Source: Piper betle
Lineage: Eukaryota; Streptophyta; Magnoliopsida; Piperales; Piperaceae
DNA length: 64,000 nucleotides
NCBI GenBank assembly: GCA_033002965.1
Contig: JAURVB010002634.1
Span: 1-64,000 of the forward strand
Reading direction: 5' to 3'
Under the pieces are notes generated by a model. It saw only the letters and a list, made by a program, of their open reading frames with translations. It was not told where the DNA came from and did no database searches. Below are positions 1-64,000 of the stretch, piece after piece (position 1 is the stretch's first letter; every line of letters begins with the position of its first letter). Position numbers and translations under genes: made by a program.

Positions 1-588
1 TTATATATATGTAGGTGATGAGCACGAGATGGATGAGCCAGCTTGGACGGAGGAGCAATGAGGTCTTGTGCACACACATGTTAGATTTCTGAATGTTTAA
101 TATTGTATCATTATGTTATTATTTTGTGAGTGACATGATTAAATGTTTGATGCATGACAATGACATGAAATGAAATGATCAGAGTAGCGCAGCAAAAGTG
201 GGGTTCGGACCCAAAGTTCAGAGAATGATGAATATAATAGATTAGAAGTATGTGTGAATGCTATCGTTGCTATACGTATATATGTTTGAATATACGTTTT
301 TGACAGGGTGGCCCCTAATTACATTTTTAGGGGAAATTCTGTCCCTTTTATTTTATAATTTTTACTAATTTTGATTGTAATTGTGTTGGTGTGAAGTTTA
401 GGTTGCATGTCATCCATGTAGTATCATGTTAGGGTTTTGTGAATTTATCCATGCACGACAAGTCGTATCTACATCTTAAGACGCCGAGATTGGATCCGTA
501 TGAGTTAGGTTCGGGTTAGCCAACCTAACCGGGGCCCCGTAACATGCCGGTTCGGTTCACGAGCGTGAACCGGATTTGGGGTGTTACA
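1..588 (+). mobile_element. L-family LTR, 3' part (cut by window start)
   Basis: The last 588 bp match the 3' portion of the complete L-family LTRs elsewhere in this window, including the block with GCCCCTAATTAC and TTTTTAGGGG and the terminal GGATTTGGGGTGTTACA. The 5' part lies outside the window, so solo LTR versus full element cannot be decided. The ending (CGTGAACCGGATTTGGGG) matches the copies ending at 7037 and 14617 rather than the GAAACGGGGTGTTACA type. Confidence 0.75.
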
Positions 589-1554
589 CTTGGGTATATA
601 TGAATCTTCTTAGCACATACACACAGTCGCCTTAGGCCAACACACGTATTCTAAAAGTCAAATCGACGGCTAAATAGACCAATTCAATATTATAAAACCC
701 TAACTTGGTTCATAAGTTTTACATTGTTAATTGGGACCAGCACTGACCCCTAGCTCTCCCCTGTTGTAATTTTTCGACAAAGGGCACTAGTGGCGTCTGC
801 TCTGTCCATTTACCGAGTCTAGCCAATTATGTTCGTGTCCAACCTTGTTCGCACCCATGTCCACGTCCAGCAACCTGGACCAACTAACCACGTCCAGCCA
901 ACCCAACTTAGTGGCTTAACTCAATCGAGTCGACTCGAACTCAACCAACTCGTCCAAGTTGACTGGGCAGTTCACTTTTAGCCATTTTTAACCCATTTTT
1001 GTCTATGTTTCAACGGTCTTCCATAATTCGAGACTCTCTACATTAGTTTAGATGTATATTTACATTATTTAACTTATCATGATGTTATGATTATTTTTAG
1101 TTATTTATTATTTATTTATTATTTATTTATTATTTATTTGTTATTTATTTCTTGATATTTAAATAATTATTGTGCATGATAAATAATTATTGATATTAAT
1201 CATATTTATGTTTATTAAATTTTATTTATTTATTTGTTCGTTCACACGTATGTTATTATTTGCGTTTAATTACATATTCATATATTTGACAGCTATAATG
1301 TATTATTCATGATTAATTGATATTCACTAATAATTTATTTATTTATTTATCCAATTATTTATTTATTTATTATTTCATTGTGTTTAGTCGTATGCTTATA
1401 AAGTATAATTATGTTATTATTTTATGATTAGTGTTAATTATGTTTATTTATCCAATCTATTTATTTATGAGTTCTCACACCTTTTGTCGAGTGATGTTAT
1501 TGTTGGTGAGAGAACTCATCACGACTATGCATCATATATAGTTGTCAGTCTTTT
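589..1554. other. AT-rich intergenic DNA, no gene seen
   Basis: After a moderately GC stretch with CAACC/CGAGTCGAC-rich short repeats (about 840-960), the sequence becomes AT-rich with many TTATTTATT tracts (about 1080-1460). No coding region is supported. It may be the older DNA into which the L-family LTR at 1555-7037 inserted. Confidence 0.5.
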
Positions 1555-4500
1555 TATAAAACCTACGACCCGAGTCAGGGTTTTATAGTGTGAATTAGTC
1601 GGTTCGACCATTATTTTTAATTGAGTCAATTTCAGAACACACATACCGAGCCGATGCCTATCATGTATTATGAACTATGAGAGTCAATTATCATGTTTAT
1701 GATGATAACGTCAGTATGACAATATTAGAATGAGTTATCAGAATATATGAGAGTATGCCTAGATTATTATTTATTTATTTTAGTATTAGGGCGTAGAATT
1801 ATTTTGGTCGAATTTTGCATTAGGACGTATTATGGGTAATTTGGGTGGGTTATTAGTTATAGAATATGTCATTGTGATGTTATAGTATGTATTATATTTT
1901 ATGAGATTTCCCCTATTTTTTAAGATTTTTTTTTGGAATTATTATGACTTAGTATTATTTGTTACTCGAGTCGGAGTCCTGTCAAGTTCTATTTACGAGA
2001 CAACCACCGACCTTCTCCCCGACCACTCGTATTCTCCCCCCACCCCAACACCGTTTATTCCAAACCCTTGACGCCACCACTTTACCTGTCACTGATTTCG
2101 CTACTAATGATTATCACTGCCGCCTTATGTTGCCAACCCTCCAGCGACCTTTCCTGACCTGAGTAGAGCCCAGTGCTGCCCATCCTGGCCGAATCTTCTG
2201 TCGAACTCATCCAGTCGAACCTAATCGAACTTCAGACGCCAATGGGTGCCAAATTCGAGTCTTGAGCCTCGCGACGAAACCCTAGTCGTCACCAATTACC
2301 GACGACGTGAGGGATAATTAACTCCGACTTAATTTATTAAAGGTGATAATTATTAGCACAACATGATAAGATTAATGAATTGACGAGTTTGTTATTTTAT
2401 GAAAATTTCTTGATTGAATGTATTAAAACAATTGCCAAGGAACTAATTAGATAAAATAAGTAATCATTGTAATCTAATGCAACGTAGCGTAGAAAAACTT
2501 ATGTGTGATTGATGTATGATTGATATAGGTATGCTATAGGATGTGCAAATACATCATGAGCGGGCGTTAGCTTCTAGATTTGATGTGTAGGTACGGAATA
2601 GGAGCTCACTGCCTAGGTGCAAGGACATGCTCTGTAAAACCCGTGACTCGAGTCAGAGTTTTACGGGAGTGAACCAGTCGGTTCAACCATCGGTTCGAGT
2701 CGAGTCAGCTTCATGGACCGCGAGCTAAGTTGAGGCCAGCTGTGAGTTATGAGCGATGAGGGTCATGTATGCTCAAGTGTACGATGATAATGTCTAAAAG
2801 ATGATGAAAAATGGGTTATCAAGTATATGGAGGTACACAGTATTGATTGTTATTTTTATTTGATCGTAGAATAGTTTTAGGCCGAATAACACATTAGGAC
2901 GCATTGGATTATATTCGGGTGGGTTATTAGTTATAGAGCATACCATTTGGATGTTGTTGTGTTTGTTTTATTTTATGGGATCTTTCCATATTTTTCTAGA
3001 TTTTTTTAGAATTTATTACGAACTAGTTATTATTTTGACTCGAGTAGGAATCGAGTCAATACTTAATTACGAAACTGCCACTAGAGTATATTTTCTCCTT
3101 CCCAACACTTACCCTCCCAAAACCCTCGCCGCTGTGTACTGCCACCACCGCCGCCGCCGACGCCGCACTGCTGCCGATCGACGCCGCTCCACCTTGCCGC
3201 GCCGTCGCTGTGCCGCCTCGACCGACCCCGGCCACCGATCGCCTGCCGGCGCGCCGCCGCGATGCCACGAAGCCGCCTCGGCAGTCGCCACTCCTGGCCA
3301 GATTCCGCTGCCGTTCGGTCACCGTCGCCATCACCGTGACCACCAGTCTCACCCTCTCGCCGTCGCCGATGTTTCCCCCACCATCCCGAGCGCCGTCGAG
3401 GCCGGCCACAGCCCCGATCGGAGAACGCCACCGCTGCCACCGCCGACAGCCATCGCCGCCCCAGCTGCTTTGTTTGACACCACCATCAGACCAAGTTCGT
3501 TGAGCTGGTGCCGATAGACCCCCTGATTGCCCCCTCCCGAATCACCGCCAGAATCCGTCGGAAAACTGCCGACACTCGCCGGAAAACCGTCGGAACCGCC
3601 GAAAAATTGAATTCGTGGGAAATTTGCCGGATCATCCGCCGAATGCACTCGGTCCAATCTGATCGGACTTCGGACGCCGTTAGGTGCCGAATTCGAGTTT
3701 CGAGCCACGAAACGGAAACCCTAGCCGTCGCCGATTTTCGACGACGCGAGGTATAATTTATTTTAACTTAATTATTTGAAAGTATTGATTATTAGAATTG
3801 TATGCTAGGATTGGTGAATTGTGTGTTATAATAATATATATAAATGTAGATTTGATTAAGGATAAAATATGAAATTTGTTTGATTGAGTAGTGTTAAAAA
3901 TGGAGGTTAAGAAACTAATTAGGGTAACTAGTTAATGATCATGATCGAATGCAAACTAGCCTAGGTAGACTTGCTAGAATTGATATAGGTTGATCTGTGT
4001 TGATTGATGCGTGATTGTGTTGATTGTGTGTGCATGCTATAGGATGTGTGATTCATCATGCGGGCGTTAGTTTTTAGCTCGATTGTGTAGGTACGGTGTA
4101 GGAGCTCGCTGCCTAGGCGCGTGGACCCGTTTGGAGCTTCTACCAGGTCCGTTTAGGACTCGTTCTCTGCTTTTACGCTATTCTATTGTGTATTTGATTT
4201 ATCATGTGCAGGACGAGTTAAGTGGCGTTTTATCGGATCCCACTTAACTCGGGCCATTTAGCCAACGGTTCTTTTTTCGGATTAATAACCCTCGAGGATG
4301 AGATCCCTCGAGTTTGTTTTTGAACTTCAGATCCAGCTCACGATGCCTTCGGGCCTATTGTATAAATCCCAACCCAGGCCTATATATATATATATATATA
4401 TATAGTTTTCGCGTTTTCGGTAAGAGATGGAATGAGGGTTACTGACGGCCACGCCTTCAGATAGGGCGTGTGCTCGAAAGAGCAGGCTCTGGAGCTGGGG

Positions 4501-7037
4501 AGAACCCACTTCGTTCCCGAAGGATCCGGACAACTCCACCTTTGAGTTCCTCAAACCCGGAGAAGTGTAGAGGTTTACGGGTACTGCAATGCAGCGCATG
4601 TCTAGACTTGTGGTTCAAAGGGTACTGAAGGCGACTGCCTGAGAGTGCTCGGCCTTTGTGCTCAAGGCTAGGAGTAAAATGGAAGGTGCAGAGGGCGGTA
4701 AGGAATGAAATTTGATGCGAGAAGCGATAGAGAAATGACCAAGGTATGAGAATGAGAAAGAAAGGGGGACGTTGTCGACCCGAGGGCGACGGCTCCCGTA
4801 TGTGCCCTGATGAGAGTTCTTGAGGAAGTATATGGTTTTGATTCAACTGGAGAGTTTGCTCTCCTGTGCCAGATTGATATTCGTTATTTTCTGGGGCGGT
4901 AACACTCATTACTGACGGTTTTTCTATATATATGTAGGTGAGGAATGCGAGCGATGAAAGCTGTCGGGACTGCGGAGGAGCAGCACAGAACCGCGCACAC
5001 ATGTACCTGCCGCGTGTAATGTATAATGATAGTTGTTTAATGCTTTGTGAATGGTTATTAGAATGTTTTTGTCTTGATGAATTGCTTGTTATGAAATGAA
5101 CGGATAGATGTGAATGAGCAGGGAGCCTTGAGTTCAGCCTCGGCTTAGATGAAAACTAATGAGATAGTGATTGAATGCCATGGTAGATTGTTATGTGTTA
5201 TCGTATTTTGATAAAATATTTGTATACCCTTATTGTAGGCAGGTTGGCCCCTATTGCACTTTTAGGGGAAACCTTGTCCGTTTTTCCGTAGTAGTATATA
5301 TTTTCTTTTAGTTTCTCACTTATTGTTTTGTCTTGTCTTTGCTTGCACGTCATGGCATGTGTGTAGGACTCCGTTAGAATCCAATTGTTCCCATTCATGC
5401 ATTTCATATTTGCATCTCCATCTTGAGATGCCGATAGTAGATCTGGGTCGGCTTAACCGAATCTAGTAGATTAGCGAATGGTTCGGTCGCCGGTGACATT
5501 TCCGGGTCGGTTCACGGGTGAGCTGAAACGGGGTGTTACATGCTCGGAGCTTCTACCAGGTTCGTTTATGACTCATTTTATATTTTATACTCTATTCTAT
5601 TGTGTGTTGTTTTATTACTTACAGGACGAGTTAAGTGGCGTTTTATCGGATCCCACTTAACCCGGGGATTTAATCAACCAGTTTTCTGGATTAGTAACCT
5701 TCAAGGATGAGATCCCTCGAATATTTTTTGAAAACAAGATCCACCACAAGTTGGCTTCGGGCCTATTGTATAAATCCCTTCCCAGGCCTATATATATAAT
5801 TTTTTTCGCATTTCAGGGAGACGAGAGATGGGAAGACTTACTAGCACGTACCATGAACGTGTGCATATGCTAGTCAAAGCGGGCTCTGGATTAGTGAGTG
5901 GGTTGTTCCATTCCCAAAGGATTCTGACAACTCTGCATTTGAGTTCCTCACACCCGAAGAACGTGGAGGTTTATGGGTACTATTTTGTACAACGCATGTC
6001 TAGACTTGCGGTTCAAAGGGTGTTAAAGGCGACTGCCTGAGAGTACTTAGTTTTCGTGTTCAAGGCCAGGATAATTATGGAGAAAAGGAGATGGCTTAGG
6101 ATATACTGGTATTCCCAAGAGATTAAGAAAATAAAATGAGAAAATGTCAAGAGAGGCATTAGTAGACTAGTCAGTTCAGGACGCTATCGAGTCTATAGCC
6201 CGGTGGCTCCTCAATAGATGCCCTTAGAAGTGTTCATGAGAAGTATATAACTGTTGTTTTTATTCAAAATTAGAGTTTGCTTTCATAACCAATTTGATAT
6301 TAGTTATATTTTTGGATCAGTAACACTTGTTACTGACGTATTTTTATAATATATGTAGGTGATGAGCATAGGTTGGATGTGCCAGCTTGGACGGAGGAGC
6401 AGTAATGTCTCTTATACAAACACATGTCAGATGGTAGAATGTTAATGTTTTGTTGATGTTGTCGTTATATTGAGAATGATACGATGTAATGCAAGGTATG
6501 ATAATATGATATGATATGATATTGGCTTCAATAGCAGAATTTATAATTGTTACATTTGAATACATACGTTTTATTTAATATGTTTAGATATTGAATATGT
6601 ACAACAAGTAAGACCCAAAATTGGATGCAAAAAGCGAATGTAATGTAGAGATGCGAGACCCAAGATTCAGAATAACTTATGCAACATATTATAATTTTTT
6701 GTGAATGTCAATGTGCGATATATTTATATATGTTTATACATATTGACTTAAACATGGTGACCCATAATTGCACTTTTAGGGGAGACTCTGTCTGTTTTAT
6801 TTTACAAATTTTATCAATTTTATCATAATTATTTTGGTATGTAAACCACTTGTTATGTCATCCATGTAGTAACTTGTTAGGATTTTTGTGTATTCATCCT
6901 TGCAAAGTGACCAACATCTTCCATCTTGAGATGCCAAGAGTAGATCCGCACGAATTAAGTTTGGGTTAGCCGACCCAATCAGGACTAGTGACATTCCAAT
7001 TTAGTTCCTGAGCATGAACTGGATTTGGGGTGTTATA
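1555..7037 (+). mobile_element. Old solo LTR of family L, split by a younger copy
   Basis: It begins TATAAAACCTACG and ends GGGGTGTTATA, the mutated forms of the family ends TGTAAAACC and GGTGTTACA. It is flanked by the 5-bp direct repeat CTTTT (1550-1554 and 7038-7042), the mark of LTR integration. Removing the nested copy at 2633-5540 and one 5-bp duplication leaves about 2570 bp. No gag, pol, primer site or second LTR is present, so it is a solo LTR. Mutated ends and many small differences mark it as older than its insert. Confidence 0.82.
2633..5540 (+). mobile_element. Solo LTR of family L nested in an older copy
   Basis: The element runs from TGTAAAACCCGTGACTCG to GAAACGGGGTGTTACA and is flanked by perfect TGCTC direct repeats (2628-2632 and 5541-5545). 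Length is 2908 bp. Order inside: the AT-rich start; a module with GACTCGAG and ATCGAGTCAA near 3036-3062; a GC-rich segment of Pro/Arg/Ala-coding composition (3120-3740); an AT-rich stretch bounded by a splice-like donor (3751) and acceptor (4211); a TATAAATCCC box near 4361; a (TA)12 run at 4381-4404; and a CCCCTA..TAGGGG hairpin (5248-5268). Open frames in the GC-rich part are low-complexity and not convincing genes. Confidence 0.88.
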
Positions 7038-7042
7038 CTTTT

Positions 7043-7800
7043 GCTTACCAGGAGGTTTTGATGTAGGTTCTGGAGTCCGAGCTCACTGTAGATGTGACGT
7101 CACGCTTGGAGCTTGGACCACAGGTCCGTTAGGATTCTTCTCAAATTTATCGTTTGCTCTATTGTGGATTTGATTTTTAGATCGTAGGATCTATCAAGTG
7201 GCTGTTTTATCAGATCTCACTTAATATGGGTCATCTAAACAAATTTTGCTTTTGTGATTAATAATCATCAATGATGAGATCCATTGTATTATTTTCGAAC
7301 TTAGCTCCACCTCACGTTGCCTTCGGGCCTACTTATATAATTCCCTTCCCATCCTTATATATAGTTGTTTATTGAGTTTTTAGTAAGCCAAGAGTTAGTG
7401 AATTTGACTTTACGTATACCGTGAGCGAATATACATCCAGGTCCAGGCTCTGGATTAGTGAGAGGGTTGTTCTATCCCAAGAGATCCTGACATCTCTACA
7501 TCTTAAACTTCCTCATACCCAGAGAGGCATGAAGTAGATGATACATGCATGTTTAGACTTATGGTATCAAAAGGTACTGAACGTGATTGCCTGAAAGTAC
7601 TCGGCCCTTGTGCTCTAAGTCAGGAGTTATATGGAGGTTTGGAGAGAACTTATGACGTGTGCTTTTCTCGAGAATAGGACTAGTTATTATCAAGAGTGAC
7701 ATAATATCAGTTCAGTTTGGGATGCTATAAGTCTACAGCTTGATGACTCCTCAGTATATGCCTTCTGAGTGTTCCCATGGAGATGATATAGATAGTTTTC
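7043..7800 (+). mobile_element. Decayed L-family LTR fragment
   Basis: Short blocks match the middle of intact L LTRs in order: GAGCTCACTGTAG, CTTGGAGCTT with ACAGGTCCGTTAGG, CACTTAATATGGGTCA, GCCTTCGGGCCTA, GCTCTGGATTAGTGAGAGGG, GCCTGAAAGTACTCGGCC and GGCTCCTCAGTA-like sequence. The match fades near 7800 and neither end is preserved. The 1555-7037 copy appears to have inserted next to or into it. Confidence 0.55.
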
Positions 7801-8042
7801 TTTCCTTGTTAGTATTGTGTTTGGATAGGAAGTTCTTATTAATGAAGTGTCTTCAAGCTTAGTACTTTGTTGTGCGGACTTCTTATTTATATGATGTAGC
7901 TGACAAACTTGCATGACATGCTAGTTCCATGATGGACAGAACAATCTAATCTCTTATCACGTAGACAATTGAAAAGCCATCTATGTTATTTACCGTGAAC
8001 ATGACAGGAGCCTTACATCTTAGTTGCTTATATTATTGACAG

Positions 8043-8614
8043 ATAAAGTTGAAGAATGAGGAGACACGTTCAATCTCAAAATTATTTACAAGGAAGAACG
8101 TAGAAACTAAGCAAGAGGCCGCTTATGATGTTTCATCACAAATCAGAGTTGTAGTTGAGGGTAATTATTGTGAAGTGAAGACAGAAATAGGCACGAACTC
8201 ATAGATTCAAAAAAGGAATCGCCTGTTGAACCTGAGGTTTCTTATTGCGATACAGTGGAAGGTATTGATGAAGAAGGAAGGAAGCCTAATGTTTCCAAAC
8301 AGAAAGCAGTGGACACTTACGAAAATTCCGAATCACTAATAAAATGTTATAATGATGAGCTGAAAGAAAGTGAAACTGTGAAACAGGAGGCATTAGAGGA
8401 AAAAGAATGTATACGCAGCATCTATGATTCTTCTCATAAAAATGATGGAGAAATTGGACTTAAGAGAGATAATGGAAAATTTGTTTCTAGTGCAGATCGT
8501 CTTTGCAAGCCTGCCGGACTAACTGAGACAATGTCACCAAAGAAATTCAAATTGGAAAAGGAGGTTGGAGGTAAGCAGCCAACCTTGCACTCATATTTCA
8601 GAAAAAGGTGGTAG
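8043..8614 (+). pseudogene. Broken 3' gene fragment ending in a PIP-box-like motif
   Basis: A splice-acceptor-like TATTATTGACAG precedes an open stretch from 8043 that stops at 8202-8204. The same kind of hydrophilic, Lys/Glu/Ser-rich protein continues in a different frame from about 8190 to the stop at 8612-8614, so a one-base frameshift lies near 8190-8200. The last residues are KQPTLHSYFRKRW. QPTLHSYF fits the PCNA-interacting consensus Q-x-x-(L/I/M)-x-x-(F/Y)-(F/Y), which several DNA replication and repair proteins carry at their C terminus. No upstream exons are recognisable; L-family LTR debris lies directly upstream. Probably the last exon of a truncated DNA-repair-type gene. The parent family is not identified. 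Confidence 0.5.
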
Positions 8615-9487
8615 TAATAGTTTGAAGTGTATAACTTGAAAATGTTAGATAATATCAACTTTTTTTATGTAAAAAGAAGAAACACGACGAGTTACGGTCT
8701 TTGGTTATTTTGAGATGAGGAAATGCTGTATCAACTTTCTGTACATTAAACCTTGGGTTGCCTTCTAATTGTTCTCAAAAAAGGGAATATTGAGCATAGG
8801 CCATAAATTATGGGATTGTACTATTTATTTTCTTTTCTTTTATTTTTTTTAATGTATAGAAAAGACACTAGACACTTATTGGAAGGAGAGTGGAATTTCC
8901 ACGATAATTAAAAAAACATTTAAATATAATTTTTTAATCAAAATTATTTTTCTGCCCCAACAATTTAATTTTTTGCAAAATTATTCTCAATACAAGAAAT
9001 AATTACAGCCATTGTGGGTTTAAATCTTTTAGATAATTATAACAATGATGGTATTCCCTTCTTGAAAATGAGCTATCAATTTTTGTATTCGCTCATCTTT
9101 TTCCTTCAATCTCTCATAATGGATACTAATATTTCACGTTTGATTTACAAATTATTTTAAAATATAGATGTCACAAAATATATTATTTGTAACAAATTAT
9201 TTTAAAATATAGATGTCACAAAATATATTATTTGTAAATCTTTTTAGCAACTAAAATGGAAGAAACTTTGCCCATGAACGTTTGTGGGGACATCGATTAC
9301 TTTTAATTGCCTAATATCCCCAAAAAACCAACTCGAACCAGCTGGTTTGGTTTGAGAACACCAATGGGCTGCAGGAGGTTGGTTGGTGCAAAACAAGCTG
9401 CCAAACCACCCACAGACAAATTTTTTTCCAAGAAAACGTGTCATAGATTATGGACCATGGAACATGGTTTTATGCTTCCAAACACTT
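8615..9487. other. AT-rich intergenic DNA
   Basis: No gene seen. It contains a 45-bp tandem duplication (9147-9236) and, at its right end, the presumed promoter of the small gene at 9576-9815. Confidence 0.5.
9147..9236. repeat. 45-bp tandem duplication, two copies
   Basis: The 45-bp unit starting ACAAATTATTTTAAAATATA occurs at 9147-9191 and again, apparently identical, at 9192-9236. The identity suggests a recent slippage or duplication event. Confidence 0.85.
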
Positions 9488-9495
9488 TATACATA
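9488..9495 (+). promoter_or_regulatory. Possible TATA box of the 79-residue gene
   Basis: TATACATA lies 81 bp upstream of the candidate ATG at 9576, a reasonable spacing for a plant TATA box and a short leader. Sequence alone cannot show that it is used. Confidence 0.35.
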
Positions 9496-9575
9496 CCTCT
9501 GGATGTTGATGCATAACACCATTATTCGATCCAATTCATCCAAACAAATTCAGTACGAAGTACAAACATTTGTTC

Positions 9576-9815
9576 ATGGCTTCTATGATGTCTGGGTTGG
9601 TGGATATGTGGACTAGCCAATTGGAGAAACTAAAGGAGAAGGGCCGGCGTAGCTTCTTCTCTGGTGAGCCCAGTGGGCAAGTGAAGTCTGATAAGAGTTT
9701 GCCGGAGAAGGAAGAGCTGATTTCCGGTCATCGTGGCTTCCAGGCCGAGGCATGGCCGGTGCTCTCACGCACAGAGATCACCACCCACCTGCTCATGGAA
9801 TGTCTCGGCCCATAG
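9576..9815 (+). CDS. Small uncharacterised plant protein (79 aa)
   Basis: ATG at 9576, stop at 9813-9815, no intron. The N terminus MASMMSGLVDMWTSQLEKLK continues with EKG and would form an amphipathic helix; the middle is polar, and the C terminus is hydrophobic and ends MECLGP. Short plant proteins of the same layout, a W-T-x-x-L-x-K-L-x-E-K-G helix first and a short conserved hydrophobic tail last, are familiar to me as stress-induced proteins of unknown function, but I cannot name the family with certainty. There is no signal peptide or membrane segment. A TATA-like box (9488) and an AATAAA at about 9848 fit a real transcription unit. A chance ORF remains possible. Confidence 0.45.
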   Translation: MASMMSGLVDMWTSQLEKLKEKGRRSFFSGEPSGQVKSDKSLPEKEELISGHRGFQAEAWPVLSRTEITTHLLMECLGP

Positions 9816-11683
9816 GCAACGAGTTTGGCTGCTGTATACATATATAGAATAAAAGTTGTAGCTTGTGAGATCGAAGCATTTCTCTACGTTGTTAAGGTGT
9901 ATGTAGCCGATGATTGCTCAGAGAAATACCCACCTTGAGAATTTGGGTTTTTTCATGAAATTACAATAGTTTATAATGTTCTGTTGAAACGATCTCGTCT
10001 ACCTTTTAAGATTCAACAACCAATAGCATGACATTATATTTACCTTGAGATGATATTCTTAAATCACCTCAGCTTAAGCTGATCGACGCTTAACATCCTT
10101 GTAACTAATTTGAGGCTCTGTTTGTTGCCTTCTCCATGGCGAACTTTGATTTCTTCTAAATATTTTCTTCTTGTTGTATAAAGATATTTTTTGTTGAGCA
10201 TAATCAAGTGTAATAATTCTAGGATGGCATGTTTACGTGAGTCGATGCATGATAGGAAATTTAACTATGTTAGTTGATTTTGGTAATGCTACAAACTTGT
10301 AGCGTTTGTGGTATCCAGTTTCAAAATTCTGGCAGGATGGAATTGTGAAACTGCGAATGAACAGAAAAGCTATCGTCAGGCTCTGTAAAACCTGTTGAAA
10401 GAACAAACACAAACGCTGTATGGTGCTTGGAGCGACATTTTTCTTGACCCTTGTGAGCACCAGAGTCAAATTAGAAGACAGAAATTTGAGGGTATGTCAG
10501 ATCCAGAAAGCATTGATGGCGAGTGTCAACTGTCAAGTTTTGAAAGGAGAGAAGAGCATGGTCGGCCATTGGAAATGAATGAGTCAAAAAGGCCCCTAAC
10601 CAGTTTATTAATTTGTTATTCAAGTCTCAATGCTCAGCCATGATCTCATTTTTTTCATCTAGTCTCGGATGATTTGGTATTCATAATCTTAGTCCCGCAT
10701 CAATAACAACAAGATGGCATTGAAGAAAAATAAGTCATTAAAAAAAATTATAAAGGGGTTGAATCAGACAGCTATGAAATATGATACTTCCTTAGTTAAA
10801 TTTTGATGTTTTTTACCATCTACAGCTGAGCTCCGAAACCCAGAACCTCTGTTTTCTCAATTTAATGATATAATGTATATTACCTACGTTCATCTTTTTT
10901 TGTTATCTTAATTAATCTAATGATAAAAGACGTAGATATTCATAAGACACAAATCATAATTATGCTTCAAGCGCACTAACCCCTGAAGATTGAAAATTCT
11001 GTCGCGAGCGGTATTTGTAGACTAATAATTCAAGAACCTAATTGATATTACATGCAAGGACGTATTTATCGTGGAGCTCAACATTAGCTTAAAACGCTTA
11101 ATTAACAAAATTTAGGCAATTAAATATTATTTTTACCAGTTTCATACAGCTAAACAATTTAACCAACATTGAAATGCTTGACTTAGAAAAAAATGGTAAC
11201 CTAACTGAACCGAATTTTCAAACTCTCCTTGGCCACCCAAATTCTATGCGGACTTAAACCCAATTTTTTTACAAAATTTGAACTGAATTTTTGTTCTTTT
11301 TAGATTCAATTTATTTGGAACCAAAATTATATTAAAATTAATTATGATTCTCATCATTATCAAAATTAAACATAATTTAACCATCATAATCATATTTAAA
11401 AGTATTCTATATATAGATATTGTGTTAAATATCTAAAATAAACTACAAATATATCAAAAAAGTTAATAATAACCCACATTAAATATGGATATTAAGGTTT
11501 TTTTTCAATTTTTTGGTCGATTTTGATTTGGGTTGGGTCTAAACAAAATTTTTACACACTTAGAAATTTTACCAAGGTGAAAAACGAACCGAACTAAATT
11601 TTCTTCAAAACCAAACCAAACCGTTAATTTCAATACTATTCGTTCAATTTATTTGGTTTCAACTGAATATTGCTCGGCCTTAC
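9816..11683. other. Intergenic DNA, no supported gene
   Basis: The first part carries the presumed 3' end of the small gene. A short open frame around 10395-10643 on the plus strand has ordinary amino-acid composition but no ATG at its start, no recognisable domain and no splice context that extends it; at best a gene relic. From about 10700 on the DNA is AT-rich, with CCGAACC/GGTTTGG-type short motifs near 11190-11650 common in plant repeats. Confidence 0.45.
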
Positions 11684-13463
11684 TGTAAAACCCACGATTC
11701 GAGTCAAGGTTTTATATTCAGAACCGGTCGGTTCGACTGTTATTTTTCAAGTCGAGTCAGTTTCAGAACACGTGTACTGAGTCGACGCCGGTCTCGTGTA
11801 TGAGCCATGAGGGTCATGTGTACCCAACTATATAATGATAACGTCATGAACACAGCAGAAAAGAATGAGTTATCAGAATATATGAGAGTATGCAGTTCAT
11901 TTTTTTTATTATGATATATAATGGATCGTAGAATTAGTTTTAGGCCGTTTACCGCGTTAGGACGCGTTACGGGCATTTTGGATGGGTTGATAGTCCTAGA
12001 GCATATCATTATGATTCTTTTTTTGGTGTTGTTTGATTTTGTGGGATTTTTCCCAAATTTTTTTAAAATTTTTTTTATGACTTGAATATTATCTTGACTC
12101 GAGTCGGAGATGAGTCAAGTAATATTTACGAGTTTGCCACCACACACACCCCCAACCTTTCCTTTCTTCTTCCCCAAACCCTTGTCGCGCGCCGCCACTG
12201 TGCATGCCGCCGCCGTTGCCGTGGACGCCTGCCCAGCTGCCGATCGTCGCCCCTAGCTCCGCCACGGCGTCACTATGCCGCCCCGACCAGTCCCGGCCGC
12301 TACCAAGCCACCGTGACGCCGGAATCAATGCACCTAGCGTTGCGGTTGGTTTTGGTCGCGTTGCCGATTCCGCCGCCGGCGACCGTCGCCGCCGCGATCA
12401 AGTGGTCATCTCGACGTCTTCATCCAACCCACGACCGTCCCCGACCGGAACGGAGGCCAGCGCCGCCCATCTTGGCCGGATCGAGTCACCCACCGCCGCC
12501 ACCACTATTTATGCATTTTCCGGCGAGCCACCACCTCCGTTGGCCGCGTCGACCTCGTAGATGGGATGGGCTCGCCGAGCCGGTTCCAATGGTACCCACC
12601 ACGACCACTATCCGGCCAAGAATCACCTCAGGCAACTCTTGCCGGAAAACCATCGGAACCCGCCGAAAAATCAGAATTTCTGGAATTCACTGGAATTCAC
12701 CGGATCTTCCGCAGGGCTCACCCAGTCGAGCCCGATCGAGCTTCAGACGTCGATGAGCGCCGAATTTGAGTTTCGAGACACGCGACGGAACCCTAACCGT
12801 CGCCGATTATCGACAACATGAGGTATAATTACCTCCGATTGATTTATTTAAAATTGATTATTGTTAACGCAGCATGCTAGGACTAATTATTGATGTGATT
12901 AATGCTTAATTACAAATGAAGTGATAAGAGACATGACTTGATGAATAGTGCTTGAATGTAAGTGATCTAATGAAGTAGATCAGGTCAGAGCATGATAAGT
13001 GACCACGACATAAGTTACAGACACATAATAAAATTAGTATGAATAGGATGAGCTAGGATTAATTAATTTTTATGATTTTCTGATTGTTATGTTGATGGAT
13101 GCTTGCATTGTGATTGTGATGTTATTGAGTTTGATGCATCATTTAGTTAGCGGGCGTTAGTATTTAATTTTGATGTGTAGGTACGGAGTAGGAGCTCGCC
13201 GCCTAGGCACGATGACATGCTTGGAGCTTCTACCAGGTCCGTTTAGGACTCGTCTGTTTTACTCTTTTCTATTGTATGTTTGTTTTAATGCCTGCAGGAT
13301 GGGTTAAGTGGTGTTTTATCGGATCCCACTTAACTCGGGTCATTTAACCGAACATTTTCCGGATTAATAACCCCTCGAGGATGAGATCCCTCGAGGTTGA
13401 TTTCGAAAACAAGATCCACCAAACGTTGCCTTCGGGCCTATTATATAACTCCCTACCCAAGCC

Positions 13464-13494
<31 letters not shown>

Positions 13495-14617
13495 TTTGCG
13501 TTTCTGTGAGACGAGAGATGGAGAAATCGACTGCACGTACCATGCAGAGGATGCCGTGACAGTCAAAGAGGGCTCTGGATTAGTGCCAGTGGACTGTTCC
13601 ATTCTCGAGGGATCCTGATAACTCTGCGTTTGAGTTCCTCACACCCGGAGAACGTGGAGGTTTACGGGTACTGTTAAGTACAGCGCATGTCCGGACTTGT
13701 GGTTCAAAGGGTACTAAAGGCGACTGCCTGAGAGTACTCGGCCTTCGTGCTCAAGGCCAGGAGAAATATGGAGGTAAGGAGAGGGCTTAGGATAAAGTTT
13801 CACGAGAAGTACTGAAAAAGAAGTGCCGAGAGCGGCATAGTACCAGCAGCAGATCAGTAAGTTCGGGATGTTACCGGGTCTGCAGCCCAGTGGCTCCTCA
13901 GTAGTGCCCTTCAGAGTGTTCACGTGGAGTATATGTTGTTGTGTTTCATATGAGAGTTTGCTCTCATAGCCAGTTTGTTATAGTTACTTTCTTTTCGGAC
14001 CAATAACGCTTGTTACTGACGTTTTTCTTATATATATATAGGTGATAAGCACGAGATGGATGTGCCGGCCAAGACGGAGGAGCAACAAGGTCTTCTGCAC
14101 ACACACATTGGGTGATTGAGTGTTTAATGTTTTGTTTATGATGTTATTTTATAAACATGCTATGATTAAATGTTGAGGCATGACAAGGACATGAAATGAA
14201 ATGATCAGAGTAGCGCAGCAAAAATTAGATGGGTTAGGACCCAAAGTTCAGAGAATGATGAATATAGTAGATTAGAAGTCTATGTGAATGCTATTGTTGT
14301 TATGCGTATATATGTTTGAATATATGATTTTGACAGGGTGGCCCCTAATTACATTTTTAGGGGAAATTATGTCCCTTTCGTTTTAGAATTTTACTAATTT
14401 TGATTGTAATTGTATTGGTGTGAAAATTGGTTGCATGCCATCCATGTAGTATCGTGTTAGGGTTTTATGCATTCATACATACACATAGCAAGTTAGATCT
14501 TCATCTTAAGACGCCGAGATTGGATCCGCATGAGTTAGGTTCGGGTTAGCCGACCTAACCGGGGCCTATAACATGCCGGTTCGGTTCACGAGTGTGAACC
14601 GGATTTGGGGTGTTACA
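11684..14617 (+). mobile_element. Solo LTR of family L
   Basis: It runs from TGTAAAACCCACGATTCG to GGATTTGGGGTGTTACA, flanked by perfect CTTAC repeats (11679-11683 and 14618-14622). Length is 2934 bp. It has the family layout: ACTCGAG module (about 12099-12118), GC-rich segment 12180-12800, intron-like block 12823-13297, a TATATAACTCCC box near 13441 followed by a TA run (13465-13491), and the CCCCTAATTAC hairpin (14342-14363). Outside the target duplication the DNA is unrelated AT-rich sequence. No internal retroviral region is present. Confidence 0.88.
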
Positions 14618-14622
14618 CTTAC

Positions 14623-15149
14623 TCCTAAGAGTAAAAATTATTTGCAACCCCAAGTTTTACACAAAGTATTGCCTGATTTAGAGAAACGATCACTTGCACC
14701 CCTATATTTTAACACCATTAATAAGTAGTTAAATATTAATGATATAATTGAAGTTGGATTATCTTCTAATTTGATAATGTGACAATTCAAACACGTTATC
14801 AAGAAAAATATATTTTAACACTATTTTTAACCTATTAATGTATTACTTATATCGAAATATATGGACATTAATATTATTAATAAGTGATTAAATAATTATG
14901 ACATAATTAAAGTTGGGCCATATTTTAACTTGGCGCTGTAACAAACTTAGACCTGTTATCAAGTTAACATCATTTTCATAAAAAATAAAAATCGCTTATA
15001 CCCTTGATGATGTGTTTGAATATGTTATTTCATCATATTAAAATTTAATTTAACCTTAAGAACTTCATTAATATTTAACTATTTATTAATAATGTTAGAT
15101 TCTATATATATCTATTAAATTAATATATTAATAGGTAAAGAAAATTGTA

Positions 15150-15151
<2 letters not shown>
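14623..15151. other. AT-rich intergenic DNA
   Basis: No gene seen. Imperfectly repeated phrases occur, such as ATTAATAAGTAGTTAAATA and ATTAATAAGTGATTAAATA, likely relics of an old repeat. Confidence 0.4.

Positions 15152-15193
<42 letters not shown>
15152..15193. repeat. TA microsatellite
   Basis: About 21 uninterrupted TA units. It flanks the left end of the foldback element; a second TA run at 20126-20171 flanks the right end, so the element either inserted into a TA tract or carries TA runs at its ends. Confidence 0.9.
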
Positions 15194-15199
<6 letters not shown>

Positions 15200-15334
15200 C
15201 TAGAATGCACTGCATGCAGTGTATCCAAGCACATCTAGCGGCTGATTTCTCCCCACAACCCCCCCCCTATCACTCCCACCTGCCGGCCGCCCCTGCCACC
15301 CCCGCCCCAACCGTTGCCCCTTGCTAACCCCTCC

Positions 15335-18205
15335 TGTAAAACCCGTGATTCGAGTCAGGGTTTTACGTTACCGAACCAGTCGGTTCGATCGTTGGTTCGA
15401 GTCGAGTCGGTTTTATAAATCGCGTGCTGAGTCGAGACCAGCCGTGAGTTATGAGCGATGAGAGTCAGGTGTACCTGAATATATGATGATAACGTCGAGA
15501 AGATGGTGAGATACGAGTTATCTGAATATATGAAAGTATGCAGTATTTTTTTCTTTTTATATGTTTGATCGTAGAAATAATTTTAGGGCCGAATGACGAA
15601 TTAGGACGCGTTGGATTATATTCGGGTGGGTTATTAGTTATAGAGCATGTCATTTGGATATTGTTGTGTTTGTTTTATTTTATGTGATTTTTCCATATTT
15701 TTCTAGATTTTTTTAAAATTTATTACGAACTAGTTATTATTTTGACTCGAGTAGGAATCGAGTCAATACTTATTTACGAAAATGCCATCGCACACACTTC
15801 TTCTTCCTCCCGACCTTTTCTCCCCCACGCCCAAACCCTAACCGCCGCCGCCCCTGTTCGCGCGCCACCGCCGCCACGGCCGACGCCGCCTGGCCGCCGA
15901 TCGACGCCGCCCCGCCCAGTCGTGTCGTCGCCGTGCCGCCCCGACCAACCCCAGCCACCGTCTCGCCGCCACGACGCCGAAAATCGACCCACGAAACCAC
16001 CTCGGCCGCCGCCACTTCGGGCCGGATTCCGTCGCCGTCCGAGCCGCGCCGCTGCCGCTGTGACCCCGACGACCACCCCTCGACGTCGCCGACGTTTCCC
16101 CCATCGTCCCGACCACCGTCGAGGCCGGCCGGAGCCTCGATCGGAGAACGCCGCCACCGCCGCCCATTTTCGACGCCGCCGTCGACGGCCATCGCCGCCT
16201 CGGCTACCCTGTTTGACACCACCATTGGACCGAGCTCGTCGAGCTGGTGCCGATAGACCCCCTGATTGCCCCGTCCCAAATCATCGCCGGAAAACCGTCG
16301 GACATCTCGCCGGAAAACCGCCGACACTCGCCGGAAAACCGCCGGAACCGCCGGAAATTGGATTTGTGGGAAATTCGCCGGATCATCCGCCGAACGCACC
16401 CGGTCCAATCTGATCGGTCTTCGGACGCTGCTAGGTGCCGAATTCGAGTTTCGAGCCACGAAACGGAAACCCTAGCCGTCGCCGATTTTCGACGACGCGA
16501 GGTATAATTTATTTTAATTTAATTATTTGAAAGTTTTGATTATTAGAATTGCATGCTAGGATTGGTGAATTGTGTGTTATAATAATATAAATAAATGTAG
16601 ATTTGATTAAGGATAAAAATATGAAATTTGTTTGATTGTGTGGTGTTAAAAATAGAAGTTATGAAACTAATTAGGGTTATTAAGTAATAATCATGATCTA
16701 ATCAAACTAGCTTAAGTAGACTCGCTAGAATTGATATAGGTTGATGTGTGTTGATTGACGTGTGATTGTGTTGATTGTGTGTGTATGCTATAGGATATGT
16801 GATTCATCATGCGGGCGTTAGTTTTTAGCTTGATTGTGTAGGTACGGTGTAGGAGCTCGCCGCCTAGGCGCGTGGACCCGTTTGGAGCTTCTACCAGGTC
16901 CGTTTAGGACTCGTTCTCTGATTTACGCTACTCTCTTGTGTATTTGACTTATTATGTGCAGGACGAGTTAAGTGGCGTTTTATCGAATCCCACTTAACTC
17001 GGGCCATTTAGCCAATGATTTTCCGGATTAATAACCCTCGAGGATGAGATCCCTCGAGTTTGTTTTCGAACTTCAGATCCAGCTCACGTTGCCTTCGGGC
17101 CTATTGTATAAATCCCAACCCAGACCTATATATATATGTATAGTTTTCGTGTTTTTGTGAGAGACTGAATGAGGGAAATCCGACTACCGTGCTACGCGAG
17201 CGGGCACGTGTGTGTCGACAGTGGGCTCTGGAATGGTGCGCGGGCCGTTTCATTCCCGAGGGATCTTGACAACTCCACCTTTGAGTTCCTCAAACCCGGA
17301 GAAGTGTGGAGGTTCACGGGTACTGCATTGCAGCGCATGTCTAGACTTGTGGTTTCAAAGGGTACTGAAGGCGACTGCCTGAGAGTACTCGGCCTTCGTG
17401 CTCAAGGCCAGGAGTAATATAGAAGGTGCAGAGGGCGGAAAGGAATGAGATTTGACGCGAGAAGCAATAGAGAAATGGCCGAGGCATGAGAATGTGAAAG
17501 ATAGGGGGACGCTGTCGACCCGATGGCGACGGCTCCCGTATGTGCCCTGATGAGAGTTCTTGAGGAAGTATATGGTTTTGATTCAACAGGAGAGTTTGCT
17601 CTCCTGTGCCAGATTGATATTAGTTATTTTCCGGGCCGGTAACACTCGTTACTGACGGTTTTTCTATATATATGTAGGTGAGGAATGCGAGCGATGAAAG
17701 CTGTCGGGACTGCGGAGGAGCAGCACGGAACCGCGCACACATGTACCTGCCGCGGGTAACGTATAATGATGGTGTGTTATTGTTATGTAAACGATAATTT
17801 TGATGCGTTTGTTTGAGTGAATTACTTGTTATGAAACGAACTGATAAATATGAATGAGTAGGGAGCCTTGGAGTACAGACTCGGCTTAGGTAAAAATGAA
17901 TGAGATAATGGTTGAATGTCATGGTAGATTAGTATGTGTTACCGTATTTTTATAAAATAGTATATATTTTCTTTTGGTTTTTCATTTATTATTTTGTCTT
18001 GTCTTTGCTTGTACATCATAGCATGCATGTAGGACTACGTTAGAACCCATGCATCCCATCCATGCATTTCATGTTTGCATCTCCATCTTGAGACACCGAG
18101 GGCAGATCCGGGTCGGCTTAACCGAACCCAGTAGATTAGCGAACGGTTCGGTCGCCGGTGACATTTCCGGGTCGGTTCACGGGTGAGCCGAAACGGGGTG
18201 TTACA
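15335..18205 (+). mobile_element. Solo LTR of family L inside the foldback element
   Basis: It runs from TGTAAAACCCGTGATTCG to GAAACGGGGTGTTACA, flanked by perfect CCTCC repeats (15330-15334 and 18206-18210). Length is 2871 bp. It is closest to the 2633-5540 copy, sharing long stretches such as the segment 16440-16510 and the GAAACGGGG end. It lacks part of the region that holds the CCCCTA..TAGGGG hairpin in other copies (deletion near 17950). The intron-like block is 16502-16961 and the TATAAATCCC box lies near 17107. No internal retroviral sequence is present. Confidence 0.88.
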
Positions 18206-18344
18206 CCTCCACCCTCCTTGGTGGCCGTCCCTGCACCCACCCTGCCCGCCAACCCTGCCCCCACCCCTTGCAACCCACCATCCCCTACCGTGCGGCGGCT
18301 CCCCGCCGCTGCAGCCTTGGATGCGCGGGGGGGGGGGGGGGTGA

Positions 18345-19460
18345 GAAAATAGTCGATGGTAATTTCGTAATAAAAACTTAACCTGATCCGCACTCGTGTC
18401 AAATTTAAAAATAATAATAAAATAATTTCATAATAAAAACTTGACTCAATATCGACTCGAGTTAGCAATAAATTTTTAAAAAATACTATAAAAATTTATT
18501 ACTAAATTATTTTTTACTTAAGTTGAGAAATTATTTAAAAATTTATTTTATATTAACTTTTAAATAGTATGAAATAAAATTTTAAATAATTTATCAACTC
18601 GAGTCAAAAATAATTTAGTAATAAATTTTTATAGTATTTTTTAAAAAAATTATTTCTAACTCGAGTTGAGAACGAGTCAAGTTTTTATTTCAAAATTATT
18701 TTATTTTTAAAAAAAATCATTTCATACTATTGACTCGAGTTGAGATCAAGTCATTTTTTTATTACAAAATTATTGTATTTTTTTTAAAAAAATTATCTCA
18801 TACTATTGACACGATAGTGATCGAATCAAATTTTTATTAAGAAATTATTTTTTTTAAAAAAAAATTAACTCGAGTTTGGTTCGGGTCAAGTTTTATTACT
18901 AAGAAAATAGTCGATGGTAATTTCATAATAAAAACTTGACCCGATCCGCACTCGAGTCAAATTTAAAAAATAATAAAATAATTTCATAATAAAAACTTTA
19001 CTCAATCTCGACTCGAGTTAGCAATAAATTTTTAAAAAATACTATAAAAATTTATTACTAAATTATTTTTTACTTGAGTTGAGAAATTATTTAAAAACTT
19101 ATTTTATATTAACTTTTAAATAGTATGAAATCAACTTTTAAATAATTTATCAACTCAAGTCAGAAATAATTTAGTAATAAATTTTTATAGTATTTTTTAA
19201 AAAAAATTTATTTCTAACTCGAGTTGAGATCGAGTCAAGTTTTTATTTCAAAATTATTTTATTTTTTTTAAAAAAATTATCTCATACTATTAACTCGAGT
19301 TGTGATCAAGTCAATTTTTTATTACAAAATTATTGTATTTTTTTAAAAAAATTATCTCATACTATTGACACGATAATGATGGAGTCAATTTTTTATTAAA
19401 AAAAAATTTTTTTTTTTAAATTTAACTCGAGTTTGGTTCGGGTTAAGTTTTATTACGAAG
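18345..19460. repeat. Two tandem 558-bp units, each an imperfect palindrome
   Basis: The phrase GAAAATAGTCGATGGTAATT occurs at 18345 and 18903, giving a 558-bp period. Within each unit the left part (TAATAAAAACTTGACCCG, ACTCGAGTCAAATT) returns as its reverse complement on the right (AACTCGAGTTTGGTTCGGGT, CAAGTTTTATTAC). Many GAGTCAAGTTTTTATT / AATAAAAACTTGACTC segments alternate in orientation, so single strands could fold into long hairpins. This is the core of the foldback element. Confidence 0.75.
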
Positions 19461-20123
19461 TTGTCATCGACCATTTTTTCCTCTATTTCTCCCCTATTTC
19501 TTCCCCCTCCCCTCACTGTTTTGCCACGCGACCCCACTGCCGGCGACCTTGCTATCGGCCACCCACCGCTTACGGGGGGACCGCAGCTACTAGCGGGGGG
19601 TGGCCGGGGGATGGGGGTGGGGGGAATGCGGGGAGGCTCACGTCTGCCGCCAGGGGCCAGGGGGTGAGTTGGCGGGTAGATGTCTGGCGTTGGCCAGGAG
19701 GGGGTGGGGGAGCCGCATTGCCGGGCAAGGGCAGGGGGGCCGTGGCATAGCCAGGGGGGTTGGGGCAGTGGTTGGCGAGGGTGTGGCTGCAACGACATGG
19801 GGAGGAGGGGGGGTGCGCGGTGAGGGTGGGGAAGGGGGTGCCAGGGGCGGCGGGTGGGGTTGCAGCGGCGGCTAACAGGGTCATGGCTGGCAGGGTTGCG
19901 GTTGCGGCAGTGGGGGCAGGGGGGTTGTAAGGGGCGGGAGCAGGGGTGGCAAGGGTAGTGGGCGGGGCAGGGGCAAGGACGGCTGGCAGGGAGAGGGGTG
20001 GGGGTGGGGGCGGCCAGTGGGTGGGAGATGGGGGGGCTAGGGAGAAATCAGCGGCTGGATCATTTGATCCAGTGATTGTGCTTGGATGCACTTCATGCGC
20101 TGCATGCAATCCATTCGAGCAAA

Positions 20124-20125
<2 letters not shown>

Positions 20126-20171
<46 letters not shown>
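20126..20171. repeat. TA microsatellite interrupted by a solo LTR
   Basis: About 23 TA units. The same run resumes at 20864-20899 after the solo LTR at 20172-20863, showing that one TA tract was split by that insertion. Confidence 0.88.
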
Positions 20172-20175
<4 letters not shown>

Positions 20176-20859
20176 CGTCCAAATTTTTCACCGCACCCCT
20201 CGGCTCAATCATGATGGTTAACCCAGCCAGTCGTGGTTGAACCCGTGGTTATGCCTAATTTAATAGAAATAAGATACGTGAGATTTATTCGGAAGGAGGG
20301 AAAGGGGTGGAAGCCGGAACACCAAGCACCAAGGGGTGGAAGCCAGAACACCAAGCACCAAGGGGTGGAAGCCGGAACACCAAGCACCAAGGGGTGCATG
20401 TGTTGGCGTGCAGCACTTCAGCCGGGTGTCTATATAAGGAGATGTTATCCTTGTGTAGAGGGGGAGAAAAACAAAAATCAGATCAAAAGTGATCAAATGT
20501 GGGTGAGTGCCTCCCTGCGTGGAGATGTGAGGTAGTGTCGGGTAGGGGGATTGCCAGTGTGTGGCTGCAACCAGCCTTGGTCGGGGCCAAGTGCTAGGCA
20601 CACCCGGTAAGCTGTCGGTGCAGCGTTGTCCACTTGTGACCGAACCATCCAGTTCTATTCCAGCAGCCTCGAGCCTGCGTGCCGAGTGTTGGGGAAGTCC
20701 TGTCGAGTGTGTGTGTCGAAATGGCCGAGTGCATAAGAATTGTCTAAGTGTTATTGGATACTTGTGACTCTTTAGTCTCATCCCGCTGTCTCTTTGCGCG
20801 GCAAGGGCGCCTCGGTCCCATCGAACCCTTCCAACCCGACGCGGACGAACCCGCGCCGG

Positions 20860-20863
<4 letters not shown>
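20172..20863 (+). mobile_element. Solo LTR related by its 3' end to the 53978 retrotransposon
   Basis: It is 692 bp, begins TGTTCGTCC, ends CGGAACA, and is flanked by ATATA on both sides within a TA tract, so the duplication is consistent but not diagnostic. A TATATAAG box at 20431-20438 fits a U3 promoter. The last about 80 bp (TCTTTGCGCGGCAAGGGCGC from 20790, then CTCGGTCCCA) closely match the last about 100 bp of the LTRs at 53978-56242 and 59460-61725. Those elements therefore belong to related lineages though the rest of the LTRs differ. No internal region is present. Confidence 0.7.
20304..20390 (+). repeat. Three 29-bp direct repeats upstream of the LTR TATA box
   Basis: A 29-bp unit starting GGGGTGGAAGCCGGAACACC occurs at 20304, 20333 and 20362, the middle one with a single G to A change, and a fourth begins at 20391. 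It lies about 40-130 bp upstream of the LTR TATATAAG box, a position typical of U3 enhancer-like repeats. Confidence 0.85.
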
Positions 20864-20899
<36 letters not shown>

Positions 20900-20901
<2 letters not shown>

Positions 20902-21126
20902 ATGATATGTCTGAATTTGTCATATAATCAATAGGGTCAAATTTTGATTATATCTGTCATTAATATTTAACTACAGTGATAGAGTCCGGAAGTATAAATA
21001 ATTATTTTTAAAAAATAGGGGCGTAAGTAATACTTTCTACAAAATAAAGGTGCAAATGACCTTTAATCTTTTCCTAATCCCATGATACGGCGCACCCGCC
21101 GATGCATGCGCTTGAGGCGGCGTGCA
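20900..21126. other. Upstream region of the NOI-like gene
   Basis: AT-rich DNA between the split TA microsatellite and the TATA box at 21127; nothing else recognised. Confidence 0.4.
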
Positions 21127-21133
21127 TATAAAA
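21127..21133 (+). promoter_or_regulatory. TATA box of the NOI-like gene
   Basis: TATAAAA at 21127-21133, 192 bp upstream of the ATG at 21319. It predicts a start site near 21160 and a leader of about 160 nt. Confidence 0.5.
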
Positions 21134-21318
21134 ACTCACCCAATATAATCAAATTATTATTTATTTGTATCCAAGATTGGAACTCGCTCACTTCTTCGTT
21201 GCAACCACTATAGCACTCACTTCTGAACTTTTGTTCTCTTCTTTCTACCATTACCCGAAGTCTTCCAACCAAATCTCACTTCTACTTCAAGTGTCTTTCC
21301 TCATTCTAGTGCATTGCA

Positions 21319-22350
21319 ATGGAGGTGATTGAAGAACTTCTTTTTGGCCTTCATTTTGCCTGTTTTCATTCTTCTCATGTGAAGAAATATTGGGAGCTAG
21401 CTTGAGCTTTGTCCATCATATTCTTTGTGCAGGAATACAAGAGGTACCACATACCGGCGTTTGGAAACTGGGAGCTAAGTGACGGAGTTCCCATCACCCA
21501 GTACTTTGAAGACGCCGGCAAGCAGGGTGGTCTGATTCGGTATACCGATTATGGCATGGATGACCTCTACAACAACGAGTTCATCATGGTCACACCAACC
21601 ATTCTTCACTACACCAAGGTCATTTTACTTGTTTTACCTAAAAAATGTCAGTATTCTTTCCTCTCTTCCACTTCGTTTTTATTTTCAAAATCGTTCTCAC
21701 TTGTTCGTTCGTAAGAAACTATCACGAGCCCATGACAATGTGACTTTCTCATACTTAAATCTTGCTACTTGTGTGAATTTCTGACCAAGTTGTAGTGTCA
21801 AGTCAAGAAATAACTTTTTTTTACCCATCTTCAAGAAATTTTGAGGATGTGGGTTTGGACTAAAGATGCAATTCCATGGATTAATTTTCTTCTTCCAGAC
21901 AAAAGGTGGCTCTAGGCACTATCAAACTGGCAAGGAAGCTAAGAAGAAGTGCAAGGTGTGCGATGCGATAGGGCCACCACGTCCAATGCATTCAAAACCT
22001 TACAAGGCTGTGGATGAGGACTTGTACAAGATTCCTTCTGAACTTTTGAGCAGAAGGGTAGCCTACTTTACTGCTCCTCTCTTTATTATCTTCTATCTAG
22101 TCAGTCAGCACGAACGTAGTCTGTAGTGTAGAGAAATCCGTTTATTTCCTTATTTACTGCGACTCAAGTGGCAATATCTTCTTGTAAATTATTGATGATG
22201 GCATTGGTGAAAAATGATCAGCTCATTGGCTATCTATCGAGCAGTTTTGGAGCCATCAAACGCACATGTGACACTTCTTCTGTCTTCGTTTTCCAGAGAA
22301 AAGCTAAGGGATTCTTTACAAGATGCTTCATACCCAGTTGTGCTGCTTGA
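21319..22350 (+). CDS. NOI/RIN4-like protein (AvrRpt-cleavage domain), four exons
   Basis: Exons: 21319-21324 (ATGGAG only), 21433-21618, 21899-22057 and 22297-22350; all introns are GT..AG and phase 0. The product is 134 aa. Residues 3-40 carry the NOI core (YHIPAFGNWELSDGVPITQY), with the invariant P-x-F-G-x-W and the downstream aromatic. The middle has a K-rich stretch with KKCKVCDAIGPPRP, and the C terminus GFFTRCFIPSCAA has two cysteines where family members are thought to be lipid-modified for plasma-membrane attachment. The best-known member, RIN4, is a guarded immune regulator cut by a bacterial protease at this motif; small NOI proteins like this one are less studied. The two-codon first exon is inferred from the donor after ATGGAG and the family's typical M-E-(D/E)-x-K-R start; an alternative first exon cannot be excluded. 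Confidence 0.82.
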
Positions 22351-25300
22351 AGACAAGTAATACTGTGATACTGAACCGTGAACAATGGGAGAGAGAGAGA
22401 GAGATATGTTTATATCGTATATGTAGATACTGTGCTTTCTACAAAGATACTAAGGTTTTATTGTTTTCGACATGCTTTCGATGTTCTTATGAATTTTTTT
22501 TCTTTTGAAATTTTTTGGTAGGGGTTTGAGAGCTTGGAAAGGACATATGGGTGTATTCCGGTCCCTTTTTAGTGGTCCATCTTTCTTGTCTAAAGTGTGA
22601 TGAGGATTGAAATTTAAAGTGAAAGCAAAATCCTTTTGTTTCTCTTAATCAAAAGTGACAGATGTAATCGATGATGTGCTATACGAAAAACAAACAGTCA
22701 TGATGACCAATCCTCGGCCTTAACTTTTAAAGAGCAATGGCATTCACAACTTAGAATAAAAAAGCTAGCTAGCAACTCATTCATGCACTAGTGTTGGGTT
22801 CTTTTCTCATACAAAGGACCTAAAGTTGAGCATTCTCGCATCAGATTTTAAAGATGAGATATGAAGTCGCTAGTTTTCACCAAACCCAACCAACCCAGAA
22901 CTGGTGGCGTGGTATTTGGTAAAAGTTGGGAAGAAAAAGGAATACAATGTATTGAAGTAGGAACTGTAACTCTCAGACGTGCAACACACACTGATAAAGC
23001 TGCTGGCTCTTCATAGTTCATGGTGGCAGAACGTGAAGGCCATTGATTAGTACCTCACTCTGAGAAAGTATTAGATGCACGCGACTTGCTCTATACCAAG
23101 CGTTTATCACCTAGGTCCGTTTTGATTCATTGCATTAAATTTGGTGGGTTAGCATGGATTTAATTTACATCTTTACTGTTGTTCTATCAATATACGATGT
23201 TGATCATAAGCAATAATTTAAGGTGTAGGAAAATTCATGTTGTGAATTTTTATTTGCAAAGTTGCGGGTAAGCTGTAAGACTCTAATTAGCTGATAAAGA
23301 TTAATAGAGAATGAAGATTATTTAATGGGTTTTAAATTCCATGCCTGGTGTAGGGCTCACATTGATTGAAATTAAAAGGCCGGTTCACATCTTATCTAGT
23401 GGCAGATCCACACTGGCCCCTTCTGCTTTTGTGAGGAGAATCGGATTAAGATACCACCCCTTAGTTTCCTTTATTTTTTTTTGTGTGCGCTTTTCTTAAA
23501 GATGCCGGTTGATTCATTGTAAAAAGAAAAATAAATAAAGGCAATAAATTTCTACCAAATTTCGAACTTGGATATAGGTTTTAAAATGCCACGGTCTAAT
23601 TGGCCTAACCCGAACCTGATTGGGCCACCCATTTAACCATGAGGAAAGCCCAAATGGGCCGTTAACATTCAATTTCTTGAGCTGCAGTGGGCACCAAATT
23701 AAGTTCAATTAGCCCGTCCTTAATATAAAAAATTAAAATTAAAAAAGTCAATTAATAATACAGTGACCACCAGAATCGATATATTTGGGTCCTACCTATC
23801 TAGTCTCTAGACATTAACATTGCTGTTTTCGTAATATGGTTGCATTGCCACCCTCCATGATTTTCTGTTGAAAGCTTGATCTACGTACATCATGTATGTG
23901 AACGAAACATCAAATACGGTCTTTCTGCCAAGTTCCCAGTCCAAACAGTGACAGACCCAACTCCCATTTCTCTTGTCAAAATCAAATCACATAAAGAGGC
24001 AACCCACAGTAACATGTCTGCCATGGATTCTTTGCAAGTTCGGCTTCATGCTAAAGTGACGAGAGAAAGAAAAAAATGTGTGACGAGAAGGCATCCATGA
24101 AAGATACTTGAGCTGTTAATGGTAATAATTGATGTTCCAAGGCCTACCATGCAAAGTGAAAAAGAAAGACCCCAGCTTTAATGTTACAGCAGGAATCAAT
24201 TCTCTTCGAACTGATTTAATGTTAAATTCCTTATGTTGAATGAAATGTGGACAATGGAATTTTTTAAGTTCTTGTTGCACCACCCTCAGATAACGATGGA
24301 AAAGCTCCTTTGCATCGCCATCTCCAATTGTATCTTGCCTTGGGGGAAGGTAAGATTCCCGTCCGAGAGAAATACTGCCACACAGTAATGACAACTAATT
24401 GGTGCTAGAATTGGGTTCAAAGATTCACCATTATTACAGGTGAGCGAGCAGCTTTTCATAAAGTTCTATGAAAAAAATTTGTTAGAAGGGTTGAAAAATT
24501 ATATGTTTTTTCCTAACCGTTACTCAAGGTTTGGGAGGAGAAAAAAAAATTTTAAAAAAGATGGAAAAATACCAACTGTATAAATCGGATCCTGCATCTT
24601 TAACTTAATTCTATTTATTTTCAAAATAAATTTGTGCACAAAAGTTCCGTGATAAAGTTTGTTGTATCATATTAGACATTTTAGCAAGTATTACGGTCAT
24701 CATCGAACATTGGGGAACCATGTTAAAATGGATTTGCATTTCCTTCCACCTAGTGGCAGCATTATCGTACCAGAACAATAAGCTTGGGAATTAATAGATC
24801 AAATTCACCAAATTTTCACTAGCCAATAGGACAAAGGAATTATATAATCATGATTTAACACGAACTTTTACTTATGTATCATTTATTTTTAAACACATTA
24901 TCAAATATAATTTCATGCTTGATGCTTATACTAAATAGTATATATAGTCAATATATATCAAATATATATATTGGAGCAGCGACTTGAATGATAAATCCCA
25001 ATTTTTTACCTTGGACAAGATTCCAACATCCACTCTGGCAAATTCTGATCGGAGAACTGAACCATGAGGGTGCAGACAGCTTGATCCAACCAGAATTCAC
25101 TCGTGTTGGATTCGACATTATTAGAAAATAAACACAATAAAAATAGAAATTTCCACACCTAGTTGAAGAAGACGATCCTAAAAATAATTTACACAAATAA
25201 TTCCTTAATCTCGAACTTAAGGCATGCAGTAACACTTTATTAAATATAAAATTATTACCCTTTACACTAGAGCATTGTAAATATAGATTTTTTCCTTTGA

Positions 25301-26000
25301 AAGTGAAACAAGAATTAGAGTCTTCAATCTTTTGTCACACTGCAAGATCAAATATAAAATCGTCTCAAAATCAATTTTTTCTCAAAATACTTAATAAGAA
25401 AACATAAAGACAAGATGAGCAAGGAGATTCAAAAGGTGCTTAAAACTCTTTTTTTAGAAGAAAGGTTTAAAAAATGACAAAAGAAGGTGACTCAGCGTGT
25501 GAACAGGAGTGACCCAACAAACCTGCATTGCCATGGGCACTATCTCATGGAGTTCGGGCAATGTTTATAGCGTCTAGTGGCTAGCCCGGGCGTTGGGTAA
25601 AATATACAACGCTAAACACAAAACCAACAGATTTTGTTTGAGCCAACTCAAATCAAGTGAGCACCTGTTACGCCGTAGTTTGACTTGACTTAAATCAATT
25701 CAAAGTTTGATAATTTATATTAAATATAATAATTTACATATTTTTATATAATTATTTGTATAAAATATAAAAAAATAAATGTAATGATATTATAACGATG
25801 GTTTTACTTCATAATATAATGAATTTGTTTCTGAAAAAATTGTTTGACCTATATAAATGAATTAAAATTTAACTTATTAAATTTTCATAAATGAACCGGC
25901 ATGTGCGACCCACGACGAGGATAAGTGGCACGCAGGCAGAGACAGGTATCCACGGGACGAATCAGCGCACGCCAGCGTTCGGGTGATTTTTTTTCCGGCC
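22351..26000. other. Intergenic region, no gene supported
   Basis: Contains the 3' flank of the NOI-like gene, including a GA run near 22388-22402, followed by mixed AT-rich DNA. Short open frames (for example near 23876-24100 and 25983-26291) lack family similarity or splice context and are taken as chance. No tRNA or other RNA gene was recognised. Confidence 0.5.
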
Positions 26001-26002
26001 AG

Positions 26003-26013
26003 GTGGGCCCCAC
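26003..26013. promoter_or_regulatory. TCP-type binding motif GTGGGCCCCAC
   Basis: The perfect palindrome GTGGGCCCCAC matches the GTGGGNCC consensus of TCP transcription factors. It lies about 190 bp upstream of the TATA box of the Hev b 5-like gene. Confidence 0.45.
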
Positions 26014-26144
26014 CTCGGCACCGCCACTCCACGCTTTTCAGGCTAAAAGCGGAGGACTGGCCCCCACACGTTCTAATGCAAGCAATAGCTGATCGCCACG
26101 TTGCAATTACCGACACCGATGTTGGCAAAAGCCCAGTCGAATTA

Positions 26145-26164
26145 TGGGCCTGGGCCTGGGCCTG
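26145..26164 (+). promoter_or_regulatory. Three TGGGCC (site II-like) motifs
   Basis: TGGGCC occurs three times in ATGGGCCTGGGCCTGGGCCT, about 40-55 bp before the TATA box at 26201. Site II elements (TGGGCY) are found in promoters of proliferating-tissue genes and bind TCP factors, in agreement with the motif at 26003. Confidence 0.45.
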
Positions 26165-26200
26165 CCATTACCAATATTCCACCTGTATCTTTTTCGGGAA

Positions 26201-26208
26201 TATAAATA
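26201..26208 (+). promoter_or_regulatory. TATA box of the Hev b 5-like gene
   Basis: TATAAATA at 26201-26208 is 137 bp upstream of the ATG and predicts a leader of about 105 nt. Confidence 0.65.
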
Positions 26209-26337
26209 GAGATGAAGGGAGGAAGGTTCCCTTCATTGGGTTTCATACGTTTTCATATATTGTGCTTGTTCCTACTCCAGTTTTCGTCTAATTTCTGTAC
26301 CCAATTCTAGTTTTCTAATTAAGCAGCTCATCAATTA

Positions 26338-27463
26338 ATGGCCACCGTCGATCAGGTGAGCCACCATTATTAGTAGAGCAGCTTCTGCGGCTACTTCTTT
26401 CATGAATTACAACCCTTTTTTTATTTTTTGCGCTCTTTTGGTTTGATCGATTGTATTGGACGTGTTTATCAATCGCAGGGACTCAAATTGATGTGCCAGT
26501 TACTAAACATTAATTACTGTAGATTAATATTGCAAGAAGTCGTCATAATTTTAGATGATTGCTTCAATATTTGCATGATTCGCTATGGCAAAAAAAAGAG
26601 TACATGATTAGATCCTAATATAGACGAATAATATGATCTGCAGAAGATGATCTTGATCATGCAAATCAACTGGTTTTGTATTAATTTTCATCATTAACAA
26701 CAACATATGCAGGCCCTTATCACTGTCTAGCTAGCTAGACCATCGGTACAATATCTGACTATCTGAATCTTAATTTTATTTCTCACTTTATTCATACCAA
26801 TTTTCCAATTCAAGCTCTATTAATTAGTATCACTTGAATTGCATGTCTAAATTGTAAATTAAGAACGACCTGCCGATCATAAGCATATTCTAATACGTCA
26901 CTTGCAATTTAATTTTAAATTGTTAACATTTACATATGATCACTTTCTCATGTGATGATCTTGCATGTCCATATATATGAATACAGTAGTTGTATGTCTA
27001 TTGAGCGAACTTATTAACTAGCTAGCTTGTAATCGTTAATTATAAGATATGACGAGTGGGGGTGGGAATGGTGTAGGTTGAGTCTGATCAAGCTCCGGAA
27101 GAAACTAATCCCAAACCACCACCTTCAGAACAAGAATTAGAAGAAGCATTGCCAACAGTTGAAGAAGATGTTGACACTTTGGACATACAAACACCGGAAA
27201 AGGATCAAGAGGGAGGGGAAGCAGAAGACCCAGAAGAGGAGAAGCCAATTGAAGAGGAGAAAGTTGAAGAGGAAGTGGTGTTGAAAGAGGTGGAAAAGGA
27301 GAAGGCCAAAGAGGTGGCTCCGGCGCCGGCTGCTGTGGAAGAAGCAGCAACAGTACCCACGTCGTCTGACGAAGCAGAGAAAGAGGTTGAGGCAGCTACC
27401 GATCAAGTGATCAAACCTGTTGAAGAAGCTGTGAAGGTTGAAGAAGAGAAGGTTGAGGCATGA
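26338..27463 (+). CDS. Hev b 5-like acidic Glu/Pro/Ala-rich protein, two exons
   Basis: Exon 1 is 26338-26355 (MATVDQ), donor GTGAGC; exon 2 is 27077-27463 after acceptor GTGTAG; phase 0. The product is 134 aa. It starts MATVDQVESDQAPEETNP and is dominated by Glu, Lys, Val, Ala and Pro (EEEKPIEEEKVEEEVV), ending EEEKVEA; no cysteine, no membrane segment, probably largely disordered. The short MA-(S/T)-V-x-x-V-E-S start encoded in a tiny first exon and the acidic repeats match plant relatives of the rubber-latex acidic protein Hev b 5, whose molecular role is not established. A polyadenylation-like AATAAA lies at 27596-27601. The intron of 721 bp is AT-rich. Reverse-strand frames here are shadows of the Glu-rich codons. 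Confidence 0.78.
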
Positions 27464-28163
27464 TCTGATTATTGGAGAGTGGATTACTTGGTTTGTGTGG
27501 AATTGGACTGTTATCTTATTAAGCTTTGCCATTTTAGTGTGATATATTGAGTTGATCCTGTATGAATGAAATGGCTTAACTGTGAGATTAATTCAAATAA
27601 AATGAGGTGCCAACTCATCAATTGTATCTGATTCCCCTAATTTTAATCATATAAATTATAATTATTTTCTCCTCTTATATATAGTAATAAATATCCATGC
27701 AAGTTTATTCACGTTGACTTTGGTGGTGACATTTATGACATAACGGCTATTTGTCGAGCCCATTGGACCAGTGACTTGTAATACATGGGCCTCTCTTACT
27801 AAAATAACAACACAGTGGTTTTTTTAATTAAAAACTAATTTCAAGAATAAAACTTTCTCATTAACTTATATGCAAGTCACCACACTTGTAAAATTGGTAT
27901 GAGATTAAATCAACAATTCTCCTCCTTATATATAAGACCATCCAAATTATCTCTCCCTAGTGAAGTTCCAGGAAACTTTAATTCGGGCTATCCGATCTTA
28001 TGTGCGACCTTCACGTATCAAACTATATAAATCATCTCTACCTCACACATACAGGAGATAAGATGTTATAGAGAAGTTTAAGGAGATGACACTATGAAGC
28101 AAATGCCATGAGGAAAATCAGAGTAACACCGAAGCCCACCTGATATCATTGTTAGGCCCTTTG
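27464..28163. other. 3' flank and repeat-like intergenic DNA
   Basis: After the presumed poly(A) site the DNA is AT-rich. AATAAAACTTTCTCATTAAC near 27846 recurs near 30921, on the other side of the minus-strand LTR, so the LTR sits in or beside an older repeated unit. No gene seen. Confidence 0.45.
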
Positions 28164-30851
28164 TGTAGTACCATTTTGGTTCACCCGTGAACCAACCTGA
28201 AAATGTTATCGACAACTGAACTGTTCACTAATCTACTTAATTCGATTAACCCAACCTAGATCTACCATCAATGTTTCAAGATGGTGATGTCATGCAAAGA
28301 ATGAATAAGATGTGTGGGTTCTAACGTTGTCATACATGCATGCCATAATATACAATCAAACATAAAACAAACTAAACAAACGAAAAGTTTAAAGAAAATA
28401 GTTATTTTTAAAACAAAACGGATGAGTCTCCCCTAAAAGTACAATAAGGAACACCCTCTTAACAGCAACAAGTATATATTTATAATAATAAAAATAAAAA
28501 ATACAGTCCAAGCACCTCATTTCCTTTACATTTCAACTATCGTTACTTCCCTCATCGTCTAAGCCGAGCCTAAACTCCATAGCTCGACCAACTCATTTTC
28601 ATTCACATGTAAAAAAATATTTATATCATTTCAGTAATGAGTGCTACGAGTCTAGAAATTATTAATAACAAACTGACACAAGAGAGCTGACCTTTTGTTG
28701 AATGAAAACATCATTACTCTTCCTCACATAACTCTTATAAGGGCAATAACTAGGAACCGTTGACCTCTCGTGACAGCATACTCTTTCTATCTCATCCTCA
28801 TTCATTGGCTACTTTAAATTATCCATTATGTGGGAAAAATCATTTTCTTTCCTTTCATCCCTTTATATCCTTGGTATCACTCCTGGCCCCGAGTACTAAG
28901 GCCGAGTATTCTCAGGCATGCACCTTTAGTACCCTTTGAAACTATAAGTCTAGATATGCACTGTATAGCAGTACCTGTAAACCTCCACACTTCTCCTAGT
29001 TTGAGGAACTCCAAGGTGGAGTTATCACAATCCCTTGGGAATAAAACAAAGGCACACTAATTTCAGAGCCTGTTTTTGACGAACACACGTCTTATCTCAA
29101 GATGCGGCCGTCAGTTTTTGCCAGTCTCATATTTTACTGAAAATGTGAAAAATGACATGTACATAGGCATGGGTAGGGATTTCAATATAATAGGCCCAAA
29201 GGCATCGTGAGATGAATCTGAGTTTCGAAAACAAACTCGAGGGATCTCATTCTCAAGGATTATTAATTCAAAAATTTCATGCGACTAGATGCCTCGTGTG
29301 CAGTGAGATACAATAAATTCACCATTTAATGTGTCTGTTTACCTATTAAAATAAAACACAACAGAATATAGAAGTTAAACTAGAAGCGAGTCCCAAACAT
29401 ACCTAGTAGAAGCCCAATCGTGTCCATGTGCCTTGACGACAAGCTCCTACTCCATACCTACACATCAAACTAAAAGCTAACACATGCTTATGATTCATTC
29501 ACACATTCTATAGCACACACACATCAATACATGCTCATATCAATCACACATCATCACAATCTATATAAGATTCCCTACATTACATTGCATTAGATTACGA
29601 TAATTACTTAATTTACCTAATTAATTCCTTAGTATTAGTTTTAATACACTTCAACTAAGCAAATTATATTTTTATTTACAATAAAAATATCTAACACATA
29701 AATTCATCAATCCTAGCATGTTGTGCTAATAATTATCACCTTTAAGAAATTAAATTAGAGTTAATTATACTTTGTGTCTTCGACAATCAGCAACGATTAG
29801 GGTTTCGTCATGTGGCTTGAGACTCGAATTCGGCACCCGATGGCATCCAAAGTTCGATCGGGCTCGACTAGATGAATTCAACATAAGATCCGGAGAATTT
29901 CACAAAATCTAATTTTTTAGCAGTTTCTTGCAATTTTTTAGCAACTTTTCTAGCAAGGAAATTGGGGCTATGGGTCAGTAGCAGCTCAGTGAGATCGACG
30001 CATTGGTGGTGGCGGTGAAGACGACAATGGCAAAGATGATCGCTTGTGGCAGCAACAAGTCGGCTAGGGTTGGTGAGTTTGTCCAATCGGGCCTCAGCGA
30101 CAATGCTAAGTATGGGGGAAATAGTCAGGGGTCGAAAGGGGGGTGGTGTTCTTGGCATGGCGGTGGCGGAGCAGCATGGATGGTGGCCAATCGGCGTCAT
30201 GGAGCATGGCACAATCTTGCGGTGATTTGGTGTCATGGAGATCAGGCGGCGGTTGGGGGCAGTCGAGGCCGCAATGTAACGCTCGACGGGGCTTAGTGGC
30301 ATCGATCGGCAGCGGTGTGGAGGTCAGAGGGGGCGTCGGTGGCAAGGATGGGGGCGACAATGGGTGGAGATCGGGGTTTGGGGGAGAAAAGGTCGAGGAG
30401 AGTTCTCGGGGCAATCTTGTAAATTAAAGTTGACACGAATCCAATTAAATTAAAAATAATAACTAACTCATAATAAATCCTTAAAAAATCCAAAAAAATA
30501 TTTAAAAATTCTATAAAATATAATACATACCATAACATCACAATGAGATGTTCTATAATTAATAATCCATCCAAACTACTTCGTAATGCATCTTAATGCA
30601 TTATTTGGCCTAAAAAATATTTTACAATCAAATTCATAAAAAATACTGCACACTATCATATTCTGATAACTTATTTCTCATCATCTTTCTGACGTTATTA
30701 TTATATACTCAAATATATTTGACCTTCATCGCTCATAACACACGGTTGGCCTCAACTCAGCACACAGTTAATTAAACTGACTTGACTCAAACCGACAGTT
30801 AAACGACTGTTTCGCTAATGTAAAACTCTGACTCAAGTCATGAGTTTTATA
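28164..30851 (-). mobile_element. Solo LTR of family L, minus orientation
   Basis: Read on the minus strand it begins TATAAAACTCATGACTTG and ends GGTACTACA, mutated forms of the family ends. Perfect CTTTG repeats flank it (28159-28163 and 30852-30856). Length is 2688 bp. The family's GC-rich segment lies at about 29800-30420 here, and minus-strand blocks matching other copies include the CTTCTACTAGG and CCTTTGGGCCTA regions. Terminal and internal differences suggest an old copy. No internal retroviral region is present. Confidence 0.82.
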
Positions 30852-30856
30852 CTTTG

Positions 30857-31863
30857 GGCCTTCAAAAGGGTCTTAAAAGAAGCATTATAAATATCTTTTA
30901 ATCGAAAAGTTAACTGAGAGAATAAAACTTTCTCATTAACCTATATACAAGTTATTGATCATCCTAGAACTAATGTGAGATTAATCTAACACATGCATAA
31001 TTCTATAATAATTGATTTATTCCTAAAAAATCTACCAGATGATATTCATCAACAAAAATGCTGCCAAATAAAAGCATAAACAAAAATACTAATTTGTTCA
31101 CAATGGTCTTGACCTCACGGTCAAAAAGTGTGCGAATGTATATGGTTAAGATCCTTAAATAATTGTGACCTTCAAACATACCTAAAACGCACATTATTTA
31201 CCATGAAAAATACGTTAGACAGCTACTTGTACATCTCCAGTTCAACGTAACAAGCGTATGTATACTTATTATGTCCCCTGATACATCAATAGTTCTATAA
31301 CGTCTTGTATATATGCAGATAGACTAGATAGTTTAATTATATGATGTCAGATCGATATTATTATGGCCCGACGATATGAAGATTTCAAAACGTAGTATAT
31401 ATATAAACACAAGGTAAATCATATACTCAATATATAAGACATTAGCTCTTTTTTTTTAAAAAAAAAAGCAATACAATTTTTTCCAAAGCGATGAAAATAT
31501 TTATACGTTGATGTTTTTAAGACATAATCGTAAAACACCTGACCCGGCAACTGACTAGAAATAATACCATACGTGTTAAATGGCCTCTCCACCTGTCACA
31601 GGATTCCTTGACACCTTGAAGTTGCATCAAAAGCAATAACTACCTCCCAAACATTAAATAAATAAAATCTTATATATATATCTGAAAACGAGCTTAAAAG
31701 AACTCAAAATCATGACACTGAATCAAATGGTAAGACTACATAATATGCATGAAGTACTCCACTAAATTTACCAATGATACAACAGCCATATTAAAAACAA
31801 ATAATAATGAAATGAATTCTATCATTATTTTTCTCTGTTAAAACAGTGAGCTCGCCGATATGC
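30857..31863. other. AT-rich intergenic DNA and 3' flank of the response regulator
   Basis: No gene seen; the right part probably contains the 3' UTR of the minus-strand response regulator gene. Confidence 0.45.
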
Positions 31864-32370
31864 CTAATTACCCATGTTAATTTCCTTCAAGATGGATGCT
31901 ATGGCAGCAGCAGTGATTGGCTTCCCATACCATGTATCAAGTCCTGCAGACATGAACTCCTCCATGTCCTTCTTGTGGTCATTGGCAGTCACACCTACTA
32001 TCTTGCTCCTAACGCCCATTGATCTCAGCTTTCTTGTTGCCTAACATACACCATAAACAACACTTCCTCAGAACATGTATATTCAAAGCAATCAAATGTT
32101 ATCATGCGTTAGAACATTCGAATTAGCTATCATGGATGGGGAAGAAACCTGTGGTCCAGACACGACAGGCATCTCATTGTCAATGAATATAACATCATAT
32201 GAAGCTCCGGCCAGGTGAAGATCCACAGCCTTTTGGCCATCTTCAACCACCTTCACTTGGGCGCCCATGCTGCTCAACTGCTTGGATAGGATCATACTTT
32301 GGACCTGGCTGTCCTCCACCACCAACACCTTCAATTGGCGCATCATCTTACTCCCTGCATTGTCCACCAT
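31864..32370 (-). CDS. Type-C response regulator (receiver-only), two coding exons
   Basis: Coding exons on the minus strand: 32370-32149 and 32040-31864, GT..AG, phase 0; the product is 132 aa. It is a lone receiver domain: LKVLVVEDSQVQS carries the acidic pocket (E19, D20), VIFIDNEMPVVSG the phospho-acceptor Asp (D64), KIVGVTAND the Thr switch (T92) and WYGKPI the invariant Lys (K114). There is no DNA-binding (B-motif) or other output domain. Receiver-only plant regulators of this length whose sequence resembles histidine-kinase receivers are grouped as type C (ARR22/ARR24-like); they accept phosphate from His-containing transfer proteins and may act as phosphate sinks in cytokinin-type phosphorelay. 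A leader intron is likely (donor at 32470, acceptor at 32380), placing a non-coding exon from 32471 towards about 32880. Confidence 0.85.
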
Positions 32371-32906
32371 GCTGCCCCCCTTCACCACAAAATAAAAAAA
32401 CCCACTTAGATCTTGAACGAACACGTTCAACCAAATCAAAACTTAGCCAAAAAAAACAAATTGGTCTTACCAGAAAATGGAGGCGCCTTTGATGTGTTGA
32501 GACAGGGGCTGGGTGGGGGAAGGCTTTGTAGGACAGGAGATAGGAGATGTATTGAGAGGCATCGTGTGGAGGAGCAGATTGTGGTGAATCAGGTAGAGAT
32601 ATGAGTCCGGCTCCAAGGCACCACCTGGCAAAGGTGTTGGTGAAAATGTCAAAACGGTTCAAGGATTTTGTCGGTAGAGAAATGCATGTCTTGTTCCAGA
32701 TGGTTTTTAAATTCAGCGGCTGGTGATCGAGAAACTACTCAGAGACTGCTTTTGCTTAGGATCTGATATGATCTCAATCTTGAGGCGACACCCCTTGTAG
32801 ATGGTGCATGCCATCCATCATCACCTGTTCAAACTTCACAAGGTCTTGTGCAATATCCACCGGTGAGCAGAGTGGTTGTTTGGCATCTTCAACTTTAAAT
32901 ACTAGC

Positions 32907-32913
32907 ATTTATA
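32907..32913 (-). promoter_or_regulatory. Possible TATA box of the response regulator gene
   Basis: TATAAAT on the minus strand, upstream of the inferred non-coding exon that ends at 32471. Confidence 0.4.
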
Positions 32914-34261
32914 TGGTGTGGTGTAAGCTACTAATTGTATGGATGTAATTCAATGATCTCATAATTCTCTTCTTGTTGAGTAGCTTTAATGTACTGGTTG
33001 AATCTGAATGTCTTAGGCCATTACAACTAACTTAATAGGGCTAGCTCATGTTAATTACTTCATCAATTTTGTTGAATGTTTAGATTAGTTTCTGACATAT
33101 CATGAGTTGGTTTAAAGCCCCAACTAGCTCATATTGTGAAAGATGTATGACAAATGTCATATACCATCCATCCAAACTGAGATTGGCAGCGAAGTTACTG
33201 CTGCACCACGAGGGAGATGATATATGTATATGAGCACAACGTCATGTATTTATGATGCCTTTTGTTCACTAGATTGATATGATTCTACCAGGGAGAAGTG
33301 AAATAAATCAGTGGCCTTGAACGTAGGTGGTGCATCAAAGGGGTGTTTTTACATTCCGAATCAATGACTGGGCCACTTGTAGTTGGGTAACTTTGTTACC
33401 AGTTACTGCAATGCAGATACGCAAGCCATTTATCATGTTAAAGAGGCAAGTAGTTATTTGTCGCATGATGCATTGGACGCTTCAATATGATGCAATTGAG
33501 CCCACCAGGTGCTTCTTCCTGCAGGCTAAACGTTGATATACGTATATGTGATGATTGCAGGCCATATAATATTTTAAAGGAAGGTGAAGCATCTACGTAC
33601 TGGTCTATGACTTCATGACTGGACGGCTCAAATTAGCTGCGAAATATTGTTTTTCTCATGGGTCGGCTCAAAATAAAAAACTTTCTTCACGAGTTTTTCT
33701 ACTTGATTGCTTGCTGCTCATCCCATTAATCTATTCAAATCCAAAAATTTCTTGGTTTTTCGACAATGTGCATGCTTACTAATTAATTAGTTCTACAAAT
33801 GTCTGATCAAAATTTCCAGAATAAAAAATCGTTGATATATTCCAAGCCCTTGTCTCTTCCGTCCAATTGTTGTACATATGAAGGATCGGCTCAAGGGCAC
33901 GTATTTGGCATGCAAAGGTACACCTGATCGGCTCAGGCAGGGCCAAGTATTTGGCATGCAAAGGTACACCTGCTGCATATATAAGAGCTGAGAGATAAAC
34001 ATAACGTCAAGTCGTAGTTATTAGACCTTTTGTCCATTAGATCATGTCATTCAATTCAATGACCGGGAAGATTTAACTTTTATTGTTTGAAGTAAATTGG
34101 ATTCTGGCCTTGTAGGTGACTCCCCAATGAAGTATCTTTACATTTTGTATATACGATTGCCTGCTTGTAGTTGGGTAACTCTGTGAAGAGTTATTACAAA
34201 TTACTAGTCATCCAAGCCATGCAACATAAAATATATCATGTTATTTAAGAGGCCGGCCTGG

Positions 34262-34292
<31 letters not shown>

Positions 34293-35204
34293 ATTCTTTG
34301 GGGTAATAATAAACATCGACGGCCTTGTCAATGTGAATTAATGTATGTAATTGATTAAACTGCTCGTGTTCTTTCCAGTTTGATTAATTACGGAGGTTCC
34401 AACTGTTAGAGCATATATCCCTCTTTAATAAGGCCATGTAATTAGCTCTAGCTCATTGAATTTTCAGCTAGCTATATATGTACAAGACCTAATTTTGTGT
34501 CTCCATTCATTCTGAGACAATTAATTAAACAAGGGAGTGATGCTAATTTTTGGGTTTTTTTCCTTAAATAGAGATACCATAATTTAAATCGTACTGTCTA
34601 GCTTATCGAGCTATATTTATGTATCGCCTAATTCAATGTTTAATTAATATATTAGTTTGCCAACGATCAAATTAAAGGGCATTGATGATTCTGTTGTTAT
34701 TAATATCCCTTCATGTGTATAACTCTTCTTTATATAGATTAATGGTATCCAAGAAATAATTAAGAGCCAGATAGATACATTATAAAAAATTAAAAGAAAG
34801 CCAATAATAATTATAAGGATAAACTTGACATGACTCTATCCTGCAATTTTGTCTACCACTGAAATGGAAAAAGCTGGGTGAATTGGCCATGCTTAAAATG
34901 GTTGATACTATGATGAATTTTTACATATCTGGGACCTGAAGAGGCCTATTCGCCACATCAGAGACAAAATATATCCGCCGCCCCCCCACCCCCCACCCCC
35001 ACCCCTAAATTAAAAAAAATTGATCTTTGCCTATTGTAAAATAAATAAAATATTTCAAAATATAGAATTTTAAAAAAATCTTCAAATAAGATAAAATAAA
35101 AAATTACTCAAAAAAATTAAAAGGAAATAGACTATTATTCAAAAATAATTTTTTAATAGAATCTTAATTTAAATTATATTGACTATATTTAATTCTAATT
35201 TTAT
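32914..35204. other. Intergenic region with local duplications
   Basis: Two related segments, about 33250-33560 and 34020-34260, share TTGTCCATTAGAT/TTGTTCACTAGAT, CTTGTAGTTGGGTAACT and ATCATGTTA phrases, pointing to an old duplication. A TA run lies at about 34267-34294 and a CCCCACCCCC tract near 34981-35005. No gene is supported. Confidence 0.45.
33883..33972. repeat. Tandem duplication of about 45 bp
   Basis: GATCGGCTCA plus GTATTTGGCATGCAAAGGTA occurs twice, the second block starting at 33901 and 33947. The copies differ by small indels. Confidence 0.75.
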
Positions 35205-37175
35205 TGAATAAAATGAGATGTGCGTATATGGAAGTAGTCAACACATCTAAGGGTTGCCTGGGCTGTGAAGGTGGGATACACACAATAACAGTACAATGTC
35301 TCACACTTAACCATTATTAAATAAAGTGGGACATACACATATAGAAGAGGTCGACATGTCTGGGGGTTGTCTAGAGCTACTGAAAGTTGGAAGCACGCGC
35401 CACTACAATATCTCACACTTAAGCCATTTTTTAATAAAATATGACGACACATATTAAAGAAGTTGACACATATATGGGTTGTCCGAGGAGTGTGAAGGTA
35501 GTACGCACACGATAATACTATAATGTCCCACACTTAACTGTTTTTAAATAAAGTGGGACGTACGCATATAGAATAAATCGACACATTTGGGCGATGTCCA
35601 GAGTTGTGAAAGTCGGATGCACATTGTGATCACTACAATATCCCGCACTTAGCCATTTTTTCAATAAAATGGGGTGTACACATATAGAAGAGGTCGACAC
35701 GTATAGGAGTTGTTGAGAGCTGTGAAGGTGGTATGCACACGGTAACACTACAATATCCCACATTTAGTCATTTTTAAATAAAGTAGGACGTACGGATATA
35801 AAAGAGGTTGACATGTCTAAGGGTTGTTTGGAGCTATGAAAGTCAGATGCACATAGTAACACTACAATATCTCACACTTAACCAATTTTTAATAAAATGG
35901 GACGTATGCATATAGAAGAGGTTGATACATATAGGAGTTGTCTAGAGGTGTGAAGGTGAAACACACATGGTGACACTACAATGTCCCACACTGCACCGTT
36001 TTTAAATAAAATGAGACATACGCATATAAAAGAGGTCAACGCGTATGTAAGCTGTTCGGAACTGCGAAGATGGGATGCACATGGCGACACTACATATCCT
36101 ACACTTAGCCATTTTTAAATAAAGTGGGGCGTACGTATATAGAAGAGGTTGAAACGTATAGGGATTGTTCGGTGCTGGGAAGGTGTTACACACATGGTGA
36201 CACTACAATGTTCCACACTTAGCCATATTTAAATAAAGTGGGACGTACGCATATAGAAGAGGTTGACACATTCGGGGGTTGTCTAGAGTTGTGAAAGTTG
36301 GATGCACATGGTGGCACTACAATATCTCAAACTTAGCTAATTTTTAATAAATTGGGGCTGACGAATATTGTAATGACCTGACCCAAAGTGCAATGTAATC
36401 GGCTAAGTTATATCTTCAACATGTATACATATACGGTGACACTACATTGTCCCACACTTCACCGTTTTTAAATAATATGGGACGTACGCATATAGAAGAG
36501 GTCAACATGTATAGGGGTTGTCCAGAGCTGTGAAGGTCGGACAGACACAGTGATACTATATATCCCTCACTTAGCAATTTGTGAATGAAATGGGATGTAC
36601 TCATATAGAAGTGGTCAATAGGTATAGGGATTGTCCGGAACTATAAAGGTGGTACGCTCATGGTAACACTGCAATATCTCACACTTAGTCACTTTTAAAT
36701 GAAGTGGGACGTACAAATATAAAAGAGGTCAATAATTAAGGGGGTTGTCCGGAGCCGTGAAGGTGGGACGCAAACGGTAACACTACATTATTCAACACTT
36801 AGTCATTTTTTAATCAAATGGAGCTTATGCAAATAGAAGAGATCGAACATATAGGGGTTGTATGGAGCTGTAAAGGTGGTACGCATACTGTGACACTACA
36901 ATGTCTTGCACACTTAGTTGTTTTTAAATAAAGTGGGATGCACAAATATAGAATAAATCAACACGTATAGGGGTTGTCCAAAGCTGTAAAGGTGGTACAC
37001 ATAAGGTGACACTACAATATCCTACCCTTAGTCATTTTTGAATAAAATGGAACTTATGCATATAGAAAAAGTTGACACATATAGAGGTTGCCTGGAGGTC
37101 CGAAGGTGAGACGGACACAGTGACACTACATTGTCTCACACTTATCCTATTTGAAAGAAGTGGGACATACATATA
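35205..37175. repeat. Satellite array, monomer about 114 bp, about 17 copies
   Basis: The phrase CACACTTAGCCATTTTTAAA and close variants recur near 35298, 35412, 35527, 35641, 35756, 35871, 35986, 36098, 36211, 36326, 36450, 36563, 36676, 36791, 36905, 37021 and 37134, a spacing of 112-116 bp (124 bp once). Each monomer also has AAGTGGGACGTACGCATATA, GGTTGTCC..GCTGTGAAGGT and GTGACACTACAAT. One monomer is interrupted near 36360-36420 by unrelated sequence with GTAATGACCTGACCC. Copies differ at many sites, so the array is old. Short open frames in it are artefacts of the repeat. Confidence 0.88.
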
Positions 37176-37177
37176 CG

Positions 37178-40100
37178 TAGAGCTGGTAAACAAGCGAGAC
37201 AAGCTCAATTTGTGCTCGAACTTAACTCGTATAGTTCAAAGCTCGTTCAAACTCGACTTGAGATCGAACGAGTTTTTAATATATAGTTGAGCTCGAACTC
37301 GACTCGAACAGTTCGAAGTTCGTTCAAACTCAGCTCGAGATTGAACGAATTTTTAACATATATGCTCGAAATCGACTCGAATATTTTTTATAGTGTTCGA
37401 GTTTGACTTGAGTTCGAATACACTTAAACTGTTTAATTTTAACGAGCTCGAAATCAGCTCATTCGTTCGTGAACTCGAAATTGGCTCGATTATAAAGTCA
37501 AAAGTATCTCACTTAAAAATGACCTTCGAGGTCTTCAATTTGAAGACCTCCAATCTAAGCTATCCCACTACTTTGTTATTATGTTGTATATAAATAAATA
37601 TAACTAGTTACAATTAAACTTATTAGTGTATATGTGTGTATGTATCTATCTATATATATATCTCAAAACTATCTTAGGCGCGGGCAAATAATGTTTTTGT
37701 CTCGAACTTTAATCTGTATCATTCGATTATAAGGACAACCCAAATTTGATAAAAAAATAAAAACAAAACAAAACACCCCCACTACCACCATCATTTAGTA
37801 CGTAATTAATAATAATATTTATTTATAATTTAAAATGTAGTTTGAGTAGACAAATGATATTATGATATGATTATATTATTTTATCGAGTCGAAGCTACGA
37901 GTCGATTTCGAGTCGAGTTCGAGTTATGTCCGAGTCAAGTCTGAGTTGAATACTACCTATTTCAAACTCGACTCATAAGATTTGAACTCGAGATCGAGCA
38001 TTTAAATGTATAGTTTCGAGTTGAGTCGAGTCGAGCCAAATGCCAAATACTCACAAGTTAGCTCGTTCAATTAATAGCGTTACTGTATACAGAGGCTGTC
38101 AACACAACTGTAGGATATCCGTCTCCAATTAAAATATGCTGACTGGTTGTCGTTTGTGTTGCACAAAGCAGACGTTTTGTTACCTTGTGCTAGCTAGTTG
38201 GACACTAAGAACAACTGAGAGGAGGGAGCAAACCTAAATGGCCACTCAAACCTTATCTGAACGGAGGCATCGTACACTCCAATATGGCTGTCAAGAATGA
38301 TCCAACATGAATGATGAAATATAGACAGAAAAGACATATATGGAAGCTGATTCATATCCTTGTTTCAAAGCTAGCTGGCCATGTCACAGGGCTGCTTGAT
38401 CTTACCTTTCAATTTGCATTGATCCGTGATCAAAGTTTCAGACAGAGCTGATCATAAATACCAGGCCAATTGGCTTTGCAAGTTTCAGATAGAATAAAGA
38501 TGAAGTTTTTTAGAGTTCACAAGTTCGAAAGCTTAATCGAGGTCCACACACATGTACGTCAAATGCTGGTATTGGGATTTTTTTATATCGCTTAATTCCA
38601 ATTACTTAATTAGTTTTGTTTAGACCAAATAAAAGCAAATAATAATAAATTACCACAAATCACAGATAAATAAATAAATCACGCACAACTTTAATGTGAA
38701 AATTCTCTGAAATAAAGGGGGAAACCAAAATGCCCACCCCAACCTTCCACTGTATTATACATGATTTATATTAGGGTTTTTTGGGAAACAAATTTCTATT
38801 AAATTCACACGAGTAACAAACTATCCTTAATTACAACTCGATTAAAACCGCTTTCGAACAATTCTGAGTGAAACCACTCAGACTAATACCTTCAGAGAAT
38901 CCTCCCACAAATATAAATTAAGATATTAACAATCACAATCAAGATTGATCTAAAATAATGTTGAGATATTGAACAAACCAATCTGACGTTGATTTTGATG
39001 AAGAACCCACTTTGATTGATGATCAGACGAAGAGTCGATGATTTAATCGATCTCAATCTAAAAACGGCGACTTTCTCTCACAACAAAAATTTCTCTCTTC
39101 TCCCACGTCCAAAACCCTAGGACCACCTCTTTAATTGATCTATAATAAAAAATATGTCAAAAAGACATCCCCGAGACTTGACGCCGGGCATTTCTGGAAA
39201 AATTCTGTCCGAGCGCTCGTGCGCTCTCAAAGTCGGCGCCTGGGCGTTGAGGCCCTGCCCCCTTACTTCTTCCTCCCTCTTCCCTTCTTATCCATGGGAG
39301 GGACATCCAACAGTTGGAACTATGCAATTTCATCGAGTTTTTTTTCTTTTGTTCCATCATCTATTTTCCATCCATGGTTGCCTTTCTCTTGAAAAAGGTG
39401 AACTGGGTTCCTCACCATCAACCTATCACAAACTAAGTGGAAGAATAATTGGATAAAAAATTCAGATAGACTCTCACAACTAAAAGTCAACGTCATATCA
39501 TCAATTTTAATTTATTTATGATTAGAGAGCAAGTCAAGTTTTAATTATGAAATTGTCATCGCCTTATGCTATCTTCCTGACCTTCACCTTCCCTACGTCA
39601 TCACCTCTACCCAACACCAACACCCTTCTGCTTTTGCCATGCCACCACCGATGGCGACCTCGCCACCAGCTGCATTATCGCCGACCGGCACCAGCGCCTT
39701 TCCTTCCTTTCTCCTCCGGCTTTTCTTCCTATCTACTCCTGTTCACAAACACCATTATTCCGTTTTATCGAGTGCCGCCGGCCTCGCCACTACCGGTCAC
39801 ATCTTGCCATCGGCCCTCCCTCGTCGTCATCAACCTTCATTTGACTTGAGGCGCCATTTTGGAACGAGAAAGATGCCACCTTTGCTCACCTCATCGGGAG
39901 TTTCTCACTATTCAGTCGTCGGAAAATAGGTGTCGCCGACACCTTGCCGGACCATAGTGATGCACACCAACCTCAACGCCTCTCTGTGTCCCTTGCCGGC
40001 CTTCTCGCACGCAAAGGGTATAGTTCAACCCTCACCGACCTGGTTGAACTTTACCCGATCCATCAGTCGTCTTCGGCCACCATTGCCATCACTAGATATA

Positions 40101-41353
40101 AATAATTTAAAATTGAATGCATGGTCTGCGATTAATTAGCATGAAGTGTATAAAAATTGTGTTGTGATTATTATTATGATGGAATGGTATATCAATATAT
40201 GAATGGTATATTGGTAATATTAACTCAAGATTGGTTACATTCACGTTATTGTGAAGAGAGTGAAGATGAGGATGATGAAAAGAACTCGGGTAATGATTTA
40301 GATTGTATATGTTACTCTTAAGTGCTTGCTATTTAATAGTGAATATTGTCTCTTCTAATTTGTCTTGACATGATTACATTTTTAGATTATTTCTATATTT
40401 TGATGTTATAATACTATTTATACAGTAAGTTGAAGTACGACTATGTCCTAATTTTATATTTAATTTTTTAGATCCAAAAGTGAAATAGAGTTCTTTAATA
40501 TCTACTTCTATTAGTTTGCTTTTGCATCACATATTCAAACGCAAGATATGTTTAAAATTTTAATATTTACTTCTGTTAGTTGTTATGGCCTTGGTAGTTA
40601 TTAGAATACACCCATGAACTTTTTTATTGGGGATGATTAGTTTAAACTTTTTTCTATTGAATCTAGCAATAATACTAGAATACATTTATTTTTTTACAAA
40701 TTTTTTTTAATGTAACATCTCACAATTGATGATAACTGTTAATTTCTTTCCGAGGATGAAGGCTGGATAAAAGTTATCTAAATATAAATGAAAGCTATAA
40801 GATATAAACTTTTAAAAGCTTTCTTTCAATTTTGGGTTTGAGTTCCAAGCATTTATTTTTTAGAAACTTATACTGTTGAATGATATCTTAGATATTTTGT
40901 AAAAAAAATTAAAACATAGGTTGAAACTTGAAAAAACCTTTTATTATTGAGATTGTTTATATAAATATATTGATAAACTATTTTTGTTAATTTTTAATCT
41001 CTATAATTGTATGTTTTGTCTAAAACGAGCTACTTTTAAGCTTATGATCAAACTAGTTTCGACCTCTTAAATAAGCTGGTTTCGAGCTCCCAAACAAAAT
41101 CTTGTTTCGAGCTCCCAAACAAGTTAGTTTCGAACTCCCAAACGAGTTGATTTCGAGCTCCTTAAAATTTAATAATTTAAGTGTATTCGAATTCGAATTG
41201 AGCTCGAACAGTATCAAAAATATTCGAATTGATTTCGAATATACATGTTTAAAACTCGTTCGATTTCGAGTAGAGTTCGAACGAACTTCAAGCTATTTGA
41301 GTTGAGTTCAAGTATAAGGTGAGTTCGGCTCGCTCACTGGTTTAGTAGCCCTA
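37178..41353. mobile_element. Candidate element bounded by GAGCTCGAA-rich inverted ends
   Basis: The left end TAGAGCTGGTAAACAAGCGA and the reverse complement of the right end (TAGGGCTACTAAACCAGTGA) are similar, and both are followed inward by several hundred bases packed with CTCGAACTCGACTCGAA-type words (37200-37500 and 37880-38060 on the left, 41020-41340 on the right). Such subterminal repeats behind TAGGGCTG-like tips are familiar from plant DNA transposons such as hAT-type elements. No transposase and no convincing target duplication was found, so the boundaries and class are tentative. The interior includes AT-rich DNA and a decayed L-LTR-like piece (39515-40140). Confidence 0.35.
39515..40140 (+). 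mobile_element. Decayed L-family-like LTR fragment
   Basis: AAGTCAAGTTTTAATTATGA followed by AATTGTCATCGCC and a C-rich segment with TCGCC/GCCGGC words, then AT-rich DNA beginning near 40100, follows the order of the middle of L-family LTRs. Ends are not preserved and no target duplication was found. Confidence 0.4.
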
Positions 41354-42377
41354 CTAATATAAGCCCTACTAATGTATACTAGTTAACTTATATGTAGACC
41401 CTCTACTAGCTAAAAAATGTACGATCTAGAGTTGTACAATAGTAAGATAAGATGCTTGCTTGCCATTATACCACTTGAAATATTTTGCTAACATCTGTTG
41501 TGATACCACATCAGCCTTGCGTCCATGGTGATCCTTGATTGTTTGATTCTGCAAATTCTCTCCAATTAATTACTTGATTAAATAGTACTTATATACGTTA
41601 ATGTGGGTTTAATCATTTCTGACCTCTCCACCCAGGCGCATTAGATTTAATAATGTAGTCATGCTCATGGTTTTATGCTTACTTTCACACAACTCTTATT
41701 AACTCGTAGAAGATGATGAGTTCATAGCCACTTGTGTCTTATTCCAATTGTTTAATTGTACCTAATCACCATATCCGGTTAGGATCGAATAGAATTCCAC
41801 ATGAATATATTGAGTGAAATATACAACTTTGTTTTCTTATATGCAAGCAACATATTTTTATATATGCAAAGAAGAAAATGGAAAACAGAGTGTGCTTCCG
41901 GTATTCTTCTCATAAAAAATATGGGATTCGATTATTCTACACTAGCCATTTTTTATTTCATGCAGAGACAGACATTTTGAGTATAAGTTAAGACTAATTA
42001 AACAAGTTTAATCTTTCTCAAGAAAACAGACAAACGATTATAACCCCGTCTGTGACATCAACTATGCCACATATTAATCACTAATCAAATCGATGACAAA
42101 GACGACTAGATGCGGTTCGCACACATCTTCAACTGTTCCTTCGTTTCAATTACGCAGTTCTTTTCCAATTATTATAGCATCAAAAATTTAATGATGAGAT
42201 TAAAGCGTCGACAAACTGAAAAAACGACAGAAGAGTAGGTGCAGAACAGCTGGGAAACTCTGCTCAAACAAAGGTGTCAAACCAAGATGGTGTTCATGCA
42301 TAGAGGCTATGGCAGAATTAAAGTTCTACTTCTTGTTTTTTGGCATGCATTCCATCACTCAATAGTCAGAAGAAGCT
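41354..42377. other. Intergenic, 3' flank of the dCTP pyrophosphatase gene
   Basis: AT-rich with no supported gene. The right end likely holds the 3' UTR of the minus-strand gene that stops at 42378. Confidence 0.45.
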
Positions 42378-43145
42378 CTAGAGGCTTCCCAAGTTGGTTT
42401 TTTCGTTACGGTTGCTGCCTTTATGAATGCCGTTGTACGCCTCTAGAGAGCCCTTGCATAGCTTGATCGGGTACTTGAGGGCGTTGAGCTCCAACTTTCT
42501 GACAGCAGCCTTGCCCAGATCGATGCCGCAAATATCAGACAGCCTGACAAGGTAAAGCAAGACATCAGAAAGCTCCTCCCCTAAGTGCAGCTTCTCTCCT
42601 TCCTCCCAATCTGGCAGCCCTCTGGGGACCTCTCCCTTCCACTGGAATATCTCAGAGAGCTCTCCCACCTCTCCCACCTGCCAAAACAAAGCCAAGAAGA
42701 AGTGACTACAAGAGCTTATATGCCATCAACTAAGCAGGTAATTTACTACAAGCAGTATGATATGGCTCTGTTGTCCCCAAGGCATTAGTTAAGAGTACTA
42801 GATAGACCACTTGGAAGAATCCAAGAGAAAAAAGAACGATAAAATAGAGCAGAATAAGGCCCAATTCCGCCAAACAAAGCAGCCATAACAATATTTTCTT
42901 CCGAAAGAAAATAGGAGGAAGATGGATGTTGGAGTCTCGAATGGAAAAGAATAGAATGCTACTTCTAAATAACTCCAAAAATGGGAACAGAAAAAAAAGG
43001 CTAAGAACATAGGACATACAAGAGCTAAAAGGAGATTTCTGGGGCTATGAAACTGGTCCCAATTACGCTCCTTGGCAAAGTCGGCCACCTTCTTCTTGAG
43101 CTCATCAAGGGTGACCATCTCGTTGGCAACACTGTCTCCTTTCAT
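42378..43145 (-). CDS. DCTPP1: dCTP pyrophosphatase 1 (MazG-like), two exons
   Basis: Minus-strand exons 43145-43020 and 42677-42378, GT..AG, phase 0; the product is 141 aa. The protein starts MKGDSVANEMVTLDELKKKV; the sequence RNLLLAL | VGEVGELSEIFQW spans the splice junction. The all-alpha MazG fold shows the metal-binding E-x-x-E (E45, E48) and E-x-x-D in EELSD (E77, D80), then the conserved tail AAVRKLELNALKYPIKLCKG. The family hydrolyses dCTP and modified dCTPs to dCMP and pyrophosphate, cleansing the nucleotide pool, and usually forms tetramers. Plant homologues have about this length. No transit peptide is visible, so it is probably cytosolic or nuclear. The upstream in-frame sequence from 43184 lacks an ATG, so 43145 is the best start. 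Confidence 0.9.
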
Positions 43146-43418
43146 GCTACCTCTTTGAGCCTGTGACAGAGGAAGCCCAAACAATACACTGCCGAGGATG
43201 TCGCTTATAGTTGCTTATATAAATAACCAAACACCACCGTAAGTATACAGGTTATCATAGAATATGAACAAACTATTAAAGAAATACAACCGACATTTGG
43301 AAGTGGACAGGAAAGAAATCTTGTCTTCTCATCATGGCATAAGATGAACGCCACCAACCGTAGGCTTTGGATTTGTCTCCATGTTCTTGATGTCTCGCAC
43401 TTCTACCATTACCCTGCC

Positions 43419-43425
43419 TTATATA
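43419..43425 (-). promoter_or_regulatory. Possible TATA box of the dCTP pyrophosphatase gene
   Basis: TATATAA on the minus strand about 270 bp before the start codon. A CTGTGACAG acceptor-like site near 43165 would allow a leader intron. Confidence 0.4.
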
Positions 43426-45333
43426 TCTAACTCAAAGCTCGTGACAAAGAGAAGAAAAAAACAATAACAATAAAGAATCAGGACAGAACCAAGACAGAGT
43501 AGGAGCTGAACAAAAGAATAAAAGATAAGTCTAAGGTAGAGTGGGAGAGAGATTAAACAAAAAGGTGAGGAGATGATAATGCTTCTCGATGAAGGAATGG
43601 GAAGAGAACATGAGCAGCATTCTGCCAGACTTATCTGCGTGATAGAATGTGATTTGCCAGACTTATCTGCCTGATAGAATGTGATCTGACAAAAGCCAGA
43701 CGAGCGACAAGTTGGAAAAGAATTTCTTTGCCCTTTGTGAAGTTGGATGGGAAGAGAACATGAGCAGCATTCAAATGTATAGACCTTAGTTTATGCAGCA
43801 TCGATAGCAATACATCTCCCAAGATTCTCTAATCTCTACTACAGGGGCAAGTTGTAACGGGAATCACTACTACCACCCACATTGCAGACGAGATATGTAC
43901 AAAGTCAAGAGGTATATGTATCCATTCGTCTGAATCAGAACTTCACAAGGGTTGGCAATTGGCAAATGTTATAGCTTCCATGCATACTCTAGAAACGAAA
44001 AATTTTCGTTTCCAATCTTCAGATGATCAGAACTCGCCATGGCTGCGAAGTGAAGAAAATTTTTGGGACTATGGAAGCAATCAACAGGAAAATGAGGCAT
44101 ACACTAGTACTAAACGAACAGAAGTATGAAACATGTGAAAAACAAGTCTAACTCGAGAGTGGAGACCATAAAATTGTCATTTTCAGAGAGAACACAAATT
44201 GCTCCCAACGAGCTTGCGGCGGTGCAGTTCCCTTGAAAGAAACATTTGGCGCAAAAATTCTAAGCATGTGAATATCTATCATATTACTGTATGCATGTAC
44301 CCCAATACTCTGTTTGCCCACATGTCCTCAACTACTTCGTCTGCGCGACCATCTCATGCTAGCAGTGCAAGTTGGTACACCAAGTTGATGACAACGGAAA
44401 TGCTGGCAACCTGCACAATGAGCTTCCTTTCCATATGAATAGCAGTTCTGAGGGAATAAAAATGAGCCCATTCTGACAACCAAGAATAAAATCATATAAT
44501 GGGAATTGGGAAGTACTTCCATACAAGCTGCAGCATTCATGAAGGAAGTATTTAAAAAAGTCATCAATGTTTGAAACTCTGACGTACAAGATAAACTGGT
44601 AAAGGATAAAAGATTAACAAGTCTACTAGATCAGCATGAGTCGTCATGCTCAATACCTAGGTAAGCTAAGACATTTCATCTTTCCTAATGGTGAAATTTT
44701 CCAACACCAGGCAATATACCCAATATCAAACTCAATTTCTGACATTAAAATGCTTAAAAGGATTTCAGTGGCTACAAAGAAAAGAATTCAAAATTCCAGA
44801 TTAAGAATTTTGAGGACAAACCATAAAAAGAATGGTTTGAGATCAGTAGATAAATGCTAGTGTATGGAAAAAAATGGCAATCTGGATGAAGACTCCTAAG
44901 TGCTGCCTCATATGCAACAGAAAATTCAAGCACAGCTACCTACATGTTCTAAACCCTAATTCAAAATCCATATGCAAAAAGCTTAATTAACAAGATCAAA
45001 ATTAACCTTTATATGCAAAAACAAATTCAACCTACTTCTTAAAAAGAACAATTCACGCAACATTTCAAAATTTATTTTGCCAAGGCAAAAGTCTGAGAGA
45101 TTGGTTTTGAGCATCAAAATAGTACCATCACTGACAGGCCTAAGACATAAGGCCCTTCAACATTAACATCATCAGTTTCTCAAATACATTAGTAGTACAG
45201 ACAGGAAGCATTTCCAGAATAATATACATGATGAATACATCAAAATTAGAATTTACAATTTTGCACATAATATGAACATGAATAATAAAGGGAAAATTTA
45301 CGTTTCAAGGAATTCGTCGATCCAATTTAATGT
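43426..45333. other. Intergenic region with small duplications
   Basis: A 32-bp tandem repeat (GCCAGACTTATCTGC.. at 43624 and 43656) and a separated duplicate of GGGAAGAGAACATGAGCAGC (about 43600 and 43749) are present. The right part probably includes the 3' UTR of the S1-domain gene. No further coding exon recognised. Confidence 0.45.
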
Positions 45334-48300
45334 TCAAGGAACTCGTCCTAGCACACGCTGCACAGCTTTTCTAATGTCATCCTGGTTGAGGCTCGCTGTT
45401 AGATGGACTTCTTGAACCTAGAGAAAATTGATCAACTAGTACATAAGCATTTTTAAACTTTCTTCTTTGGACTTCGGCAAATAGAAATAGAAAAAAAGAC
45501 ACAGCAGATCAGAGATTATCATAGAAAATGAAAAGGTGATTGGCCAAACACAAAGGTTTAGATACATCTATAAGAGAACACTTCTAACAAGTGCAAAACA
45601 AACCAAAATCAGTTTGACACATCCTGTCCACCCTGAATTAGAATTCAAAAAAGAGGCAAGACTGCTTTGAGAACGGGCAAAAGAGAGGATGGGCCCTGCC
45701 GTGAGACTGGATGCAAAGCAGGATGAGCAGGAATATGATATCCTGTTTGAAGCAGTATTGCATGGTTTGAGAAGCCCATGATATCAGCACTAGGGATGTT
45801 TGTAGTCGCAAATCCATCCCTTCCCCAACAAACTTACATTTCATTGCTTTGATGCACTCTGTGTGGTATTCTGAAATATAAATAATAAAGTCCAAGGATG
45901 GAAACTAGGTTCCACGCTTGATAACTTTGTAAAAAAAACTACAGGAGCAGGATGATAATCAGACGGAAAAAGAGAACTGAGGAGTGCACAATATCTTTCT
46001 TTAAACAAGTCTGTGTAATTATGCCCCTCTCCCCTCCAGCTTATGTGATGATGATAGAAAATGTGCCGCTCATACAATTTCCCATTTGCATCATTTAGTT
46101 CAATGAAATCCATAACTAAAGCAAATTGATAAGGAGGAAACTGTGAAATATCCATGCAACTTCCATGCTATTACAGATAAACACTACGTGTCAAAGAAAG
46201 ATCTTACCTGTCTGCCAGCCCTTGCAAGGAGGGTGAATTGATTATTCTCTGAAGGAACCTGAGTGGGGCAATGAAAATTATATATCATTGAGGAAACAAG
46301 CATTGAACCAGACATCCCAAAATTATTTGAAGTAAACAACTCACATTGGACAACCAAAGTTCTAAATCTTGGGAGACAACACGCTTTTCATTTCCCCTTC
46401 TTCCTAATCTTACATCACTTATACTGCAAATTATAAAGTAAAAAATATGTTAGAATAGTAATCTCTGTATCTGTTGGAAGTTCTCTCAGCATATTGGATT
46501 GAACCATTCAAGAACTACAAGGCACAGAACTTTCATCTTTACATAAAGAAGGTACAAGCTGCTTATGAATCAAAAAACAAAGTAGAGTTCAAAAATATTT
46601 TCCTACCAGTCATGGGATAGGCAATTATATGGCGGAAGTAAATTTGAATTATATTTAACTATGGCCAATGCCTGAGTTTTCATGAATATTCATATCAGAA
46701 CCTTTAGGAGAACAAAACTGCACAAGTTCATACACCATACCCATTTTCCTTGAGAAGTTCTTCACATATGTTTTCAAGGCCAGGAATGTTTTCTGTGATC
46801 AACTCATCAGGCTTGTACTCGGCATTTGACTCTGCCTGTAAATTTATTGTCTTTAGTCATACAACAGATGGAAAAATAAATGAACAAAGTTATATCAGCA
46901 TTTTAACTACCTGAGGGATCACTTTATCCAGTGTCTCCAACAAAGGATCTTCTTCCAATTGCTTAATAGACAATGTAATTCTATGCTTCTCCCTGACAAT
47001 TAAATATTTAAGCATACACAACTTCAATCAGGTATATTTGCTTTATAATTTGTAAGGTGCAAGAAATTTTAATATAGTTTCCATGATAACATGATCACAG
47101 TTTGCGACACCCAATATACTGGTGATCTCTGTATTGCCATCTTGAGGACAAGAATTGATTTCACAACACATCAAACGATTCACGACATTAACATGATTAT
47201 CTCAAAAAAGTAAATATTTTTTCTAGAGAAGTAAGAAAAATTAAAAGATTTTTCGGAGAGTAATTTAATATTCTGTTTCTTTTGTATCTAACCTAAAGAA
47301 ATTAGCAATGTGATTGCCCGATTTTATAACATCAATTTGTTAAATTCGCATTTATGATGGTATTATTAAGCAATAGTTATGTAAAAATGGTTTCCATATG
47401 GTAGAAAATAACTGAATATCTCTGGTATATATCAGGCTATCTCATGCATAGCTTATCTATCTCAGTACCTGGCCATCTGGCACGGTACTGATATATCCAA
47501 CATTGCATACTCATGACATGGTTATCAGATAAATCCAACGAAATATTGCTTATCCACCTGTCTATTTGAATAACCTTCACTCGAACTGGATCACCTTCAT
47601 TCAGGACATCCCTCACATCAGAAACCAAATCCCATGAAACTTCTGATACATGAACTAGTCCAGTAAGGTAGTAGTACCCTTAAGAAAATGAAACCACAAT
47701 TCAAAACTCGATGAAAACTTCCCGATAAAAATCTAATCAAACAGACATTACTTTTTGCTACATAATCTTTTTACCATCAGGAAATCGCAAGTGAACAAAA
47801 GCTCCATAGTCTTCCACAAAGCCTACTCTCCCTTCAAAAATATCATCAATATTGACTTGGGGTGAATAGTTTGACCAAATAGCCAATTTTTCAGAAACTA
47901 TAAGTCTTTTTGTTTCTTCAACTGCTTCAATGACCTAGAGAGTAACATGCAAACTTTCTGTTAAAATCACAACAATATTCACGCAAGTTAACATCTTTAC
48001 CAAAGAAAATGGAAAATCTAGTTGTCTATGATTGTAAGCAAGTATTTATCATGCCAGTCAAAGTTAGCATTATACCTCAATTTGGGCAATCCATGTAACT
48101 TCTATATGATTTGAAAAAAACATAAATAGAAGTTTTGCTAAAAATTAAGTAATGTACTCTAATCACTTAGGCATGTTGTTTGGAACAATATTTCCAGGTG
48201 TAACAAGGTAATTAGGCACTTACCATGTTTTCTTTCAAATGTATGCACATGCCTCAAGAAAACTTGTGGCTTTAACAATTTATGCTCCATATCATCAATC

Positions 48301-49922
48301 TATTTGCATTCATAATATAGTGTAAAAACCAGGATATTGGTCATAAACGTAAATAGTCATATATGGTAATGTAGTTTCTGAAAACTTATTGATTTTTCTT
48401 CTCAATTATATAATTAAGTTCAAGGATATAGGTAGTGGACAAGGCAAAGATGGTTGACAAGTAGGAAGACCACTGAATTTGTATATTGATTGGATCATAC
48501 AGTGATGTTGGCCCTTGCCAGAATGAGCATGCAAACGTAAAATCATTACCATCTCTTGCCTAAGAAATTGAGCACTATCCTAAGTCTGGCCCTCATTAAA
48601 TATGTGCAGGCATCTATTTAAAAGAACATTCTGGTTTTGCATGCAAAAAAACTGGCAGACTTTCCACGCAATGAGAAAATTATGGGGGAAAAAAACAAAA
48701 TAAATATAAAAATTCTGCAATGAGCTAGTAGACATATAGCACATGGTTTTCAAGAAATACAGTCCCTTCAACCATCATTAAAAAACCTTCTATCCTCAAT
48801 AAAATCCTAAAATTTATTCGCATCTTCACAGCGGAATAAGGCACAAAGTACCTTCACTGAAATGAGTGAACCAGTTAGTCCTTTTGCTACATCATGAATG
48901 CCTTTGTGAGGCTCTGCACGACAAAGTATCATCGAGAAGTTATAGGAATGAAGCAAATCCGGTGCCAAATGATGGCACAAAATATCAGTCTCGTCTAAAT
49001 TACAGATGATTATAGCAAATACGAGATTTCTACCACGCAAAGTGTACGTGAGAGGTTTACGATGGACATAAAGGGTAACAATAGTATAATACCTTTACAA
49101 TAATGTGTCGGAGCCAGCTGAGGGTAGGGAAGAAATCCAATTATGGAATAGAACCGTACAAGCAGGCCTCCAGCATTGCAACCCTCAACTCGTCCCTCAT
49201 GGATGAGCCCACTCTCTTTGTATGCCCTTGCTGTCTCCCAATCAGCAGACCTCTACTTCTTTGTAGTAGACAAGTATTAGATTCCGACTTCCATGTGTTA
49301 AAAAAGTTAAGAAAACATTAAATAACCCATCAACCAAACTTCATGGAAACTCCCAAAAACAAAAAAGTACAACAACCAAAAGGACGAGTGGTTACACAAA
49401 CTAGCGATGATTTAAAATAGGACAAACTTCGCAAATAGCTGCCAAAGCACATATCATCTCAAATTAAAGCAAGCATTCAACAAACTAGCACTCATTAAGC
49501 AGCATGCCATTGACTGCGCATATAGATACTAATATGCACAATAAAGCTCTACTCTTTCTACTACAACTAACTTCCATTGGAAAAAAAACAACATGAAAAA
49601 TGATTCGCAAATCATAATAATCGATAACCAAACAAAATAAGTATCCAAGAAGCGCATCATCCACAATGTAGAACCAATGTAGACCATACCCGACGACTCG
49701 GCTGCGCAGGTTCCCCACCTCCTCCTCCTCCTCCATCCCTTGGACCCCAGCGCCGCCGGCGACGGCGCGTCTAGGCAAAACCGTCGCCGCCGGCAAGCTC
49801 CTCCTCGAGGCGGCCCTGGGCAAGACCAATCTCGGGACAAAAGCGTACTTCGCCGGAGAGGGCACGGCGCCGTCGGCGGCAATGCGGGCGGGGAAGAGGG
49901 AGAGCGCGGCCGTGGATGCCAT
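45334..49922 (-). CDS. Plastid S1-domain RNA-binding protein (SRRP1-like), ten exons
   Basis: Minus-strand exons: 49922-49690, 49250-49093, 48913-48852, 47934-47775, 47678-47558, 46992-46911, 46835-46741, 46423-46345, 46258-46208 and 45417-45334. All are GT..AG and the frames join without a stop, giving about 374 aa. The N terminus MASTAALSLFPARI is followed by Ala/Arg/Ser/Pro-rich sequence with no acidic residues for most of its length, a chloroplast transit peptide. A first S1-like domain follows (GLIHEGRVEGCNAGGLLVRF to RLIVSEKLA) and a second, more canonical one (FEGRVGFVEDYGAFVHLRF, LTGLVHVSEVSWD, EKHRITLSIKQLEED). The C-terminal domain includes KRVVSQDLELWLSN, LLARAGRQVQEVHLT and QRVLGRVP. 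The layout and length match the plant family of Arabidopsis SRRP1, which binds RNA in chloroplasts. The exon 1 donor could instead lie at the earlier GAG|GTGGGG with exon 2 starting at 49252. An upstream ATG at 49934 would add four residues. Confidence 0.87.
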
Positions 49923-49934
49923 GGCGGCTATCAT

Positions 49935-51591
49935 GGGGCGGTGGGGGTGGAGACTGGAGAGTGAGGTCGAGGGGGCCGGGCAAGGATGAGGGCGGGTAGA
50001 AGAGGATTCGCGATTTTGAACGGACCAAGTGTCGAACCCGCCTCCACACAATGGCTTGCTAACAAGTAAGGCCCCTACTCATTCCAAATCAAAACTAGTA
50101 ATAATCTTTACAAGTTACACTAATAATCAATTTAATCATTTTTAATATCAATTTATTATTTATAGGTAATTAAATTATACACCTATGATGTTTTGAAAGC
50201 ATGTAAACTATAAAAATTAATAAATATAAATTAATTGATTCACGTAAAAAATAAATGGGAAGAAATATAAAAATTTAAAATATTTATGTAAAAAAATGCA
50301 GTAAGCTTAACATGAAAATCATTAATCAAAAAGTTCCCAAAGTAAGAAATTAGATATTATATTTTATTTACTAATATCTACTAGATAATTATTTGCTCCA
50401 TTCAATCCAATTATTTGTACAATATTTTTTCAAATATTTTTTATCTCGAAATTCATATAGTTCAAATAATAACTTACCCATATAAAACTCTTGGCATAAT
50501 CTATGGCCAATTGAAAATTCATCATCCTTAGGCGCATATCATCTTTTTATATCTATAACTTTATTTAAAAAATAAATTAAAAAATTATTTTTGGAAAAAT
50601 AAGCAACATATCCCAATTTAAAGCCAAATTTTGTATTCTATATAATAATTTTAACTAGAAAAAAATCATTAATAAATAAATATAAAAAATATCATAAAGT
50701 GCCCAATTAAATGTTATAAAGTGTCATAAAATATCATAATATAAATAACGTTCTTTTTCATTCAAACATATTTGTTTGTCTTCAAATTATACGAAAAAAA
50801 CATAAAATTTGAAGGTCACAACTTTTATTGTATTTGGATATCTTAAAATTTAATTAACTTTTTTTAAATTTTAATCAAAATAAATCCACGTAAAAAATTT
50901 TATAAAGTATCACTTTCTCGTAAAATATTAAAAAAATGGGAAAATTTTAAAATTCATGTGAACATGCACATAAAAAAAATATTTTCTTCTTATGTAAGAA
51001 CTTTTTTAAAAAATTTTATATTTTTTCAACTCATTGCATTTCTATTTTGTATAATTTTTTTTCATTTATAATATTTTTACGCCAACCAAAATGACCCTCA
51101 ATGAAAATATACAATGCATCACAAAGAATTAAGAATGATGCAAACAAATGTAATCATGAACCTGATATCATCGATAGTTATTACAATTAAATATATTCTC
51201 TCCAAATTATCATGAATTCGCACTCAATACTTGTCAGAGAATATCTTCTCGTAAGACCCCTAGCTTCAAACTTAAACTTACACACTGCATAACTAGGTCA
51301 ATCCTTCGAGGGTATAAAAATAATTAAGCGGTAGCGTAACTTTGCATTATCCACCCTGATCGAAATGCAGGATAAAATTTTCATGACACTACATTGAGCA
51401 CTCTAATGAACAGTAAAGCCTATTGCGGGTAGACCTACACCGCCAAGCCTGTACCATGGAGTTCGATTGAACCTGAAAACGGAAAAGGCAATTAGTTCCA
51501 ATTTCAATCATCCAATTAAACTGCCTGCAATCATGTTCACAACATAAATATCTCGGAGAATAAACTGTGATATTGATCAAAGTTTACACCT
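49935..51591. other. AT-rich intergenic DNA upstream of the S1-domain gene
   Basis: The first 110 bp are GC-rich (leader of the S1-domain gene). From about 50090 to 51110 the DNA is extremely AT-rich with no gene seen. The part next to 51591 probably contains the TFIIE beta 3' UTR. Confidence 0.5.
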
Positions 51592-53337
51592 TCAAGCATC
51601 AGGTATATCCAAGTTGTTGAAAAGTTCTGGCAGATGGGCATTGGTTAGTTTCGTTCTCTTGCTAATTTCTCTCTTCTTCTTCTGCTTAGGCTTTGATGGA
51701 ACAATTCCATGCACCTGTGCCATTGCTTTCCTCTTAGCAGAATTGGTGGCTGGCTTCATCCCGTTCTTCTGCAGCTCTTTCTCGATATCAGCCATGTCTC
51801 GCGGCAACTCAATGTTTCGAAAGAGCAACTTGAGATCGTCGTCCACTTTTATATTAGCTTTGGGATCATTTGGATATGCTATGTCTTCTTGTGAATCTAA
51901 GTTTGAAAGCAACCATATATGCCTGGAAGCCTTCAAAGACTGTATATACACACATGCTATATAAGCAACAAATGGATACACAGCTGAGGGTACAAAATGT
52001 GTCAAACTTACAGTTTGATGTGCGTTTAATATTTTAAACTACTCCATCAATTTTCTCTTAATAATGAACCTGTCGAATTCGTTCCATGAAGAATTTACAG
52101 CCACCATTCGCATATAAAAAATTCTTAATATATATAATAAGGAATAAGTGATGTGAAATACTTATTAGTAGATAATGGCTTCTCACCTGTAAGTCCTCCA
52201 TTACTGATGGATATGCATCCTTGAGATCAATTACAGCTATACCTTCAGAATGCTTCTGAATCAAACTCAGCAATTGATCCTTGTTCTTCAAAAGCGTGCT
52301 TTGACTGTTAAAAGTCAATATGCCACACACATGAGCATAATTGGTATTCCTTTTTCAACCATTATAATTATCAGAAGGTTCAGTTACTAGACTGCTAATT
52401 CCCCATGATTCCAAAGCTTTCCAGAACAATTGCATCACCTTGTAAGAAAAGCGGTAACCATCGTAAGTTACTTTGAGATTTTTCGTCAAGCTCTCAAAAA
52501 CCTCCTTGTTAGCCTTGACGTCAACATAACACCTTGCATTAATTTCATCAGGAGTCAATGCTTCTCTTGTCTGCCATGCAAAATACACAAAACATAATTC
52601 TTTCAGCCCAAGCTGCACAAGATGTAAAACTCATACAATGTGGATTAAAATGGAAATTGAATAAATAACTAAACAAAACTCTTACAACGTGTATTAAAAT
52701 GGAAATTGAATAAATAACAAAACAGAGCTAGCTCAACTACTTGATCTGAATAAGAAATGCAATCAAACACAAATTAGACAAAACAGAATTGTTTCAGCCC
52801 AAGCTGTTCAAGATATAAAACTCATACAATTTGGATTAAAACGAAAATTGAATAAATAACTAAACAGAGCTAGCACAACTACTTGATCTGGATGTGAAAA
52901 GCAATCAAACACAAATTAGGACAAAACAGAATTCTTTCAGCCCAAGCTGCACACGATACAAACCCATATAACGTGGATTAAAATGAAAAAACAACTAAAC
53001 AGAGCTGGCTCAACTACTTGATCTGGATACGATATGCAATCAAACACAAATTAGCACAAAAGCTTACATCAAAAAGTAAGTCAAGAACGCGCTTAAGCTG
53101 AGCACCAACTGGGGATTTCCTGATGGAATTAATGTGCTGAAGTCTTTCGGTGTCGTTGGAGAATTTCACTGGGGCAGAAGGTGGTTTAGCAGGATGGGAG
53201 GAGGAGTGCCCCGCACTCTTTTGAGCATGGTGACTTGGCTTAGAGGGGGTTGCTCGCTTAGCAATGCTGGTTAAGGTGGACTGGCATTTTTCCTGTTGCT
53301 GTTTGAACCTGTTTAGGCTTTCCTGCAGGGATGACAT
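51592..53337 (-). CDS. TFIIE beta subunit, four exons, with a one-base frameshift
   Basis: Minus-strand exons: 53337-53068, 52570-52439, 52304-52187 and 51939-51592. The protein would be about 288 aa, the usual plant length. It starts MSSLQESLNRFKQQQEKCQS, then a Ser/Pro/His-rich linker. Tandem winged-helix regions follow (KRVLDLLFD | TREALTPDEINARCYVD; then EGIAVIDLKDAYPSVMEDLQ; then HIWLLSNLDSQEDIAYPNDP), and a Lys-rich tail (KPKQKKKREISKRTKLTNAH). TFIIE beta pairs with TFIIE alpha to recruit and regulate TFIIH at Pol II promoters. Oddity: exon 3 is 118 nt; all its conserved residues after the first four codons need one T fewer in the TTTT run near 52291-52294. The frame is broken unless this is an assembly error. 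All other splice sites and exons look intact. Confidence 0.85.
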
Positions 53338-53977
53338 CTTGGCAGGCTTACCCTCCAAAATTCTTTTCGTGATTGATTCTAAAGAACACCTATAAAAACA
53401 GAATCGACATAAACAACAAATCGAGATAAAACTGCGACTTCTCGATGTCGGCGGGTAGACGACACGAAGTTCACAAGCAATGCGATGTCGGCGATGATAT
53501 GTCTCCGGTTAGTCGGCGGCGACGATCGACCGCCGCCGCCGCCGCCGCCGCCGCCGACGATATAGGAAACGAACGGAGGAAGGGGAAAGGTGGTCAAAAA
53601 AGCTTGCCTGCCGTGAAAGTGATTTTGTTGGCCAGGAAGGAGGAATTCGCCGGAGAAGTCGGAGGATAGAATCGGAAAGGTAGCGCCTTTTTCGTTCGTT
53701 GTCTGGCGATGGGGAAGGAAGATGATCGGGTGAGAGGAAGGAGGATCGACCGCCGATTGGGGTTTGGCGGCGTAGAGAAGACGACGAGATCAATTTTAGA
53801 GGGAGAGATGTTAATTAATTAATTAATCCTAGCATTTATTTATTTTTTGGGGGTTAGAAATCTCATTTTCATTTCCTAAGCGAACATAGATTTTAAATTT
53901 ATATTAACTTAATTGTATTCACATCATTTTTATAAAAAAATAAAAAATAAAAAATAAAAAACAAATTTATATTATAC
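53338..53977. other. Leader/promoter region of TFIIE beta
   Basis: GC-rich to about 53790, with a CCG run at 53530-53556, then AT-rich up to the retrotransposon insertion at 53978. It should hold the TFIIE beta leader and core promoter on the minus strand; plus-strand open frames here are chance. Confidence 0.5.
53530..53556. repeat. (CCG)9 microsatellite
   Basis: Nine uninterrupted CCG units in the presumed TFIIE beta leader, a common place for such repeats in plants. Confidence 0.9.
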
Positions 53978-54171
53978 TGTTTCGCACGTATTTATCCGGC
54001 CACGTGTATTATTTCTGAAGAATTGGTCCATGCTATTATAAAACTGCCAGAGGAGATTACAAGAGAAAAGTCTCCGTCATTCAAAACTGAAGGAGAGAAT
54101 TTGGGTGGAAAATCCTGACAGTTTAGGATCCCACGCCCGTAATCTCGAAACAGAAGAAGCGTGAAAAACTC

Positions 54172-54178
54172 TATAAAA
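54172..54178 (+). promoter_or_regulatory. LTR TATA box (5' copy)
   Basis: TATAAAA in the context ACTCTATAAAAGACAAAACC, about 195 bp into the LTR. The same box occurs at 59654-59660 in the 3' LTR. Confidence 0.6.
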
Positions 54179-54737
54179 GACAAAACCCGACGTATTGGGA
54201 AAGGGGGCTCGTACGTTGAAAAGAAGAGAAATAGAAGAAAGAACAGGGGAAGAGCCCCTCGCCAGAGATTTATCTCCGGCGACCCCTGGCCAACCACACG
54301 GCCATCTTTTCTGTGAAGAATTTCACCCATTTGTAGTTGAAGCCTGTCATTGATCTGTTTTGAGCCACCAAGAAGAAGACGCCAGAACCTTGCTGCTTTG
54401 GAGTTTGCCGGATCAACAACCATCAGCCAAGCCGTCGACTCGAAGGGGTTCCTGAAGCGCTGCCGCTGTGCTGACTAGGAGTCCCACTATCAGGTTCCCG
54501 CCGCCGTTGTGAAGCTGATTGTTTTTCAGAGGGTTGCTGCCGTCCGTCCAAGGAAGAAGCCGCTACCCCTTGCATTGCTGATTACCATGGAACGTAGCCT
54601 GTTGCCATAAAAGATTACTGCTTTGCTACCCCGCTTGTTGCCGAAGAGGAAGCCGCCCATCACTGCACTACCGCCGTCCATCGGAGAAGACCACCGTCGC
54701 CAGAATTTTGCCACGAAGTAACCCATCTCAGCAGTCC

Positions 54738-55139
54738 GAAAACAGAGCGGTAACAGCAGCAAAAGCCAGACTTCACCACCGTTTTCCGTCCACGTCCGGT
54801 AGTTACCAGCCCCAAAGTGGAGTGAAATGTGAAGACGGAGGAGTGGTCTCGAAACCCAAAGTGAGATTTCCCGGTGTTCGCCATTGCAGTCGCCGGAGAA
54901 AAGCCACGAAGAGACCCATCCGACCAGAGGAAAAGATAGAAAACAGAGCGGTAACAGCAGCAAAAGCCAGATTTCGCAGCCGTTTTCCGACCACCTCCGG
55001 CCGTTCCCAGCGCCGCCGTGGAGTGAAATGTGAAGACAGAGGAGTGGTCTCGAAACCCAAAGTGAGCTTCGCCGGTGTTCGCCATTGCAGTCGCCGGAGA
55101 AAAGCCACGAAGAGACCCATCCGACCAAAGGAAAAAGCA
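54738..55139. repeat. 201-bp tandem repeat in the 5' LTR
   Basis: GAAAACAGAGCGG recurs at 54738, 54939 and 55140, exactly 201 bp apart. The two full units share long blocks such as GGAGTGAAATGTGAAGAC and GTGTTCGCCATTGCAGTCGC. A partial unit precedes the first (from about 54700). Confidence 0.9.
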
Positions 55140-56248
55140 GAAAACAGAGCGGAAAAACAGTCGCGGAGAGCTGATTTCGCGGCCGTTTCTCGATCGCCGC
55201 CGGTCGTTTCCAGACCTTCTGTTGATATCAAGTGAAGATGGAGAAGTGATCTACAAGAACATGCCGAGAGCCGCCGGAGTTCGTCGCTGAGGTCGCCGGA
55301 AAAAAATTGAGAAGTGACCGATCGGAGCAGCGTAGCACAAAAGTGCAGAAAAGTGTCCAACTTTCCGGCATCCGACCGACCGACCGGAGCCGCCGCTGAC
55401 TGTCGGACCACCGCAAAGACCTTCACCATTCTGAGATCTACAGTTCTGGGTGAACTCCACCACCATCAGACGCCGGAAAAGCCGCCGCCGGAGCCCCCAA
55501 AATCGCCGCCGCGTCACGCCGTAGCCGGGTCTGTCGTGCCCGTTTACCTCTGACCGAATCCGCTTTCCTGTCAGGTCCGTGATCAGATCCATCTGCCCCA
55601 CGAATTGCTAGACCCGCGAACAGACCCGGAACCGTGATCGTGTCCGAGACCCGCCCTGTGACCCGGATTTGAGTTGGCCCACCGTGCACCACAAGCAAAC
55701 TGGTGTACGCATAAAGGAAAGAAAGCCTGCGCACGCCATCCGGTCCGGTCCAGCATTTATTTGGTTTAAACCAACCCGGAACGGCCCGGTTCAGTGTATT
55801 ATTGTTCCAGAAATAATTTGAAGGCATTATAGATCTTGGATTGAGCCTAAACTTACTACCCCACCGTTTTTGGACGCTCTGGACACATTGGTGGGGTCAT
55901 TTTAAGGATTTAAAGAGCAGAAAGGGATAAATATTGGCATTGGAGTCAAAGATCTTAGGCGAATTGATTTACCGGTGGCAAAAATTCACTGTTTTGTGTA
56001 ACTTGTAAAAATCAATGGAGAAATAGTGGATTGTGAGTACTAATCTCACCGTGGACTGACTTAGGGATTCAAGTTGAACCCTAAGGAACCACGTAAAAAA
56101 TTCCTTGTGTGTCATTTTACTGTTTCTATTTTCATCGCATTATCTCTTTGCGCGGCAAGGGCGCCTCGGTCCCACCGAACCTTTAAACCCGAATCACACC
56201 CCAGAACCGATTCGAGGGGGCGGACGATCCCGTGCCCGAACATATTTT

Positions 56249-56268
56249 TGGCGACTCCACTGGGGACC
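56249..56268 (+). other. Primer binding site, tRNA-Arg-like
   Basis: TGGCGACTCCACTGGGGACC lies six bases after the 5' LTR. It starts with the TGG that pairs with a tRNA CCA end; as far as I recall plant tRNA-Arg sequences, 18-19 bases pair with a tRNA-Arg 3' end (..CCCCAGTGGAGTCGCCA). Confidence 0.75.
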
Positions 56269-56316
56269 AGCTAGAAGGTAGCAGTGTCGTTTGAAGATTT
56301 GTGCGAGTAAGGAGGA

Positions 56317-58587
56317 ATGGCACCAGAGACAAGGAATGCGGCACGACAAAGAAGTAATAATGAGGATAATTCATCCACATCAACTGAAGGTAGGCAACAA
56401 TTTGAATTAAACATGGAAGAAAGTCAGCACATAGCGGGAAATGTGCGCGAAAGAATACAACAGCTCGAAGCAGTGTTGAATGAAGGAGATGAAGGAGGAA
56501 TTACTCCAAGGAGAAGCATGTTGAGGCGAGATGATCAAAGTCCAAGAAGCAATGAAGAGGTAAACCAACCATTAGAAGCCGAACAAGTGCTTTTGACAGC
56601 AACAAATCAGCTAAGTGGAGGACAAGTACTGAATCAAGCAATTGAAGAAAGATTCCGCCAAGGTGAAGAGCGGATGCAACGAATTGAGGATATGATACAA
56701 CAAGTGCTGGCCCAGATGCAACAGGCTAGTGCTGCAAACGGGAGCTCGTCAAGAAGAGAAGACGACCATCCCACGCAATGTCCAACAACGGACCAACCCC
56801 TGGAGGCTAGACAGATGTCTTCAACCTCTGAAAATCCAATTGTATCTACCTCACTCCCAGCTACCTGCACAGCATTGAGGGATCAAGCTAACATCCCTCA
56901 GGAAATCAACAATTTGTTTCTCATTTCAAGTACTGAGTCCACCCACCAAACATCTACAACTTCAACTTCGTTGCCCGAACAGATTTGGATGCAACACTAT
57001 CCCACTATACAACCGAATCGGACTGAATATAGTTTACTCCCTCACTCAACATGGTTTCCACAACCACCGTATTGCCAACCACCATACCCATACCAGTGGT
57101 ATAGCCCTGCACGCTCCCAACAACTATCTTCTATGGTGTTTCCACCATCAATCACCACCACGGTACCCATCCCAACAGTACCGTCAGCAATGCCAATAAG
57201 TCAAATGTCAGTTCCTATTACAGATTTACCAGCAAGTCTGCCACAAGCCCAATTGCCAACCATGTCAGTAGCACCAATGTCAGACCTTTGTTATGAAGAG
57301 TTGAAAGCAGAAATGGATGCACAAGCCGCACTTATCACTGCATTGATTGGAAAGAAAGATAAAGAATCAACTGAAGCGACAAAGCGTCTTCAACCATTAG
57401 CTGATGAAGTCTACACAGAGGTTTTTCCTGAGAAGTACAAGTGCCCAACCTTCACGAAGTTTGATGGAGATGGCAACCCTGAAGATCACATCACAATCTT
57501 CGAGATTGAGTGCGGAACAATCTCGACAAATGAAAAGTTAAAGTTACAACAATTCCCAGCTTCTCTCAATGGTAATGCACTTAGATGGTTCAACAATCGC
57601 CCACCCAGATCAATCAAATCATGGGAGGAACTCATTGAGCAATTCACAATGCATTTTCAGTCAATTGATATCCCAATAAAGATTGAGCATTTAAGGCAAT
57701 GCCAGAGAAAACCAGGTGAAGAATTTGCTACATATGTAAAAAGATTCAGAAGTCTTTCATCCCAAATGAAAGAGACTCCAGAGATCAAGGAGCTTGTAAA
57801 GATTTGCGCGATGAATGCTGGATCAGCAGCTTGGTTCCTGAGTGCTGCACAATGCAATACATTTGAAGAACTCTTTGAAAGGGTGCTAATATATGAGGAA
57901 CTCAACAGAATTTCAGCTTCAACAAAGAATAAAGGAGCATCAAGCAATGCAGTCACCGAGCTTGGTCACATGGATCATGAGTGGCAAGTGAAGACTAAGA
58001 ATGGAAGTGAAAATCCAAGATATACACCTCGAGAGTCTCGACAACAGCGTGAATGGAGGAATATTAAAGACTACACCTTCAACATTGGAGATACTGAAAG
58101 ATGGTTTGACGTGTTGAAGAGCAAAGGAAAGATCACACCATGGACTCCAAAAAATTTGCCAAAGCCAGAAGACGAAAAGAACGAAAATTTTTGTCGATTT
58201 CACCAGAGGTTAGGTCATTCTACAGTGAAATGTCGAGACATGATGGAGAAGATCCAAGAGTTACTTGACAAAGGTGATATAAAGTACAAAACTTCAACTG
58301 CCAATGTGATGACAGTGAGCCACTCATCTTCACTAATCAAGTCTCAAAAGAGAATGGAAAAGCTAGATGAAGGAAGGAAAAATGAGAAAATGGATGCCCT
58401 GATGGTTAAGGTCAAAGACATGGAAATGCCACATGTTTCCACTAAAGAAGTAAAGAAAGGGTTCTCTACATCTCCAATGATGCATGAGTTTGAAGTTCAA
58501 ACTGATCAAAAAGGAAAGGAGCTTGATAAAGAAGAAGATAGAAGATCAGCTTATTGTTCAAACAACTTCGACTCAAGAAGAAGTTAA
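56317..58587 (+). CDS. Gag-like polyprotein of the TR-GAG element (756 aa)
   Basis: It begins at an ATG 49 bp after the primer site. Residues about 1-130 are polar and coiled-coil-like (VRERIQQLEAVL; IEERFRQGEERMQRIEDMIQ). Residues about 215-320 are Pro/Ser/Tyr-rich. A Retrotrans_gag-type domain spans about 375-530 (KFDGDGNPEDHITIFE; LNGNALRWFNNRPP; RKPGEEFATYVKRFRSL). Near residue 626 a variant zinc knuckle CRFHQRLGHSTVKC has the pattern C-x2-H-x4-H-x4-C, like Tat-lineage gags. The protein should form the particle and bind element RNA. The frame is fully open. It ends after running about 100 bp into the overlapping second ORF. Confidence 0.9.
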   Translation: MAPETRNAARQRSNNEDNSSTSTEGRQQFELNMEESQHIAGNVRERIQQLEAVLNEGDEGGITPRRSMLRRDDQSPRSNEEVNQPLEAEQVLLTATNQLSGGQVLNQAIEERFRQGEERMQRIEDMIQQVLAQMQQASAANGSSSRREDDHPTQCPTTDQPLEARQMSSTSENPIVSTSLPATCTALRDQANIPQEINNLFLISSTESTHQTSTTSTSLPEQIWMQHYPTIQPNRTEYSLLPHSTWFPQPPYCQPPYPYQWYSPARSQQLSSMVFPPSITTTVPIPTVPSAMPISQMSVPITDLPASLPQAQLPTMSVAPMSDLCYEELKAEMDAQAALITALIGKKDKESTEATKRLQPLADEVYTEVFPEKYKCPTFTKFDGDGNPEDHITIFEIECGTISTNEKLKLQQFPASLNGNALRWFNNRPPRSIKSWEELIEQFTMHFQSIDIPIKIEHLRQCQRKPGEEFATYVKRFRSLSSQMKETPEIKELVKICAMNAGSAAWFLSAAQCNTFEELFERVLIYEELNRISASTKNKGASSNAVTELGHMDHEWQVKTKNGSENPRYTPRESRQQREWRNIKDYTFNIGDTERWFDVLKSKGKITPWTPKNLPKPEDEKNENFCRFHQRLGHSTVKCRDMMEKIQELLDKGDIKYKTSTANVMTVSHSSSLIKSQKRMEKLDEGRKNEKMDALMVKVKDMEMPHVSTKEVKKGFSTSPMMHEFEVQTDQKGKELDKEEDRRSAYCSNNFDSRRS

Positions 58588-59317
58588 ATTGAAGGATTCA
58601 ATGCAATATGGAAAAACAAAACTTCGCCTGATTTGCAGTTACGGTGGAAAGATAGCGATCCAAGGAAGGAAGAAACATTACATTGGAGGAAACACACGAC
58701 TTGTTTTAGTGGATCGTGATTGTTCTTATTCAAGTCTTGTTACTCGAATCAAGAGTACATTTTCTACTAGCAGCCCTTTCATGATCAAATGTCAGCTACC
58801 AGGTGAAAGCTTGAAGTACCCAATCACAATTGCTAGCAATGAAGACTTGACAAATATAATTGAAGAGCAAGAGGAATTCAACACAAGCACAAGATCAACT
58901 TCTCGCCTTCACTTCTTTGTATTACCGAAGAAATCAAGATCACCATCCAACTCAACATTGGACAAGAAGTTAAGGGCATCAATAGAAACTATTACTCCTA
59001 AAAGGTTTAAAAGAGAATCCAACAGCTCAACAAATAGTACGATGCATCACAAAAGAACAAGGTCTCCCCCATATCATCGAAGGAAAAGAAGACATCATGA
59101 GATCTTCTTGCCAAAGAAGCTAGATGCTAAGAAAGAGAAGTCACAGCTGAGAGTAGAAACGAAATTGTCATTCCCTCATTGCTACTCAAATCTAAAAAGT
59201 AAAAGGAAAGAAATATGGATTTGGAGACCACGGTTGTCGAGCAAAGAAGTCGCTCTCCTAAATCAAAATAATGGGCAGTTATCACAAAGTGACCCAGAAG
59301 GGGTCGTCTTAGCTTGA
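58484..59317 (+). CDS. Second ORF of the TR-GAG element: PB1 domain plus basic tail (277 aa)
   Basis: It overlaps the end of gag by about 100 bp in the +1 frame; the first ATG is at 58484, though no similarity is visible before about residue 40. Residues about 44-148 read as a plant PB1 domain: KLRLICSYGGKIAIQ with the conserved basic Lys after GG, YIGGNTRLVLVDRDCSYSSL, IKCQLPGESLKYPITIASNE with DLTNIIEEQEEF, then RLHFFVLP. Plant PB1 domains of NLP factors and PB1-kinases share exactly this order and mediate head-to-tail oligomerisation. The acidic OPCA part is reduced to SNEDLTNIIEE. The remainder is Lys/Arg/Ser-rich (KRTRSPPYHRRKRRHHE), which could bind nucleic acid or direct nuclear import. 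It ends SDPEGVVLA. No retrotransposon protein domain is seen in it. Confidence 0.8.
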   Translation: MSLKFKLIKKERSLIKKKIEDQLIVQTTSTQEEVKLKDSMQYGKTKLRLICSYGGKIAIQGRKKHYIGGNTRLVLVDRDCSYSSLVTRIKSTFSTSSPFMIKCQLPGESLKYPITIASNEDLTNIIEEQEEFNTSTRSTSRLHFFVLPKKSRSPSNSTLDKKLRASIETITPKRFKRESNSSTNSTMHHKRTRSPPYHRRKRRHHEIFLPKKLDAKKEKSQLRVETKLSFPHCYSNLKSKRKEIWIWRPRLSSKEVALLNQNNGQLSQSDPEGVVLA

Positions 59318-59338
59318 GAGCAAAATATTATTCTTCGC

Positions 59339-59400
59339 AAAAAAAAAAAAAAAAAAGAGGAGAAAATGCAAAAAAAAAAAGAAAAAGAAAAAGAAAAAAA
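59339..59400 (+). repeat. A-rich purine tract
   Basis: Nearly pure A/G sequence with runs of A up to about 20, between the second ORF and the 3' LTR. Confidence 0.85.
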
Positions 59401-59411
59401 ACTCTATTTTT

Positions 59412-59459
59412 TTGCCGATTCTTCTTTCCAAGTTTGCGAAAAATCGGCAAGGGGGCTAA
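59412..59459 (+). other. Polypurine tract and 9-bp-stem hairpin before the 3' LTR
   Basis: TTGCCGATT (59412-59420) and AATCGGCAA (59442-59450) are perfect inverted repeats with a 21-base loop, directly followed by GGGGGCTAA and the LTR start at 59460. AAGGGGG is the likely polypurine tract that primes plus-strand synthesis. Confidence 0.7.
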
Positions 59460-61725
59460 TGTTTGCACGTATTTATCCGGCCACGTGTATTATTTCTGAA
59501 GAATTGGTCCATGCTATTATAAAACTGCCAGAGGAGATTACAAGAGAAAAAGTCTCCGTCATTCAAAACTGAAGGAGAGAATTTGGGTGGAAAATCCTGA
59601 CAGTTTAGGATCCCACGCCCGTAATCTCGAAACAGAAGAAGCGTGAAAAACTCTATAAAAGACAAAACCCGACGTATTGGGAAAGGGGGGCTCGTACGTT
59701 GAAAAGAAGAGAAATAGAAGAAAGAACAGGGGAAGAGCCCCTCGCCAGAGATTTATCTCCGGCGACCCCTGGCCAACCACACGGCCATCTTTTCTGTGAA
59801 GAATTTCACCCATTTGTAGTTGAAGCCTGTCATTGATCTGTTTTGAGCCACCAAGAAGAAGACGCCAGAACCTTGCTGCTTTGGAGTTTGCCGGATCAAC
59901 AACCATCAGCCAAGCCGTCGACTCGAAGGGGTTCCTGAAGCGCTGCCGCTGTGCTGACTAGGAGTCCCACTATCAGGTTCCCGCCGCCGTTGTGAAGCTG
60001 ATTGTTTTTCAGAGGGTTGCTGCCGTCCGTCCAAGGAAGAAGCCGCTACCCCTTGCATTGCTGATTACCATGGAACGTAGCCTGTTGCCATAAAAGATTA
60101 CTGCTTTGCTACCCCGCTTGTTGCCGAAGAGGAAGCCGCCCATCACTGCACTACCGCCGTCCATCGGAGAAGACCACCGTCGCCAGAATTTTGCCACGAA
60201 GTAACCCATCTCAGCAGTCCGAAAACAGAGCGGTAACAGCAGCAAAAGCCAGACTTCACCACCGTTTTCCGTCCACGTCCGGTAGTTACCAGCCCCAAAG
60301 TGGAGTGAAATGTGAAGACGGAGGAGTGGTCTCGAAACCCAAAGTGAGATTTCCCGGTGTTCGCCATTGCAGTCGCCGGAGAAAAGCCACGAAGAGACCC
60401 ATCCGACCAGAGGAAAAGATAGAAAACAGAGCGGTAACAGCAGCAAAAGCCAGATTTCGCAGCCGTTTTCCGACCACCTCCGGCCGTTCCCAGCGCCGCC
60501 GTGGAGTGAAATGTGAAGACAGAGGAGTGGTCTCGAAACCCAAAGTGAGCTTCGCCGGTGTTCGCCATTGCAGTCGCCGGAGAAAAGCCACGAAGAGACC
60601 CATCCGACCAAAGGAAAAAGCAGAAAACAGAGCGGAAAAACAGTCGCGGAGAGCTGATTTCGCGGCCGTTTCTCGATCGCCGCCGGTCGTTTCCAGACCT
60701 TCTGTTGATATCAAGTGAAGATGGAGAAGTGATCTACAAGAACATGCCGAGAGCCGCCGGAGTTCGTCGCTGAGGTCGCCGGAAAAAAATTGAGAAGTGA
60801 CCGATCGGAGCAGCGTAGCACAAAAGTGCAGAAAAGTGTCCAACTTTCCGGCATCCGACCGACCGACCGGAGCCGCCGCTGACTGTCGGACCACCGCAAA
60901 GACCTTCACCATTCTGAGATCTACAGTTCTGGGTGAACTCCACCACCATCAGACGCCGGAAAAGCCGCCGCCGGAGCCCCCAAAATCGCCGCCGCGTCAC
61001 GCCGTAGCCGGGTCTGTCGTGCCCGTTTACCTCTGACCGAATCCGCTTTCCTGTCAGGTCCGTGATCAGATCCATCTGCCCCACGAATTGCTAGACCCGC
61101 GAACAGACCCGGAACCGTGATCGTGTCCGAGACCCGCCCTGTGACCCGGATTTGAGTTGGCCCACCGTGCACCACAAGCAAACTGGTGTACGCATAAAGG
61201 AAAGAAAGCCTGCGCACGCCATCCGGTCCGGTCCAGCATTTATTTGGTTTAAACCAACCCGGAACGGCCCGGTTCAGTGTATTATTGTTCCAGAAATAAT
61301 TTGAAGGCATTATAGATCTTGGATTGAGCCTAAACTTACTACCCCACCGTTTTTGGACGCTCTGGACACATTGGTGGGGTCATTTTAAGGATTTAAAGAG
61401 CAGAAAGGGATAAATATTGGCATTGGAGTCAAAGATCTTAGGCGAATTGATTTACCGGTGGCAAAAATTCACTGTTTTGTGTAACTTGTAAAAATCAATG
61501 GAGAAATAGTGGATTGTGAGTACTAATCTCACCGTGGACTGACTTAGGGATTCAAGTTGAACCCTAAGGAACCACGTAAAAAATTCCTTGTGTGTCATTT
61601 TACTGTTTCTATTTTCATCGCATTATCTCTTTGCGCGGCAAGGGCGCCTCGGTCCCACCGAACCTTTAAACCCGAATCACACCCCAGAACCGATTCGAGG
61701 GGGCGGACGATCCCGTGCCCGAACA
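59460..61725 (+). repeat. 3' LTR of the TR-GAG element
   Basis: 2266 bp. The only differences I found from the 5' LTR are three one-base indels in the first about 240 bp: TGTTTGCACG versus TGTTTCGCACG; one extra A in GAGAAAAAGTC; one extra G in AAAGGGGGGCTC. The remainder reads the same, including all open frames. Confidence 0.95.
60221..60622. repeat. 201-bp tandem repeat in the 3' LTR
   Basis: Counterpart of 54738-55139; units start at 60221 and 60422, and a partial third at 60623. Confidence 0.9.
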
Positions 61726-61730
61726 TATAC

Positions 61731-62306
61731 TTATAACTTAAATTTATTAACAAGTATAATATCATTCACAATAAACTTACAGTCAAATATTATTTATATT
61801 ATCAATGTATTTTAATAATACAACTTAAAATCATTATTTCACTAACTACCTCTTTTGGTTAAATATCACACAAATTTTAAATGGTCAACTTTAATAAAAT
61901 TAGTATATATGTAATACGTTTTTAAAAAATGGTACTTTTGACAATATATTTTATATTCAAATTAATCATCCTCTTAAGTAGCCTATCCACTTATTCTCCA
62001 ACTAGTTAATAAGTTTTCAACCTTTTTGCTTATCAATTGACATAAAAAAATTCCTATCAACTGAGATAAGAAAAAAGTTGAATGTTTTTTCCTCGTTGGA
62101 AAATATAGAGAATATGTTAGGTCATGTAAAGTAATTATAATTATTCTGTACTTTCACTTTAATGCAATCATAATTAATTTATATAGCAAAAAATTAACTT
62201 AATGTTTCTTTTTATATAAATTTTATTAAATATAACAAATTATGGTAAGGTTGACTATTTTAAAATTTTTATATCGTTACTTTCATGCCAAATAGTTAAT
62301 TAAAAT
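61731..62306. other. AT-rich intergenic DNA
   Basis: Directly continues, across the retrotransposon, the AT-rich sequence left of 53973. No gene seen. Confidence 0.5.

Positions 62307-62352
<46 letters not shown>
62307..62352. repeat. TA then GA microsatellite
   Basis: A TA run (about 62307-62328) passes into about twelve GA units (about 62328-62352). It borders the second foldback-type element, as TA runs border the first. Confidence 0.85.
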
Positions 62353-62353
<1 letters not shown>

Positions 62354-64000
62354 GAGGAGGATTGCTATGCGCTGCATCAAAATGCATTGCATCCTTTCAT
62401 GGCCTGCCTTGCCTCCCGGCCCCCACCACCGGTCCCCAGTACCCCAGGACGACCTCTACTGGCCTCACGCTGCCTGCCCAGCCCCCATTGCAGCTTTGCC
62501 GCTCTCCCTGGTCGCCTCGCCCGCTCCCCTGCGGTGCACCCCCGCGACCTTCCCGGCAGTGCTTCATTAAACAAAGCAGGGAAGGGCGGCGAACAGGATA
62601 AGGGAAAGAGAAAGGGGGGCAAAGAAAAGGAAGAAGGGCGGCAATGGTGGCATTGGCCAAGGGTGATGCAGGTGACGGCAACGGTGAGGTTGCCGGCGGT
62701 CGGGGTGGAGCGGCAAAAACAGAGGAGGGGGAGCAGGGCGGGGTAATGACAATTTTGTAATAAAAACTTGACACACTCCTAGCTAGAGTCAATATTAATA
62801 AATAAAGTTTAAAAAATAAAATAAAATAATTTTGTAATAAAAACTTGACTCATTCACGACTTGAGTCAATATTATGAAATAAGTTTTAAAAAATTAAAAA
62901 TAATTTTGTAATAAAAACTTGACTCGTTCCTACTCGGTTCAATATTACAAAATAAATTTTAAAAAAATTTAAAAATAAAATACCAAAAAATATAAACTTG
63001 ACTCATTCCTTACGAGAGTCAATATTACAAAATAAAATTAAAAATAAAAAAAATAATTTCGAAATAAAAACTTGACTCTCTCCTGACTCAAGTCAATATT
63101 ACAAAATAAATTTTATTTTGTAATATTGACTACGAGTACGAAACGTGTCAAGTTTTTATTTTATGGTATTTTATTTTTAAATTTTTTAAAACTTATTTCA
63201 TAATATTGAATTGAGTCAGTAGCGAGTTAAATTTTTATTAAGAAATTATTTTTAATTTTTTTAAAATTTTATTTCGTAATACTCACTTGAATATGGAACA
63301 AGTCAAGTTTTATTATAAAATTATTTTATTTTATTTTTTAAAATTAATTTCAAAATATTGACTTAAGACGGGAAAGAGTCAAGTTTTTATTTGGAAATTA
63401 TTTTTTATTTTTATTTTGTAATATTGAATCGAGTCAGGAATGAGTCAAGTTTTTATTTTATGGTATTTTTTTAAAAAAAATTTAAAATTTTATTTTGTAA
63501 TATTGAATCGAGTCAGGAGCGAGTCAAGTTTTTATTATGAACTTATTTTTAAATTTTTTTAAATTTTATTTTATAATATTGACTCAAGTCGAGGAGTTTT
63601 ATTACAAAATTATTTTATTTTATTTTTTAAAATTTATTTCTTAATATTGACTTAAGTCAGGAGCGAGTCAAAGTTTTTATCACAAAATTGTCATCACCCT
63701 CGACATCCCCTTCACGGGATTGAGTCAAGTTTTTATTATGAAAATATTTTATTTTTAAAAAAATAATTTTATAATATTGACTCGAGTCGAACTGAGTCAA
63801 GTTTTTATTATGAAATTATTTTATTTTTTTAATATTTATTTCGTAATAAAAAATTGACTCAAGTCGGGATCGAGTCAAATTTTTATTACGAAACTACCCT
63901 CCCCAGTTTCTTTCCCCCCCCCTCCTGTTTTGCCACGCCACCCCACCGCCGGTGACCTTGCCGCCCGCGGGCGGCGGGAGGGGGGTGGCTGCAGCGTGGG
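62353..64000. mobile_element. Second foldback-type element, cut by window end
   Basis: The start (GCGCTGCATCAAAATGCATT, GCATCC) resembles the ends of the element at 15194-20125. A C-rich then G-rich segment (62400-62740) is followed by about 1.1 kb of alternating AATAAAAACTTGACTC and GAGTCAAGTTTTTATT units in both orientations. A new GC-rich segment (63895 on) reads GTTTTGCCACGCCACCCCAC, close to 19519-19545 in the first element. The right end is outside the window. Open frames in the GC-rich parts are low-complexity. Confidence 0.6.

Follow-up and report, generated by a model that had tools for sequence, protein, structure and literature searches.

The window, that is, the whole stretch of 64,000 nt analysed here (Piper betle, contig JAURVB010002634.1, positions 1..64,000), raises the question of why an LTR retrotransposon with gag and no pol should carry a PB1 domain. 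An earlier note had placed a PB1-bearing ORF downstream of gag, in a gag-only element between near-identical LTRs, and the element indeed has this composition. The following features were annotated:

53973..53977, no strand: 5' target-site duplication, sequence TATAC
53978..56242, + strand: 5' LTR with TG...CA ends and an internal tandem duplication of ~201 nt
56249..56268, + strand: putative primer-binding site (PBS), TGGCGACTCCACTGGGGACC
56317..58587, + strand: gag ORF of 756 aa with a PF03732 capsid
~58192-58233, + strand: CX2HX4HX4C knuckle, after the PF03732 capsid in the gag ORF
58484..59317, + strand: PB1-bearing ORF, in the window copy in a frame offset from gag
58613..58927, + strand: PB1 domain (Pfam core 58670-58912)
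58928..59314, + strand: basic tail, C-terminal to PB1
59405..59459, + strand: short hairpin, then the polypurine tract (PPT) GGCAAGGGGGCTAA
59460..61725, + strand: 3' LTR, 99.8% identical to the 5' LTR
61726..61730, no strand: 3' target-site duplication, sequence TATAC

With two LTRs, a target-site duplication, a PBS, a PPT and gag, and with no pol, the window copy is a non-autonomous LTR retrotransposon, young and intact, with LTRs that are 99.8% identical. LTR matches flank a Gag-PB1 match in seven contigs, including that of the window, at a spacing of ~5.4-5.7 kb. The putative PBS was also found in A2 copies, B copies and a pol-bearing relative, and the hairpin and PPT were present in all nine other copies inspected. 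The 3' hairpin shows only a slight folding advantage over shuffled sequences (z -1.62 and -1.33). The Gag match suggests that the PB1-bearing elements are Gypsy-type; the knuckle and PBS may resemble those of the Tat lineage (OTA/Tat plant Gypsy).

The PB1 pattern noticed earlier in the ORF at 58484-59317 was borne out by an HMM search, which gave a match to PF00564 with an E-value of 7.8e-9 and 35.8 bits, against a curated cut-off of 23.6. Other copies gave comparable scores (L044 37.5, L034 36.1, L039 36.5 and L055 34.9 bits). The proposed beta-grasp fold was likewise recovered, at moderate confidence, in a model of the domain alone, which is predicted to be ubiquitin-like with the order strand-strand-helix-strand-strand-helix-strand, and the best matches to this model among solved structures are PB1 domains. 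A chance match is ruled out by the profile score, the fold model and the structure matches. The model of the full ORF was poor. Sequence searches of the PDB returned no PB1 matches, and searches of viral and prokaryote collections returned no relatives.

The ORF is not unique to the window copy, since at least 189 related matches were found in the same 527-Mb genome when 140 of 647 candidates were scored, in agreement with the expectation of many related copies. Among the matches listed, 60 of the 66 copies with at least 85% identity were stop-free in the aligned stretch and 21 lay in frames of at least 980 aa, and all 49 family-B copies were stop-free in the aligned stretch, with 18 in frames of at least 900 aa; these stop counts are biased because scoring covered the best candidates only. 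Among the best 150 of 256 candidates for PB1 matches genome-wide, 122 were element-like and 25 host-gene-like, a division made by score and not checked one by one.

The gag and PB1 coding sequences form a single frame in 15 of the 20 best copies, with lengths of 989-1006 aa in family A and 910-970 aa in family B. Both PF03732 and PF00564 were matched within one ORF in L021 (1001 aa) and L044 (910 aa). Among 40 further stretches fetched, which include some of the same copies, 26 have a fusion frame of at least 910 aa. PB1 is thus normally the C-terminal domain of Gag, and the window copy belongs to an offset-frame minority, so that the earlier description of PB1 as a separate captured ORF downstream of gag does not hold as the norm. 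A host gene lying merely between LTRs is ruled out by the gag fusion in many copies. The offset is 1 in the window copy, L002, L003 and L013, and 2 in L017; L001, L002 and L003 are identical in offset type and spacing. The sharing of this type among siblings indicates that it has been copied, and its presence in the young window copy and in L001-L003 fits a supply of protein in trans. The same offset frames could be read as a sign that PB1 is made as a separate protein, via frameshifting or splicing downstream of gag, which we consider most improbable in view of the single frames in the best copies and in the further stretches. Almost certainly, then, several pol-less LTR families with the order LTR, PBS, gag-PB1, PPT, LTR encode a Gag-PB1 fusion that has PB1 as its C-terminal domain.

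Of ten long Gag frames, one, L081, was read for pol, and it has PF03732, RVT_1 (3.7e-30) and RNase H; PB1 was not found in it, which rules out that PB1 is common to all Gag relatives. Its contig ends inside pol, and integrase is not in the stretch seen. The Gag homology between family B and L081 extends to shortly past the zinc knuckle, and the DNA match stops at nt 1806 of the B coding sequence. In this relative the homologous Gag is followed by RT and RNase H, without PB1, so that in the PB1 families the linker, PB1 and basic tail occupy what would be the place of Pol. The best 40 of 666 LTR candidates, those that were scored, included no pol-bearing element with the LTR of family A. The LTR on the L081 contig is 67-81% alike in pieces, with 97.6% identity over the last 82 nt; a near-identical helper LTR on this contig was rejected, since the longer stretch matches just in those pieces. 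We therefore infer a helper indirectly.

The comparison with L081 also bears on whether PB1 was gained by the pol-less elements or was already present in the ancestral Gag and dropped out of the pol-bearing branch. In favour of an ancestral PB1, the domain occurs in A and B as well as in older copies that have decayed, and synonymous divergence is strong in all the capsids compared, those of A, B and L081. Against this, synonymous divergence between A and B is lower in PB1 (pS 0.41) than in the capsid (pS 0.70), and the B capsid is nearer in protein to L081 (pN 0.05) than to A (pN 0.10), at a pS of 0.60 to the relative with overlapping intervals. This combination fits a PB1 end that spread later, through recombination, and we regard an ancestral PB1 as unlikely.

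The selection analysis used the 26 stretches with a fusion frame of at least 910 aa among the 40 (L021-L060), leaving out 14 broken, shorter or older ones. In L030, L046 and L048 the frame does not open with the usual start motif; L030 starts within the N-terminal part and L046 and L048 have upstream codons, so the N-terminal figures are inflated. Capsid dN/dS was 0.049 in A, 0.111 in B and 0.062 for A x B, consistent with strong constraint. For PB1, dN/dS was 0.169 within A (105 pairs) and 0.285 for A x B (165 pairs), and two single A-B pairs gave 0.254 (bootstrap 0.14-0.47) and 0.315 (0.16-0.58). The value within B (0.51) is uninformative because PB1 is so uniform there, each pair differing by 0.18 synonymous and 0.33 non-synonymous changes. 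As the earlier note had asked of a functional module, dN/dS between copies is below 1 within A and between A and B, and PB1 in these elements shows signs of preservation by selection.

A captured PB1 could nevertheless be filler without function, kept open by chance or by recent amplification. The few PB1 differences within B, too few to show selection, would agree with this, as would the loose constraint on the linker and tail (dN/dS 0.35-0.55 in A and A x B) and the loss of canonical interface residues described below. The PB1 trend toward values well under 1 argues otherwise, as do the bootstrap intervals of the two A-B pairs, which reach no higher than 0.47 and 0.58, and the long frames that survive in two families with ~40% of synonymous PB1 sites differing between them; in a neutral simulation of the family-B end, none of 4000 runs was stop-free at 0.28 substitutions per site. 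We consider a mere passenger very unlikely.

The residues of the domain point to its host class. In a tree, the element PB1 clusters with nine host QLP-class exons (support 96/94, with a long-branch warning). The host set comprised 19 of the 25 top host-like matches, of which L072 and L073 have the same protein sequence. Like the host kinase-derived class, the elements have QLP before the OPCA motif (25 of 26 copies; QLL in L034) and lack the beta-1 Lys, the column holding Ile or Met (KLRLICSY, RLRLMCSF). Host exons with Lys at this column we take, by motif, to be NLP-like, and an origin from these is ruled out by the residue comparison and the tree. Sequence comparison thus assigns the element PB1 to the host kinase or kinase-derived (QLP) class. 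The earlier view of a host-type PB1 stands, with QLP and not NLP-like exons as the nearest class in a comparison that covered these two. Capture from the host, also proposed earlier, we infer from the absence of PB1 in the pol-bearing relative and from the affinity of the domain to a host class.

The elements differ from this host class in the OPCA core, which is acidic in all nine host QLP-class exons read (EDLD, EELD or QDLD) and is ESLK in A and ESFN in B, an acidic core being kept in none of the 26 intact copies. Canonical type 1 PB1 domains have an acidic core, D-x-D/E-x-D/E, according to the portion of PMC7051960 consulted. The elements thus have neither the acidic core of type 1 nor the beta-1 Lys of type 2. 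The PB1 domain is real, but its usual head-to-tail contact residues are changed in the intact copies, and the label of oligomerisation domain given to it earlier is unproven and may be wrong.

We propose that the elements make their own Gag, and that Gag-PB1 would build or co-build particles to which pol-bearing relatives supply Gag-Pol in trans. PB1 and the basic tail would be an added C-terminal module bringing pol-less RNAs into the particle. The tail has a net charge of +21 in L021 and +16 in L044, and a KEIWIWRP-like motif is recognisable across A, B and older copies. Because the canonical interface is altered, the PB1 contact would probably be one-sided or non-canonical and not a standard self-polymerising chain. 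That neither PB1-PB1 surface is canonical is a point against this explanation. As a whole, the explanation by Gag-PB1 anatomy plus an assembly, packaging or adaptor module in helper-dependent elements seems to us slightly favoured, and the specific role of PB1 in Gag assembly, RNA packaging or as an adaptor is tentative, somewhat short of an even chance.

PB1 on the particle might instead be directed at the host, binding PB1 proteins (kinases, kinase-derived proteins or NBR1) and so recruiting, masking or misdirecting them, for instance to escape autophagy or to steer particles. The beta-1 Lys of a basic-face PB1 is absent, the residue in B is Asn and not Lys, and the dN/dS values indicate constraint and not the fast change of an arms race; we think a host adaptor or decoy rather unlikely. 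More speculative still, and distinctly unlikely, is a host signalling domain made part of the capsid with its binding face re-made, so that particles filled with helper Pol dock on host PB1 (kinase-type or NBR1) without self-polymerising, the PB1 end having spread among Gag backbones by recombination. If true, this end would be a host-interaction module that can pass from one capsid protein to another.

Clearly, in these Pol-less elements a host-type domain for protein interaction is part of Gag itself and is under constraint. The competition of such elements for helper particles could now be tested with a defined domain and interface change. The element-like share of PB1 matches also suggests that automated annotation may overcount PB1 genes in genomes of this kind.

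The literature searches turned up no retrotransposon described as carrying PB1. Among the papers listed, PMC4769575, PMC11155116, PMC9848658, PMC10993578, PMC12888819 and others contain both 'PB1' and retrotransposon terms, under titles that concern different subjects. 'PB1' is absent from the portion seen of the sunflower extra-ORF paper PMC11728184 and from the main text of PMC6317226 as available, and in the parts seen of PMC11059378 and PMC6421318 the PB1 and retrotransposon terms co-occur by chance. In MUG7/MUG8 (MUSTANG B), PB1 is joined to a transposable-element-derived protein and is thought to have been acquired (PMC8616336, in part), as here, but that protein is a domesticated Mutator-type DNA-transposon transposase and not a retrotransposon Gag. 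The aORF/eORF of plant Gypsy elements (Ogre, Retand, Grande, Athila) are, in the portions seen of PMC7264820 and PMC11963269, separate, often antisense and mostly without known function. They resemble the Piper betle case as non-canonical coding sequence kept in many Gypsy-type copies, whereas PB1 is a sense, in-frame Gag fusion and a named host domain. Large orchid Gypsy elements carry an ALKBH5-like m6A demethylase in an additional ORF (PMC9289625, in part) and likewise show a Gypsy lineage keeping a domain that it took from its host, but theirs is an enzyme in an additional ORF and ours a Gag-fused PB1 in pol-less elements. The orchid screen began from RT-bearing regions, and the main text, as far as available, does not mention 'PB1'; an RT-first screen of this kind would overlook pol-less Gag-PB1 elements. 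A parallel in gene content is offered by TR-GAG, which, like further non-autonomous LTR retrotransposons with gag alone, has LTRs, gag and no pol and is presumed to use the enzymes of other elements (Chaparro et al. 2015, via part of PMC10552921). The Piper betle elements share this composition, but where TR-GAG has no coding capacity beyond Gag, their Gag adds a fused host-type PB1 and basic tail where Pol would be.

A PB1 domain, which the earlier note had read in an open frame of the window, was detected by a significant match to PF00564 (E 7.8e-9, 35.8 bits against a cut-off of 23.6). The frame lies downstream of gag, in the following arrangement:

56317-58587: gag ORF, upstream of the PB1 ORF; PF03732, 2.2e-13 (Pfam)
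58484-59317: PB1-bearing ORF, 277 aa (ORF call and Pfam)

The description of an upstream gag and near-identical LTRs was also correct, as judged by the PF03732 match and by an LTR pair with one mismatch and three gaps across 2273 columns. Both ORFs are flanked by the LTRs, each of about 2265 nt; the element is bounded by a 5-bp duplication, TATAC, and contains one PBS-like and one PPT-like sequence between the LTRs. The interval from gag to the 3' LTR holds the PB1 ORF and A-rich DNA, nothing else, and the window element thus lacks pol. If 1.3e-8 substitutions accumulate per site and year, the single LTR mismatch corresponds to roughly ten thousand years, as an order of magnitude. The LTR carries a tandem pair of ~200-nt units (54738-55213), and the pol-bearing relative described below has related sequence in its LTR region (L085).

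The ORF is not unique to the window copy, since a search of the same assembly (527 Mb, 11,211 contigs) gave at least 189 matches (best 140 of 647 candidates scored). Many close copies sit inside much longer open frames. Frame analysis of 40 fetched stretches identified Gag and PB1 as one long frame in 26, representing two families, A (15 copies, 989-1006 aa) and B (11 copies, 910-970 aa), and Pfam placed capsid and PB1 within a single protein in both proteins scanned. Gag and PB1 share a frame in 15 of the 20 best copies, and a free-standing PB1 ORF is therefore a trait of a minority of copies; the separate ORF proposed earlier is true of the window copy, but not as the general form. The frame offset is 1 in the window copy (L001), L002, L003 and L013, and 2 in L017. 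The offset and spacing are identical in L001, L002 and L003, which shows that the split form, too, has been copied; this is compatible with proteins supplied in trans, and translational frameshifting is a possible alternative account. In several B copies the open PB1 part is enclosed by a short frame, and the same lengths recur among these frames (365, 427 and 489 aa), suggesting sub-families with gag broken and PB1 intact.

Two LTR types were observed in family A and a third in family B, of which one copy is flanked on both sides by a 582-nt repeat, 99% identical. With the family A LTR as query, LTR matches ~5.4-5.7 kb apart flank a Gag-PB1 match in at least seven contigs (C2045, C9944, C9699, C1845, C11024, C3383 and the decayed C7306). 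The order PBS, gag-PB1, short hairpin, PPT and 3' LTR start was fixed in the nine copies inspected. The hairpin, with stem TTGCCGATT/AATCGGCAA, is located immediately 5' of the polypurine tract (59405-59459 in the window) and recurs in L021, L031, L033, L041, L044, L046, L048, L051 and L052 despite different LTRs; its folding energy has a slight advantage over shuffles, no more. Seven older copies (L053-L059) are decayed, with 57-64% identity across most of the PB1 end, and the Gag end still precedes PB1. In the Gag-PB1 tail, a KEIWIWRP-like motif near the C-terminus was seen in A, B and older decayed copies (e.g. L053-L060). Searching the assembly with PF00564 gave 150 scored matches among 256 candidates, all above the cut-off: the top 25 were host-gene-like (19 read), 3 were assigned to neither group and 122 were element-like by score alone.

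The earlier proposal that PB1 has been kept open is supported by purifying selection between copies: the mean pairwise dN/dS (NG86) of PB1 is 0.169 over the 105 pairs within A and 0.285 over the 165 A-B pairs. Two single A-B pairs gave 0.254 (bootstrap 0.14-0.47) and 0.315 (0.16-0.58), and the value within B, 0.51, comes from pairs that differ on average at fewer than one site, too few to judge selection. The capsid gave 0.049 within A, 0.111 within B and 0.062 between the two families. Of the two segments that with PB1 follow the Gag knuckle, the linker gave 0.43 within A and 0.47 between families, and the basic tail 0.55 within A and 0.345 between families. Among the matches listed, the aligned stretch was stop-free in 60 of 66 copies at 85% identity or more and in 49 of 49 B copies, counts that are biased upward because the scoring covers the best-scoring candidates only. 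In neutral simulations of the 321-codon B end, 78 of 4000 sequences lacked a stop at 0.1 substitutions per site; at 0.28, none of the 4000 did.

The best host matches of the element PB1s were exons L068, L074 and L075, at 31-40% identity. In the tree, the element PB1s formed a joint group with the nine QLP-class host exons (support 96/94); the separation of elements from host class is weakly supported (75/27), and the tree tool issued a long-branch warning. According to the consulted sections of PMC7051960, from which the definition of the acidic OPCA core was taken, QLP marks kinase and kinase-derived PB1 domains, in which the beta-1 Lys is not conserved. The OPCA position reads [E/Q][D/E]LD in all nine QLP-class host exons, ESLK in 15/15 A copies and ESFN in 11/11 B copies, and its last residue is Lys in 7/7 older decayed copies (L053-L059). 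The change, seen in A, B and older copies alike, is thus old and common to the elements. To judge from the sequence, a standard head-to-tail chain is unlikely for the element PB1; its contact may be one-sided or of another kind.

A capsid search located at least ten places in frames of 1247-1608 aa with ~76% capsid identity (best 120 of 1517 candidates). The one read of these, L081, encodes capsid, reverse transcriptase (3.7e-30) and RNase H in a single frame extending to the contig end. Its DNA match to family B stops at nt 1806 of the B coding sequence, just past the knuckle, and L081 shows no significant similarity to the A and B sequences for linker, PB1 and tail. None of the ten places is among the matches listed from the PB1 ORF or PF00564 searches. 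Thus, a pol-bearing relative without PB1 exists, and the Gag C-terminus is joined to Pol in one branch and to PB1 in the other. The LTR on the L081 contig matches that of family A in pieces (67-81%; last 82 nt 97.6%); among the best 40 of 666 candidates, no family A LTR match fell on a contig carrying any of the ten long Gag frames.

The synonymous difference between A and B was 0.70 (0.60-0.82) in the capsid, 0.50 (0.38-0.63) from capsid to knuckle and 0.41 (0.29-0.56) in PB1, the intermediate value indicating a gradual change or an unsharp breakpoint. In protein, B's capsid stands closer to the PB1-less relative than A's (pN 0.05 vs 0.10), and the synonymous difference between B and this relative, 0.60 (0.49-0.72), has an interval overlapping that of the A-B capsid. 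The simplest reading is that recombination has carried the PB1 end from one Gag backbone to another; a possible alternative is that mutation rates were unequal. Eleven aligned B copies (L041-L052) differ block-wise, by up to 19% in codons 551-650 and at most 1.3% in codons 651-999, as if the PB1 end had recently been shared across different Gag backbones.

Elsewhere in the window, exon-like ORFs lie on the minus strand immediately upstream of the element (51592-53358), one with a weak TFIIE beta likeness below the cut-off (PF02186, E 0.0037). An AT-rich cluster of ~80-155-nt repeats in both orientations around AATAAAAACTTGACTC (62744-63830) possibly represents small terminal-inverted-repeat elements. 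A direct repeat of ~2.6 kb, 86% identical, is found at 2632-5218 and 15334-17959.

Gag is thus fused to a constrained PB1 in several families, in an element without Pol. Such elements may depend on a helper and co-assemble, and PB1 with the basic tail could contribute to assembly, to the uptake of RNA or to binding of the host. A survey of extra ORFs was reportedly made by Steinbauerova and colleagues in 2011. In the consulted portions of the open-licence PMC literature, we found no report of a retrotransposon PB1 domain. The nearest cases, in the sections consulted, are the MUSTANG transposase genes, which also carry PB1 (PMC8616336), and orchid Gypsy elements, which show domain capture (PMC9289625).
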